From Salvelinus alpinus (Eukaryota > Chordata > Actinopteri > Salmoniformes > Salmonidae), in assembly GCF_045679555.1 (NCBI RefSeq), contig NC_092091.1:73570027-73634026 (forward strand): DNA of 64,000 bases. Direction: 5' to 3'. Position 1 is the first letter of the stretch. The number at the start of each line of letters is the position of its first letter. This document shows, piece by piece, positions 1-64,000 of this stretch. Position numbers and translations under genes: made by a program. The notes beneath the pieces are model-generated. The model had not been told where the DNA came from. It made no database searches and saw only the letters and a program-made list of their open reading frames with translations.

Positions 1-540
1 AGACATCCTCCTCCCTCATGTGGTACCCTTCCTGCAGGCTCATCCTGACATGACCCTACAGCATGACATAGCCACCAGCCATACTGCTCGTTCTGTGCGT
101 GATTTCCTACAAGACAGGAAAGTCAGTGTTCTGCCATGGCCAGCGAAGAGCCCGGATACCAATCCCATTGAGCATGTCTGGGAATTGTTGGATCGGAGGG
201 TGAGGGCTAGGGCCATTCCCACCAGAAATGTCTGGGAATTTGCAGGTGCCTTAGTGGAAGAGTGGGGTAACATCTCACAGCAAGAACTGGCAAATCTGGT
301 GCAGTCCACGAGGAGGAGATGCACTGCAGTACTTAATGCAGCTGGTGGCCACACCAGATACTGACTGTTACTTTTGATTTTGACTCCCCCTTTGTTCAGG
401 GACACATTATTCCATGTCTGTGGAACTTGTTCAGTTTATGTCTCAGTTGTTGAATCTTATGTTCATACAAATATTTACACATTTTAAGTTTGCTGAAAAT
501 GATCGCAGTTGATGAGAGGACGTTTTCTTTTTGCTGAGTT
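1..540 (+). mobile_element. Tc1-like transposon, 3' part (unit A copy)
   Basis: The sequence matches the 3' third of the element at 30212-31629, cut by the start of the window. It ends in the terminal repeat TTTTTGCTGAGTT followed by TA, the Tc1/mariner target site. It carries the transposase C-terminus and a 3' untranslated stretch. The same insertion sits at the same place in the 56-bp repeat in unit B, so it predates the duplication. Confidence 0.9.
2..364 (+). pseudogene. Tc1-like transposase C-terminal fragment
   Basis: The frame is open from the window edge to the stop at 362-364. It shows the second catalytic aspartate in QHDIATSH and the third acidic residue in NPIEHVWELL, the D and E of the DDE/D catalytic triad of Tc1/mariner transposases. 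These enzymes cut and paste the element in the nucleus. The first catalytic aspartate and the DNA-binding domain lie outside the window. In the unit B copy the upstream part is broken, so this is probably dead. The fragment differs from its twin at 31099-31462 by a few substitutions. Confidence 0.85.
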
Positions 541-542
541 TA

Positions 543-800
543 GTTATCATGTGTATAGTCATGCTGAATGGTTAAGTGATGATGTCTAGTAGTTATCATG
601 TTGATGGTTGGATACAGTGCTGAATGGTTAAGTTATGATGTCTAGTAGTTATCATGTTGATGGTTGGATACAGTGCTGAATGGTTAAGTGATGATGGCTA
701 GTAGTTATCATGTTGATGGTTGGATACAGTGCTGAATGGTTAAGTGATGATTTCTAGTAGTTATCATGTTGATGTTGGATACAGTGCTGAAATGTAAGTG
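543..800. repeat. 56-bp minisatellite, about 4 copies (unit A)
   Basis: Units begin TGCTGAATGGTTAAGTGATG and include CTAGTAGTTATCATGTTGATGG and GGATACAG. The Tc1 element ending at 540 is inserted at the TA of a CTAGTAG motif in this repeat. The matching array in unit B (31640-33785) has about 38 copies. Confidence 0.9.
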
Positions 801-1189
801 ATAATTCCACCTAGTGGTTAAAGTGAGATATCAACTCACCATAGAGGTAAAATGGTGGTATTACAGACTTGCCAATGGCTCTTTCTCAATGAATCCATCC
901 TCCTCGCATCTTTCCTCCTCTGCTCCTCAAAACACATTGGATAATATGGTCCAAGAGAAGTGACCTTGGACTGTCTCCTCTAATAGTGTTGTGAAGGAGG
1001 AGAGGAGATACAAGGAGAGGAGACAGGAGAGGAATCTAGGAAAGACTAATTGAGATAGAGCCTTAGTGTCAGAGAGAGACATAGAGGAAGAAGAAAATTA
1101 AGAGAATAAAAACTAAAAAACTAAAACATTGAATTGTTTTAGATTTAGAGGATATTATGTAGACATGCAATCAGTAAAATGCTTGTATT
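801..1189. other. Non-coding stretch, no gene seen
   Basis: Purine-rich, AT-rich sequence matching 33786-34195 in unit B. No open frame or RNA gene is visible. Confidence 0.5.
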
Positions 1190-1262
1190 AATAGTTTTTA
1201 TTAGTATGTAAGTCTCTCTGGATGAGGGCTTCTGTTAAATGACAAAAATGTACATTTAATGT
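1190..1262 (-). mobile_element. LINE/SINE 3' tail remnant
   Basis: On the minus strand this resembles the tail ACATTTA..GTCATTTAGCAGA..CTCTTATCCAGAG..CTTAC that also ends the LINE at 54357 and the SINE remnants at 8998 and 41149. Its unit B counterpart is near 34195-34262. Confidence 0.6.
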
Positions 1263-1574
1263 AAATTGCCATAGGCTTATGCTTGTTTTTTTATTTATAT
1301 CTTGATAATGTTTTTGCATATTAAATAATTTGCATAAATGGTTTTTATCATAACAACAAAGTAAAGTAATAAAGGAACAATGTCCTCTAACCAGCTTCCT
1401 GATGGAATGTGATTGGATTATTAAAAAAGTATCGTTTGCAGTTGGACACACACAGAAAGCAGAACAGTACTGAGAGGGCACGCCCGAATGAATGCATGAG
1501 CATACACACAAGTCTGAAGTTCCCCTTTTACAACCTCTGAGAAAGATGCAAACATTGATTCATAGGTCATTTAG

Positions 1575-1705
1575 TTTATAATGTAGGAAACCATCATGTT
1601 CTTTAGAGTCTCAGCTTTCAATATAGTAGTTATAATAGTTTATAATGTAGGAAACCATGGTGTTCTTTAGAGAGTCTCAGCTTTCAATATAGTAGTTATA
1701 ATAGT
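1575..1705. repeat. 66-bp tandem repeat, 2 copies (unit A)
   Basis: Two units contain TAGTTTATAATGTAGGAAACC and GAGTCTCAGCTTTCAATATAG. Unit B has four to five copies at 34585-34905. Confidence 0.75.
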
Positions 1706-2011
1706 TGATAGGCGTTTTTGTGAGAAGACCGATTTTTGGGACGTATCATGGTCTGAAAAACACCCCTCTAACTCTGCCACGTTTCACCAGAGATGTGGAA
1801 GTGTGATATCGGCGGAAGAGATGGATTATGACGCAGTCCATGCAAAAAAACACAGATTTTGATGGGGATTTCTTAAATATGTTAATTAGATTTTGGCGGG
1901 GCACGACTATTGTAGTCAAAGGGTTAAGTAATGAAGGAACAATGTCCTAGCAGGTCTAACAGCTTCCTGCTTAAATGTGATTGGATCATTAAAACAGTGT
2001 GACCTGCAGTT

Positions 2012-2013
<2 letters not shown>

Positions 2014-2054
<41 letters not shown>
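2014..2054. repeat. (CA)n microsatellite, about 20 units
   Basis: An uninterrupted CA run. The same site in unit B (35234-35419) has about 93 CA units. Confidence 0.95.
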
Positions 2055-2058
<4 letters not shown>

Positions 2059-2780
2059 TTATAGATTTAAAAAAGGCCCATATATGGCATAGGGCCATTG
2101 GTGATGTATAAATATATTGGTTGCTGGCCACAGAGTGCAACCCATAACGTGACCTCAGTTTGAAGGCTGGGGTGTCAAAGCCTCAGTAATGCTATATGAT
2201 CTATGTGCAAATTCACTGTGTCCGATATTTTATCTGATAAAATATATGATTACTTCAATTCTATCTTGAATCATACTGAATGTTTCAAACAGATGTGCAC
2301 GGTGGAACACAAAATGTTTCCATTAAAACAGTGTGACCTGGACACACACAGAGGGCAGAACAGTACTGAGAGGGCACACACACACACACAAAATGATGCT
2401 AATGAATTGTGATAATGACTCACAGCCTTCACTAAACAAGGGACAACGTGTAGGTGACCAATGAAAACACAATGCACCAGTGGACCTGTCTACTACATAC
2501 CCACACACTCATTATGGTGTCTATCTGCTGTTGTGTCTCTTCCTGGAGGTTGCCTTCTGCTCAAACCACTGGTTAAGGTGTGAAGTCCTCCCTACACCTG
2601 TAACACTGTACGTTCTCAGACACAACAGACTGAAAAACTAAAGCAGCTGTTTAACAGGATATACAACATAATATACTGTCTGTTGTACTGTGTGCAGATC
2701 CATAAAGTACCACAGTATATTTTAAGGTAGTAATTAGAATTAGTCTTCATATGGAGCAGTCTGAGGAGATTTATGCTAAT
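2055..2780. other. Lectin-flank segment with one 67-bp unit; no gene
   Basis: At 2490-2560 there is one copy of the 67-bp unit that is amplified at 35895-36710 in unit B. The part at about 2395-2525 is an inverted relative of 19780-19895, sharing blocks such as ACACTCATNATGGTGTCTA and CAAGGGACAANGTGTAGGT. Short open frames here have no recognisable protein. Confidence 0.55.
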
Positions 2781-3885
2781 TAAGACAGTGCCAGAATAAC
2801 AACCTATCCCTCAACGTAGCCAAGACTAAGGAGATGATTGTGGACTACAGGACAAGGAGGACTGAGCACGTCCCCATTCTCATCGACGGGGCTGTAGTGG
2901 AGCAGGTTGAGAGCTTCAAGTTCCTCGGTGTCCACATCAACAACAAACTAGAATGGTCCATACACACCAAGACAGTCGTGAAGAGGGCACAACAAAACCT
3001 ATTACCCCCCAGGAAACTAAAAAGATTTGTCATGGGTCCTGAGGTCCTCAAAAGGTTCTACAGCTGCAACATCGAGAGCATCCTGACTGGTTGCATCACT
3101 GCCTAGTACGGCAATTGCTCGGCCTCTGACCGCAAGGCACTACAGAGGGTAGTGCGTACCGCCCAGTACATCACTGGGGCTAAGCTGCCTGCCTTCCAGG
3201 ACCTCTACACCAGGCGGTGTCAGAGGAAGGCCCTAAAAATTGTCAAAGTCCCCAGCCACCCCAGTCATAGACTGTTCTCTCTACTACCACATGGCAAGCA
3301 GTACCGGAGTGCCAAGTCTAGGACAAAAAGGCTACTCAACAGTTTTTACCCCCAATCCATAAGACTCCTGAACAGGTAACCAAATGGTTACCCGGACTAT
3401 TTGCATTGTGACCCCCCCCAACCCTCTTTTTACGCTGCTGCTTCTCTGTTTATCACATATGCATAGTCACTTTAACTATACATTCATGTACATACTACCT
3501 CAATTAGGCCGACCAACCAGTGCTCCCGCACATTGGCTAACCGGGCTATCTACATTGTGTCCCGCCATCCACCATCCTGACAACCCCTCTTTTACGCTAC
3601 TGCTACTCTCTGTTCATCATACAGTCACTTTAACCATATCTACATGTACATACTACCTCAATCAGCCTGACTAACCGGTGTCTATATGTAGCCTCGCTAC
3701 TTTTATAGCCTCGCTACTGTATATAGCCTGTCTTTTTACTGTTGTTTTATTTCTTTACTTAGCTATTGTTCACCTAACACCTTTTTTGCACTATTGGTTA
3801 GAGCCTGTAAGTAAGCATTTCACTGTAAGGTCTACAGCGGTTGACTTCGGCACATGTGACAAATACACTTTGATTTGATTTGAGG
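2780..3885 (+). mobile_element. CR1/L2-type LINE, 3' fragment (unit A)
   Basis: A 5'-truncated non-LTR retrotransposon carrying the end of the reverse-transcriptase ORF, then a 3' untranslated region ending in TTTGATTTGATTTG, the simple-repeat tail typical of these elements. Its twin is at 36950-38050 and was inserted before the duplication. Clade assignment within CR1/L2/Rex1 is by eye. Confidence 0.8.
2834..3379 (+). pseudogene. LINE reverse transcriptase C-terminus with nonsense mutation
   Basis: Encodes the thumb and C-terminal part of a CR1/L2-like reverse transcriptase, with FKFLGVHINNKLEW, LKRFYSCNIESILTGCITA and a final NSFYPQSIRLLNR. The frame is broken at 3104-3106, where TAG replaces the TGG (Trp) found in the unit B copy at 36997-37542. 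The polymerase catalytic motif and the endonuclease are absent, so it cannot act alone. Confidence 0.85.
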
Positions 3886-3980
3886 AAGAGCTGTGTACAG
3901 GATACTGTGAACAGGAAGAGCTGTGGACAGGATACTGTGGACAGGAAGAGCTGTGGACAGGATACGATGAACAGGACCAT
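3884..3980. repeat. 30-bp tandem repeat, 3 copies (unit A)
   Basis: GAAGAGCTGTGGACAGGATA occurs three times with slight variation. Unit B has a single copy near 38050. Confidence 0.8.
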
Positions 3981-4429
3981 AGATAAACAACCTGAATCTC
4001 AGAACACCGGTAAATACACCGTAGTCATAGAGACACACGCGTGGAAATCTAAACTAATAGTTATTATTCTTCCAATTGACACACAAACAATTTAGCTTAT
4101 GTTAATGTGATGAGGTTGGCCCATGCCCCATGCCCCAAGGCTTCAAAAGTAAACTGAGTAAAATAAACTGTAACAAACAGATTATTAATATTTAAAAACA
4201 GAATACAATGTGTCTTCCATATGAAGGTACCTTACTTCACAAGGAAAACTTTTGAAATGACATACTTATGGAAATAATACATAAAATCCTAAATACTACA
4301 GCTCCGAAATGAAAGGTTGTTCCTTCAAGACTAGAAGTTAATTGTTCTGAAATGATGTCTTCTAACTGCAGAAACATACATTATTATGTTCATAAAGTCC
4401 TACGTAACTCGCAACTGTGTATTTCCAAC

Positions 4430-4690
4430 CTGGTCTCAGAGCATTTTGTATTATCCTGTACGTAAATCTGAAACACTCCATTTAGTATGACATGTTACCT
4501 TTCATATGGTATGTATCAATTTGTGGATAAGCATTATCCATTTTGTATAATATGTTACGAATTACAATGTGTATGATATGTTACAAATTACAATGTGTAT
4601 GATATGTTACGAATTAGCAAAACGTACAATATGTTATAAATTTGCTTAACATATAATATGTCCTGAATTCTACTAACATTAGCTAAATGG
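4430..4690. repeat. AT-rich interspersed repeat
   Basis: Begins ACCTGGTCTCAGAGCATTTT and contains repeated GTATGATATGTTACGAATTA motifs, a composition common to fish interspersed repeats. The unit B copy is at 38530-38820. No coding capacity. The family is not identified. Confidence 0.55.
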
Positions 4691-5237
4691 CTAATTTTGG
4701 CAAGGCTAGGAGTTAACTGTAACTGGTCACTATATTTCATGTTAATGTGAGAAGCTGTATCTTTAACAACCACAAGTCCCCCTCAACAGGAAGAGAGATG
4801 GGGTGAGAAAACATCACTTTAAATACAGCTATTCTTCCTCCATTTACAGATGATACAACAGAGATCCTTCATACTTTGGGATTATATGAGGCGAATTATA
4901 TTTTACACTTAAATCAAATTTAGACAGTCATTGGTGACAATGGGAGACTAAGTGAAACTTTGAATTAAAGAGTTACTTCAGGAATGTTGCCCTTATCTAC
5001 TTCCCCAGAGACAGATGAGCTTATGGATAACATTTTTATGACTGTGTCCAATATGAAGGAAGTTAGAGGTAGTTTTGTGAGCCAATGCTAACTACAGGTA
5101 GCCTGATGACTGGAGGTGAATGGCAAGCTAGCAGATACCCAGGAAATCAGCTCCTATTGATTTTCATTTTGGAAATCTGTTCCCAAGTATACTACAGAGA
5201 AAAACACCAATGTAAGCAAGGTTTGAAAATATGAAGT
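4691..5237. other. Non-coding stretch, no gene seen
   Basis: Single-copy-looking sequence matching 38821-39345 in unit B. It leads directly into the 44-bp array. Confidence 0.5.
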
Positions 5238-6458
5238 TATCTGACTGTTTTTAACCCTGTAAGTGCTGGTATTAACCATGATATCTGACTGTTTTTAACC
5301 CTGTAGGTACTGGTATTAACCATGATATCTGACTGTTTTTAACCCTGTAGGTACTGGTATGAACCATGATATCTGACTGTTTTTAACCCTGAAGGTACTA
5401 GTATTAACCATGATATCTGACTGTTGTTAACCCTGTAGGTACTGGTATTAACCATGACATCTGACTGTTGTTAACCCTGAAGGTACTGGTATTAACCATG
5501 ATATCTGACTGTTGTTAACCCTGTAGGTACTGGTATTAACCATGATATCTGACTGTTGTTAACCCTGTAGATACTGGTATTAACCATGATATCTGACTGT
5601 TGTTAACCCTGTAGGTACTGGTATGAACCATGATATCTGACTGTTGTTAACCCTGTAGGTACTGGTATTAACCATGACATCTGACTGTTGTTAACCCTGA
5701 AGGTACTGGTATTAACCATGATATCTGACTGTTGTTAACCCTGTAGGTACTGGTATTAACCATGATATCTGACTGTTGTTAACCCTGTAGATACTGGTAT
5801 TAACCATGATATCTGACTGTTGTTAACCCTGTAGGTACTGGTATGAACCATGATATCTGAATGTTTTTAACCCTGTAGGTACTGGTATGAACCATGATAT
5901 CTGACTGTTTTTAACCCTCTAGGTACTGGTGTTAACCATGATATCTGACTGTTGTTAACCCTGAAGGTACTAGTATTAACCATGATATCTGACTGTTGTT
6001 AACCCTGTAGGTACTGGTATTAACCATGATATCTGAATGTTTTTAACCCTGTAGGTACTGGTATTAACCATGATATCTGACTGTTTTTAACCCTGTAGGT
6101 ACTGGTATTAACCATGATATCTGACTGTTATTAACCCTGTGGGTACTGGTATTGACCATGATATCTGACTGTTTTTAACCCTGTAGGTACTGGTATTAAC
6201 CATGATATCTGACTGTTGTTAACCCTGTATGTACTGGTATTAACCATGATATCTGACTGTTGTTAACCCTGTAGGTACTGGTATTAACCATGATATCTGA
6301 CTGTTTTTAACCCCGTAGGTACTGGTATTAACCATGATATCTGACTGTTGTTAACCCTGTAGGTACTGGTATTAACCATGATATCTGACTGTTTTAACCC
6401 TGTAGGTACTGGTATTAACCATGATATCTGACTGTTTTTAACCCTGTAGGTACTGGTA
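5238..6458 (+). repeat. 44-bp minisatellite, about 28 copies, plus orientation
   Basis: The unit reads TGATATCTGACTGTTTTTAA, then CCCTGTAG, then GTACTGGTATTAACCA. Read on the plus strand it contains a pyrimidine-rich tract, a CTGTAG 3' splice site, and GTACTGGTAT, which is identical to the first ten bases of the lectin final exon at 15920-16067 (minus strand). No lectin exon follows this array. It is continued at 8292-8712 after a 1.8-kb insertion. Confidence 0.95.
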
Positions 6459-8291
6459 TTAATAATTATCCTCTTGAGAATACAGGGGGTGCTGTTTCAA
6501 CTTTGACATTTTGCGTCTCCAAATTAAACTGCCTCCTACTCAATTCTTGCTCGTACAATATGCATATTATTATTACTATTGGAAAGAAAACAATCAGTAG
6601 TTTCTAAAACCGTTTAAATTATGTCTGTGGGTGGAACAGAACTCCTTCTACAGCGAAAATCCTGACATGACTTGCGAAGGTCTGAGAATTATACTCTGAT
6701 CTGGGCTCAGTTTTAAAGTCTGTGTATATCCTATGGCTGGAAATGAACTGCACCCGCCTTCCCCTGGATGTCAGTAACCAATGAGAAGTGGAATGGAGTC
6801 TCTACGTAGCTGTCCGAGGTTATAAAGCCAGGTGGAACGAGAGTACCTTCCTTTTTCTTGTTCGTCATGGCGCAAGGAGAGAGCTCAGGATGAAATTTTT
6901 GAACGCTCAGTTATCGACCTTAGATGTATCCGTCTGTAATTTAATTAAATATAGGTGATGGAAACATCATAACGTAGTTATTTTAAACCGAGTTATATCA
7001 GTTTATGCGAGTATATTGTTATTTTCGGCATTTTCTTAGTATTCTATTATCAGGGTTAGACAATGTCTGTTCCACATGGCTGTTGTTAGCTGCTACATAC
7101 GAAGTTGAAGACGATGTTTTACAATCAAGAAACGATTCTTCTGGACAATGGACACATTGACCAAGATACTGATGGAAGCTCGTCCAAAAGTAGGAACTAT
7201 TTATTATGTTATTCCGTATTTATGTGGAAAAATGTAATAGTGTTCGGTCGCCATTTTTAAAGGCACTGGTCTGGCTGCAACGCACACTATATGTCTAGTA
7301 AATTTTAAAAATCTAACACAGCGTTTGCATTAAGAACTAATTTATCTTTCAATTGGTGTCCAACATATATTTTTTAGTCAAGTTTATGAATAGTTTTTTT
7401 ATTATACTAGGCGCTAATTCATGATGGCGCCGGCTGGAATGCATGCAATGTTTTGATAGATTACATCGATTTATGCTGCTAAATATGCAAATTTTCGAAC
7501 AAAAGCTATATGCATTGTGTAATATGATGTTACAGGACTGTCATCTGAAGAATTCTGAGAAGGTTAGTGAAAAAATTAATATATTTTGGTGGCGATAACG
7601 ATATCGCCCCATTTGCCTGGATTCAATGCTGGGGTGATGTTAGCTCATGTGGTATGCTAATATAACGATTTATTGTGGTTTCGCTGTAAAACACTTAGGA
7701 AATCTGAAATATTGTCTGGATTCACAAGATGTTGGGCTTTCAATTGCTGTATGCTGTGTATTTTTCAGAAATGTTTTAGGATTAGTTTTTTGGTAATTGA
7801 CGTCGGTCTCTGTAATTATTCCGGCTGCTTCCAACGCTATTTCAGATTGCAGCTGCAATGTAGGACTGTGATTTATACCTGAAAAATGCACATTTTTCAA
7901 AAGAAACCTATGCTATACCATAAATATGTTATCAGACTGTCATCTTATGAAGTTGTTTCTTGGTTAGTGGCTATATATATCTTTATTTTGTCGAATTAGT
8001 GATAGCTACTGACGCAGGAAAAAAATGGTGGAGAAAAAAAAGTGGTGTCTTTTGCTAACGTGGTTAGCTAATAGATTTACATATTGTGTCTTCCCTGTAA
8101 AACATTTTAAAAATCAGAAATGATGCCTGGATTCACAAGATCTGTATCTTTCATCTGGTGTCTTGGACTTGTGATTTAATGATATTTAGATGCTTGTATT
8201 TACTTGTGACGCTATGCTAGGCTATGCTAGTCAGCTTTTTAACTGTGGGGGGGATCCCGGATCCGGGATGAGTACCAATGAAAGGTTTTAA
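6459..8291 (+). mobile_element. TTAA-bounded non-autonomous element (piggyBac-like), 1.8 kb
   Basis: The element interrupts the 44-bp array. TTAA lies at 6459-6462 and 8288-8291, and the repeat unit resumes exactly after it, as expected for piggyBac target duplication. Near the right end is the perfect palindrome ATCCCGGATCCGGGAT. It has no long ORF. An inverted relative is at 20616-22485, sharing AGGGGGTGCTGTTT near one end. Classification as piggyBac-derived is inferred from the TTAA sites; the matching site in unit B is empty. Confidence 0.7.
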
Positions 8292-8712
8292 CCATGATAT
8301 CTGACTGTTTTTAACCCTGTAGGTACTGATATTAACCATGATATCTGACTGTTTTTAACCCTGTAGGTACTGGTATCAACCATGATATCTGACTGTTGTA
8401 AACCCTGTAGGTACTGGTATTAACCATGATATCAAACTGTTTTTAACCCTGTAGGTACTGGTATTAACCATGATATCTGACTGTTGTTAACCCTGTAGGT
8501 ACTGGTATTAACCATGATATCTGACTGTTGTTAACCCTGTAGGTACTGGTATTAACCATGATATCTGACTGTTGTAAACCCTGTAGGTACTGATATTAAC
8601 CATGATATCAAACTGTTTTTAACCCTGTAGGTAGTGGTATTAACCATGATATCTGACTGTTGTTAACCTTGTAGGTACTGGTATTAAGCATGATATCTGA
8701 CTGTTTTTAACC
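8292..8712 (+). repeat. 44-bp minisatellite, about 9.5 copies, plus orientation
   Basis: Right-hand continuation of the array at 5238-6458. It ends at CCCGAATCCAGATGGTGAGT, which is also the end of the unit B array at 40857. Confidence 0.95.
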
Positions 8713-8997
8713 CGAATCCAGATGGTGAGTCACATATATTTAATATAATATCTAACAGCCTCAAGATAATTCTGAAATTTCCGTAACTCCCCCTACCTTT
8801 CACCTTTCTGCTGATTTGGACCGTCTGTTAACTCCCAAATATACATCAACATGTTCAGTAGGTCCAGGACTACAAACATGGGTCATTATAATGTCCATAT
8901 AATAGATTTGACACTACAAACGGCTCCAAGTGGATATTGAGGGTGGGTAGTCTTAACCAGTGAGGAGGAGATGTCAACAGTAACCACCGTGTCTCTC
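8713..8997. other. Non-coding stretch, no gene seen
   Basis: Matches 40858-41148 in unit B. Nothing recognisable. Confidence 0.5.
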
Positions 8998-9185
8998 CTC
9001 TACATTTACCTTTTAGTCATTTAGCAGATGCTCTTATCCAGAGAGACTTACACAACCAATTAGGGTGCCTTGCTCAAGAGCACATCGACAGATGTTTTAT
9101 GTTGTCGGCTCGCGTTTCAAAGAAGCAGCAAACTTTCGGTTACTGGCCCAACGATCTTAACTTCTAGGCTACCTGCCGCCCTCTC
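8998..9185 (+). mobile_element. SINE remnant with LINE-type tail
   Basis: Starts with CATTTACCTTTTAGTCATTTAG and CTCTTATCCAGAGAGACTTA, then a tRNA-like part ending GGCTACCTGCCGCC. The first portion is shared with the 3' end of the LINE at 54357-58255. The unit B copy is at 41149-41340. Confidence 0.65.
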
Positions 9186-9764
9186 TCTTAATGAACCTGA
9201 TTGTTCAAGGAGGTTTTGAGTGACAGCTGGTTGAATGACTGAAAAGATTAACTTCACTTCCCTCTTTTTGGACCCATATGGGGGAACAACAATCAAATAT
9301 GAGCATCTGATATTGTGCTTGTATGTAACTTGACAAAAAATATTGACTGTCAAAGATTTTTAAGTAACATCCTTTGATACCCTTTGATATCTCTTCTACA
9401 CTCATTGATTGGTGATACAGTCAACTCCTATACAGTGTATGTAATGGTTGTTTGGTACGGTTGAGAATGTTTTTACCAGGCCTAAATTGAAGCATGTAAA
9501 TATCTGTAGGATTTATTTGAATTAGAAATTGTGTACGCACAAAGTCAAATGTACTAACTTCAAGTTGTATCTGATGATGTGTGAAAGATAACTACTGGTC
9601 CACAGGAAGCAACAAACAGGAAATGAGTAAGACTTTTATTAATATCATACTACAAACAAATACAACAACAGGTTTGTGTCCATGCATGTGTACGTGTACG
9701 TGTGTGTGCGTGCTTGTGCGTGCATGTGTGTGTGAGGGTGTGTGTGTGTGGGTTTGAGACAGAG
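9186..9764 (-). other. 3' flank of a lectin gene copy
   Basis: This stretch is paralogous to 15330-15785 (for example GAGTGACAGCTGGTTGAA and GGGGAACAACAATCAAATAT) and lies downstream of the lectin final exons at 9973 and 15920 on the minus strand. It is probably duplicated 3' flank. No ORF here is credible. Confidence 0.55.
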
Positions 9765-9907
9765 AGACTGTGTGTGTGTGAGAGAGAGAGACAGAGAGAC
9801 AGAGAGACAGAGAGGAAGAGAGACAGAGAGAGAGACAGAGAGAGAGACAGAGAGAGAGACAGAGAGAGAGACAGAGAGAGAGACAGAGAGAGAGACAGAG
9901 AGAGAGA
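9765..9907. repeat. GA/GAGAGACA microsatellite
   Basis: Repeats of AGAGAGAGAC and AGAGAGAC. The unit B copy is at 41905-42068. Long frames on both strands here are repeat artefacts. Confidence 0.95.
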
Positions 9908-9972
9908 ATGAAGGAGGAAGTTGTGTGCACTGTAGGCTACTGTATGTGTTACAGTATGTTGTCATGGTGATG

Positions 9973-10132
9973 TTACAATGCTTTCTCACAAATCCAGTTG
10001 AGTTTCCTGTCACATGACAAGTCGTTCCATGCCTCTAGAGAACTTTGTTCATTACGTATCTCAACACAGTCCTCCTTACCATATTCTGGTTTGCCAGCAC
10101 CATTATCAGCCTGATGTAGTGTAGACCGGTAC
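9973..10132 (-). pseudogene. C-type lectin final exon (orphan copy, open frame)
   Basis: On the minus strand an acceptor CCCTGTAG precedes 10132, and the 53 codons to the TAA at 9973-9975 are open. The product would be the last part of a C-type lectin domain: EDCVEIRNEQ, EAWNDLSC and NWICEKAL carry the conserved third-to-last Cys, the WND calcium motif and the closing WIC. At the sugar-selecting position it has QAD instead of QPD or EPN, so the cis-proline is lost. No upstream domain exons are found nearby, so it is called an orphan exon. Unit B has an equally open copy at 42135-42294. Confidence 0.8.
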
Positions 10133-10216
10133 CTACAGGGTTAAAACAGTCAGATATCATGGTTAATACTAGTACCTACAGGGATAACAACAGTCAGATA
10201 TCATGGTTAATACCAG
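10133..10216 (-). repeat. 44-bp splice-acceptor unit, about 2 copies, minus orientation
   Basis: Two units lie directly upstream of the exon at 9973-10132. They show the repeat in its probable place of origin, as the end of the intron before the final exon. Unit B has about one unit at 42295-42336. Confidence 0.85.
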
Positions 10217-10224
10217 TTGTCCAA

Positions 10225-10555
10225 ATTAGGTGAAGGTTAGGGTTAAGGTAAGGGTCAGTTTTAGGTTTTGTCTATAATCTGTATGTCAATGTGATGCTGG
10301 TCAGAAAAGTCCCTCATGTTGAGTATAATACCTACTTGTATAAGTGTTTGTCTCCCCCTACTGGCTGTTTTCTACAAGCTCAGTTTCTTCCTTCTATTTA
10401 TGTGACCTTGACCCATAATGATAGATAGAGGACACATCTTTATATCTGTTCAATTATAGTGTCTGTGACAACGTGTGCAGCACCACTGAGGCTACAACCC
10501 ATAGGAAAACCCACCCAGTTAACTACCTTGAATACTTTAAAATGGTGGAAGGATG
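10225..10555. repeat. 330-bp direct repeat, left copy
   Basis: Nearly identical to 12096-12425, from TAGGTGAAGGTTAGGGTTAA through GGCTACAACCCATAGG to AAAATGGTGGAAGGATGG. The pair brackets the 72-bp repeats and the piggyBac fragment. Unit B has one copy (about 42348-42640) and nothing in between. Confidence 0.9.
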
Positions 10556-11219
10556 GTGTATTTCTAATAGGTGCTAATTACACACACACATACTGCAATA
10601 GGCAAAAGCTCACCATGGTCACAAATTGTGTATTTCTAATAGGTGCTAATTACACACACACATACTGCAATAGGCAAAAGCTCACCATGGTCACAAATTG
10701 TGTATTTCTAATAGGTGCTAATTACACACACACATACTGCAATAGGCAAAAGCTCACCATGGTCACAAATTGTGTATTTCTAATAGGTGCTAATTACACA
10801 CACACATACTGCAATAGGCAAAAGCTCACCATGGTCACAAATTGTGTATTTCTAATAGGTGCTAATTACACACACACATACTGCAATAGGCAAAAGCTCA
10901 CCATGGTCACAAATTGTGTATTTCTAATAGGTGCTAATTACACACACACATACTGCAATAGGCAAAAGCTCACCATGGTCACAAATTGTGTATTTCTAAT
11001 AGGTGCTAATTACACACACACATACTGCAATAGGCAAAAGCTCACCATGGTCACAAATTGTGTATTTCTAATAGGTGCTAATTACACACACACATACTGC
11101 AATAGGCAAAAGCTCACCATGGTCACAAATTGTGTATTTCTAATAGGTGCTAATTACACACACACATACTGCAATAGGCAAAAGCTCACCATGGTCACAA
11201 ATTGTGTATTTCTAATAGG
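10556..11219. repeat. 72-bp tandem repeat, about 9 copies
   Basis: The unit begins TGTATTTCTAATAGGTGC and contains ACACACACATACTGC and GCTCACCATGGTCAC. Copies are nearly identical, which suggests recent amplification. The period is a multiple of three, so a plus-strand frame stays open with a 24-residue repeat; this is not evidence for a protein. Absent from unit B. Confidence 0.95.
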
Positions 11220-12094
11220 TGTCTGTCTTTATTTCACAGTCGCAGCGATTCTGATTGGGAGCCAAGCTGCAAATCCCCCACTGAAGCTGGTCCATCCATC
11301 ATCATTGCAGGCAGGGATGTGCCTCGGGGGAAAAGGGGCACAGTAGGGCGGCTTCGTTGTGCCCTGTGCCACAAGAAGTCCCCTGTCACCTGCAACACCT
11401 GTGCTGTGACCCTCTGTTTCACACCAGAGAGAGACTGCTATGGGATATGGCATCAGGAGCGCAACATTGTGTAGAGGACAGAGTCTTCACATGATTGAAC
11501 ATTTTTGAAGTGTAAATAGTTCCCCTTGTTATTATTATAATTTTTTTAAATATTCATTTTTTTCCTTGAATTTTTCAAATATATATTTTTTGGGGTATGT
11601 TACAATAATTGTTTTGTATTTTGTATATAGGTTTTGTATCATTGTATCATTGTACCAATTCGGCCACTTGGGTACATTTGGGAAACTTGTGAGGGACACC
11701 TGGTTGACCTCATGCTCAATGGCATGTACCTCACTCATTCCTGAATGTATCCATCTGAAATTTTGGTAAAATACTGTTGCCTACCTATGTTCTCATTTGA
11801 AATGATCCCCAGTATCATAACTGAATGTTTGGCCTTTCTTGTTGATTTTTAAAGATGCAACATCAGTAAAAGAACAAAAAACGTCTGTTGATTTCCTTGT
11901 ATTTTCTTCTACCAGATCTATTGTGTTATATTCTCCTACATTCAATTCACATTTACACAAACTTCAGAATGTTTCCTTTCAAATGATACCAAGAATATGC
12001 ATATCCTTCCTTCTAGGCCTGAGCTGCAAGCAGTTAGATAAGGGTATGTTTTCAGGCGGAAATTGAGAAAAAGGGGGGTCATCCCCAACAGGTT
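11220..12094 (+). mobile_element. piggyBac-type DNA transposon, 3' fragment
   Basis: Contains the transposase C-terminus (11240-11474) and a long AT-rich 3' region ending with GAAAAAGGGGGG and CAGGTTA. The 5' part is missing: the 72-bp array abuts it directly. Found only in unit A. Confidence 0.7.
11240..11474 (+). pseudogene. piggyBac-like transposase C-terminal zinc-binding region
   Basis: About 77 codons to the TAG at 11472-11474, read as [11 protein letters not shown], then [21 protein letters not shown] and DCYGIWH. The CxxC...CxxC...C...H spacing resembles the cysteine-rich C-terminal domain of piggyBac transposases, which binds the element's ends. It follows TTTATTTCACAG, which looks like a 3' splice site, so it may be the last exon of a spliced transposase. 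The catalytic domain is absent, so it is a fragment. Assignment rests on the cysteine pattern and charged linker. Confidence 0.7.
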
Positions 12095-12095
12095 A

Positions 12096-12425
12096 GGTGA
12101 AGGTTAGGGTTAAGGTAAGGGTCAGTTTTAGGTTTTGTCTATAATCTGTATGTCAATGTGATGCTGGTCAGAAAAGTCCCTCATGTTGAGTATAATACCT
12201 ACTTGTATAAGTGTTTGTCTCCCCCTACTGGCTGTTTTCTACAAGCTCAGTTTCTTCCTTCTATTTATGTGACCTTGACCCATAATGATAGATAGAGGAC
12301 ACATCTTTATATCTGTTCAATTATAGTGTCTGTGACAACGTGTGCAGCACCACTGAGGCTACAACCCATAGGAAAACCCACCCAGTTAACTACCTTGAAT
12401 ACTTTAAAATGGTGGAAGGATGGTG
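12096..12425. repeat. 330-bp direct repeat, right copy
   Basis: Second copy of 10225-10555. Its right flank (GCTGCAAGTGCCTTACTCTC) continues as in unit B at 42650, so the two copies bound a block that unit B lacks. Confidence 0.9.
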
Positions 12426-12564
12426 GAAGCCGTCAATGGCGCTGCAAGTGCCTTACTCTCCAATTTCTAGTTTAACATTTGGTATTCTACCAAATCAAAG
12501 CAGTCTTCAGACCATCATTAACATATATTATAGAGTTCCTTAAACAGCAGTACAGAGAAAGTAC

Positions 12565-12706
12565 CTACAAAAAGTCTTTCTCACAGATCCAGTACTCAGG
12601 ATATGAAACATGATAGTCCCACTACTCTCCTTGGCCTGATAACCAGTAAGGTACCACCACACAGTTCTGACCTCTGCCACCATTAGAATCTCCACTCTAC
12701 CAATAC
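12565..12706 (-). pseudogene. C-type lectin final exon, broken (unit A)
   Basis: Minus-strand acceptor ACTGCAG is followed by 142 bp, the same length as the final exon of the intact gene at 62807-62948. It reads GYW, then a stop, then SGDSNGGRGQNC and later EYWICEKDFL before TAG at 12565-12567. At least two in-frame stops are present. The 46-bp array (12730-13225), the 41-bp array and the cytoplasmic exon at 14503-14720 lie upstream in the same orientation, so these parts may once have been one gene whose middle exons are gone. Confidence 0.8.
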
Positions 12707-12729
12707 CTGCAGTAAAGTTAGACTGTTAG

Positions 12730-13225
12730 ACTGACCACTCTCTCAGAACCTAGAGTATGAACAACACAGAGTTAGACTGACCACTCTCTCAGAACCTAGA
12801 GTATGAACAACACAGAGTTAGACTGACCTCTCTCTCAGAACCTAGAGTATGAACAACACAGAGTTAGACTGACCACTCTCTCAGAACCTAGAGTATGAAC
12901 AGCACAGAGTTAGACTGACCTCTCTCTCAGAACCTAGAGTATGAACAACACAGAGTTAGACTGACCTCTCTCTCAGAACCTAGAGTATGAACAACACAGA
13001 GTTAGACTGACTTCTCTCTCAGAACCTAGAGTATGAACAACACAGAGTTAGACTGATCTCTCTATCAGAACCTAGAGTATGAACAACACAGAGTTAGACT
13101 GACCTCTCTCTCAGAACCTAGAGTATGAACAACACAGAGTTAGACTGACCACTCTCTCAGAACCTAGAGTATGAACAACACAGAGTTAGACTGACCTCTC
13201 TCTCAGAACCTAGAGTATGAACAGC
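12730..13225 (-). repeat. 46-bp minisatellite, about 11 copies (unit A)
   Basis: The unit is CAGAGTTAGACTGACCTCTC then TCTCAGAACCTAGAGTATGA then ACAACA. It lies in intron position just upstream of the broken final exon at 12565-12706. Unit B has about 8 copies at 42932-43302. Confidence 0.95.
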
Positions 13226-13253
13226 AAAGTAAATCAGTCCAACTACTTAAACT

Positions 13254-14497
13254 GTGGTCAATCTTATTATAGCAGTAGTCTCTTACCTTGGGGTCGTCAG
13301 TGTTATTATAGAGCAGTAGACTCTTCCCTTGGAGTGGTCAGTGTTATTATAGAGCTGTAGTCTCTTACCTTGGGGTGGTCAGTGTTATTATAGAGCAGTA
13401 GTCTCTTACCTTGGGGTGGTCAGTGTTATTATAGAGCAGTAGTCTCTTACCTTGGGGTGGTCAGTGTTATTATAGAGCAGTAGTCTCTTACCTTGGGTGG
13501 GTCAGTGTTATTATAGAGCATTAGTCTCTTACCTTGGGGTGGTCAGTGTTATTATAGAGCAGTAGTCTCTTACCTTGGGGTGGTCAGTGTTATTATAGAG
13601 CAGTAGTCTCTTACCTTGGGGTGGTCAATCTTATTATAGCAGTAGTCTCTTACCTTGGTGTGGTCAGTGTTATTATAGAGCAGTAGTCTCTTACCTTGGG
13701 GTGGTCAGTGTTATTATAGAGCAGTAGTCTCTTACCTTGGGGTGGTCAATCTTATTATAGCAGTAGTCTCTTACCTTGGGGTGGTCAATCTTATTATAGC
13801 AGTAGTCTCTTACCTTGGGGTGGTCAATCTTATTATAGCAGTAGTCTCTTACCTTGGGGTGGTCAATCTTATTATAGCAGTAGTCTCTTACCTTGGGGTG
13901 GTCAGTGTTATTATAGCAGTAGTCTCTTACCTTGGGGTCGTCAGTGTTATTATAGAGCAGTAGTCTCTTACCTTGTGGTGGTCAGTGTTATTAGAGCAGT
14001 AGTCTCTTACCTTGGGGTGGTCAGTGTTATTATAGAGCAGTAGTCTCTTACCTTGGGGTGGTCAGTGTTATTATAGATCAGTAGTCTCTTACCTTGGGGT
14101 GGTCAGTGTTATTATAGAGCAGTAGTCTCTTACCTTGGGGTGGTCAGTGTTATTATAGAGCAGTAGTCTCTTACCTTGGGGTGGTCAGTGTTATTATAGA
14201 GCAGTAGTCTCTTACCTTGGGGTGGTCAATGTTATTATAGAGCAGTAGTCTCTTACCTTGGGGTGGTCAGTGTTATTATAGAGCAGTAGTCTCTTACCTT
14301 GGGGTCGTCAGTGTTATTATAGAGCAGTAGTCTCTTACCTTGGGGTGGTCAGTGTTATTATAGAGCAGTAGTCTCTTACCTTGGGGTGGTCAGTGGTATT
14401 ATAGAGCAGTAGTCTCTTACCTTGGGGTGGTCAGTGTTATTATAGAGCAGTAGTCTCTTACCTTGGGGTGGTCAATGTTATTATAGAGCAGTATTAT
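13254..14497 (-). repeat. 41-bp minisatellite, about 30 copies (unit A)
   Basis: Plus-strand unit GGTCAGTGTTATTATAGAGC, AGTAGTCTCTTACCTTGGGG, T. Its complement reads CCAAG|GTAAGAGACTACTGC, a good 5' splice site, and matches the true donor region of the cytoplasmic exon next door (AAAAAG|GTAAGATAATACTGC at 14503). The array therefore looks like a repeated exon-intron junction. Confidence 0.95.
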
Positions 14498-14502
14498 CTT
14501 AC

Positions 14503-14720
14503 CTTTTTGGTATGTTTTGTGAATGTGTGTGTGTGTGTGTTACCAGAGTGCTGGTCTCCTGGTCCATTATTAGGAGCAGTGTCTTCTGTCTCTTCTCTCT
14601 TGGTGCTGGTCTCACCGTCTCTCAGGGTGTCTGCACTGACGTAGATATATTAACAATCCTCTCCTCCATCTCACTTCTGTCCAAGTTGACCTTCTTGTTC
14701 ATATCTGGCTCAGGATACAT
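14503..14720 (-). pseudogene. C-type lectin cytoplasmic-tail exon, frameshifted (unit A)
   Basis: Minus-strand ATG at 14718-14720 starts MYPEPDMNKKVNLDRSEM and EERIVNI, the acidic N-terminal tail typical of fish CD209-like type II lectins. A two-base insertion in the AATATATCTACG stretch then shifts the frame; the continuation SADTLRDGETSTKREE is found in another frame. The exon ends at AAAAAG|GTAAGA. The unit B copy (59195-59400) has an insertion at the same place. The identification rests on recalled family resemblance of the tail, so it is moderately sure. Confidence 0.7.
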
Positions 14721-14794
14721 GGCCTTTGACAACTTTAACAATGCCTGGGTTTTTCTTTCTATGTAGGTCTACTATACATTAAGTCTCTGCTTCT

Positions 14795-15040
14795 GGAATG
14801 TGCTCCTGAGTGGTGCTGCGGTCTAGGGCACTGCATATAAGTGCTAGACGTGTTCCTACTGACCCTGGTTCAATTCCAGGCTGTATTACAACTCTCTGTG
14901 ATTGGGAGTCCCATAGGGTGGTGCACAATTGTCCCAGTGTCGTCCCGGTTAGGATTTGGCTGGGGTAGGCCGTCATTGTAAATAAGAATTTGTTCTTAAT
15001 TGACTGGCCTAGTTAACGAAATAAAACATAGAATTATGTT
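14795..15040 (+). mobile_element. tRNA-derived salmonid SINE (HpaI/SmaI type), unit A
   Basis: Shows a tRNA-like head with the RNA polymerase III B box GGTTCAATTCC, a body with GATTGGGAGTCCCATAGGG and GTAGGCCGTCATTGTAAATA, and a tail ending in AATAAAACATAG. It is flanked by a perfect 20-bp target duplication (14775-14794 and 15041-15060). The same insertion with the same target site is at 59473-59718, so it predates the duplication. Confidence 0.92.
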
Positions 15041-15239
15041 TACATTAAGTCTCTGCTTCTAGAGATATCTCTGTCATCTGTGGGTCTCTGTCTGTGTGAC
15101 TGCTGTAGGTGTTAACTCTAGGGAAGTATCAACAAATTGACACGGGTAGTTGTGGCAATGCTAATATAAAAAATATAACACGTTTGCATACTTGTGTGCA
15201 AGTGTGCATGAGAGAGATTGTTACAGTGGTTATTGTTAA

Positions 15240-15300
15240 ACTATTTTCTGCAGCACAATATAAATCATTCCATGTCTCAACACAGTCCTCTTGTCCAGGG
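15240..15300 (-). pseudogene. C-type lectin final-exon fragment
   Basis: The minus strand reads PGQEDCVETWNDLYCAAEN: the central Cys and WND motif of a lectin final exon, but without the sugar-selecting region and the closing WIC. Compared with unit B (59909-59996), which has EDCVEIYSGQDDHVETWND, unit A has lost a short in-frame piece. Confidence 0.75.
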
Positions 15301-15784
15301 AATGGGACTGCTATTTGTGATGATGGTTGAGGAGTTTTTGAGTGACAGCTGGTTGAACCACTGAAAATATCCACTTCACTTCCCTCTTTTAGGACCCATG
15401 TAGGGGAACAACAATCAAATATGAGCATTTGATATTGCACTAATATGTAACTTGACAACAAAAACTGACTGTCAAAGATTATTAAGTAACATCCTTTGAT
15501 ACCTTGACATCTCTACAGTCAACTCCTATACAATGTATGTAATGGGTGAATGGTACTGTTGAGAATGTTTCCACCGGGTCTAAATTGGAGCATGTAATTA
15601 TCTGCAGTAAGTAAGAAGAATGTATTTGAACAGGAAATGATGAAATGCACTGCATGCAGAGTGTGAACAAAGTCAAATGTACTAACTTCATGTTGACTCT
15701 GATGATGTGTCAAACATATCTTCTGGTACACAGGAAGCTACAAACAGGAAATAAGTCTGCCTTTTATTATTAATATGATACTAC
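15301..15784 (-). other. 3' flank of lectin copy, paralogous to 9186-9764
   Basis: Shares long blocks with 9230-9640 and with 60007-60480. No credible coding sequence. Confidence 0.5.
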
Positions 15785-15919
15785 AAACATGTTTGCATGC
15801 ATATGTGAGTGTGTGAGGGTTTGAGAGAGAGTGAGTGAGAGAAAGAGAGAGAGAATGGAGGAGGAAGTTGTGTGCACTGTAGTCTACTGTATGTGTTACA
15901 GTATGTTGTCATGGTGATG

Positions 15920-16067
15920 TTACAATGCTTTCTCACAAATCCCGTTGAGTTTGCTGTCACATGACAAGTCATTCCATGACTTTAGAGGACTCTGATCTTC
16001 GTGTATCTCAACACAGTCCTCCTGCCCAGTAGGACCTGCATTATCAGGCTGTTTGTCATACCAGTAC
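15920..16067 (-). pseudogene. C-type lectin final exon, QPD type with Trp lost
   Basis: Minus-strand acceptor CCCTGTAG, then 49 codons open to TAA (15920-15922): YWYDKQPDNAGPTGQEDC, then KSWNDLSC and NGICEKAL. QPD together with WND is the calcium-dependent galactose-type signature. The conserved Trp of WIC is Gly here, which should hurt folding. Immediately upstream is the minus-oriented 44-bp array, whose unit repeats this exon's acceptor and first ten bases. No domain exons 1 and 2 were found upstream, so it is called an orphan. Confidence 0.8.
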
Positions 16068-17275
16068 CTACAGGGTTAAAAACAGTCAGATATCATTGTT
16101 AATACCAGTACCTACAGGGTTAACAACAGTCAGATATCATGGTTAATACCAGTACCTACAGGGTTAACAACAGTCAGATAGCATGGTTAATACCAGTATC
16201 TACAGGGTTAAAAACAGTCAGATATCATGGTTAATGCCAGTACCTACTGGGTTAAAAACAGTTAGATATCATGGTTAATACTAGTACCTACAGGGTTAAA
16301 CACAGTCAGATATCATGGTTAATACCAGTACCTACAGGGTTAACAACAGTCAGATATCATGGTTAATACCAGTACCTACAGGGTTAAACACAGTCAGATA
16401 TCATTGTTAATACCAGTACCTACAGGGTTAAACACAGTCAGATATCCTGGTTAATACCAGTACCTACAGGGTTAACAACAGTTAGATATCATGGTTAATA
16501 CCAGTACATACAGGGTTAACAACAGGTAGATATCATGGTTAATACCAGTGCATACAGGGTTAAAAACAGTCAGATATCATGGTTAATACCAGTACCTACA
16601 GGGTTAAAACAGTCAGATATCGTGGTTAATACCAGTACCTACAGGGTTAAAAACAGTCAGATATCATTGTTAATACCAGTACCTACAGGGTTAATAACAG
16701 TCAGATATCATGGTTAATACCAGTACCTACAGGGATAACAACAGGTAGATATCATGGTTAATACCAGTGCCTACAGGGTTAAAAACAGTCAGATATCATG
16801 GTTAATACCAGTACCTACAGGGTTAAAAACAGTCAGATATCATGGTTAATACCAGTACCTACAGGGTTAAAAACAGTCAGATATCATGGTTAATACCAGT
16901 ACCTACAGGGTTAACAACAGTCAGCTATCATGGTTAATACCAGTTCCTACAGGGTTAAAAACAGTCAGATATCATGGTTAATACCAGTACCTACAGGGTT
17001 AAAAACAGTCAGATATCATGGTTAATACCAGTACCTACAGGGTTAAAAACAGTCAGATATCATGGTTAATACCAGTACCTACAGGGTTAACAACAGTCAG
17101 CTATCATGGTTAATACCAGTTCCTACAGGGTTAAAAACAGTCAGATATCATGGTTAATACCAGTACCTACAGGGTTAAAAACAGTCAGATATCATGGTTA
17201 ATACCAGTACCTACAGGGTTAAAAACAGTCAGATATCATGGTTAATACCAGCACCTACAGGGTTAATAATAGTTA
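16068..17275 (-). repeat. 44-bp minisatellite, about 27 copies, minus orientation
   Basis: This is the complement of the array at 5238-8712 (plus-strand unit CAGTACCTACAGGGTTAAAA, ACAGTCAGATATCATGGTTA, ATAC). It directly abuts the splice acceptor of the lectin exon at 15920-16067, so the unit nearest the exon is the real junction. Absent from unit B, where this part is deleted. Confidence 0.95.
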
Positions 17276-17503
17276 GTTAACATGGTTAACATGTTGGTAC
17301 TTTATTGCCCTATTCTAAAATGTATTAAATACAAATTTTTTACAAAATGTATTAAATAAAAAACCATAATGACGAAGCGAAAACAGGTTTTTAGAAATAT
17401 TTGTAAATGTATTGAAAATAAAAACAGAAATACTTTATTTACATAAGTATTCAGACCCTTTTTCTATGAGACCCGAATTTGAGCTCAGGTGAGTCCTGTT
17501 CAC

Positions 17504-17925
17504 CGGACGTGCTACCAGTCCCAGACCTGCTGTTTTCAACTCTAGAGATACTATACATACTCTTAATGATGAAAAGCCAACTGACATTTACTCCTGAGGT
17601 GCTGACTTTCTGCACCCTCGACAACTACTGTGATTATTATTATTTGACCATGCTGGTCATTTATGAACATTTGAACATCTTGGCCATGTTCTGTTATAAT
17701 CTCCACCTGGCACAGACAGAAGAGGACTGGCCACCCCTCATAGCCTGGTTCCTCTCTAGGTTTCTTCCTAGGTTTTGGCCTTTCTAGGGAGTTTTTCCTA
17801 GCCACCGTGCTTCTACACCTTCATTGCTTGCTGTTTGGGGTTTTAGGCTGCATTTCTGTACAGCACTTTGAGATATGAGCTGATGTAAGAAGGGCTTTAT
17901 AAATACATTTGATTTGATTTGATTT
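17504..17925 (+). mobile_element. LINE-like 3' end inserted in the Tc1 element
   Basis: Contains CTAGCCACCGTGCTTCTACA and GCTGTTTGGGGTTTTAGGCT and ends ACATTTGATTTGATTTGATT. It separates the Tc1 pieces ending CAGGTGAGTCCTGTT and beginning GATCATCCTTGAGATG. The tail is similar to that of the LINE fragment at 2780-3885. Confidence 0.65.
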
Positions 17926-18049
17926 CTCTTGATCATCCTTGAGATGTTTTTTTAACTTGATTGGAGTCCACCTGTGGTAAACTCAATTGATTGGACATGA
18001 TTTGGAAAGGCAAACCTCTGTCTATATAAGGTCCCATAGTTGGCAATGC

Positions 18050-18960
18050 ATGTCAGAGCAAAAACTAAGCCATGAGGTCAAAGGAACTGTCCGTAGAGCT
18101 CTGAGACAGGATTGTGTCGAGGCACAGATCTGGGGAAGGGTACCAACAACTTCTGCATTATTGAAGGTCCCCAAGAGCACTGTGGCCTCCATCATTCTTA
18201 AAGACACTTCCTAGAGATGGCCACCCGGCCAAACTGAGAAATAGGTGGAGAAGGGCCTTGGTCAGGGAGGTGACCAAGAACTCAATGGTCACTCTGACAG
18301 AGCTCCAGAGTTCCTCTGTGTAGATGGGAGAACCTTCCAGAAGGACAACCATCTCTGCAGCACTCCACCAATTAGGGCTTTATGGTAGAGTGGCCAGATG
18401 GAAGCAACTCCTCAGTAAAAGGCACATGACAGGCTGATTGGAGTTTGCCAAAAGGCACCTAAATGACTCTCAGGCAATGAGAAACAAGATTCTCTGGTCT
18501 GATGAAAACAAGATTGAACTCTTTGGCCTGATTTCCAAGCGTCATGTCTGGAGGAAACCTGGCACCATCCCTATGGTGAAGCATGGTGTTGGTAGCATCA
18601 TGCTGTGGGGATGTTTTTCAGCGGCAGGGACTGGGAGACTAGTCAGAATCGAGGCAAAGATGAATGGAGCAAAGTACAGAGAGGTCCTTGATGAAAACCT
18701 CAGACTGGGGTGAAGGTTCAACTTCCAACAGGACAATGACCCTAAGCACACAGCCAAGACAATGCAGGAGTGGCTTCGGGACAAGTCTCTGAATGTTCTT
18801 GAGTGGCCAACCAGAGTCCAGACTTGAACCCGATTGAACATCTCCTAACAGAACTGAAAAAAGCTCTGCAGCGACGTTCCCCATCCAACCTGACAGAGCT
18901 TGAGAGGATCTGCAGAGAAGAATGGGAGAAACTCCCCAAATCAGGTGTGCCAAGCTTGTA
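18050..18960 (+). pseudogene. Tc1-like transposase, broken
   Basis: Pieces can be read in different frames: LSHEVKGTVRRALRQDCV (helix-turn-helix start), RNKILWSDENKIELFGL with the first catalytic Asp, [12 protein letters not shown] with the second, and NPIEHLL with the acidic third residue. Frameshifts occur between them, so it cannot yield an active enzyme. Confidence 0.85.
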
Positions 18961-19229
18961 GCGTCATACCCAAGAAGATTCAAGAATGTAATCCCTGCCA
19001 AAGGTGCTTCAACAAAGTACTGAGTAAAGGGTCTTAATACTTATGTAAATGTGATATATTTCAGTATTGTGTGTTGATTGATGAGGAAAAAACTATTATA
19101 ACCAATTTTAGAATTAGGCTGTAACGTCAGAAAAATGTTAAAAAAGTGAAGGGGTCTGCACTGTATTTCACTCAATAGCCATTGTCAATGTTAAGGTTTA
19201 TAGTACACTATGTAGCATTGCATGTAGGC

Positions 19230-19290
19230 TGTACACTAATATCCACTCCAAAACACACAGCAGCCAGCCTGTAGAGTCTTGGTCTTCCAT
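19230..19290 (-). pseudogene. C-type lectin transmembrane-exon remnant (unit A)
   Basis: After the minus-strand acceptor CTTCTGCAG the sequence reads DGRPRLYRLAAVCFGVDI, resembling the basic-then-hydrophobic start of the membrane anchor of fish CD209-like lectins (YRLAAVCLG). Hydrophobicity is lost afterwards. The unit B copy is at 61235-61299. Confidence 0.6.
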
Positions 19291-19308
19291 CTGCAGAAGA
19301 GCACACAC

Positions 19309-19465
19309 CCACACACACACACACACACACGCACGCACGCACGCACGCACACCACACGCACGCACACACTCCACACGCACGCACACACCCGCACGCACGC
19401 ACCCACACCCACCCAGACGCACGCACGCACGCACGCACACACGCACCCACGCACACACACACACA
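19309..19465. repeat. (CA)/(CGCA) mixed microsatellite
   Basis: Runs of ACACAC, ACGCACGC and ACCCAC immediately upstream (minus strand) of the transmembrane-exon remnant. The unit B counterpart is at 61309-61495. Confidence 0.95.
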
Positions 19466-19914
19466 TCTTACATCACTAACGATGACAACTGAACCAAGTG
19501 TAAATCAAAACTAGATGTTGAACTGATGTCTGTGCCCAGTGGGATGATTTTACCAACTGAGACAGAAGAAAATCTACCAAAACTTCACTAGTGTTGTTTT
19601 ATTATATGGTTTTAGTGTTTGTCTAGTTATGTGTGTGTGTGTGTGTCACAGGAGGTTGGTGGCACCTTCATTGGGGAGGATGTGCTTGTGTTAATGACTG
19701 GAGAAGAATAGGTGGACAACACCATAATGAAGGGTTGACAGAGAACAGAGAGGGAGAGGGTGGAGACCCCATTAGACACCATGATGAGTGTGTAGCAGAC
19801 AGGTCCTCTGGTGCTTGGTGTTGCCATTGGTTACCTACACATTGTCCCTTGTACAGTGAAGGTTGTGAGTCATTCTCACCTTTCATTAGCATTGTTTTTG
19901 TTTGTGTGTGTGAG
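19466..19914. other. Non-coding stretch with repeat pieces
   Basis: Contains an interspersed repeat piece beginning AGGAGGTTGGTGGCACCTTC (about 19652-19720) and the inverted relative (19780-19895) of 2395-2525. No gene seen. The unit B version lacks about 30 bp around 19833-19865. Confidence 0.5.
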
Positions 19915-20508
19915 TGTCTATGGCTTCCACTAGATATCAACAGTCTTTGTTCAAGGTTTCAGGCTTGTTTCTTCCCAAACGAGGAAGAATTTTGAGTTTT
20001 AGTATTGGAAGTCAGAGTTGGAAATCAGTCAGTAATTTTACTTTTCTATTGAACATACTTCTTTCCGTATTAAATATTATAGTTTAATTACATTTTAGGG
20101 TACCTGAGGATTCAATAGAAATGTATTCTGACTTGTTTTAACAAAGTTTAGCGGTAGCTTTTTGGATTCCTTTCTCTGCATGTTGAATGAGTGGATTTCT
20201 CAAATCGATGGTGCCAACTAAACTGACTTTTTGGGATATAAAGAAGGATTTTATCTTACATAACGACCATACATGTTGTAGTTGGGACCCTTTGGATTGC
20301 AAATCAGAGGAAGATTTTCAAAAAGTGAGTTCATATTTAATCACTATTTGTGATTTTACGAAGCCTGTGCTGGTAGAACAATGTTGTGATGTTGGGAAAC
20401 GTCCTCAAACAATTGCATGGAATGCTTTCGCTGTAAAGCCTATTGTAAATCAGACAATGCAGTTAGATTAACAACAATTTATGCTTTTAACCGATATAAG
20501 ATACTTGT
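19915..20508 (+). mobile_element. TTAA-type non-autonomous element, partial (unit A)
   Basis: Matches 61910-62302 in unit B and resembles the element at 22482-23035 (for example CTTTCGCTGTAAAGCCTATT near the 3' side). It runs into the N gap, so its end is unknown. Confidence 0.55.
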
Positions 20509-20608
20509 NNNNNNNNNNNNNNNNNNNNNNNNNNNNNNNNNNNNNNNNNNNNNNNNNNNNNNNNNNNNNNNNNNNNNNNNNNNNNNNNNNNNNNNNNNNN
20601 NNNNNNNN
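20509..20608. other. Assembly gap, 100 N
   Basis: Exactly 100 N, a conventional placeholder, so the real length is unknown. It lies between two related repeats, a likely cause of the break. Confidence 0.99.
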
Positions 20609-20615
20609 GGTTGCA

Positions 20616-22485
20616 TTAACCTGTCTCACTCCCCCGTTCCGCTAGCGGAACTCCTCCCACATTCCACTGAAAAGGCAGAGCGCGAAATTCAAAAAAAATG
20701 TTTTTTAGAAATATTTAACTTTCACACATTAACAAGTCCAATACAGCTAATGAAAGATACAGATCTTGTGAATCCAGCCAACATGTCCGATTTTTTAAAT
20801 GTTTTACAGGGAAAACACAATATATATTTATGTTAGCTCACCAACAAATAGAAAAAAGCACAGACATTTTTCACAGCACAGGTAGCAAAATCAAAATCAA
20901 CCAAACTAACCTAGAACAAACCAAAGAAACCAAGAAACAACTTAATCAGATGACAGTCTTATAACATGTTATACAATAAATCTATGTTTTGTTTGAAAAA
21001 TGTGCATATTTCAGGTATAAATAATAGTTTACATTGCGGCTACAATCAGAAATTCCACCGAAAGCAGCCAGAATAATTACAGACACCAACGTGACATACC
21101 GAAATACTCATCATAAAACATTTCTGAAAAATACATGGTGTATAGCAAATTAAAGACAAATTTCTTGTGAATACAGCCAATATTTCAGATTTTCTAAATG
21201 TTTTACAGCGAAAACACAATATAGCATTATATTAGCTTACTACAATAGCCTACAACACTACCGCATTCATTCATCAAGGCACGTTAGCGATAGCAATAGG
21301 CACGTTAGCGTTAGCGAATAAACCAGCAAAAGATATTAAATTTCACTAACCTTCATAAACCTTGCTCAGATGACAGTCCTGTAACATCAGGTTATACATA
21401 CACTTATGTTTTGTTCGAAAATGTGCATATTTAGAGCTGAAATCCGTGGTTATACAACGTAGCATAACGTAGCATAACGTGCTAACGTAGCAGCTTTTTC
21501 CCAGAATGTGCAGATATTTCTATTAGACTCTCACCTATTCTGACCAAATAGCTATTCATAAACATTACAAAAAAATAAATGTTGTATAGGAAACGACAGA
21601 TCCATTAGTTCTTAATGCAATCGCAGTGTTAGAATTCTAAAAATATCTTCATTACGACATAAGACTTAGTTATGGTAAGGGAATAACCAAAACCTGAGCG
21701 CAAAGCTACTAGAACACAGTTCGACAGATATATGAAATAGCATCACAAAATGGTTCCTACTTTTGCTGATCTTCTATCAGAATGTTGTATAATGGGTCCT
21801 TTGTCCAGAAACGTCTTTGTTTGGATTCAGAATGTCCTCTTTCTCTCTTGAATTAGCAAGCACACTGGCCTTGCGGCGCTAAGCTCTCCAACTTCAACCA
21901 AGTCGAACAACGCAACACAACTAACGTCCCGAATAAAGTTAAATAATCTAATGAAACTATATTGAAAAAACATACTTTAGGATGATATTGTAAGATGTAT
22001 CAAATAAATTCAAAGCCGGAGCTCATATTCGACCAAAACGACCGGTTTCCAGTAGGCAATAACAGGTCCCCAGGCGCGCCTTGCAGAAAACAGAAAATGT
22101 GGGACACGTTGTTCCAAGATGGTTAATTCAACGTCAGACAGAGATAATCAACTCATTTTTCCTCTCACTTCCTCTTGACATCCGGGTGAAGGCGTATGAC
22201 GTGCACGTATAGTCATACGTATAATGCCCATTTATAGGCAGACACTTGAACACAGCATCGATTTCAGACTTTCCACTTCCTGGTCAGAAAGTGTGCTGCC
22301 AAATGAGCTGTGTTTTACCCACAGACAAAATTCAAACGTTTTTAGAAACTAGATAGTGTTCTCTATCCAATAGTAGTAATAATATGCATATTGTACGAGC
22401 AAGAATTGAGTACGAGGCCGTTTAAATTGGATACGATTTTTTCCCAAAGTGAAAACAGCACCCCCTGGTCCTCATCAGGTTTTAA
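20616..22485 (-). mobile_element. TTAA-bounded non-autonomous element, inverted copy
   Basis: TTAA at 20616-20619 and 22482-22485. The body is the reverse complement of a relative of 6459-8291, for example AACAGCACCCCCTGGTC against the start of that copy. Near the left end is the palindrome TTCCGCTAGCGGAA. No ORF of note. Confidence 0.65.
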
Positions 22486-23035
22486 GAACAAGTGTATCTT
22501 TAATTCTATGTAAAACATGTATCTTTCATCAAAGTTTATGATGAGTATTTATGTTATTTGACGTGGCTCTCTGCAATTTCTCCGGATATTTTGGAGGCAT
22601 TTCTGAACATGGCGCCAATGTAAACTGAGGTTTTTGTATATAAATATTAACTTTATCGAACAACACATATATGTATTGTGTAACATGAAGTCCTATGAGT
22701 GTCATCTGATGAAGATCATCAAAGGTTAGTGAATCATTTTATCTCTATTTCTGCTTTTTGTGACTCCTATCTTTGGCTGGGAAAATTACTGTGTTTGTCT
22801 GTGATTTTGCGGTGACCTAACATAATCGTTTGTGGTGCTGTCGCTGAAAAGCCTATTTGAAATCGGACACTTTGGTGGGATTAACAACAAGATTACCTTT
22901 AAAATGGTATGAGATACATGTATGTTTGAGGAATTTTAATTATGAGATTTATGTTGTTTGAATTTGGCGCCCTGCACTTTCACTGGCTGTTGTCATATCG
23001 ATCCCGTTACCAGGATTTCAGCCATAAGAAGTTAA
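22482..23035 (+). mobile_element. TTAA-type element, 3' portion
   Basis: Bounded by TTAA at 22482 and 23032-23035, ending CAGCCATAAGAAGTTAA. The right TTAA coincides with the TTAA present inside the Tc1 sequence that follows, so the insertion site was in that Tc1 copy. Confidence 0.6.
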
Positions 23036-23267
23036 GTACTGCAGCGCATCACCTCCTCATGGACTGCACCAGATTTGCCAGTTTTTGCTGTGAAATGTTA
23101 CCCCACCCTTCCACCAAGGCACCTGCAAGTTCCCTGACATTTTTGGGGGGAATGGCCCTAGCCCTCACCCTCCGATCCAACAGGTCCCAGGGTTAGAGAT
23201 CTGGGCTCTTTGGCAGAACACAGACATTCCTGTCTTGAGGGAAATTATGCACAAAACGAGCCGTATG

Positions 23268-23582
23268 TGTCACGCCCTGACAATAGAGAGCTTTTTTATT
23301 TCTCTATTTGGTTAGGTCAGGTTGTGATTTGAGGTTGGCATTCTAGTTTCTATATTTCTTTGTTGGCCGGATATGGTCCCCAATCAGAGGCAGCTGACTA
23401 TCGTTGTCTCTGATTGGGGATCATACTTAGGCAGCCCTTTTTCCCACCTTCAGTTGTGGGATCTTGTTCTCTGTTTAGGTTCTTAGCCTTACAGAACTGT
23501 TTTGGTGTCATCAATAAAAAGACGATGTACGCCTACCACGCTGCGCCTTGGTCCACTCCTTCTACAAACGAGAGCCGTAACA
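23268..23582 (+). repeat. 5' LTR
   Basis: Contains TCATCAATAAAAAG, a likely polyadenylation signal. It differs from the 3' LTR by small indels, including about 29 bp (TTCGTTATTTTGTCTTTG region) missing here. Confidence 0.88.
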
Positions 23583-24399
23583 GAAGATCCCACCAACAAC
23601 GGACCAAGCAGCGTGCCCCGGAGTGGAGGACATCATGAACATGGGAGGAGGTAATGGCAGGGCATGAGAGCCTGCCGTGGAAACAGGCGGAAGGAGCGAG
23701 TGAGGAACGGCGGCGATACCAGGAGTCACGGCAAGGACGGAAGCAAGAGAGGCAGCCTCCCCCAAAAATTGTGGGTTGGGGGGGGCACACGGGTTGGCGA
23801 GCGCAGCGAGCGGAACGAACGGAACTAAGGGGTGAATGAGAACCAACTCCCTGTAAACACAATGAGGAGTTGGTCACGGTTCAAGTGCCACGTTTTCCGG
23901 TTCTGTGCACCGTGCCTTCAGTGCGCATCCACAGCCCGGTGCGCTCTGTGCAAGCTCCCCGCAGTTGCCGTGCTAGAGTGGGCATTCAGCCAGGACGGAT
24001 TGTGCCGGCTCAGCGCTCCTGGTCTCCGGTGCGTCTCTTCAACCCAGGATATCCTGCGCAAGCCTTACGCACGGTATCCCCAGTTCACCAGCACAACCCA
24101 GTGCGGCATGTGCCAGCTCGCCGCACTTGCCGTGCTACAGGGGTATTCAGCCAGGACGCGTTGTGCCTGCTCTACGCTCCAGACCTCCAGTGCGCCTCCA
24201 CGGCCTAGTATATCGTACACCGGCTATACGCACTATTCCTCCAGCGCGCCTTCTTAGCCCAGTGCGTCCTGTGCCAGCTCTCCACACTCACCGAGCTAAA
24301 GTGGGTATTTAGCCAGGACGCGTTGTGGCAGCTCCACGTACAAGGCTGCCAGTACGTCTCCTCAGTCCGGTGAGACCTGTTCCGGCTCCACGTACGAAG

Positions 24400-25010
24400 C
24401 CTCCAGTGATGATCCATGGCCCGAAGCCTCCATTGATGATCCATGGCACGAAGCCTCCAGTGATGATCCATGGCCCGGAGCCTGTAGTAATGATCCATGG
24501 AATGAAGCCTCCAGTGATAATCCATGCCCGGAGCCTCCAGCGACGGTCCCCTGCCCGGAGCCAGCAGCGACGGTCCTCTGTCCGGAGTCTCCAGCGACGG
24601 TCAGCAGTCCGGAGCCTCCAGCAATGATCTGCAGTCCAGTGTTTCCAGCGAGGAGCTGCAGTCCAGAGCCTCCAGCGGGGGTTCCCAATCCAGAGCCTCC
24701 ATCGACGATCTGCAGTCCGGAGCCTCCAGCGACGATCTGCAATCCAGAGTTTCCAGCGACAAGCTGCAGTCCAGAGGCTCCAGTGGGGATTCCCAGTCCA
24801 GAGCCTCCGGCGACGATCTGCAGTCCGGAGCCTCGAGCGGCGGTTCCCAGTCCAGAGCCTCCGGCGACGATCTGCAGTCCGGAGCCTCGAGCGGTGGTTC
24901 CCAGTCCAGAGCCTCCGGCGATGATCCACGGTCCGGTTCCTCTGGCAACGATCCATGGTCCGGAGTTTCCGGCGACGATCCCACGGTCCGGTCCCACAGA
25001 AGCGGTGGGA
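24400..25010 (+). repeat. 27-bp coding-like tandem repeat inside the LTR element
   Basis: Units such as CCGGAGCCTCCAGCGACGAT alternate with variants containing GGTTCCCAGTCCAGAGCC. The period is divisible by three and no stop occurs in several frames on either strand, giving repeated peptides such as ASSGGSQSR or PEPPATICS. No known domain is recognised. Whether any frame is translated cannot be judged. Confidence 0.75.
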
Positions 25011-25137
25011 TCAGCTTACGGAGCGGGGGCTACATCCCGAACCGAAGCCACCACCGAGGATAGATGCCCACCCAGACCCTCCCCTATTGAGTCAAGTTTT
25101 GCGGCCGGAGTCCGCACCTTCTTGGGGAGGGGGGTAC

Positions 25138-25472
25138 TGTCACGCCATGACTATAGAGAGCCTTTTTATTTCTCTATTTGGTTAGGTTGGGGTGGGCATT
25201 CTAGTTTCTATATTTCTTTGTTGGCCGGGTATGTTTCCCAATCAGAGGCAGCTGACTATCGTTGTCTCTGATTGGGGATCATACTTAGGCAGCCCTTTTT
25301 CCCACCTTCAGTTGTGGGATCTTGTTTTCTGTATAGTTTCTTAGCATTACAGAACTGTGCGCTTTCGTTATTTTGTCTTTGTTGTTTTGTTTTGGTGTCA
25401 TCAATAAAAAGATGATGTACGGCTACCACGCTGCGCCTTGGTCCACTCCTTCTACAAACGAGAGCTTTAACA
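25138..25472 (+). repeat. 3' LTR
   Basis: 335 bp beginning TGTCACGCCATGACTATAG, preceded by the polypurine tract and followed by GTATG. It carries the AATAAA signal at about 25404. Confidence 0.88.
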
Positions 25473-26052
25473 GTATGGCTGGTGGCATTGTCATGCTGGA
25501 GGGTCATGTCAGGATGAGCCTGCAGGAAGGGTACCACATGAGGGAGGAGGATGTCTTCCCTGTAACGCACAGCGTTGAGATTGCCTGCAATGACAACATG
25601 CTCAGTCCGATGATGCTGTGACACACCGCCTCAGACCCTCCACCTTCAAATCGATCCCACTCCAGAGTACAGGCCTCAGTGTAGGTTCATTCCTTCGACG
25701 ATAAACGCAAATCCGATCATGAACCCTGGTTAGAAAAAAATGTGACTCGTCAGTGAAGAGCACTTTTTGCCAGTCCTGTCTGGTCCAGCGACGGTGGCGA
25801 CATTAATGCCGATGATGTCTGGAGAGGATCTGCCTTACAACAGGCCTACAAGCCCTCAGTCCAGCCTCTCTCAGCCTATTGCGGACAGTCTGAGCACTGA
25901 TGGAGGGATTGTGCGTTCCTGGTGTAACTCGGGCATTTATTGTTGCCATCCTGTACCTGTCCTGCAGGTGTGATGTTCCGATGTACCGATCCTGTGCAGG
26001 TGTTGTTACACGTGGTCTGCCACTGCGAGGACGATCCGCTGTCTTCCCTATG

Positions 26053-26613
26053 CGTTGAAGAAATATATAAATGATATTTTACACATAATTTAGAAGATTT
26101 TTTTTTCTAATAAATAATTGTATATGAAAACAAACAATTAAATGTTGACCTCCATCCCGATATTGTCATAGAAATCTCAATGAAACCTGCAGTGGAACCA
26201 GTGCTGTCAGTCACAGCACACCCATGGCACATCGGACTCACGCTCCTGTGGGGAGCTTGCAAGCAGATAACGCTCTCAGCAGCGAGCACTGCAGGTGGTG
26301 TCTTGTTTTATAAAAAATTATAATTACATTGATTAACATGGTTTATAAATGTAGAAGTACTGCAGCAATACTAGTAATTGACACAACTGAGAGAGAAAAA
26401 CAACCAGATGATGAAGTACCTGAGGGTGGAGCCATGGGTGGATTGACAGAGGTGGCTGCTGGAGCTGTTCTCTTCCTTTTCTGTGCTGCAGAGAGAAACA
26501 GTCGTGTCAGACAGAGCATGTTTCATGAAAACAATTTTCTACTTTTTACATCAATACCTCTGGAGGAAGCTGCAGAAGTTTCGGAGGAGGTAGACATGCC
26601 TTGAGAGCTAGTG
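26053..26613 (-). other. Possible 3' exons of the pogo-like gene; otherwise nothing
   Basis: On the minus strand, short Ser/Pro/Ala-rich pieces flanked by splice-like sites (for example CTCTGCAG before a piece reading AQKRKRTAPAATSVNPP) may continue the transposase-derived gene at 26706-27869. This is tentative. Confidence 0.3.
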
Positions 26614-26705
26614 CTATGGACTGTAGATATGTAAAGAGAAACATTTAAAACATTGCAGTTTAAAAAAAAACATAAACAGTCTTTTTTTCATAATTGAGCA
26701 TGCGT

Positions 26706-27869
26706 TCATGGAGGTGGCTGTATTAAAATTACAGGGGGCAGGGACACCAGACAAGGCTGCTGTGGTGGTGTGACTAGAGGAGATGGAGGAAGTAATTGGT
26801 CCAGAGGAGGAAGCTTCAGTGGTGACAGACAGGGGGGTGGTGTGCATCGTGGTGGTGGATGAAACCGCTGACAATGGCTTGGAGGAGCTTGTGTTTGTGG
26901 TGGTGGGGTTGAAGGACCGACAGTGGTGTGGCTGAGAGAACAGGCACGTGGTCTACTTCGGCAGCAAGAGGCTCCAGCGGCTCCTACAGGTGTTATACAC
27001 TGGGAGGCACTGGCGGTGGTGACGCAGCTGTCAGGAGGGATTCCTGTGAGGCGTCCAGCAGAGGCGATGGTATCAATGGTCTCATGCATAGCAGCCCTCT
27101 CCTGTGCCCTCTGTGTTCTGAGGGCTGCCCGATGCCCTTTCTCCTCTGCCTCGGCCCTCTCCTTCCCACCCGTCTCCTGCCACTGGCACGTGTGTTCCTC
27201 CCCGGTCAGGCATGCGGCAACAACTGGGAGTCTTCTGTATCGGTATAGCCGATACTTCAGGACAGTTAGGATGTGCCCCAGGTCCTTCGCTATCATCCCC
27301 TCTATTAAGGGGTGCTCTTCTAGGGCTAGGGCTGGGACTGGAGCAGGGGCTGGGGGTCCTCCTGTGGTCGCTGGGGAGGAGGTGCTGGTGGACGAAACAG
27401 TGCTGCTATTCAAGGAGAGGCGGTGGTGGGACACGGTAGGGACCAAGACGGCATTAGACAGGACCTTTCAATGGCTGAAGGGTCAAAAAGGAAGAGGCCA
27501 CATTTCTTAAACCCTTCCACCACATAGCGCATGTCCTTGCAGCGCTGGGACGGGTAGCGGAATACTCTGGCAAATTCTGATTTGTTTACCATGTAGGAGT
27601 GGTCAACATGGCTGAGGTATCCAGCTACCTTGGAGAACTCAGCCTTTAAAGAGCCAGACTATGCCACGTCCAGAGGCTACAGGGCATAGGTGCAGTGTGG
27701 TGGAAGACAAAGAAGTCTTCCCTTAGTGCTGACGCCATCACCTCCGGGTCCACGTGGATCTTGTGCCCATCGAAGAGAAGAAGGAGAGGGCGCTCTTTCA
27801 CTGTATGCTTATTGAAGTACTCAGACCACTTCTTTAACAGGTCCCCGTCAATGTAGCCACTCTTTTACC
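26706..27869 (-). pseudogene. pogo/Tigger-like (DDE_1) transposase pseudogene
   Basis: Reading the minus strand from 27869: GYIDGDLLKKWSEYF, then RPLLLLLDGHKIH with the DGH of the DDE_1 fold, then after a frame change PPHCTYAL, stop, PLDVA, stop, SLKAEFSKVAGYLSH and MVNKSEFARVF, and GFKKCGLF.FDPSAI. This order (LLLDGH, PPH, QPLDV, NKS.F, GF...G.FP.DP) is the C-terminal half of pogo-type transposases, where the CAG and TAT/TAC codons expected have become TAG. A further frame (27446-26706) encodes a Pro/Ser- and Lys/Glu-rich extension typical of the family. The N-terminal DNA-binding part is not visible. Confidence 0.75.
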
Positions 27870-28501
27870 GTCCAAAATACTGCCTCTATGTAGGTGTTGT
27901 AAGATGAAACACAGCATACAGTGATAGGTGTCAAAAAGTGCATGGTTCAAAGTAGAAATGACCCCGTCAGACGACAATTTACCGTATCAAAAACAATTTT
28001 GATACGGTAAAGCTTGACAATGTTCAGCTGTTTTTGTGAAATGTATTATCTTACACTTAAACTCATTTATTTTTGGTTACTAAGCAGTTTTATCAACATT
28101 TAGTGACCAATCTAGCAATATTAGCAATGCCGTTAGCTATATTTCAGAGATAAAAAGTTTACAACATACAGAGTCTCCCTCAAAATGTGTATATATATAT
28201 ATATATACTGTATATAGTACTTTTTTGAAAACTCTCATAACCTAACTGAACTTGAATAAATTGTAATGAAAATCAGTGGTCAGCTAGCTAGAAGGGTGTA
28301 TTTAGTCGCAAAACTTACCGTTATCTTCTTCAAGTCCATTTAAGTTTTCAGCTCGAGGTGTCTGATATTGGGGGGAAATTGGGGGGAAATTAGCTACAGT
28401 ACAGTAGTACTACTACTACTGCTATTATGCCATTACTATTATACTACTACTATCATGATATTTTGGGAATGTGTACTTTTACTTTCTACTTACTTTTCCA
28501 G
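27870..28501. other. Non-coding stretch with hairpin and (TA)n/(TAC)n runs
   Basis: Contains a perfect 15-bp inverted repeat (27978-28011), a (TA)n run at 28187-28206, and a degenerate TAC/TAT microsatellite at 28405-28455. No gene seen. Confidence 0.6.
27978..28011. repeat. Perfect 15-bp inverted repeat, 4-base loop
   Basis: TTTACCGTATCAAAA, loop ACAA, then the exact complement. It may be part of the pogo-like element's non-coding DNA. Confidence 0.85.
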
Positions 28502-28970
28502 CAGTGGTGGAAAAAGTACCCAATTGTCAAAGTAAAGATACCTTAATAGAAAAGGACTGAAAAAAAAGTGAAAGTCACCCAGTAAAATACTACTTGTGTA
28601 ACAGTCTAAAAGTATTTGATTTTAAATATACTTAAGTATCAAAAGTAAAAGTCTAAATGATTTCAAATTCCTTATAAAGCAAACCGAACAGCATAATTGT
28701 CTTGTTTTTTTAATTTACGGATAACCATGGGCATGCTCCAACACCCAGACATCATTTACAAACAAAGCCTGTGTTTAGTGAGTCTGCCAAATCACAGGCA
28801 GTAGGGATGACCAGGGATGTCCTCTTGATAAGTGTGTGAATCAGACCAATTTCTTGTCCTGCTAAGCATTCAAAATGTAACGAGTACTTTTGGGTGTCAG
28901 GGAAAATTTCTGGAGTAAAAAGTATATAATTATCTTCAGGAATATTGTGAAGTAAAAGTACTATTATACT
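28502..28970 (+). mobile_element. MITE-like (hAT-type) element
   Basis: Starts CAGTGGTGGAAAAAGTACCC, a terminal sequence typical of abundant fish non-autonomous hAT-like elements, with internal AGTAAAAGT motifs. The right terminus is missing or decayed. TAC/TAT microsatellite sequence lies on both sides, suggesting insertion into it. Confidence 0.65.
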
Positions 28971-29122
28971 ACTACTGTTATACCACTACTATGATAATAA
29001 TACTATTATACTACCACTATTATACTACTACTACTACTACTATCATACTACTACTATTATGTATGTCTTTGCCGTGGAGATCAAATAATGGCCATTGTTT
29101 TTCTTCCAAATTTATATTATAG

Positions 29123-29586
29123 ATATTCATTCATGAATTTAAGAAGAATGTCTGGATTGGTACTTATAAAAAAGACGGAATCTGGGAGTGGGTTAACAAC
29201 ACACCATTTACACCTACGTGAGTGATTGACAGTTCTGAATTTCTTTTACTATCTGTTTCTCTGTTGTTGCAATGATCATTTTTACAGTTTGATAACTTCA
29301 TCTCCAGCCAGCTCTCTCTCTCTCTCTGTCTCTCTCTCTGTCTCTCTCTCTCTCTCAAATGGTAGCAGTAAAGCCTGGTGACGAGGTTAACGGACTGATT
29401 CTCTATGATGTTTCAACTCTGATTCACTGTGTGGTTTATAGGTATTGGATGGAAGGGGAACCTAATAACCTCAATGACAAGGCTTGTGTTGAGATCTCAC
29501 AGACAGCAACAGACCCATTGAAGAGCTGGAAGGATGGACCGTGTATTCCAAAACACTGGGTCTGTGAGAAACCAATCACACCGTAA
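29123..29586 (+). pseudogene. C-type lectin, last two exons, plus strand (EPN type)
   Basis: Exon 29123-29217 (acceptor TTATAG, donor GTGAGT) reads IFIHEFKKNVWIGTYKKD and then WEWVNNTPFTPT. Exon 29442-29586 (acceptor TTATAG) reads YWMEGEPNNLNDKACVEI and ends SWKDGPC, HWVCEKPITP, stop. Splice phases agree. Together they give the second half of a C-type lectin domain: WIG core, EPN (mannose-type) and the closing WVC. The calcium motif WND is WKD here, so calcium binding may be weak. No first domain exon, stalk or anchor is seen upstream, where a MITE and a pogo-like pseudogene lie; the gene is probably truncated, though distant exons cannot be excluded. It converges with the minus-strand lectins downstream. 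Confidence 0.8.
29308..29357. repeat. CT-rich microsatellite in lectin intron
   Basis: Runs of CTCTCTCTGT between the two lectin exons. Confidence 0.9.
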
Positions 29587-29621
29587 TTATTGGTTATCCC
29601 TGTGATAGGCTTAAGATGCTT

Positions 29622-29630
29622 TTGTCTCTC

Positions 29631-29711
<81 letters not shown>

Positions 29712-29840
29712 GTCTCTGTCTCTGTCTCTGTCTCTGTCTCTGTCTCTGTCTGTCTCTCTCTCTGTCTCTGTCTCTGTCTCTGTCTCTGTCTGTCTCTCTC
29801 TCTGTCTCTGTCTCTGTCTCTGTCTCTGTCTCTGTCTCTT
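29622..29840. repeat. (CT)n/(CTCTGT)n microsatellite
   Basis: A long pyrimidine run 36 bp after the lectin stop codon. Open frames here on both strands are artefacts of composition. Confidence 0.95.
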
Positions 29841-29849
29841 GTTGTTTAC

Positions 29850-30211
29850 TGGTAAGTGATGATGTCTAGTAGTTATCATGTTGATGGTCATACTGAATGG
29901 TTAAGTGATGATGTCTAGTAGTTATCATGTTGATGGTCATACTGAATGGTTAAGTGATGATATTTAGTAGCTATCATGGTGATGGTCATGATGAATGGTT
30001 ATGTGGTGATGACTAGTAGTTATCATGTTGATGGTCATACTGAATGGTTAAGTGATGATGACAAGTAGTTATCATGTTGATGGTCATGATGACTGGTTAA
30101 GTGATGATGTCTAGTAGTTATCATATTGATGGTTATGATGAATGGTTAAGTGATGATATTTAGTAGCTATCACGTTGATGGCCATGATGAATGGTTAAGT
30201 GATGATGGCTA
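29850..30211. repeat. 49-bp variant of the 56-bp minisatellite, about 7 copies
   Basis: Units GTTAAGTGATGATGTCTAGT, AGTTATCATGTTGATGGTCA, TACTGAAT. The Tc1 element at 30212 is inserted here. Confidence 0.9.
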
Positions 30212-31629
30212 TTAAACTCAGAAAAAAATTAACGTCCCCTTTTCCGAACCCTATCTTTCAAAGATTAAAACCAAATAACTTCAGATCTTCATTGTAAACG
30301 GTTTAAACACTGTTTCCCATGCTTGTTCAATGAACCATTAAAAATTAATGAAAATGCACCTGTGGAACGGTCGTTACGACACTTACAGCTTACAGATTGC
30401 AGGCAATTAAGGTCACAGTTATGAAAACTTAGGACACTAAAGAGGCCTTTCTACTGACTGAAAAACACCAAAAGAAATATGCCCATCGTCCCTGCTCATC
30501 TGTGTGAACGTGCCTTAGACATGCTGCAAGGAGGCATGAGGACTGCAGATGTGGCCAGGGCAATAAATTGCAATGTCCGTACTGTGAGATGCTTAAGATA
30601 GCTGATTGTCCTCACCGTAGCAGACCACGTGTAACAACACCTGTACAGGATCGGTACATCTGAACATCACAACTGCTGGACAGGTACAGTATGGCAACAA
30701 TAACTGCCTGAGTTACACCAGAAACGCACAATCCCTCCATCAGTGCTCAGACTGTCCACAATAGGCTTTGAGAGGCTGGACCGAGGGCTTGTAGGCCTGT
30801 TGTAAGGCAGGTCTTCACCAGACATCACCGGCAACAACGTTGCCTATGGGCACAAACCCACCGTCGCTGGACCAGACAGGACTGGCAAAAAGTGCTCTTC
30901 ACTGACGAGTCACTTTTCTTTCTCACCAGGGGTGATGATCGGATTTACGTTTATCGTCGAAGGAATGAGCGTACACCGAGGCCTGTACTCTAGAGCAGGA
31001 TCGATTTGGAGGTGGAGGGTCTGGGGCGGTATGTCACAGCATCATCGGACTGAGCTTGTTGTCATTGCAGACAATCTCAGCGTTGTGCGTTACAGGGAAG
31101 ACATCCTCCTCCCTCATGTTGTACCCTTCCTGCAGGCTCATCCTGACATGACCCTACAGCATGACATAGCCAACAGCCATACTGCTCGTTCTGTGCGTGA
31201 TTTCCTACAAGACAGGAATGTCAGTGTTCTGCCATGGCCAGCGAAGAGCCCGGATCCCAATCCCATTGAGCATGTCTGGGACCTGTTGGATCGGAGGGTG
31301 AGGGCTAGGGCCATTCCCACCAGAAATGTCTGGGAATTTGCAGGTGCCTTAGTGGAAGAGTGGGGTAACATCTCACAGCAAGAACTGGCAAATCTGGTGC
31401 AGTCCACGAGGAGGAGATGCACTGCAGTACTTAATGCAGCTGGTGGCCACACCAGATACTGACTGTTACTTTTGATTCTGACTCCCCCTTTGTTCAGGGA
31501 CACATTATTCCATGTCTGTGGAACTTGTTCAGTTTATGTCTCAGTTGTTGAATCTTATGTTCATACAAATATTTACACATTTTAAGTTCGCTGAAAATAA
31601 TTGCAGTTGACGTTTTTTTTGCTGAGTTT
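30212..31629 (+). mobile_element. Tc1-like transposon with both ends
   Basis: The left terminus TTAAACTCAG and right terminus TTTGCTGAGTT form a short inverted repeat beside TA targets in the 49/56-bp repeat. It is the full form of the element cut at the window start. The transposase is broken by a stop and frameshifts. Confidence 0.9.
30479..31462 (+). pseudogene. Tc1-like transposase, broken
   Basis: ATG at 30479 opens a 40-codon N-terminal helix-turn-helix piece (LCERALDMLQGG, RTADVARAINC) that ends in TAG at 30599-30601. The rest continues in other frames: VLFTDESLFFL with the first catalytic Asp, QHDIANSHTAR with the second, and NPIEHVWDLLDRR with the third acidic residue, ending at the TGA of 31460-31462. 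All three catalytic residues survive, but the N-terminal disruptions should prevent activity. The last stretch (30932-31462) is open over 176 codons. Confidence 0.85.
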
Positions 31630-31639
31630 AGTGATCATG

Positions 31640-33785
31640 TGTATAGTCATGCTGAATGGTTAAGTGATGATGGCTAGTAGTTATCATGTTGATGGTTGGA
31701 TACAGTGCTGAATGGTTAAGTGATGATGGCTAGTAGTTATCATGTTGATGGTTGGATACAGTGCTGAATGGTTAAGTGATGATGTCTAGTAGTTATCATG
31801 TTGATGTTGGATACAGTGCTGAATGGTTAAGTGATGATGGCTAGTAGTTATCATGTTGATGGTTGGATACAGTGCTGAATGGTTAAGTGATGATGGCTAG
31901 TAGTTATCATGTTGATGGTTGGATACAGTGCTGAATGGTTAAGTGATGATGTCTAGTAGTTATCATGTTGATTGGTGGATACAGTGCTGAATGGTTAAGT
32001 GATGATGTCTAGTAGTTATCATGTTGATGGTTGGATACGGTGCTGAATGGTTAAGTGATGATGTCTAGTAGTTATCATGTTGATGGTTGGATACAGTGCT
32101 GAATGGTTAAGTGATGATGTCTAGTAGTTATCATGTTGATGGTTGGATACAGTGCTGAATGGTTAAGTGATGATGTCTAGTAGTTATCATATTGATGGTT
32201 GGATACAGTGCTGAATGGTTAAGTGATGATGGCTAGTAGTTATCATGTTGATGGTTGGATACAGTGCTGAATGGTTAAGTGATGATGTCTAGTAGTTATC
32301 ATGTTGATGGTTGGATACAGTGCTGAATGGTTAAGTGATGATGTCTAGTAGTTATCATGTTGATGGTTGGATACAGTGCTGAATGGTTAAGTTATGATGT
32401 CTAGTAGTTATCATGTTGATGGTTGGATACAGTGCTGAATGGTTAAGTGATGATGTCTAGTAGTTATCATGTTGATGGTTGGATACAGTGCTGAATGGTT
32501 AAGTGATGATGTCTAGTAGTTATCATGTTGATGGTTGGATACAGTGCTGAATGGTTAAGTTATGATGTCTAGTAGTTATCATGTTGATGGTTGGATACAG
32601 TGCTGAATGGTTAAGTGATGATGTCTAGTAGTTATCATGTTGATGGTTGGATACAGTGCTGAATGGTTAAGTGATGATGTTTAGTAGTTATCATGTTGAT
32701 GGTTGGATACAGTGCTGAATGGTTAAGTGATGATGTTTAGTAGTTATCATGTTGATGGTTGGATACAGTGCTGAATGGTTAAGTGATGATGTCTAGTAGT
32801 TATCATGTTGATGGTTGGATACAGTGCTGAATGGTTAAGTGATGATGGCTAGTAGTTATCATATTGATGGTTGGATACAGTGCTGAATGGTTAAGTGATG
32901 ATGGCTAGTAGTTATCATATTGATGGTTGGATACAGTGCTGAATGGTTAAGTGATGATTTCTAGTAGTTATCATGTTGATGGTTGGATACAGTGCTGAAT
33001 GGTTAAGTGATGATGTCTAGTAGTTATCATGTTGATGGTTGGATACAGTGCTGAATGGTTAAGTGATGATGTCTAGTAGTTATCATGTTGATGGTTGGAT
33101 ACAGTGCTGAATGGTTAAGTTATGATGTCTAGTAGTTATCATGTTGTTGGTTGGATACAGTGCTGAATGGTTAAGTGATGATGTCTAGTAGTTATCATGT
33201 TGATGGTTGGATACAGTGCTGAATGGTTAAGTGATGATGGCTAGTAGTTATCATGTTGATGGTTGGATACAGTGCTGAATGGTTAAGTTATGATGTCTAG
33301 TAGTTATCATGCTGATGGTTGGATACAGTGCTGAATGGTTAAGTGATGATGTCTAGTAGTTATCATGTTGTTGGTTGGATACAGTGCTGAATGGTTAAGT
33401 GATAATGTCTAGTAGTTATCATATTGATGGTTGGATACAGTGCTGAATGGTTAAGTGAAGATTTCTAGTAGTTATCATGTTGATGGTTGGATACAGTGCT
33501 GAATGGTTAAGTGATGATGTCTAGTAGTTATCATGTTGATGGTTGGATACAGTGCTGAATGGTTAAGTGATGATGTCTAGTAGTTATCATGTTGATGGTT
33601 GGATACAGTGCTGAATGGTTAAGTTATGATGTCTAGTAGTTATCATGTTGTTGGTTGGATACAGTGCTGAATGGTTAAGTGATGATGTCTAGTAGTTATC
33701 ATGTTGATGGTTGGATACAGTGCTGAATGGTTAAGTGATGATGTTTAGTAGTTATCATGTTGATGGTTGGATACAGTGCTGAAAT
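31640..33785. repeat. 56-bp minisatellite, about 38 copies (unit B)
   Basis: Same unit as 543-800, with interspersed variants (GTCTAG, GGCTAG or TTCTAG). It ends at the same junction (ACAGTGCTGAAATGTAAGTG) as the unit A array. Confidence 0.95.
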
Positions 33786-34584
33786 GTAAGTGATAATTCC
33801 ACCTAGTGGTTAAAGTGAGATATCAACTCACCACAGAGGTAAAATCGTGGTATTACAGACTTGCCAATGGCTCTTTCTCAATGAATCCATTCTCCTCGCA
33901 TCCTTCCTCCTCTGCTCCTCAAAACACATTGGATAATATAGTCCAAGAGGAGTGACCTTGGACTTTCTCCTCTAATAGTGTTGTGAAGGAGGAGAGGAGA
34001 TAGGAGGAGAGGAGACAGGAGGAGAGAAATCTAGGAAAGACTAATTGAGATAGAGCCTTAGTGTCAGAGAGAGACATAGAGAAAGAAGAAAATTAAGAGA
34101 ATAAAAACTAAAAAACTAAAACATTGAATTGTTTTAGATTTAGAGGATAGTATGTAGACATGCAATCAGTAAAATGCTTATATTAATAGTTTTTATTAGT
34201 ATGTAAGTCGCTCTGGATGAGGGCTTCTGTTAAATGACAAAAATGTACATTTAATGTAATTTGCCATAGGCTTATGCTTGTTTTTTTATTTATATCTAGA
34301 TTTTTTTTTTGCATATTAAATTATTTGCATAAATGGTTTTTATCACAACAACAAAGTAAAGTAATAAAGGAACAATGTCCTCTAACCAGCTTTCTGATGG
34401 AATGTGATTATTGGGATTGTGTGGGATTATTAAAAAGTATCGTTTGCAGTTGGACACACACAGAAAGCAGAACAGTACTGAGAGGGCACGCCTGAATGAA
34501 TGCATGAGCACACACACAAGTCTGAAGTTCCCCTTTTACAACCTCTGAGAAAGATGCAAACATCGATTCATAGATCATATTAGT
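33786..34584. other. Non-coding stretch, no gene seen
   Basis: Matches 781-1575 in unit A with small indels. It includes the LINE/SINE tail remnant at about 34195-34262. Confidence 0.5.
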
Positions 34585-34905
34585 TTATAACGGAGGAAAC
34601 ATTCTTGTTCATGAGTCTCAGCTTTCAATATAGTAGTTATAATAGTTTATAACGGAGGAAACCATCGTGTTCTTTAGAGAGTCTCAGCTTTCAATAGAGT
34701 GGTTATAATAGTTTATAATGTAGGAAACCATCGTGTTCTTTAGAGTCTCAGCTTCAATAGAGTGGTTATAATAGTTTATAATGTAGGAAACCATCATGTT
34801 CTTTAGAGTCTCAGCTTCAATAGAGTGGTTATAATAGTTTATAATGTAGGAAACCATCGTGTTCTTTAGAGAGTCTCAGCTTTCAATATAGTAGTTATAA
34901 TAGTT
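34585..34905. repeat. 66-bp tandem repeat, 4-5 copies (unit B)
   Basis: Units contain TTTATAATGTAGGAAACCAT and GTCTCAGCTT. Unit A has two copies. Confidence 0.85.
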
Positions 34906-35231
34906 GATAGTTGTTTTTGTGAGAAGACTGATTTTTGAGACGTATCATGGTCTGAAAAACACCCCTCTAACTCTGCCACGTTTCACCAGAGATGTGGAAG
35001 TGTGATATCGGCGGATGAGATGGATTGAGACGCAGCCCATTCAAAAAAACACAGATCTCTAGTTAAAACAATCAGATTTTGATGGGGATTTCTTAATTAT
35101 GTTAATTAGATTTTGGCGGGGCATGACCATTGTAGTCAAAGGGTTAAGTAATGAAGGAACAATGTCCTAGCAGGTCTAACAGCTTCCTGCTTAAATGTGA
35201 TTGGATCATTAAAACAGTGTGACCTGCAGTT

Positions 35232-35894
<663 letters not shown>

Positions 35895-36710
35895 TCTACT
35901 ACGTACCCACACACTCATCATGGTGTCTATCTGCTATGTGTCTCTTCCTGGAGGTTGCTGTCTACTACATACCCACACACTCATCATGGTGTCTATCTGC
36001 TGTTGTGTCTCTTCCTGGAGGTTGCTGTCTGCTACATACCCACACACTCATCATGGTGTCTATCTGCTGTTGTGTCTCTTCCTGGAGGTTGCTGTCTGCT
36101 ACATACCCACACACTCATCATGGTGTCTATCTACTGTTGTGTCTCTTCCTGGAGGTTGCTGTCTGCTACATATCCACACACTCATCATGGTGTCTATCTG
36201 CTGTTGTGTCTCTTCCTGGAGGTTGCTGTCTGCTACATATCCACACACTCATCATGGTGTCTATCTGCTGTTGTGTCTCTTCCTGGAGGTTGCTGTCTGC
36301 TACATACCCACACACTCATCATGGTGTCTATCTACTGTTGTGTCTCTTCCTGGAGGTTGCTGTCTGCTACATATCCACACACTCATCATGGTGTCTATCT
36401 GCTGTTGTGTCTCTTCCTGGAGGTTGCTGTCTGCTACATACCCACACACTCATCATGGTGTCTATCTGCTGTTGTGTCTCTTCCTGGAGGTTGCTGTCTA
36501 CTACATACCCACACACTCATCATGGTGTCTATCTGCTGTTGTGTCTCTTCCTGGAGGTTGCTGTCTGCTACATATCCACACACTCATCATGGTGTCTATC
36601 TGCTGTTGTGTCTCTTCCTGGAGGTTGCTGTCTGCTACATATCCACACACTCATCATGGTGTCTATCTGCTGTTGTGTCTCTTCCTGGAGGTTGCTGTCT
36701 GCTCAAACCA
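35895..36710. repeat. 67-bp minisatellite, about 12 copies (unit B)
   Basis: The unit contains CACACACTCATCATGGTGTC, TATCTGCTGTTGTGTCTCTT and CCTGGAGGTTGCTGTCTGC. The period is 3n+1 and the unit has no stop in any plus-strand frame, so all three plus frames are open for about 280-300 codons. Unit A has one copy only, so these are not conserved proteins. Confidence 0.95.
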
Positions 36711-36949
36711 CTGGTTAAGGTGTGAAGTCCTCCCTACACATGTAACACTGTACGTTCTCAGACACAACAGACTGTTAAACTAAAGCAGCTGTTTAACAGG
36801 ATATAAAACATAATATACTGTCTGTTCTACTGTGTAGATACATAAAGTACCACAGTATATTTACATAATTTACCAAAGTATATTTTAAGGTAGTAATTAG
36901 AATTAGCCTTTATATGGAGCAGTCTGAGGAGATTTATGCTAATGTAGAT

Positions 36950-38050
36950 TTTGCCAGAATAACAACCTATCCCTCAACGTAGCCAAGACTAAGGAGATGA
37001 TTGTGGACTACAGGACAAGGAAGACTAAGCACGCCCCCATTCTCATCGACGGGGCTGTAGTGGAGCAGGTTGAGAGCTTCAAGTTCCTCGGTGTCCACAT
37101 CAACAACAAACTAGAATGGTCCAAACACACCAAGACAGTCGTGAAGAGGGCACAACAAAACCTATTCCCCCCAAGGAAACTAAAAAGATTTGGCATGGGT
37201 CCTGAGGTCCTCAAAAGGTTCTACAGCTGCAACATCGAGAGCATCCTGACTGGTTGCATCACTGCCTGGTACGGCAATTGCTCGGCCTCTGACCGCAAGG
37301 CACTACAAAGGGTAGTGCGTACGGCCCAGTACATCACTGGGGCTAAGCTGCCTGCCTTCCAGGACCTCTACACCCGGCGGTGTCAGAGGAAGGCCCTAAA
37401 AATTGTCAAAGTCCCCAGCCACCCCAGTCATAGACTGTTCTCTCTACTACCGCATGGCAAGCGGTACCGGAGTGCCAAGTCTAGGACAAAAAGGCTTCTC
37501 AACAGTTTTTACCCACAAGCCATAAGATTCCTGAACAGGTAACCAAACGGTTACCCGGACTATTTGCATTGTGTCCCCCCCCAACCCTCTTTTTACGCTG
37601 CTGCTACTCTCTGTTTATCACATATGCATAGTCACTTGTACTATACATTCATGTACATACTACCTCAATTGGGCCGACCAACCAGTGCTCCCGGACATTG
37701 GCTAACCGGGGTATCTGCATTGTGTTCCGCCACCCACCAATCCTGACAACCCCTCTTTTACGCTACTGCTACTCTCTGTTCATCATATAGTCACTTTAAC
37801 CATATCTACATGTACATACTACCTCAATCAGCCTGATTAACCGGTGTCTGTATGTAGCCTCGCTACATTTATAGCCTCGCTACTGTATATAGCCTGTCTT
37901 TTTACTGTTGTTTTATTTCTTTACTTACCTATTGTTCACCTAACACCTTTTTTGCACTATTGGTTAGAGCCTGTAAGTAAGCATTTCACTGTAAGTTCTA
38001 CAGCGGTTGTATTCGGCGCACGTGACAAATACACTTTGATTTGATTTGAG
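36950..38050 (+). mobile_element. CR1/L2-type LINE, 3' fragment (unit B)
   Basis: Twin of 2780-3885, ending in TTTGATTTGATTTG. Confidence 0.8.
36997..37542 (+). CDS. LINE reverse-transcriptase C-terminus, open
   Basis: 181 codons, open to the TAA at 37540-37542. It carries ILIDGAVVEQVESFKFLGVH, CITAWYGNCSASDRKALQR and HPSHRLFSLLPHGKRYRSAK, the conserved thumb/C-terminal region of CR1/L2-like reverse transcriptases. The start is only the first Met in a 5'-truncated fragment. It lacks the palm domain with the catalytic aspartates and the endonuclease, so it is a retroelement relic. The unit A copy has a Trp-to-stop change. Confidence 0.8.
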   Translation: MIVDYRTRKTKHAPILIDGAVVEQVESFKFLGVHINNKLEWSKHTKTVVKRAQQNLFPPRKLKRFGMGPEVLKRFYSCNIESILTGCITAWYGNCSASDRKALQRVVRTAQYITGAKLPAFQDLYTRRCQRKALKIVKVPSHPSHRLFSLLPHGKRYRSAKSRTKRLLNSFYPQAIRFLNR

Positions 38051-39345
38051 GAAAAGCTGTGGACAGGATAATGTGAACAGGAACATAGATAAACAACCTG
38101 AATCTCAGAACACTGGTAAATACACCGTAGTCATAGAGACACACACATGGAAGTGTAAACCAATAGTTATTATTCTTCCAATTGCCGCATAAACAATTTA
38201 CCTCATGTTAATGTGATGAGGTTGGCTGATGCCCCATGCTCCAAGGCTTCAAAAGTAAACTGAGTAAAATAAACTGTAACAAACAGATTATTAATATTCA
38301 AAAGCAGAATACAATGTGTCTTCCAAATGAAGGTACCTTACTTCACAAGGAATACTTTTGAAATGACGTACTTATGGAAATGAATACATAAAATGCTAAA
38401 TACTACAGCTCCTAAATGAAAGGTTGTTCCTTTAAGACTAGAAGTTAAATGTTCTGAAATGATGTCTTCTAACTGCAGAAACATACATTATTATGTTCAT
38501 AAAGTCCTACGTAACTCGCAACTGTGTATTTCCAACCTGGTCTCAGAGCATTTCGTATTATACTGTACGTAAATCTGAGACACACCATTTAGTATGACAT
38601 GTTACCTTTCATATGGTATGTGTCAATTTGTGGATAAGCATCATCCAAATTGTTTCATATGTTACGAATTACAATGTGTATGATATGTTACAAATTACAA
38701 TGTGTATGATATGTTACGAATTAGCAAAACGTACAATGTGTTATGAATTTGCTAAACATATAATATGTCCTGAATTCTACTAACATTAGCTAAATGGCTA
38801 ACGTTAGCAAGGCTAGGGGTTAACTGTAACTGGTCACTATATTTCCTGTTAATGTGTGAAGCTGTATCTTTAACAACCACAAGTCCCCGTCAACAGGAAG
38901 AGAGATGGGGTGAGAAAACACCACTTTAAATACAGCTATTCTTCCTCCATTTACAGATGATACAACAGAGATGCTTCATACTTTGGGATTATATGAGGCG
39001 AATTATATTTTACACTTAAGTCAAATTTAGACAGTCATTGATGGCAATGGGAGACTAAATTAAACTTTGAATTAAAGGGTTACTTCAGGATTTTGGCCCT
39101 TTATCTACTTCCCCAGAGACAGATGAGCTTATGGATAACATTTTTATGACTGTATCCAGTATGAAGGAAGTTAGAGGTAGTTTTGTGAGCCAATGCTAAC
39201 TACAGGTAGCCTGATGACTGGAGGTGAATGGCAAGCTAGCAGATACCCAGGAAATCAGCTCCTATTGATTTCATTTTGGAAATCTGTTCTCAAGTATAAT
39301 AGATAGACAACCACCAATGTAAGCAAGGATTGAAAATATTAAGTT
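38051..39345. other. Non-coding stretch with AT-rich interspersed repeat
   Basis: Matches 3980-5237 in unit A; the interspersed repeat is at 38530-38820. No gene seen. Confidence 0.5.
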
Positions 39346-40857
39346 ATCTGACTGTTTTTAACCCTGTAAGTGCTGGTATTAACCATGACATCTGACTGTT
39401 TTTAACCCTGTAGGTACTGGTATTAACCATGATATCTGACTGTTTTTAACCCTGTAGGTACTGGTATTAACCATGATATCTGACTGTTTTTAACCCTGTA
39501 GGTACTGGTATTAACCATGATATCTGACTGTTTTTAACCCTGTAGGTACTGGTATTAACCATGATATCTGACTGTTTTTAACCCTGTAGGTACTGGTATT
39601 AACCATGACATCTGACTGTTTTTAACCCTGTAGGTACTGGTATTAACCATGATATCTGACTGTTTTTAACCCTGTAGGTACTGGTATTAACCATGATATC
39701 TGACTGTTATTAACCCTGTAGGTACTGGTATTAACCATGATATCTGACTGTTTTTAACCCTGTAGGTACTGGTATTAACCATGATATCTGACTGTTATTA
39801 ACCCTGTAGGTACTGGTATTAACCATGATATCTGACTGTTTTTAACCCTGTAGGTTCTGGTATTAAACATGATATCTGACTGTTATTAACCCTGTAGGTA
39901 CTGGTATTAACCATGATATCTGACTGTTATTAACCCTGTAGGTACTGGTATTAACCATGATATCTGACTGTGTTTAACCCTGTAGGTACTGGTATTAACC
40001 ATGATATCTGACTGTTTTTAACCCTGTAGGTACTGGTATTAACCATGATATCTGACTGTTGTTAACCCTGTAGGTACTGGTATTAACCATGATATCTGAC
40101 TGTTTTTAACCCTGTAGGTACTGGTATTAACCATGAAATCTGACTGTTTTTAACCCTGTAGGTACTGGTATTAACCATGATATCTGACTGTTGTTAACCC
40201 TGTAGGTACTGGTATTAACCATGATATCTGACTGTTTTTAACCCTGTAGGTACTGGTATTAACCATGATATCTGACTGTTTTAACCCTGTAGGTACTGGT
40301 ATTAATCATGATATCTGACTGTTTTAAACCCTGTATGTACTGGTATTAACCATGAAATCGGACTGTTGTTAACCCTGTAGGTACTGGTATTAACCATGAT
40401 ATCTGTGTTAGTAACCCTGTAGGTACTGGTATTAACTATGATATCTGACTGTTATTAACCCTGTAGGTGCTGGTATTAACCAGGATATCTGACTGTTTTT
40501 AACCCTGTAGGTACTGGTATTAACCATGATATCTGACTGTTGTTAACCCTGTAGGTACTGGTATTAACCATGATATCTGACTGTTTTTAACCCTGTATGT
40601 ACTGGTATTAACCATGATATCTGACTGTTTTTAACCCTGTAGGTACTGGTATTAACCATGACATCAAACTGTTTTTAACCCTGTAGGTACTGGTATTAAC
40701 CATGATATCTGACTGTTATTAACCCTGTAGGTACTGGTATTAACCATGATATCTGACTGTTGTTAACCCTGTAGGTACTGGTATTAAGCATGATATCTGA
40801 CTGTTTTTAACCCTGTAGGTACTGGTATTAAGCATGATATCTGACTGTTTTTAACCC
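39346..40857 (+). repeat. 44-bp minisatellite, about 34 copies, plus orientation (unit B)
   Basis: Same unit as 5238-8712 and uninterrupted here. Each copy carries CCCTGTAG|GTACTGGTAT on the plus strand. No lectin exon follows. Confidence 0.95.
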
Positions 40858-41148
40858 GAATCCAGATGGTGAGTCACATATATTTAATATAATATCTAAC
40901 AGCCTCAAGATAATTCTGAAATTTCCGTTACTCCCCCTACCTTTCACCTTTCTGCTGATTTGGACCCTCTGTTTACTCCCAAATATAAATCAACATGTTC
41001 AGTAGGTCCAGGACTACAAACATGGGTCATTATAATGTCCATATAATAGATGTGACACAACAAACTGCTCCAAGTGGATATTGAGGGTGGGTAGTCTTAA
41101 CCAGTGAGAATGAGATGGCAACAGTAACCACCGTGTCTCTCCTCTACA
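40858..41148. other. Non-coding stretch, no gene seen
   Basis: Matches 8713-8997 in unit A. Confidence 0.5.
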
Positions 41149-41340
41149 TTTACCTTATAGTCATTTAGCAGATGCTCTTATCCAGAGAGACTTACACAAC
41201 CAATTAGGGTGCCTTGCTCAAGAGCACATCGACAGATTTTTTATGTAGTCGGCTCGCGTTTTAAAGAAGCAGCAAACTTTCGGTTACTGGCCCAACGATC
41301 TTAACTTCTAGGCTACCTGCCGCCCTCTCTCTTAATGAAC
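41149..41340 (+). mobile_element. SINE remnant with LINE-type tail (unit B)
   Basis: Counterpart of 8998-9185, with GTCATTTAGCAGATGCTCTT at the head and GGCTACCTGCCGCC at the end. Confidence 0.65.
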
Positions 41341-41904
41341 CTGATTGTTCAAGGAGGTTTTGAGTGACAGCTGGTTGAATGACTGAAAAGATCCACTACA
41401 CTTCCCTCTTTTTGGACCCATATGGGGGAACAACAATCAAATATGAGCATCTGATATTGTGCTTGTATGTAACTTGACAAAAAATATTGACTGTCAAAGA
41501 TTTTTAAGTAACATCCTTTGATACCCTTTGATATCTCTTCTACACTCATTGATTGGTGATACAGTCAACTCCTATACAGTGTATGTAATGGTTGTTTGGT
41601 ACGGTTGAGAATGTTTTTACCAGGCCTAAATTGAAGCATGTAAATAAATATCTGTAGGATTTATTTGAATTAGAAATTGTGTACGCACAAAGTCAAATGT
41701 ACTAACTTCAAGTTGTATCTGATGATGTGTGAAACATAACTACTGGTCCACAGGAAGCAACAAACAGGAAATGAGTAAGACTTTTATTAATATCATACTA
41801 CAAACAAATACAACAACAGGTTTGTGTCCATGCATGTGTACGTGTACGTGTGTGTGCGTGCTTGTGCGTGCATGTGTGTGTGAGGGTGTGTGTGTGTGGG
41901 TTTG
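41341..41904 (-). other. 3' flank of lectin copy (unit B)
   Basis: Counterpart of 9186-9764. No gene seen. Confidence 0.5.
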
Positions 41905-42068
41905 AGACAGAGAGACTGTGTGTGTGTGAGAGAGAGAGAGATAGAGAGAGACAGAGAGACAGAGAGACAGAGAGACAGAGAGACAGAGAGAGAGAGACAG
42001 AGAGAGAGACAGAGAGAGAGACAGAGAGAGAGACAGAGAGAGAGACAGAGAGAGAGACAGAGAGAGAG
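41905..42068. repeat. GA/GAGAGACA microsatellite (unit B)
   Basis: Counterpart of 9765-9907 with slightly different repeat numbers. Confidence 0.95.
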
Positions 42069-42134
42069 AATGAAGGAGGAAGTTGTGTGCACTGTAGGCT
42101 ACTGTATGTGTTACAGTATGTTGTCATGGTGATG

Positions 42135-42294
42135 TTACAACGCTTTCTCACAAATCCAGTTGAGTTTCCTGTCACATGACAAGTCGTTCCATGCCTCTAG
42201 AGAACTCTGTTCATTACGTATCTCAACACAGTCCTCCTTACCATATTCTGGTTTGCCAGCACCATTATCAGCCTGATGTGGTGTAGACCGGTAC
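42135..42294 (-). pseudogene. C-type lectin final exon (orphan copy, open frame, unit B)
   Basis: Same 160-bp exon as 9973-10132, again open over 53 codons with HQADNG, EDCVEIRNEQ, EAWNDLSC and NWICEKAL. It differs by only a few substitutions. QAD replaces the usual QPD. One 44-bp acceptor unit precedes it. Both copies staying open could be chance (short exon, recent duplication) or could mean the exon is still used by a transcript whose other exons were not found. Confidence 0.8.
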
Positions 42295-42344
42295 CTACAG
42301 GGTTAAAACAGTCAGATATCATGGTTAATACCAGTTGTCCAAAT

Positions 42345-42775
42345 TAGGTGAAGGTTAGGGTTAAGGTAAGGGTCAGTTTTAGGTTTTGTCTATAATCTGT
42401 ATGTCAATGTGATGCTGGTCAGAAAAGTCCCTCATGTTGGGTATAATACCTACTTTTATAAGTGTTTGTCTCCCCCTACTGGCTGTTTTCTACAAGCTCA
42501 GTTTCTTCCTTCTATTACTGTGACCTTGACCCATAGTGATAGATAGAGGACACATCTTTATATCTGTTCAATTATAGTGTCTGTGACAACGTGTGAAGCA
42601 CCACTGAGGCTACAACCCATAGGAAAACCCACCCAGTTAACCATCAATGGCTCTGCAAGTGCCTTACTCTCCAATTTCTAGTTTAACATTTGGTATTCTA
42701 CCAAATCAAAGCAGTCTTCAGACCATCATTAACATATATTATAGAGTTCCTTAAACAGCATTACAGAGAAAGTAC
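42345..42775. other. Single copy of the 330-bp sequence, no gene
   Basis: Counterpart of 10225-10555 and 12096-12425. The 72-bp repeats and piggyBac fragment are absent. Confidence 0.7.
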
Positions 42776-42917
42776 CTACAAAAGGTCTTTCTCACAGATC
42801 CAGTACTCTGGATATGAAAAATGATAGTCCCACTACTCTCCTTGGCCTGATAACCAGTAAGGTACCACCACACAGTTCTGACCTCTGCCACCATTAGAAT
42901 CTCCACTCTACCAATAC
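42776..42917 (-). pseudogene. C-type lectin final exon, broken (unit B)
   Basis: Counterpart of 12565-12706 with the same acceptor ACTGCAG, the same 142-bp length and the same stop soon after the first Tyr-Trp. It keeps WICEKDLL before TAG. Confidence 0.8.
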
Positions 42918-42931
42918 CTGCAGTAAAGTTG

Positions 42932-43302
42932 GACTGTTAGACTGACCACTCTATCAGAACCTAGAGTATGAACAACACATAGTTAGACTGACCTCTCTCT
43001 CAGAACCTAGAGTATGAACCACACTTAGTCACACTGACCTCTCTCTCAGAACCTAGAGTATGAACAACACAGAGTTAGACTGACCATTCTCTCAGAACCT
43101 AGAGTATGAACAACACAGAGTTAGACTGACCTCTCTCTCAGAACCTAGAGTATGAACAACACAGAGTTAGACTGACCTCTCTCTCAGAACCTAGAGTATG
43201 AACAACACAGAGTTAGACTGAACTCTCTCTCAGAACCTAGAGTATGAACAACACAGAGTTAGACTGACCTCTCTCTCAGAACCTAGAGTATGAACAACAA
43301 AG
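42932..43302 (-). repeat. 46-bp minisatellite, about 8 copies (unit B)
   Basis: Same unit and position as 12730-13225. Confidence 0.95.
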
Positions 43303-43321
43303 AAAATCAGTCCAACTACTT

Positions 43322-46300
43322 CAACTGTGGTCAATCTTATTATAGCAGTAGTCTCTTACCTTGGGGTGGTCAGTGTTATTATAGAGCAGTAGTATCTTAC
43401 CTTGGGGTGGTCAGTGTTATTATAGAGCAGTAGTCTCTTACCTTGGGGTGGTCAGTGTTATTATAGAGCAGTAGTCTCTTACCTTGGGGTGGTCAGTGTT
43501 ATTATAGAGCAGTAGACTCTTACCTTGGGGTGGTCAGTGTTATTATAGAGCAGTAGACTCTTACCTTGGGATGGTCAGTGTTATTAGAGCAGTAGTCTCT
43601 TACCTTGGGGTGGTCAGTGTTATTATAGAGCAGTAGTCTCTTACCTTGGGGTGGTCAGTGTTATTAGAGCAGTAGTCTCTTACCTTGGGGGGTCAGTGAT
43701 ATTATAGAGCAGTAGTCTCTTACCTTGGGGTGGTCAGTGTTATTATAGAGCAGTAGTCTCTTACCTTGGGGTGGTCAGTGTTATTATAGAGCAGTAGTCT
43801 CTTACCTTGGGGTGGTCAGTGTTATTATAGAGCAGTAGACTCTTACCTTGGGGTGGTCAGTGTTATTATAGAGCAGTAGACTCTTACCTTGGGATGGTCA
43901 GTGTTAATATAGAGCAGTAGTCTATTACCTTGGGGTGGTCAGTGTTATTATAGAGCAGTAGTCTCTTACCTTGGGGTGGTCAGTGTTATTATAGAGCAGT
44001 AGTCTCTTACCTTGGGGGGTCAGTGATATTATAGAGCAGTAGTCTCTTACCTTAGGGGGTCAGTGATATTATAGAGCAGTAGTATCTTACCTTGGTGTGG
44101 TCAGTGTTATTATAGCAGTAGTCTCTTACCTTGGGGTGGTCAGTGTTATTAGAGCAGTAGTCTCTTACCTTGGGGGGTCAGTGATATTATAGAGCAGTAG
44201 TCTCTTACCTTGGGGGGTCAGTGATATTATAGAGCAGTAGTCTCTTACCTTGGTGTGGTCAGTGTTATTATAGCAGTAGTCTCTTACCTTGGGGTGGTCA
44301 GTGTTATTATAGAGCAGTAGTCTCTTACCTTGGAGTAGTCAGTGTTATTATAGAACAGTAGTCTCTTACATTGGGGTGGTCAGTGTTATTAGAGCAGTAG
44401 TCTCTTACCTTGGAGTGGTCAGTGTTATTATAGAGCAGTAGTCTCTTACCTTGGGGTGGTCAGTGTTATTAGAGCAGTAGTCTCTTACCTTGGTGTGGTC
44501 AGTGTTATAATAGCAGTAGTCTCTTACCTTGGGGTGGTCAGTGTTATTAGAGCAGTAGTCTCTTACCTTGGGGGGTCAGTGATATTATAGAGCAGTAGTC
44601 TCTTACCTTGGGGTGGTCAGTGTTATTATAGAGCAGTAGTCTCTTACCTTGGGGTGGTCAGTGTTATTATAGAGCAGTAGTCTCTTACCTTGGGGTGGTC
44701 AGTGTTATTATAGAGCAGTAGACTCTTACCTTGGGGTGGTCAGTGTTATTATAGAGCAGTAGTCTATTACCTTGGGGTGGTCAATGTTATTATAGAGCAG
44801 TAGTCTCTTACCTTGGGGTGGTCCGTGTTATTATAGAGCAGTAGTCTCTTACCTTGGGGTGGTCAGTGTTATTATAGAGCAGTAGTCTCTTACCTTGGGG
44901 TGGTCAGTGTTAATATAGAGCAGTAGTCTATTACCTTGGGGTGGTCAGTGTTATTATAGAGCAGTAGTCTCTTACCTTGGGGTGGTCAGTGTTATTAGAG
45001 CAGTAGTCTCTTACCTTGGGGGGTCAGTGATATTATAGAGCAGTAGTCTCTTACCTTGGGGGGTCAGTGATATTATAGAGCAGTAGTCTCTTACCTTGGT
45101 GTGGTCAGTGTTATTATAGCAGTAGTCTCTTACCTTGGGGTGGTCAGTGTTATTATAGAGCAGTAGTCTCTTACCTTGGAGTAGTCAGTGTTATTATAGA
45201 ACAGTAGTCTCTTACATTGGGGTGGTCAGTGTTATTAGAGCAGTAGTCTCTTACCTTGGAGTGGTCAGTGTTATTATAGAGCTTTAGTCTCTTACCTTGG
45301 GGTGGTCAGTGTTATTAGAGCAGTAGTCTCTTACCTTGGTGTGGTCAGTGTTATAATAGCAGTAGTCTCTTACCTTGGGGTGGTCAGTGTTATTAGAGCA
45401 GTAGTCTCTTACCTTGGGTGGTCAGTGATATTATAGAGCAGTAGTCTCTTACCTTGGGGGGTCAGTGATATTATAGAGCAGTAGTCTCTTACCTTGGTGT
45501 GGTCAGTGTTATTATAGCAGTAGTCTCTTACCTTGGGGTGGTCAGTGTTATTATAGAGCAGTAGTCTCTTACCTTGGGGTGGTCAGTGTTATTATAGATC
45601 AGTAGTCACTTACCTTGGGGTGGTCAGTGTTATTATAGAGCAGTAGTCTCTTACCTTGGGGGGTCAGTGATATTATAGAGCAGTAGTCTCTTACCTTAGG
45701 GGGTCAGTGATATTATAGAGCAGTAGTATCTTACCTTGGTGTGGTCAGTGTTATTATAGCAATAGTCTCTTACCTTGGGGTGGTCAGTGTTATTATAGCA
45801 GTAGTCTCTTACCTTGGGGTGGTCAGTGTTATTATAGAGCAGTAGTCTCTTACCTTGGGGTGGTCAGTGTTATTATAGAGCAGTAGTCTCTTACCTTGGG
45901 GTGGTCAGTGTTATTATAGAGCAGTAGTCTCTTACCTTGGGGTGGTCAGTGTTATTATAGAGCAGTAGACTCTTACCTTGGGGTGGTCAGTGTTATTATA
46001 GAGCAGTAGACTCTTACCTTGGGATGGTCAGTGTTATTAGAGCAGTAGTCTCTTACCTTGGGGTGGTCAGTGTTATTATAGAGCAGTAGTCTCTTACCTT
46101 GGGGTGGTCAGTGTTATTAGAGCAGTAGTCTCTTACCTTGGGGGGTCAGTGATATTATAGAGCAGTAGTCTCTTACCTTGGGGTGGTCAGTGTTATTATA
46201 GAGCAGTAGTCTCTTACCTTGGGGTGGTCTGTGTTATTATAGAGCAGTAGTCTCTTACCTTGGGGTGGTCAGTGTTATTATAGAGCAGTAGACTCTTACC

Positions 46301-49300
46301 TTGGGGTGGTCAGTGTTATTATAGAGCAGTAGACTCTTACCTTGGGATGGTCAGTGTTATTAGAGCAGTAGTCTCTTACCTTGGGGTGGTCAGTGTTATT
46401 ATAGAGCAGTAGTCTATTACCCTGGGGTGGTCAATGTTATTATAGAGCAGTAGTCTCTTACCTTGGGGTGGTCTGTGTTATTATAGAGCAGTAGTCTCTT
46501 ACCTTGGGGTGGTCAGTGTTATTATAGAGCAGTAGTCTCTTACCTTGGGGTGGTCAGTGTTAATATAGAGCAGTAGTCTATTACCTTGGGGTGGTCAGTG
46601 TTATTATAGAGCAGTAGTCTCTTACCTTGGGGTGGTCAGTGTTATTATAGAGCAGTAGTCTCTTACCTTGGGGGGTCAGTGATATTATAGAGCAGTAGTC
46701 TCTTACCTTAGGGGGTCAGTGATATTATAGAGCAGTAGTATCTTACCTTGGTGTGGTCAGTGTTATTATAGCAGTAGTCTCTTACCTTGGGGTGGTCAGT
46801 GTTATTAGAGCAGTAGTCTCTTACCTTGGGGGGTCAGTGATATTATAGAGCAGTAGTCTCTTACCTTGGGGGGTCAGTGATATTATAGAGCAGTAGTCTC
46901 TTACCTTGGTGTGGTCAGTGTTATTATAGCAGTAGTCTCTTACCTTGGGGTGGTCAGTGTTATTATAGAGCAGTAGTCTCTTACCTTGGAGTGGTCAGTG
47001 TTATTATAGATCAGTAGTCACTTACCTTGGGATGATCAGTGTTATTATAGAGCAGTAGTCTCTTACCTTGGAGTAGTCAGTGTTATTATAGAACAGTAGT
47101 CTCTTACATTGGGGTGGTCAGTGTTATTAGAGCAGTAGTCTCTTACCTTGGAGTGATCAGTGTTATTATAGAGCAGTAGTCTCTTACCTTGGGGTGGTCA
47201 GTGTTATTAGAGCAGTAGTCTCTTACCTTGGTGTGGTCAGTGTTATAATAGCAGTAGTCTCTTACCTTGGGGTGGTCAGTGTTATTAGAGCAGTAGTCTC
47301 TTACCTTGGGGGGTCAGTGATATTATAGAGCAGTAGTCTCTTACCTTGGGGGGTCAGTGATATTATAGAGCAGTAGTCTCTTACCTTGGTGTGGTCAGTG
47401 TTATTATAGCAGTAGTCTCTTACCTTGGGGTGGTCAGTGTTATTATAGAGCAGTAGTCTCTTACCTTGGGGTGGTCAGTGTTATTATAGATCAGTAGTCA
47501 CTTACCTTGGGGTGGTCAGTGTTATTATAGAGCAGTAGTCTCTTACCTTGGGGGGTCAGTGATATTATAGAGCAGTAGTCTCTTACCTTAGGGGGTCAGT
47601 GATATTATAGAGCAGTAGTATCTTACCTTGGTGTGGTCAGTGTTATTATAGCAATAGTCTCTTTCCTTGGGGTGGTCAGTGTTATTATAGCAGTAGTCTC
47701 TTACCTTGGGGTGGTCAGTGTTATTATAGAGCAGTAGTCTCTTACCTTGGGGTGGTCAGTGTTATTATAGATCAGTAGTCACTTACCTTGGGGTGGTCAG
47801 TGTTATTATAGAGCAGTAGTCTCTTACCTTGGGGTGGTCAGTGTTATTATAGAGCAGTAGTCTCTTACCTTGGGGTGGTCAGTGTTATTATAGAGCAGTA
47901 GTCTCTTACCTTGGGGTGGTCAGTGTTATTATAGAGCAGTAGACTCTTACCTTGGGATGGTCAGTGTTATTAGAGCAGTAGTCTCTTACCTTGGGGTGGT
48001 CAGTGTTATTATAGAGCAGTAGTCTCTTACCTTGGGGTGGTCAGTGTTATTAGAGCAGTAGTCTCTTACCTTGGGGGGTCAGTGATATTATAGAGCAGTA
48101 GTCTCTTACCTTGGGGTGGTCAGTGTTATTATAGAGCAGTAGTCTCTTACCTTGGGGTGGTCAGTGTTATTATAGAGCAGTAGTCTCTTACCTTGGGGTG
48201 GTCAGTGTTATTATAGAGCAGTAGACTCTTACCTTGGGGTGGTCGGTGTTATTTTAGAGCAGTAGACTCTTACCTTGGGATGGTCAGTGTTATTAGAGCA
48301 GTAGTCTCTTACCTTGGGGTGGTCAGTGTTATTATAGAGCAGTAGTCTATTACCCTGGGGTGGTCAATGTTATTATAGAGCAGTAGTCTCTTACCTTGGG
48401 GTGGTCTGTGTTATTATAGAGCAGTAGTCTCTTACCTTGGGGTGGTCAGTGTTATTATAGAGCAGTAGTCTCTTACCTTGGGGTGGTCAGTGTTAATATA
48501 GAGCAGTAGTCTATTACCTTGGGGTGGTCAGTGTTATTATAGAGCAGTAGTATCTTACCTTGGGGTGGTCAGTGTTATTATAGAGCAGTAGTCTCTTACC
48601 TTGGGGGGTCAGTGATATTATAGAGCAGTAGTCTCTTACCTTAGGGGGTCAGTGATATTATAGAGCAGTAGTATCTTACCTTGGTGTGGTCAGTGTTATT
48701 ATAGCAGTAGTCTCTTACCTTGGGGTGGTCAGTGTTATTAGAGCAGTAGTCTCTTACCTTGGGGGGTCAGTGATATTATAGAGCAGTAGTCTCTTACCTT
48801 GGGGGGTCAGTGATATTATAGAGCAGTAGTCTCTTACCTTGGTGTGGTCAGTGTTATTATAGCAGTAGTCTCTTACCTTGGGGTGGTCAGTGTTATTATA
48901 GAGCAGTAGTCTCTTACCTTGGGGTGGTCAGTGTTATTATAGATCAGTAGTCACTTACCTTGGGATGATCAGTGTTATTATAGAGCAGTAGTCTCTTACC
49001 TTGGAGTAGTCAGTGTTATTATAGAACAGTAGTCTCTTACATTGGGGTGGTCAGTGTTATTAGAGCAGTAGTCTCTTACCTTGGAGTGATCAGTGTTATT
49101 ATAGAGCAGTAGTCTCTTACCTTGGGGTGGTCAGTGTTATTAGAGCAGTAGTCTCTTACCTTGGTGTGGTCAGTGTTATAATAGCAGTAGTCTCTTACCT
49201 TGGGGTGGTCAGTGTTATTAGAGCAGTAGTCTCTTACCTTGGGGGGTCAGTGATATTATAGAGCAGTAGTCTCTTACCTTGGGGGGTCAGTGATATTATA

Positions 49301-52300
49301 GAGCAGTAGTCTCTTACCTTGGTGTGGTCAGTGTTATTATAGCAGTAGTCTCTTACCTTGGGGTGGTCAGTGTTATTATAGAGCAGTAGTCTCTTACCTT
49401 GGGGTGGTCAGTGTTATTATAGATCAGTAGTCACTTACCTTGGGGTGGTCAGTGTTATTATAGAGCAGTAGTCTCTTACCTTGGGGGGTCAGTGATATTA
49501 TAGAGCAGTAGTCTCTTACCTTAGGGGGTCAGTGATATTATAGAGCAGTAGTATCTTACCTTGGTGTGGTCAGTGTTATTATAGCAATAGTCTCTTACCT
49601 TGGGGTGGTCAGTGTTATTATAGCAGTAGTCTCTTACCTTGGGGTGGTCAGTGTTATTATAGAGCAGTAGTCTCTTACCTTGGGGTGGTCAGTGTTATTA
49701 TAGATCAGTAGTCACTTACCTTGGGATGGTCAGTGTTATTATAGAGCAGTAGTCTCTTACCTTGGAGTAGTCAGTGTTATTATAGAACAGTAGTCTCTTA
49801 CATTGGGGTGGTCAGTGTTATTAGAGCAGTAGTCTCTTACCTTGGAGTGGTCAGTGTTATTATAGAGCAGTAGTCTCTTACCTTGGGGGGTCAGTGATAT
49901 TATAGAGCAGTAGTCTCTTACCTTGGTGTGGTCAGTGTTATTATAGCAGTAGTCTCTTACCTTGGGGTGGTCAGTGTTATTATAGAGCAGTAGTCTCTTA
50001 CCTTGGGGTGGTCAGTGTTATTATAGATCAGTAGTCACTTACCTTGGGATGATCAGTGTTATTATAGAGCAGTAGTCTCTTACCTTGGAGTAGTCAGTGT
50101 TATTATAGAACAGTAGTCTCTTACATTGGGGTGGTCAGTGTTATTAGAGCAGTAGTCTCTTACCTTGGAGTGATCAGTGTTATTATAGAGCAGTAGTCTC
50201 TTACCTTGGGGTGGTCAGTGTTATTAGAGCAGTAGTCTCTTACCTTGGTGTGGTCAGTGTTATAATAGCAGTAGTCTCTTACCTTGGGGTGGTCAGTGTT
50301 ATTAGAGCAGTAGTCTCTTACCTTGGGGGGTCAGTGATATTATAGAGCAGTAGTCTCTTACCTTGGGGGGTCAGTGATATTATAGAGCAGTAGTCTCTTA
50401 CCTTGGTGTGGTCAGTGTTATTATAGCAGTAGTCTCTTACCTTGGGGTGGTCAGTGTTATTATAGAGCAGTAGTCTCTTACCTTGGGGTGGTCAGTGTTA
50501 TTATAGATCAGTAGTCACTTACCTTGGGGTGGTCAGTGTTATTATAGAGCAGTAGTCTCTTACCTTGGGGGGTCAGTGATATTATAGAGCAGTAGTCTCT
50601 TACCTTAGGGGGTCAGTGATATTATAGAGCAGTAGTATCTTACCTTGGTGTGGTCAGTGTTATTATAGCAATAGTCTCTTACCTTGGGGTGGTCAGTGTT
50701 ATTATAGCAGTAGTCTCTTACCTTGGGGTGGTCAGTGTTATTATAGAGCAGTAGTCTCTTACCTTGGGGTGGTCAGTGTTATTATAGATCAGTAGTCACT
50801 TACCTTGGGGTGGTCAGTGTTATTATAGAGCAGTAGTCTCTTACCTTGGAGTGGTCAGTGTTATTATAGAACAGTAGTCTCTTACATTGGGGTGGTCAGT
50901 GTTATTAGAGCAGTAGTCTCTTACCTTGGAGTGGTCAGTGTTATTATAGAGCAGTAGTCTCTTACCTTGGGGTGGTCAGTGTTATTAGAGCAGTAGTCTC
51001 TTACCTTGGTGTGGTCAGTGTTATAATATCAGTAGTCTCTTACCTTGGGGTGGTCAGTGTTATAATAGCAGTAGTCTCTTACCTTGGGGTGGTCAGTGTT
51101 ATTATAGAGCAGTAGTCTCTTACCTTGGGGTGGTCAGTGTTATTAGAGCAGTAGTCTCTTACCTTGGGGGGTCAGTGATATTATAGAGCAGTAGTCTCTT
51201 ACCTTGGTGTGGTCAGTGTTATTATAGCAGTAGTCTCTTACCTTGGGGTGGTCAGTGTTATTATAGAGCAGTAGTCTCTTACCTTGGGGTGGTCAGTGTT
51301 ATTATAGATCAGTAGTCACTTACCTTGGGATGATCAGTGTTATTATAGAGCAGTAGTCTCTTACCTTGGAGTAGTCAGTGTTATTATAGAGCAGTAGTCT
51401 CTTACCTTGGGGTGGTCAGTGTTATTAGAGCAGTAGTCTCTTACCTTGGTGTGGTCAGTGTTATAATAGCAGTAGTCTCTTACCTTGGGGTGGTCAGTGT
51501 TATTAGAGCAGTAGTCTCTTACCTTGTGGGGTCAGTGATATTATAGAGCAGTAGTCTCTTACCTTGGGGGGTCAGTGATATTATAGAGCAGTAGTCTCTT
51601 ACCTTGGTGTGGTCAGTGTTATTATAGCAGTAGTCTCTTACCTTGGGGTGGTCAGTGTTATTATAGATCAGTAGTCACTTACCTTGGGTCGGTCAGTGTT
51701 ATTATAGAGCAGTAGTCTCTTACCTTGGGGGGTCAGTGATATTATAGAGCAGTAGTCTCTTACCTTAGGGGGTCAGTGATATTATAGAGCAGTAGTATCT
51801 TACCTTGGTTTGGTCAGTGTTATTATAGCAATAGGCTCTTACCTTGGGGTGGTCAGTGTTATTAGAGCAGTAGTCTCTTACCTTGGGGTGGTCAGTGTTA
51901 TTATAGAGCAGTAGTCTCTTACCTTGGGGCGGTCAGTGATATTATAGAGCAGTAGTCTCTTACCTTGGTGGGGTCAGTGATATTATAGAGCAGTAGTCTC
52001 TTACCTTGGGGTGGTCAGTGTTATTATAGAGCAGTAGTCTCTTACCTTGGGGTGGTCAGTGTTATTATAGCAGTAGTCTCTTACCTTGGGGTGGTCAGTG
52101 TTATTATAGAGCAGTAGTCTCTTACCTTGGGGTGGTCAGTGATATTATAGAGCAGTAGTCTCTTACCTTGGGGTGGTCAGTGTTATTATAGAGCAGTAGT
52201 CTCTTACCTTGGAGTGGTCAGTGTTATTATAGAACAGTAGTCTCTTACATTGGGGTGGTCAGTGTTATTAGAGCAGTAGTCTCTTACCTTGGAGTGGTCA

Positions 52301-54356
52301 GTGTTATTATAGAGCAGTAGTCTCTTACCTTGGGGTGGTCAGTGTTATTAGAGCAGTAGTCTCTTACCTTGGTGTGGTCAGTGTTATAATATCAGTAGTC
52401 TCTTACCTTGGGGTGGTCAGTGTTATAATAGCAGTAGTCTCTTACCTTGGGGTGGTCAGTGTTATTATAGAGCAGTAGTCTCTTACCTTGGGGTGGTCAG
52501 TGTTATTATAGATCAGTAGTCACTTACCTTGGGGTGGTCAGTGTTATTATAGAGCAGTAGTCTCTTACATTGGGGTGGTCAGTGTTATTAGAGCAGTAGT
52601 CTCTTACCTTGGAGTGGTCAGTGTTATTATAGAGCAGTAGTCTCTTACCTTGGGGTGGTCAGTGTTATTATAGATCAGTAGTCACTTACCTTGGGATGAT
52701 CAGTGTTATTATAGAGCAGTAGTCTCTTACCTTGGAGTAGTCAGTGTTATTATAGAGCAGTAGTCTCTTACCTTGGGGTGGTCAGTGTTATTAGAGCAGT
52801 AGTCTCTTACCTTGGTGTGGTCAGTGTTATAATAGCAGTAGTCTCTTACCTTGGGGTGGTCAGTGTTATTAGAGCAGTAGTCTCTTACCTTGTGGGGTCA
52901 GTGATATTATAGAGCAGTAGTCTCTTACCTTGGGGGGTCAGTGATATTATAGAGCAGTAGTCTCTTACCTTGGTGTGGTCAGTGTTATTATAGCAGTAGT
53001 CTCTTACCTTGGGGTGGTCAGTGTTATTATAGATCAGTAGTCACTTACCTTGGGTCGGTCAGTGTTATTATAGAGCAGTAGTCTCTTACCTTGGGGGGTC
53101 AGTGATATTATAGAGCAGTAGTCTCTTACCTTAGGGGGTCAGTGATATTATAGAGCAGTAGTATCTTACCTTGGTTTGGTCAGTGTTATTATAGCAATAG
53201 GCTCTTACCTTGGGGTGGTCAGTGTTATTAGAGCAGTAGTCTCTTACCTTGGGGGGTCAGTGATATTATAGAGCAGTAGTCTCTTACCTTGGGGGGTCAG
53301 TGATATTATAGAGCAGTAGTCTCTTACCTTGGTGTGGTCAGTGTTATTATAGCAGTAGTCTCTTACCTTGGGGTGGTCAGTGTTATTATAGAGCAGTAGT
53401 CTCTTACCTTGGGGTGGTCAGTGTTATTATAGATCAGTAGTCACTTACCTTGGGGTGGTCAGTGTTATTATAGAGCAGTAGTCTCTTACATTGGGGTGGT
53501 CAGTGTTATTAGAGCAGTAGTCTCTTACCTTGGAGTGGTCAGTGTTATTATAGAGCAGTAGTCTCTTACCTTGGGGTGGTCAGTGTTATTAGAGCAGTAG
53601 TCTCTTACCTTGGAGTGGTCAGTGTTATTATAGAGCAGTAGTCTCTTACCTTGGGGTGGTCAGTGTTATTAGAGCAGTAGTCTCTTACCTTGGTGTGGTC
53701 AGTGTTATAATAGCAGTAGTCTCTTACCTTGGGGTGGTCAGTGTTATAATAGCAGTAGTCTCTTACCTTGGGGTGGTCAGTGTTATTATAGAGCAGTAGT
53801 CTCTTACCTTGGGGTGGTCAGTGTTATTAGAGCAGTAGTCTCTTACCTTGGGGGGTCAGTGATATTATAGAGCAGTAGTCTCTTACCTTGGGGTGGTCAG
53901 TGTTATTATAGAGCAGTAGTCTCTTACCTTGGGGTGGTCAGTGTTATTATAGATCAGTAGTCACTTACCTTGGGGTGGTCAGTGTTATTATAGAGCAGTA
54001 GTCTCTTACCTTGGAGTGGTCAGTGTTATTATAGAACAGTAGTCTCTTACATTGGGGTGGTCAGTGTTATTAGAGCAGTAGTCTCTTACCTTGGAGTGGT
54101 CAGTGTTATTATAGAGCAGTAGTCTCTTACCTTGGGGGGTCAGTGATATTATAGAGCAGTAGTCTCTTACCTTGGGGGGTCAGTGATATTATAGAGCAGT
54201 AGTCTCTTACCTTGGTGTGGTCAGTGTTATTATAGCAGTAGTCTCTTACCTTGGGGTGGTCAGTGTTATTATAGAGCAGTAGTCTCTTACCTTGGGGTGG
54301 TCAGTGTTATTATAGATCAGTAGTCACTTACCTTGGGGTGGTCAGTGTTATTATAG
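43322..54356 (-). repeat. 41-bp minisatellite, about 269 copies (unit B, main block)
   Basis: An 11-kb array of the unit described at 13254-14497, with 38-, 40- and 41-bp variants (for example TTATTAGAGC, TATTATAGCAG and GGGGGGTCAGTGATATT). Almost every unit keeps CTTACCTTGG, the complement of a 5' splice site. Variant order shows higher-order repeats: the marker GATCAGTAGTCACTTACC recurs at 47009, 47489 and 47770; then 48942, 49422 and 49703; then 50026, 50506 and 50787, always with 480- and 281-bp spacings. Confidence 0.97.
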
Positions 54357-54516
54357 ATTTTTACATTTACATTTAAGTCATTTAGCAGACGCTCTTATCC
54401 AGAGCGACTTACAAATTGGTGCATTCACCTTATGACATCCAGTGGAACAGCCACTTTACAATAGTGCATCTAAATCTTTTAAGGGGGGGGGGGGGGGTGA
54501 GAAGGATTACTTTATC

Positions 54517-56046
54517 CTATCCTAGGTATTCCTTAAAGAGGTGGGGTTTCAGGTGTCTCCGGAAGGTGGTGATTGACTCCGCTGTCCTGGCGTCGTGAGG
54601 GAGTTTGTTCCACCATTGGGGGGCCAGAGCAGCGAACAGTTTTGACTGGGCTGAGCGGGAACTGTACTTCCTCAGTGGTAGGGAGGCGAGCAGGCCAGAG
54701 GTGGATGAACGCAGTGCCCTTGTTTGGGTGTAGGGCCTGATCAGAGCCTGGAGGTACTGAGGTGCCGTTCCCCTCACAGCTCCGTAGGCAAGCACCATGG
54801 TCTTGTAGCGGATGCGAGCTTCAACTGGAAGCCAGTGGAGAGAGCGGAGGAGCGGGGTGACGTGAGAGAACTTGGGAAGGTTGAACACCAGACGGGCTGC
54901 GGCGTTCTGGATGAGTTGTAGGGGTTTAATGGCACAGGCAGGGAGCCCAGCCAACAGCGAGTTGCAGTAATCCAGACGGGAGATGACAAGTGCCTGGATT
55001 AGGACCTGCGCCGCTTCCTGTGTGAGGCAGGGTCGTACTCTGCGGATGTTGTAGAGCATGAACCTACAGGAACGGGCCACCGCCTTGATGTTAGTTGAGA
55101 ACGACAGGGTGTTGTCCAGGATCACGCCAAGGTTCTTAGCGCTCTGGGAGGAGGACACAATGGAGTTGTCAACCGTGATGGCGAGATCATGGAACGGGCA
55201 GTCCTTCCCCGGGAGGAAGAGCAGCTCCGTCTTGCCGAGGTTCAGCTTGAGGTGGTGATCCGTCATCCACACTGATATGTCTGCCAGACATGCAGAGATG
55301 CGATTCGCCACCTGGTCATCAGAAAGGGGAAAGGAGAAGATTAGTTGTGTGTCGTCTGCATAGCAATGATAGGAGAGACCATGTGAGGTTATGACAGAGC
55401 CAAGTGACTTGGTGTATAGCGAGAATAGGAGAGGGCCTAGAACAGAGCCCTGGGGGACACCAGTGGTGAGAGCACGTGGTGAGGAGACAGATTCTCGCCA
55501 CGCCACCTGGTAGGAGCGACCTGTCAGGTAGGACGCAATCCAAGCGTGGGCCGCGCCGGAGATGCCCAACTCGGAGAGGGTGGAGAGGAGGATCTGATGG
55601 TTCACAGTATCGAAGGCAGCCGATAGGTCTAGAAGGATGAGAGCAGAGGAGAGAGAGTTAGCTTTAGCAGTGCGGAGCGCCTCCGTGATACAGAGAAGAG
55701 CAGTCTCAGTTGAATGACTAGTCTTGAAACCTGACTGATTTGGATCAAGAAGGTCATTCTGAGAGAGATAGCGGGAGAGCTGGCCAAGGACGGCACGTTC
55801 AAGAGTTTTGGAGAGAAAAGAAAGAAGGGATACTGGTCTGTAGTTGTTGACATCGGAGGGATCGAGTGTAGGTTTTTTCAGAAGGGGTGCAACTCTCGCT
55901 CTCTTGAAGACGGAAGGGACGTAGCCAGCGGTCAGGGATGAGTTGATGAGCGAGGTGAGGTAAGGGAGAAGGTCTCCGGAAATGGTCTGGAGAAGAGAGG
56001 AGGGGATAGGGTCAAGCGGGCAGGTTGTTGGGCGGCCGGCCGTCAC
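54517..56046 (-). CDS. LINE reverse transcriptase (ORF2, C-terminal part)
   Basis: 509 codons, open. It carries the reverse-transcriptase order of blocks: NNYRPVSLLSFLSKTLER, NQSGFKTSHSTETALL, LILLDLSAAFDTVNH (first catalytic Asp), GVPQGSVLGPLLFSLY, YHCYADDTQL (YADD active site), KNLGVILDN and the C-terminal APQWWNKLPHDART. It copies the element's RNA at the target nick. The start at 56046 is only the first Met: the frame continues upstream to about 56215 (DDFVNHFEKKVDDIRSS) and was originally joined to the endonuclease ORF at 56088-57455. All key residues are present. Confidence 0.92.
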   Translation of the reverse strand: MTAGRPTTCPLDPIPSSLLQTISGDLLPYLTSLINSSLTAGYVPSVFKRARVAPLLKKPTLDPSDVNNYRPVSLLSFLSKTLERAVLGQLSRYLSQNDLLDPNQSGFKTSHSTETALLCITEALRTAKANSLSSALILLDLSAAFDTVNHQILLSTLSELGISGAAHAWIASYLTGRSYQVAWRESVSSPRALTTGVPQGSVLGPLLFSLYTKSLGSVITSHGLSYHCYADDTQLIFSFPLSDDQVANRISACLADISVWMTDHHLKLNLGKTELLFLPGKDCPFHDLAITVDNSIVSSSQSAKNLGVILDNTLSFSTNIKAVARSCRFMLYNIRRVRPCLTQEAAQVLIQALVISRLDYCNSLLAGLPACAIKPLQLIQNAAARLVFNLPKFSHVTPLLRSLHWLPVEARIRYKTMVLAYGAVRGTAPQYLQALIRPYTQTRALRSSTSGLLASLPLRKYSSRSAQSKLFAALAPQWWNKLPHDARTAESITTFRRHLKPHLFKEYLG

Positions 56047-56087
56047 AAGACGCGAGATTTCATCTGGAGAGAGAGGGGAGAAAGAGG

Positions 56088-57455
56088 TCAGAGCACAGGG
56101 TAGGGCAGTGTGAGCAGAACCAGCGGTGTCGTTTGACTTAGCAAACGAAGATCGGATGTCGTCGACCTTCTTTTCAAAATGGTTGACGAAGTCATCTGCA
56201 GAGAGGGAGGAGGGGGGGGAGGGGGAGGAGGATTCAGGAGGGAGGAGAAGGTGGCAAAGAGCTTCCTAGGGTTAGAGGCAGATGCTTGGAATTTAGAGTG
56301 GTAGAAAGTGGCTTTAGCAGCAGAGACAGAAGAGGAAAATGTAGAGAGGAGGGAGTGAAAGGATGCCAGGTCCGCAGGGAGGCGAGTTTTCCTCCATTTC
56401 CGCTCGGCTGCCCGGAGCCCTGTTCTGTGAGCTCGCAATGAGTCGTCGAGCCACGGAGCGGGAGGGGAGGACCGAGCCGGCCTGGAGGATAGGGGACATA
56501 GAGAGTCAAAGGATGCAGAAAGGGAGGAGAGGAGGGTTGAGGAGGCAGAATCAGGAGATAGGTTGGAGAAGGTTTGAGCAGAGGGAAGAGATGATAGGAT
56601 GGAAGAGGAGAGGGTAGCGGGGGAGAGAGAGCGAAGGTTGGGACGGCGCGATACCATCCGAGTAGGGGCAGTGTGGGAAGTGTTGGATGAGAGCGAGAGG
56701 GAAAAGGATACAAGGTAGTGGTCGGAGACTTGGAGGGGAGTTGCAATGAGGTTAGTGGAAGAACAGCATCTAGTAAAGATGAGGTCGAGCGTGTTGCCTG
56801 CCTTGTGAGTAGGGGGGGAAGGTGAGAGGGTGAGGTCAAAAGAGGAGAGGAGTGGAAAGAAGGAGGCAGAGAGGAATGAGTCAAAGGTAGACGTGGGGAG
56901 GTTAAAGTCGCCCAGAACTGTGAGAGGTGAGCCGTCCTCAGGAAAGGAGCTTATCAAGGCATCAAGCTCATTGATGAACTCTCCGAGGGAACCTGGAGGG
57001 CGATAAATGATAAGGATGTTAAGCTTGAAAGGGCTGGTAACTGTGACAGCATGGAATTCAAAGGAGGCGATAGACAGATGGGTAAGGGGAGAAAGAGAGA
57101 ATGACCACTTGGGAGAGATGAGGATCCCGGTGCCACCACCCCGCTGACCAGAAGCTCTCGGGGTGTGCGAGAACACGTGGGCGGACGAAGAGAGAGCAGT
57201 AGGAGTAGCAGTGTTATCTGTGGTGATCCATGTTTCCGTCAGTGCCAAGAAGTCGAGGGACTGGAGGGAGGCATAGGCTGAGATGAACTCTGCCTTGTTG
57301 GCCGCAGATCGGCAGTTCCAGAGGCTACCGGAGACCTGGAACTCCACGTGGGTCGTGCGCGCTGGGACCACCAGATTAGGGTGGCCGCGGCCACGCGGTG
57401 TGGAGCGTTTGTATGGTCTGTGCAGAGAGGAGAGAACAGGGATAGACAGACACAT
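56088..57455 (-). CDS. LINE apurinic-type endonuclease (ORF2, N-terminal part)
   Basis: 455 codons from ATG at 57453-57455. Endonuclease motifs in order: SLWNCRSAANKAEFI (Asn), LALTETWI (Glu), RGGGTGILIS, IYRPPGS, LGDFNLPT (Asp and Asn), NTLDLIFTR and SDHYLVS (Asp-His). This nuclease nicks target DNA for target-primed reverse transcription. The frame is lost at a G-rich tract (56211-56233, read as poly-Pro); the last 50 or so residues are out of frame relative to the reverse transcriptase. A single indel in that tract, real or a sequencing error, would explain the break. Confidence 0.9.
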   Translation of the reverse strand: MCLSIPVLSSLHRPYKRSTPRGRGHPNLVVPARTTHVEFQVSGSLWNCRSAANKAEFISAYASLQSLDFLALTETWITTDNTATPTALSSSAHVFSHTPRASGQRGGGTGILISPKWSFSLSPLTHLSIASFEFHAVTVTSPFKLNILIIYRPPGSLGEFINELDALISSFPEDGSPLTVLGDFNLPTSTFDSFLSASFFPLLSSFDLTLSPSPPTHKAGNTLDLIFTRCCSSTNLIATPLQVSDHYLVSFSLSLSSNTSHTAPTRMVSRRPNLRSLSPATLSSSILSSLPSAQTFSNLSPDSASSTLLSSLSASFDSLCPLSSRPARSSPPAPWLDDSLRAHRTGLRAAERKWRKTRLPADLASFHSLLSTFSSSVSAAKATFYHSKFQASASNPRKLFATFSSLLNPPPPPPPPPSLQMTSSTILKRRSTTSDLRLLSQTTPLVLLTLPYPVL

Positions 57456-57489
57456 AGTTGACAGGCTACAGAAGAGACTACGCTAATGC

Positions 57490-58255
57490 AAATGGAATGA
57501 CAAGTGGACTACGCGTCTCGAATGTTCAGAAAGTTAAGCTTACGTAGCAAGAATCTTATTGACTAAAATGATTAAGATGATACAGTACTGCTGAAGTAGG
57601 CTAGCTGGCAGTGGCTGCGTTGTTGACTTTGTAGGCTAGCTGGCAGTGGCTGCGTTGTTGACACTACACTAATCAAGTCGTTCCGTTGAGTGTAATAGTT
57701 TCTACAGTGCTGCTATTCGGGGGCTAGCTGGCTAGCTAGCAGTGTTGATTACGTTACGTTGCGTTAAAAGAACGACAATAGCTGGCTAGCTAACCTAGAA
57801 AATCGCTCTAGACTACACAATTATCTTTGATACAAAGACGGCTATGTAGCTAGCTATGTAGCTAGCTACGATCAAACAAATCAAACCGTTGTACTGTAAT
57901 GAAATGAAATGAAAATGTGATACTACCTGTGGAGCGAAGCGGAATGCGACCGGGTTGTTGAGTGCGGAAGTTCTATTCGGTAGACGTTGGCTAGCTGTTG
58001 GCTAGCTAGCAGTGTCTCCTACGTTAAGGACGACAAATAGCTGGCTAGCTAACCTCGGTAAATTAAGATAATCACTCTAAAACTACACACTCTAAACTAC
58101 ACGATTATCTTGGATACGAAGACAGCAAAGACAACTATGTAGCTAGCTAACACTACACTAATCAAGTCGTTCAGTTGAGTGTAATAGTTGCTACAGTGCT
58201 GCTATTCGGTAGACGGTGGACGTTTGCTAGCTGGCTAGCTGCTGGGCAGATAGCA
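57490..58255 (-). promoter_or_regulatory. LINE 5' region with irregular tandem units
   Basis: GGCTAGCTAGCAGTGT occurs at about 57728 and 57993, TAGCTGGCTAGCTAACCT about 250 bp apart (57778, 58028), and CTACACTAATCAAGTCGTTC at 57663 and 58150. A 36-bp piece, GGCTAGCTGGCAGTGGCTGC, is also doubled near 57600. Such 5' monomers can act as internal promoters in some LINEs; that role here is inference. Confidence 0.6.
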
Positions 58256-59192
58256 GTGTCTCTTACCTTGGAGTGGTCAGTGTTATTATAGAACAGTAGT
58301 CTCTTACATTGGGGTGGTCAGTGTTATTATAGAGCAGTAGTCTCTTACCTTGGGGTGGTCAATCTTATTATAGCAGTATTCTCTTACCTTGGGGTGGTCA
58401 ATCTTATTATAGCAGTAGTCTCTTACCTTGGGGTCGTCAGTGTTATTATAGAGCAGTAGTCTCTTACCTTGGGGTGGTCAATCTTATTATAGCAGTAGTC
58501 TCTTACCTTGGGGTCGTCAGTGTTATTATAGAGCAGTAGTCTCTTACCTTGGGGTGGTCAATCTTATTATAGCAGTAGTCTCTTTCCTTGGGGTCGCCAG
58601 TGTTATTATAGAGCAGTAGTCTCTTACCTTGGGGATGGTCAATCTTTTTATAGCAGTAGTCTCTTACCTTGGTGTGTTCAGTGTTATTATAGATCAGTAG
58701 TCTCTTACCTTGGGGTGGTCAGTGTTATTATAGAGCAGTAGTCTCTTACCTTGGGGTGGTCAGTGTTATTATAGAGCAGTAGACTCTTACCTTGGGGTTG
58801 TCAGTGTTATTATAGAGCAGTATTCTCTTACCTTGGGGTGGTCAGTGTTATTATAGAGCAGTAGTCTCTTACCTTGGGGTGGTCAATCTTATTATAGCAG
58901 TAGTCTCTTACCTTGGGGTCGTCAGTGTTATTATAGAGCAGTAGTCTCTTACCTTGGGGTGGTCAGTGTTATTATAGAGCAGTAGTCTCTTACCTTGGGG
59001 TGGTCAGTGTTATTATAGAGCGGTAGTCTCTTACCTTGGGGTGGTCAATCTTATTATAGCAGTAGTCTCTTACCTTGGGGTGCTCAATCTTATTATAGCA
59101 GTAGTCTCTTACCTTGGGATGGTCAGTGTTATTATAGAGCAGTAGTCTCTTACCTTGGGGTGGTCAGTGTTATTATAGAGCAGTATTATCTT
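58256..59192 (-). repeat. 41-bp minisatellite, about 23 copies (unit B, distal block)
   Basis: Continuation of 43322-54356 on the far side of the LINE. It directly abuts the cytoplasmic exon at 59195, whose donor resembles the unit. GGTCAATCTTATTATAGCAG variants match unit A's array better than the central block does. Confidence 0.95.
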
Positions 59193-59194
59193 AC

Positions 59195-59400
59195 CTTTTT
59201 GGTATGAATATGTGTGTGTTACCAGTCGCTGGTCTCCTGGTCCATTATTAGGAGCAGTGTCCTCTGTCTCTTCTCTCTTGGTGCTGGTCTCACCGTCTCT
59301 CAGGGTGTCTGCACTGACGTACATATATTAACAATCCTCTCCTCCATCTCACTTCTGTCCAAGTTGACTTTCTTGTTCATATTTGGCTCAGCATAGGTGA
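59195..59400 (-). pseudogene. C-type lectin cytoplasmic-tail exon, frameshifted (unit B)
   Basis: Minus strand reads YAEPNMNKKVNLDRSEM, EERIVNI, then after the two-base insertion shared with unit A, VSADTLRDGETSTKREE and THTYSYQK up to AAAAAG|GTAAGA at 59195. The start codon seen in unit A is not in frame here. It is a membrane-lectin tail exon that can no longer be translated through. Confidence 0.7.
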
Positions 59401-59472
59401 CCTTTGACATCTTTAACAATGCCTGGGTTTTTCTTTCTATGTAGGTCTACTATACATTAAGTCTCTGCTTCT

Positions 59473-59718
59473 GGAATGTGCTCCTGAGTGGTGCTGCGGT
59501 CTAGGGCACTGCATATAAGTGCTAGAGGTGTTCCTACTGACCCTGGTTCAATTCCAGGCTGTATCACAACTCTCTGTGATTGGGAGTACCATAGGGTGGT
59601 GCACAATTGTCCCAGTGTCGTCCCGGTTAGGATTTGGCTGGGGTAGGCCGTCATTGTAAATAAGAATTTGTTCTTAATTGACTGGCCTAGATAACGAAAT
59701 AAAACATAGAATTATGTT
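59473..59718 (+). mobile_element. tRNA-derived salmonid SINE (HpaI/SmaI type), unit B
   Basis: Same insertion as 14795-15040, flanked by copies of the same 20-bp target duplication at 59453-59472 and 59719-59738. B box GGTTCAATTCC is kept. Confidence 0.92.
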
Positions 59719-59908
59719 TACATTAAGTCTCTGCTTCTAGAGATATCTCTGTCATCTGTGTGTCTCTGTCTGTGTGACTGCTGTAGGTGTTAACTTAACT
59801 AACAAAATGACACGGGTAGTTGTGGCAATGCTAATATAAAAAATATAACACGTTTGCATACTTGTGTGCAAGTGTGCATGAGAGAGATTGTTACAGTGGT
59901 TATTGTTA

Positions 59909-59996
59909 AACTATTTTCTGCAGCACAATATAAATCATTCCATGTCTCTACATGGTCATCTTGTCCAGAGTATATCTCAACACAGTCCTCCTGTCC
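59909..59996 (-). pseudogene. C-type lectin final-exon fragment (unit B)
   Basis: Minus strand reads PGQEDCVEIYSGQDDHVETW then NDLYCAAEN. It is more complete than the unit A copy (15240-15300) but still lacks the sugar-selecting motif and the closing WIC. Confidence 0.75.
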
Positions 59997-60006
59997 AGGG
60001 AATGGG

Positions 60007-60530
60007 ACTTGCTATTTGTGATGATGGTTGAGGAGTTTTTGAGTGACAGCTGGTTGAACCACTGAAAATATCCACTTCACTTCCCTCTTTTGGGGCCCAT
60101 GTAGGGGAACAACAATCAAATATGAGCATTTGATATTTTACTAATATGTAACTTGACAACAAAGACTGACTGTCAAAGATTATTAAGTAACATCCTTTGA
60201 TACCCTGACATCTCTACAGTCAACTCCTATACATTGTATGCAATGGGTGAATGGTAGTGTTGAGAATGTTTCCACCGGGTCTAAATTGGACCATGTAATT
60301 ATCTGCAGTAAGTAAGAAGAATATATTTGAATTGGATTGATGAAGTGCACGACATGCAGAGTGTGAACAAAGTCAAATGTACTAACTTCATGTTGACTCT
60401 GGTGATGTGTCAAGCATATCTTCTGGTACACAGGAAGCTACAAACAGGAAATAAGTCAGACTTTTATTATTAGTATGATACTACAAACATGTTTGCATGC
60501 ACATGTGAGTGTGTGAGGGTTTGAGAGAGA
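60007..60530 (-). other. 3' flank of lectin copy (unit B)
   Basis: Counterpart of 15301-15830, ending in a GA microsatellite at 60531-60563. No gene seen. Confidence 0.5.
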
Positions 60531-60532
60531 GC

Positions 60533-60567
<35 letters not shown>

Positions 60568-60629
60568 GAGGAGGAAGTTGTGTGCACTGTAGTCTACTGT
60601 ATGTGTTACAGTATGTTGTCATGGTGATG

Positions 60630-60697
60630 TTACAACGCTTTCTCACAAATCCAGTTGAGTTTGTTCGCTGTCACATGACAAGTCGTTCCATGACTTT
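60630..60697 (-). pseudogene. C-type lectin final exon, truncated (unit B)
   Basis: Only the last about 65 bp of the exon found at 15920-16067 remain (WNDLSC and the ICEKAL end), with a small insertion (GTTC in the GTTTGTTCGCTG stretch) that shifts the frame. At 60697 it is fused directly to Tc1 sequence. Confidence 0.8.
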
Positions 60698-61180
60698 GAT
60701 GAAAACCTCATACTGGGGTGAAGGTTCAACTTCTAACAGGACAATGACCCTAAGCACACAGCCAAGACAATGCAGGAGTGGCTTCGGGACAAGTCTCTGA
60801 ATGTTCTTGAGTGGCCAACCAGAGCCCAGACTTGAACCCAATTGAACATCTCCTAACAGAACTGAAAAAAGCTCTGCAGCGACGTTCCCCATCCAACCTA
60901 ACAGAGCTTGAGAGGATCTGCAGAGAAGAATGGGAGAAACTCCCCAAATCTGGTGTGCCAAGCTTGTAGCGTCATACCCAAGAAGATTCAAGAATGTAAT
61001 CCCTGCCAAAGATGCTTCAACAAAGTACTGAGTAAAGGGTCTTAATACTTATGTAAATGTGATATATTTCAGTATTGTGTGTTGATTGATGAGGAAAAAA
61101 CTATTATAACCAATTTTAGAATTAGGCTGTAACGTAAGAAAAATGTTGGAAAAAGTTAAGGATCCTGCACTGTATATCAC
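60698..61180 (+). mobile_element. Tc1-like transposon, 3' part (unit B)
   Basis: Counterpart of about 18690-19165, starting GATGAAAACCTCATACTGGG. The 5' two-thirds and the inserted LINE-like tail are missing through the deletion that also removed the lectin exon's 5' half. Confidence 0.85.
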
Positions 61181-61234
61181 TCAATAGCCATTGTCAATGT
61201 TAAGGTTTATAGTACACTACGTAGCATTGCATGT

Positions 61235-61299
61235 AGGCTGTACACTAATATCCACTCCAAAACACACAGCAGCCAGCCTGTAGAGTCTTGGTCTACCAT
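61235..61299 (-). pseudogene. C-type lectin transmembrane-exon remnant (unit B)
   Basis: After acceptor CTTCTGCAG reads DGRPRLYRLAAVCFGVDI, as in unit A at 19230-19290. Confidence 0.6.
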
Positions 61300-61308
61300 C
61301 TGCAGAAG

Positions 61309-61495
61309 AGCACACACCCACACACTCACACGCACACCACACACACACCGCACGCACGCACGCACACCACACGCACGCACACACACACTCCACACGCACG
61401 CACACACGCCCGCACGCACACACGCCCGCACGCACACACACACCCACACCCACCCACACGCACGCACCCACGCACACACGCACCCACGCACACAC
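61309..61495. repeat. (CA)/(CGCA)/(CCA) mixed microsatellite (unit B)
   Basis: Counterpart of 19309-19465. Confidence 0.95.
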
Positions 61496-61909
61496 ATCTT
61501 ACATCACTAACGATGACAACTGAACCAAGTGCAAATCAAAACTAGATGTTGAACTGCTGTCTGTACCCAGTGGGATGATTTTACCAACTGAGACACAGAA
61601 GAAAATCTATCAACACTTCACTAGTGTTGTTTTATTATATGGTTTTAGTGTTTGTCTAGTTATGTCTGTGTGTGTCACAGGAGGTTGGTGGCACCTTCAT
61701 TGGGGAGGACGTGCTTGTGTTAATGACTGGAGCAGAATAGGTGGACAACAGCAGAATGAAGGGTTGACAGAAAACAGAGAGGGTGGAGACCCCATTAGAC
61801 ACCATGATGAGTGTGTAGCAGACAGGTCCTCTGGTGCTTGGTGTTGCCGAAGGTTGTGAGTCATTTTCACTTTTCATTAGCATTGTTTTTGTTTGTGTGT
61901 GTGAGTGTC
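61496..61909. other. Non-coding stretch with repeat pieces
   Basis: Counterpart of 19466-19914, with a short deletion near 61848. No gene seen. Confidence 0.5.
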
Positions 61910-62302
61910 TATGGCTTCCACTAGATATCAACAGTCTTTGTTCAATGTTTCAGGCTTGTTTCTTCCCAAACGAGGAAGAATTTAGAGTTTTAGTATTGGA
62001 AGTATTGGAGTTGGAAATCAGTCAGTAATTTTGCTTTTCTCTTGAACATACTTCTTTCCGTATGAAATATTATAGTTTAATTACATTTTAGGGTACCTGA
62101 GGATTCAATAGAAATGTATTTTGACTTGTTTTAACGAAGTTTAGCGGTAGCTTTTTGGATTCCTGTCTCTGCATGTTGAATGAGTGGATTACTCAAATCG
62201 ATGGTGCCAACTAAACTGACTTTTTGGGATATAAAGAAGGATGTTATCTTACATAACGACCATACATGTTGTAGTTGGGACCCTTTGGATTGCAAATCAG
62301 AG
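61910..62302 (+). mobile_element. TTAA-type non-autonomous element, truncated (unit B)
   Basis: Matches 19915-20309 and stops where a GA run begins. This is the right end of unit B. Confidence 0.55.
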
Positions 62303-62324
62303 AGAGAGAGAGAGAAAGAGAGAG

Positions 62325-62760
62325 AGACCAAAATAATGGTGTTCCAAAAAAGGTCCAGTTGCCAGAAATACAAATTCCATCTTGACACCGTTGCCCTAGA
62401 GCACACAAAAAACTATACATACCTTGGTCTAAACATCAGCGCCACAGTTAACTTCCACAAAGCTGTGAATGTTCTGAGAGACAAGGCAAGAAGGGCATTC
62501 TATGCCATCAAAATGAACATAAAATTTGACATACCAATTAAGATCTGGCTAAAAAAGACTTGAATCAGTTATATTTATTTTCCCTTTTGTACTTTAACCA
62601 TTTGCACATTGTTACAACACTGTATATGTACATGGAACGTCTGTGAGTGTAATGTTCACTGCTCATTTTTGTTGTTTATTTCACTTCTGTATATTATCTA
62701 CTTCACTTGCTTGGCAATGTTAACATGTTTCCCATGCCAATAAAGCCCTTGCATTGAATT
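62325..62760 (+). mobile_element. Non-LTR retrotransposon, 3' fragment (different family)
   Basis: Encodes a short reverse-transcriptase end, KIMVFQKRSSCQKYKFHL, YTYLGLNISATVNFHKAVN and DKARRAFYAIKMN, then a 3' region ending CCAATAAAGCCCTTGCATTG and AATTGAATT. The C-terminal sequence is unlike the CR1/L2 copies elsewhere in the window. Frame 62330-62563 ends at TGA. The clade is not identified. Confidence 0.75.
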
Positions 62761-62806
62761 GAATTTAGAGAGAGAGAGAGACACAGAGAGACACTGGGGG
62801 TTATTG

Positions 62807-63967
62807 TTATACCACTTTCTCACATATCCAGTCATGATGTGTTTTGCAATTTTCATCATTCCATGTCTTTACAGGGTCATATTGTCCATAGTATATCTCA
62901 ACACAGTCCTCTTGCCCATTATCATCAGGCTGTCCTCCCGTCCAGTACCTAAACAACACAGAGAACCAGACAATCAGACACTCTGGTACAAACATCCTCC
63001 TCAATTATACAAATAGTCCTACATTTTAAAGACACACTCTGTAAGATCATCATACCATTATCAAGAATGGACCATCAACACATTTCCATTACCTTTTCAT
63101 ATGTAAATCTTACCTGGTTTCTATAATACATCTATAGTTCTCTTCCATGACATTCATGAGTGGAAACATACCTTTTTATGAACATGATTGGAAGCAATAT
63201 ATCTTTGTTGTTTTTAATCTCCATATCACAAGGTAAAATGGTCAAATCTCTCACCCTGTCGTCAGTGGGGTGCCGTCCACCCACTTCCAGGTCCCCTCAG
63301 TAACAGAGTCATTCAGACCAATCCAGGCTCTCAGGTGGAGGTTGAAGAGAAATGTCTGTTGTGAGAAAGATAAAAACTGTCACTTTTAATATATTTATAA
63401 AATACTGCACACATATTAGTTTACTGATGAAAAGTATCACTCTCACTCACTCACTCACTCACTCACTCACTCACTCACTCACTCACTCACTCACTCACTC
63501 ACCTGTTCCTCTCTGCTGTTAATGATCACCAGGTCTGCTCCTCTCTCCAGACAGTCCTGTCTGCTCTCCTCCCAGGGTTTCTTCTCAGTAGAGAGGAAGT
63601 ACAAACTGGAGTCAAAGTATCTCCATCCCTCCTGACAATGCTGCTCTGTTGAAGAGCAAAGTTGAACATGTTGAGAAACTTAGTCAGTATCTTTATACTC
63701 ATAAACCCATTGATATATAATTACTGTTGATTTTACTTCTAATTTATCACAGTTATATCTCACCTATCACAAAAAGCTTTGCCTGAATATGGCCTTTCTC
63801 TTTAGTCAGGTTATTGTATCTGGTCTGTAGCTGGTCTCTCTCTTCAGTCAGGTTGTTGTATCTGGTCTGTAGTTGGTCTCTCTCTGCAGTTGCGTTGGTC
63901 TTATAAAGGGAAAAACTCTGTGACAAGTTGTTCCTTTTATCCTCAGAATCTTTGATGGCTCTGTTAT
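62807..63967 (-). CDS. C-type lectin receptor gene (CD209-like), 4 exons, 5' part outside window
   Basis: Exons on the minus strand: 63764-63967, 63503-63645, 63255-63355 and 62807-62948, all with AG acceptors and GT donors and matching phases; stop at 62807-62809. The first is a stalk with two 14-residue units (ERDQLQTRYNNLT), two heptads each, predicting a coiled coil that would oligomerise the receptor; NAT and NLT are possible N-glycosylation sites. The other three form a full C-type lectin domain: EQHCQEGWRYF, CLERGADLVIINSREEQ, AWIGLNDSVTEGTWKWVDG, RYWTGGQPDDNG and VKTWNDENC..DWICEK. QPD plus WND predicts calcium-dependent galactose-type binding. Type II receptor topology is inferred from the family; tail and anchor exons lie beyond 64000. 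No defect is visible. The symbol cannot be fixed from this part. Confidence 0.9.
63437..63502 (-). repeat. (GTGA)n microsatellite forming a lectin 5' splice site
   Basis: The plus strand shows about 16 CTCA/TCAC units directly next to the exon ending at 63503. On the minus strand the donor is CAG|GTGAGTGAGTGAG, so the splice site itself has expanded and many GTGAGT sites lie in series. Confidence 0.95.
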
Positions 63968-64000
63968 CTATAAAGTATAAACATATAGTTACCAACTAAA

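Follow-up and report, generated by a model that had tools for sequence, protein, structure and literature searches.

The window, the 64-kb stretch of Salvelinus alpinus NC_092091.1 that was analysed, holds exons of C-type lectin genes together with tandem arrays of a 41-bp unit that carries a 5' splice site. The features are listed in Table 1. The initial annotation had estimated about 290 copies of this donor in array B and about 30 in array A, and both the tandem-repeat copy numbers (TRF) and motif counts agree with it: the minus strand has 30 GGTAAG in A, 277 in B (255 + 22) and only 5 in the window outside these two arrays, while GTAAG is present 289 times in B (266 + 23). The same annotation had array B running from 43322 to 59195. 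An array is indeed present there, but it is discontinuous, because a 3.9-kb element has its insertion point within a single 41-bp unit (..GAGACACTGCT before and CTATAATAAC.. after it) and splits the array into B1 and B2. We take the element to be LINE-like, its two frames being reverse-transcriptase-like and endonuclease-like by eye. The commonest donor 9-mer is AAG/GTAAGA (30 of 31 sites in A and 258 of 297 in B), and AAG/GTAAGT is found at 18 further sites in B. The match level of the 41-bp arrays given by TRF is 89-95%. With units arranged head to tail and a copy number from 1 to approximately 297 across paralogous loci, the arrays are minisatellites (VNTRs).

Table 1. Features of the window, with window positions; a slash in a motif marks an exon-intron boundary or its copy
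Feature	Position	Strand	Remarks
41-bp donor array A	13254..14505	(-)	~31 units, CACTGACCACCCCAAG/GTAAGAGACTACTGCTCTATAATAA (TRF: 30.9 copies)
41-bp donor array B1	43327..54357	(-)	~274 units (TRF: 274.5 copies)
41-bp donor array B2	58252..59197	(-)	~23 units (TRF: 23.5); remainder of array B upstream of inserted element
Inserted element, presumably LINE-like	54358..58251	(-), gene-sense strand	open frames of 582 and 464 codons
44-bp array, copied 3' splice site (..TTAACCCTGTAG/GTACTGGTAT)	16058..17289	(-)	28 units
Lectin-domain exon 3 (YWYDKQPDNAG..)	15929..16066	(-)	first bases copied in 44-bp array
44-bp acceptor-derived array	39345..40857	(+), opposite strand	34 units
44-bp acceptor-derived array	5238..6462	(+), opposite strand	28 units
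44-bp acceptor-derived array	8284..8713	(+), opposite strand	9 units
46-bp array, probable copied 3' splice site (..CATACTCTAG/GTTCTGAGAG..)	12725..13223	(-)	11 units
46-bp array, second copy	42936..43303	(-)	8 units
Cytoplasmic exon of gene B and its 5' edge	59198..59447	(-)	frame shifted 2 bases vs L011
Cytoplasmic exon of gene A	14506..14768	(-)	same 2-base frame shift; TTG for ATG, start codon lost vs B
Probable own donor of B cytoplasmic exon, CTG/GTAACAC	59222..59223	(-)	from alignment with L009
Lectin-domain exon 3 of gene B (extent of match)	42144..42275	(-)	
Lectin-domain exon 3 of gene A (extent of match)	9982..10113	(-)	
Lectin-domain exon 2 of neighbouring gene (extent of match)	63257..63325	(-)	donor differs (CTGACGACAGGGTGAG), no array

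Source of the 41-bp unit

Arrays of the 41-bp unit were found at a minimum of 13 loci (A, B and L009-L019), all on a single chromosome (contig C6 of the 2.37-Gb genome). An 82-base query made of two units gave 183 matches, and among the matches listed all fall on C6 between 73.58 and 80.52 Mb; 19 of 20 candidates were scored in this search and part of the matches listed, and 13 loci is a lower bound. An exact 38-base pattern has 172 matches genome-wide, of which 86 lie in the window and the other 86 in eleven fetched 10-kb stretches. Each of the 13 loci holds lectin exons or fragments of them. The initial annotation had named the occurrence of the repeat at loci without lectin exons as the finding that would speak against it; this was not seen for any of the 172 exact copies, all of which lie near lectin exons or fragments in one chromosome region, and the pattern covers exact copies, so that diverged ones could escape it.

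When the array borders were analyzed, the array was found flush with the end of the second C-type lectin-domain exon at L012-L019, i.e., at 8 of 13 loci. Because the array starts at the end of exon 2 at these loci, the 41-bp unit is made up of 16 coding bases from the end of exon 2 and 25 bases from the start of the following intron. The boundary ACCCCACTGACCACCCCAAG/GTAAGAGACTACTG is exact in L012, L016, L018 and L019, L013 and L015 have GTAAGACAC, L017 has CCGCAAG/GTAAGAGTC, and L014 reads CTGACAACCCCAAG and then AT where the others have the first GT. The 16 exon bases (CACTGACCACCCCAAG) are thus exact in six of the eight flush loci and carry one change each in L014 and L017; L013, L015 and L017 have one change each within the first 11 intron bases. 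A broken exon 2 precedes the array in L009, and L011 contains a whole exon 2 with a single donor plus a second, partial exon 2 with two donors, where its array lies. The units therefore carry a 5' splice site and the first of them overlaps an exon end at L012-L019 (with the first GT of L014 being AT), which makes this a splice-donor minisatellite derived from exon 2 of the C-type lectin domain. The identity of the domain was examined in the joined exons 2 and 3 of L018 and L013, which match Pfam PF00059 with E-values of 7.1e-26 (91.5 bits) and 7.6e-23 (81.7 bits), respectively (cut-off 22.6 bits); the joined domain of L018 also has sequence matches to many C-type lectins in PDB, including DC-SIGN and the macrophage mannose receptor.

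The earlier proposal that the array is a copied exon-intron boundary is borne out, with a good 5' splice site in most units, but the source exon is a different one. The donor of the cytoplasmic exon had been named as the source, and the array adjoins that exon only in A, B and L010 (3 of 13 loci). The junctions described at 14503 and 59195 do exist as a donor flush with the array (AAAAAG/GTAAGATAATACTGC in A, B and L010), but this donor is probably not the authentic one of that exon. The cytoplasmic exon of L009 stands free of the array, and its own donor there, CACTCAG/GTAAAA, aligns with CTG/GTAACA in A, B and L010. The aligned donor, C(A or T)G/GTAA(A or C)AC, sits upstream of the array, in gene B probably 28 bases upstream of the first array donor (between 59195 and 59194); in L010 the exon itself is cut. 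It is extremely unlikely that the cytoplasmic donor was the true source and that the array spread from there to lectin-domain exon 2 at a later time: the flush AAAAAG junction speaks for it, but the cytoplasmic side has only AAG in common with the unit, whereas the last 16 coding bases of exon 2 are in the unit, and none of the fetched loci has an intact cytoplasmic exon next to an unexpanded source. We rejected the cytoplasmic exon as the source on the grounds of these 16 bases and of the upstream position of its own donor.

In genes A and B, tblastn (E 0.01) detected no lectin-domain exon 1 or 2, membrane exon or neck exon in the stretch from the cytoplasmic exon to exon 3, and the reading frame of the cytoplasmic exon in A, B and L009 does not match that of L011. 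We infer that in A, B and L010 a deletion joined the array to the intron of the cytoplasmic exon. Genes A and B look like dead genes in which the array is a relic. On the strand opposite to the other lectin exons of the window, diverged lectin-domain exons 2 and 3 are present at 29126-29571 (+). Three further stretches (18000-19000, 60700-61050 and 2-361) are presumably Tc1/mariner-like transposase remnants.

Growth of the arrays and the acceptor side

The unexpanded exon 2 of L011 (CCACTGACCACCACAAG/GTAATACACTACTGCTCTAATAACACTAACCACAGTG) contains a near-perfect 10-base repeat, CACTGACCAC and CACTAACCAC, with one copy exonic and one intronic at a distance of 39 bases. The corresponding distance in L019 is 41 bases, and units of 39 bp and 41 bp are both common within the arrays. 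At 7 of 13 loci the last unit of the array ends exactly in CACTGACCAC/A; among the other six, A, B, L013 and L018 end in an altered seed repeat, while L009 and L011 differ. These sequence features suggest that the 10-bp direct repeat straddling the donor is the likely seed of the expansion. The exon-2 donor would lie between two copies of the repeat, one in the last exon bases and the other at about intron base 24-26, and slippage or unequal exchange between the copies may have multiplied the ~41-bp unit from one or two to approximately 300 copies.

The loci form a ladder of copy number. Counted as core matches, the whole exon 2 of L011 has 1 donor and L019 has 2, followed by 9, 15, 16, 24, 27, 31 (A), 33, 43, 57, 87 and 297 (B). 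B1 has 40 unit types among its 273 full units, and a block of 23 units recurs in it at a lag of 27. Few unit types are in common between B1 and the other arrays: 3 of 13 in A, 4 of 15 in B2, 3 of 30 in L010, 5 of 44 in L017, 2 of 18 in L018 and 5 of 14 in L013. Array growth is local and recent, and the expansion probably took place largely independently in the different gene copies.

The 3' end of the matching intron appears to have been multiplied in the same manner, into arrays of 44-bp and 46-bp units. Read in gene sense, the 44-bp unit (..TAACCATGATATCTGACTGTTTTTAACCCTGTAG/GTACTGGTAT) consists of the exon-3 acceptor and the first ten coding bases, the latter being repeated exactly, and exon 3 directly adjoins such an array in L009, in L010 and at 16058-17289 of the window. 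Aligned locally to real exon-3 acceptors from the same subfamily (those of L009 and L010 plus a pair from the window), the unit gives best scores of 37-40, compared with shuffle maxima of 16-19. A 35-base piece of the unit has 124 exact genome matches, all on C6 among the matches listed. In the intron of gene B, ACTGGTAT occurs 43 bases ahead of a similar ACCGGTCT at exon 3, a possible 44-bp counterpart of the seed. The sequence matches argue firmly for the 44-bp arrays as copied acceptors of exon 3. The 46-bp array lies directly against exon 3 in L012 and L016-L019. Its unit scores 22-27 there vs. shuffle maxima of 16-20, although a large part of this may come from the last array unit itself. 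In an ungapped comparison at three loci, 16, 20 and 21 of the 25 bases of the intron part agree with the real acceptor; the exon part agrees with the exon at 11-12 of 21 bases in five loci, a level reached by 0.5-1.2% of shuffles. The 46-bp array is probably a copied acceptor as well. A lectin intron in which the donor, and in some copies the acceptor, has become a minisatellite is a larger phenomenon than the initial annotation had stated. L011 contains a further splice-site minisatellite of the lectin gene family at 1095-3055, an 85-bp array whose 23 units consist of the end of the membrane-spanning exon and its donor (GTGAGTATA), with GTGAGTA kept in 21 of 23.

Donor constraint, reading frame and donor choice

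GT is kept in 600 of 617 full units (12 arrays), and the predicted duplex with the U1 5' end has mean energies of -9.07 to -9.36 kcal/mol in six arrays (a perfect site gives -14.5). Variants per position were counted by wrap-around alignment with one main cluster per locus, L011 and L019 being left out and L013 being represented by 34 full units vs. 57 core matches. At the locus level the donor 9-mer has 4.3 variants per position vs. 7.0 elsewhere (5 of 41 circular windows, itself included, are as low or lower; permutation 0.035); among distinct units the figures are 6.2 vs. 10.1 (3 of 41 windows; permutation 0.055). An earlier count, biased in that units were located by the donor core, gave 0.0185 for nine random positions, and 5/41 and rank 3/41 for windows. 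This suggests that the donor bases are slightly less variable than the rest, so that weak constraint is possible, with no good sign of purposeful retention. Selection on the donor was considered as well, and the slight variant deficit was not counted as evidence for it.

The retained GT and the predicted duplexes would be expected if RNA from the minus strand of the array captured large amounts of U1 snRNP, as a sponge or as a guard against premature polyadenylation, and U1 telescripting exists as a process according to the accessible part of its literature. We consider this function very improbable: the largest array, B, is in a gene without lectin-domain exons 1-2, membrane or neck exons, the donor bases are hardly more conserved than the rest, and the introns of the seven loci tested below are short (0.6-4.8 kb), five of the seven being without AATAAA.

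Next, the reading-frame outcome was predicted for L012, L013 and L015-L019 by splicing exon 2 onto exon 3 in silico at each AAGGTA donor that precedes exon 3. L014 was left out (its first donor is AT, not GT), as were L009, L010, L011, A and B, where exon 2 is missing, broken or unexpanded. All seven tested loci contain the exon 2-3 intron. The first AAGGTA donor joins the two exons in frame and is predicted to read through the lectin domain at 7 of 7 loci. None of the 231 further donors does so (L012, 12; L013, 55; L015, 19; L016, 23; L017, 81; L018, 40; L019, 1). In all internal-donor examples printed the stop begins one base beyond the exon end, since the phase-2 donor GTAA then reads AGG-TAA. 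The stop thus follows automatically from a phase-2 GTAA donor and is no sign of design. With regard to the remaining exons, a motif scan of the 10 kb upstream of six of the seven loci found no convincing membrane, neck or cytoplasmic exons; neck exons are seen in L019 itself and in L012, and L019 also has a membrane exon. Repeats of 42 bp coding in frame for neck repeats (ERDQLQTSYNNLTK) are found at L011:7408-7945, L019:2649-2928 and L012:141-242, and presumably resemble the neck of DC-SIGN.

Exon definition would most likely pick the first, exon-flush donor, and the array would be removed with the intron. The cell may tolerate the array since exon definition is expected to prefer the donor that ends the real exon. 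Leaky use of internal donors would merely cost message, because the other donors insert an early stop. Where 5' splice sites compete, strong downstream copies might beat an upstream one, which is contrary to the assumed use of the first donor. Taking the sequence evidence together, we favour, with a probability of roughly 0.7, a splice-site minisatellite of one C-type lectin subfamily that arose by seeded slippage, grew largely separately at each locus and leaves the exon-flush donor in use, the array being passive. The array is then most likely a passenger that reflects neutral minisatellite growth.

The failure of 231 of 231 alternative AAGGTA donors to read through could also indicate poison splicing tuned by copy number, with internal donors leading to an early stop and decay, and array length setting the output of each lectin gene. 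Most array donors share the 9-mer of the first donor, the copy number ranges from 2 to 87 core matches among paralogues with open lectin-domain exons, and downstream repeat units of IFI6 serve as splice donors according to the accessible text of PMC4526556. This explanation is unlikely, however, in view of the donor bases being without clear constraint and of the automatic nature of the stop. Taken further, an intron with amplified donors and acceptors might be a copy-number rheostat, regulating each gene of an immune lectin cluster individually, a proposition that we consider quite doubtful. If it holds, the arrays would compete with the coding pair of splice sites, each array length would set the amount of surviving lectin message, and rapid minisatellite change would adjust each lectin gene on its own.

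AG/GT at every unit border raises the further possibility of stepwise or recursive splicing, in which each CCCCAAG/GTAAGA junction acts as both acceptor and donor and units are removed in multiples of ~41 bases. CTGAC and TAATAAC in each unit resemble branch points. AAG is a weak acceptor, however, and no long pyrimidine run precedes it, so that such splicing appears highly improbable, even though the accessible part of PMC4974935 describes a route to new introns by AGGT tandem duplication. The passive splice-site minisatellite remains our preferred reading. The paralogues offer a series with 2, 15, 24, 27, 43, 57 and 87 near-identical competing donors behind the same exon, with the first as the sole donor predicted to stay in frame. 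The choice among equal donors can therefore be measured directly in a vertebrate cell by ordinary RNA sequencing; a rule for equal competing donors is not settled by the accessible text of PMC8724738.

Relation to known splice-site repeats

The closest precedent, by analogy, would be the minisatellite of IFI6 (6-16, G1P3), which reportedly was described by Turri et al. in 1995 as having multiple splice donor sites. As far as the accessible part of PMC4526556 goes, two downstream repeat units of IFI6 serve as splice donors, and the likeness lies in a tandem repeat whose units carry splice donors. Unlike IFI6, the lectin unit is 41 bp long and includes 16 coding bases, reaches ~300 copies and occurs across a gene family; moreover, the other end of the lectin intron has acceptor arrays, and the internal lectin donors are predicted from sequence.

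In primate paralogues, internal tandem repeats at exon-intron boundaries (on average 30 bp x 4) may yield novel introns, according to the available portion of PMC2812944. The lectin arrays share with these, as described there, minisatellite expansion in recent duplicates, sometimes at exon-intron borders and with altered gene structure, but they multiply existing splice sites and leave the intron position unchanged. A similar comparison applies to the Rogers/Hellsten model, in which introns are gained via tandem duplication of AGGT segments (PMC4974935, accessible part). The lectin copies are in tandem with AG/GT at the unit border as in this model, but no new intron position was found: the array-free neighbouring gene also keeps the exon 2-3 intron (exons at 63325-63257 and 62947-62816), and the old lectin intron grows at its edges. 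Copied splice sites are not described in the accessible texts on fish myostatin-2 intron repeats (PMC3045353) or on earthworm metallothionein introns (PMC12783039). Lectin splice-site arrays were absent among the matches listed in the open-licence literature, which does not prove their absence from print. Exon-intron junctions can turn into minisatellites at donors and at acceptors, and introns can therefore grow from their edges in young gene families.

Two other groups of tandem repeats are present in the window. GC-rich repeats of 27/54/108 bp (GAGCCTCCAGCGACGATCTGCAGTCC) at 24387-24991 are possibly coding, and no relation to the lectin arrays was noticed. Both duplicates carry a 56-bp array in the same strand orientation, with 38 copies at 31650-33794 and 4 copies at 562-802, and the larger of the two displays a strong skew of G over C on the plus strand.
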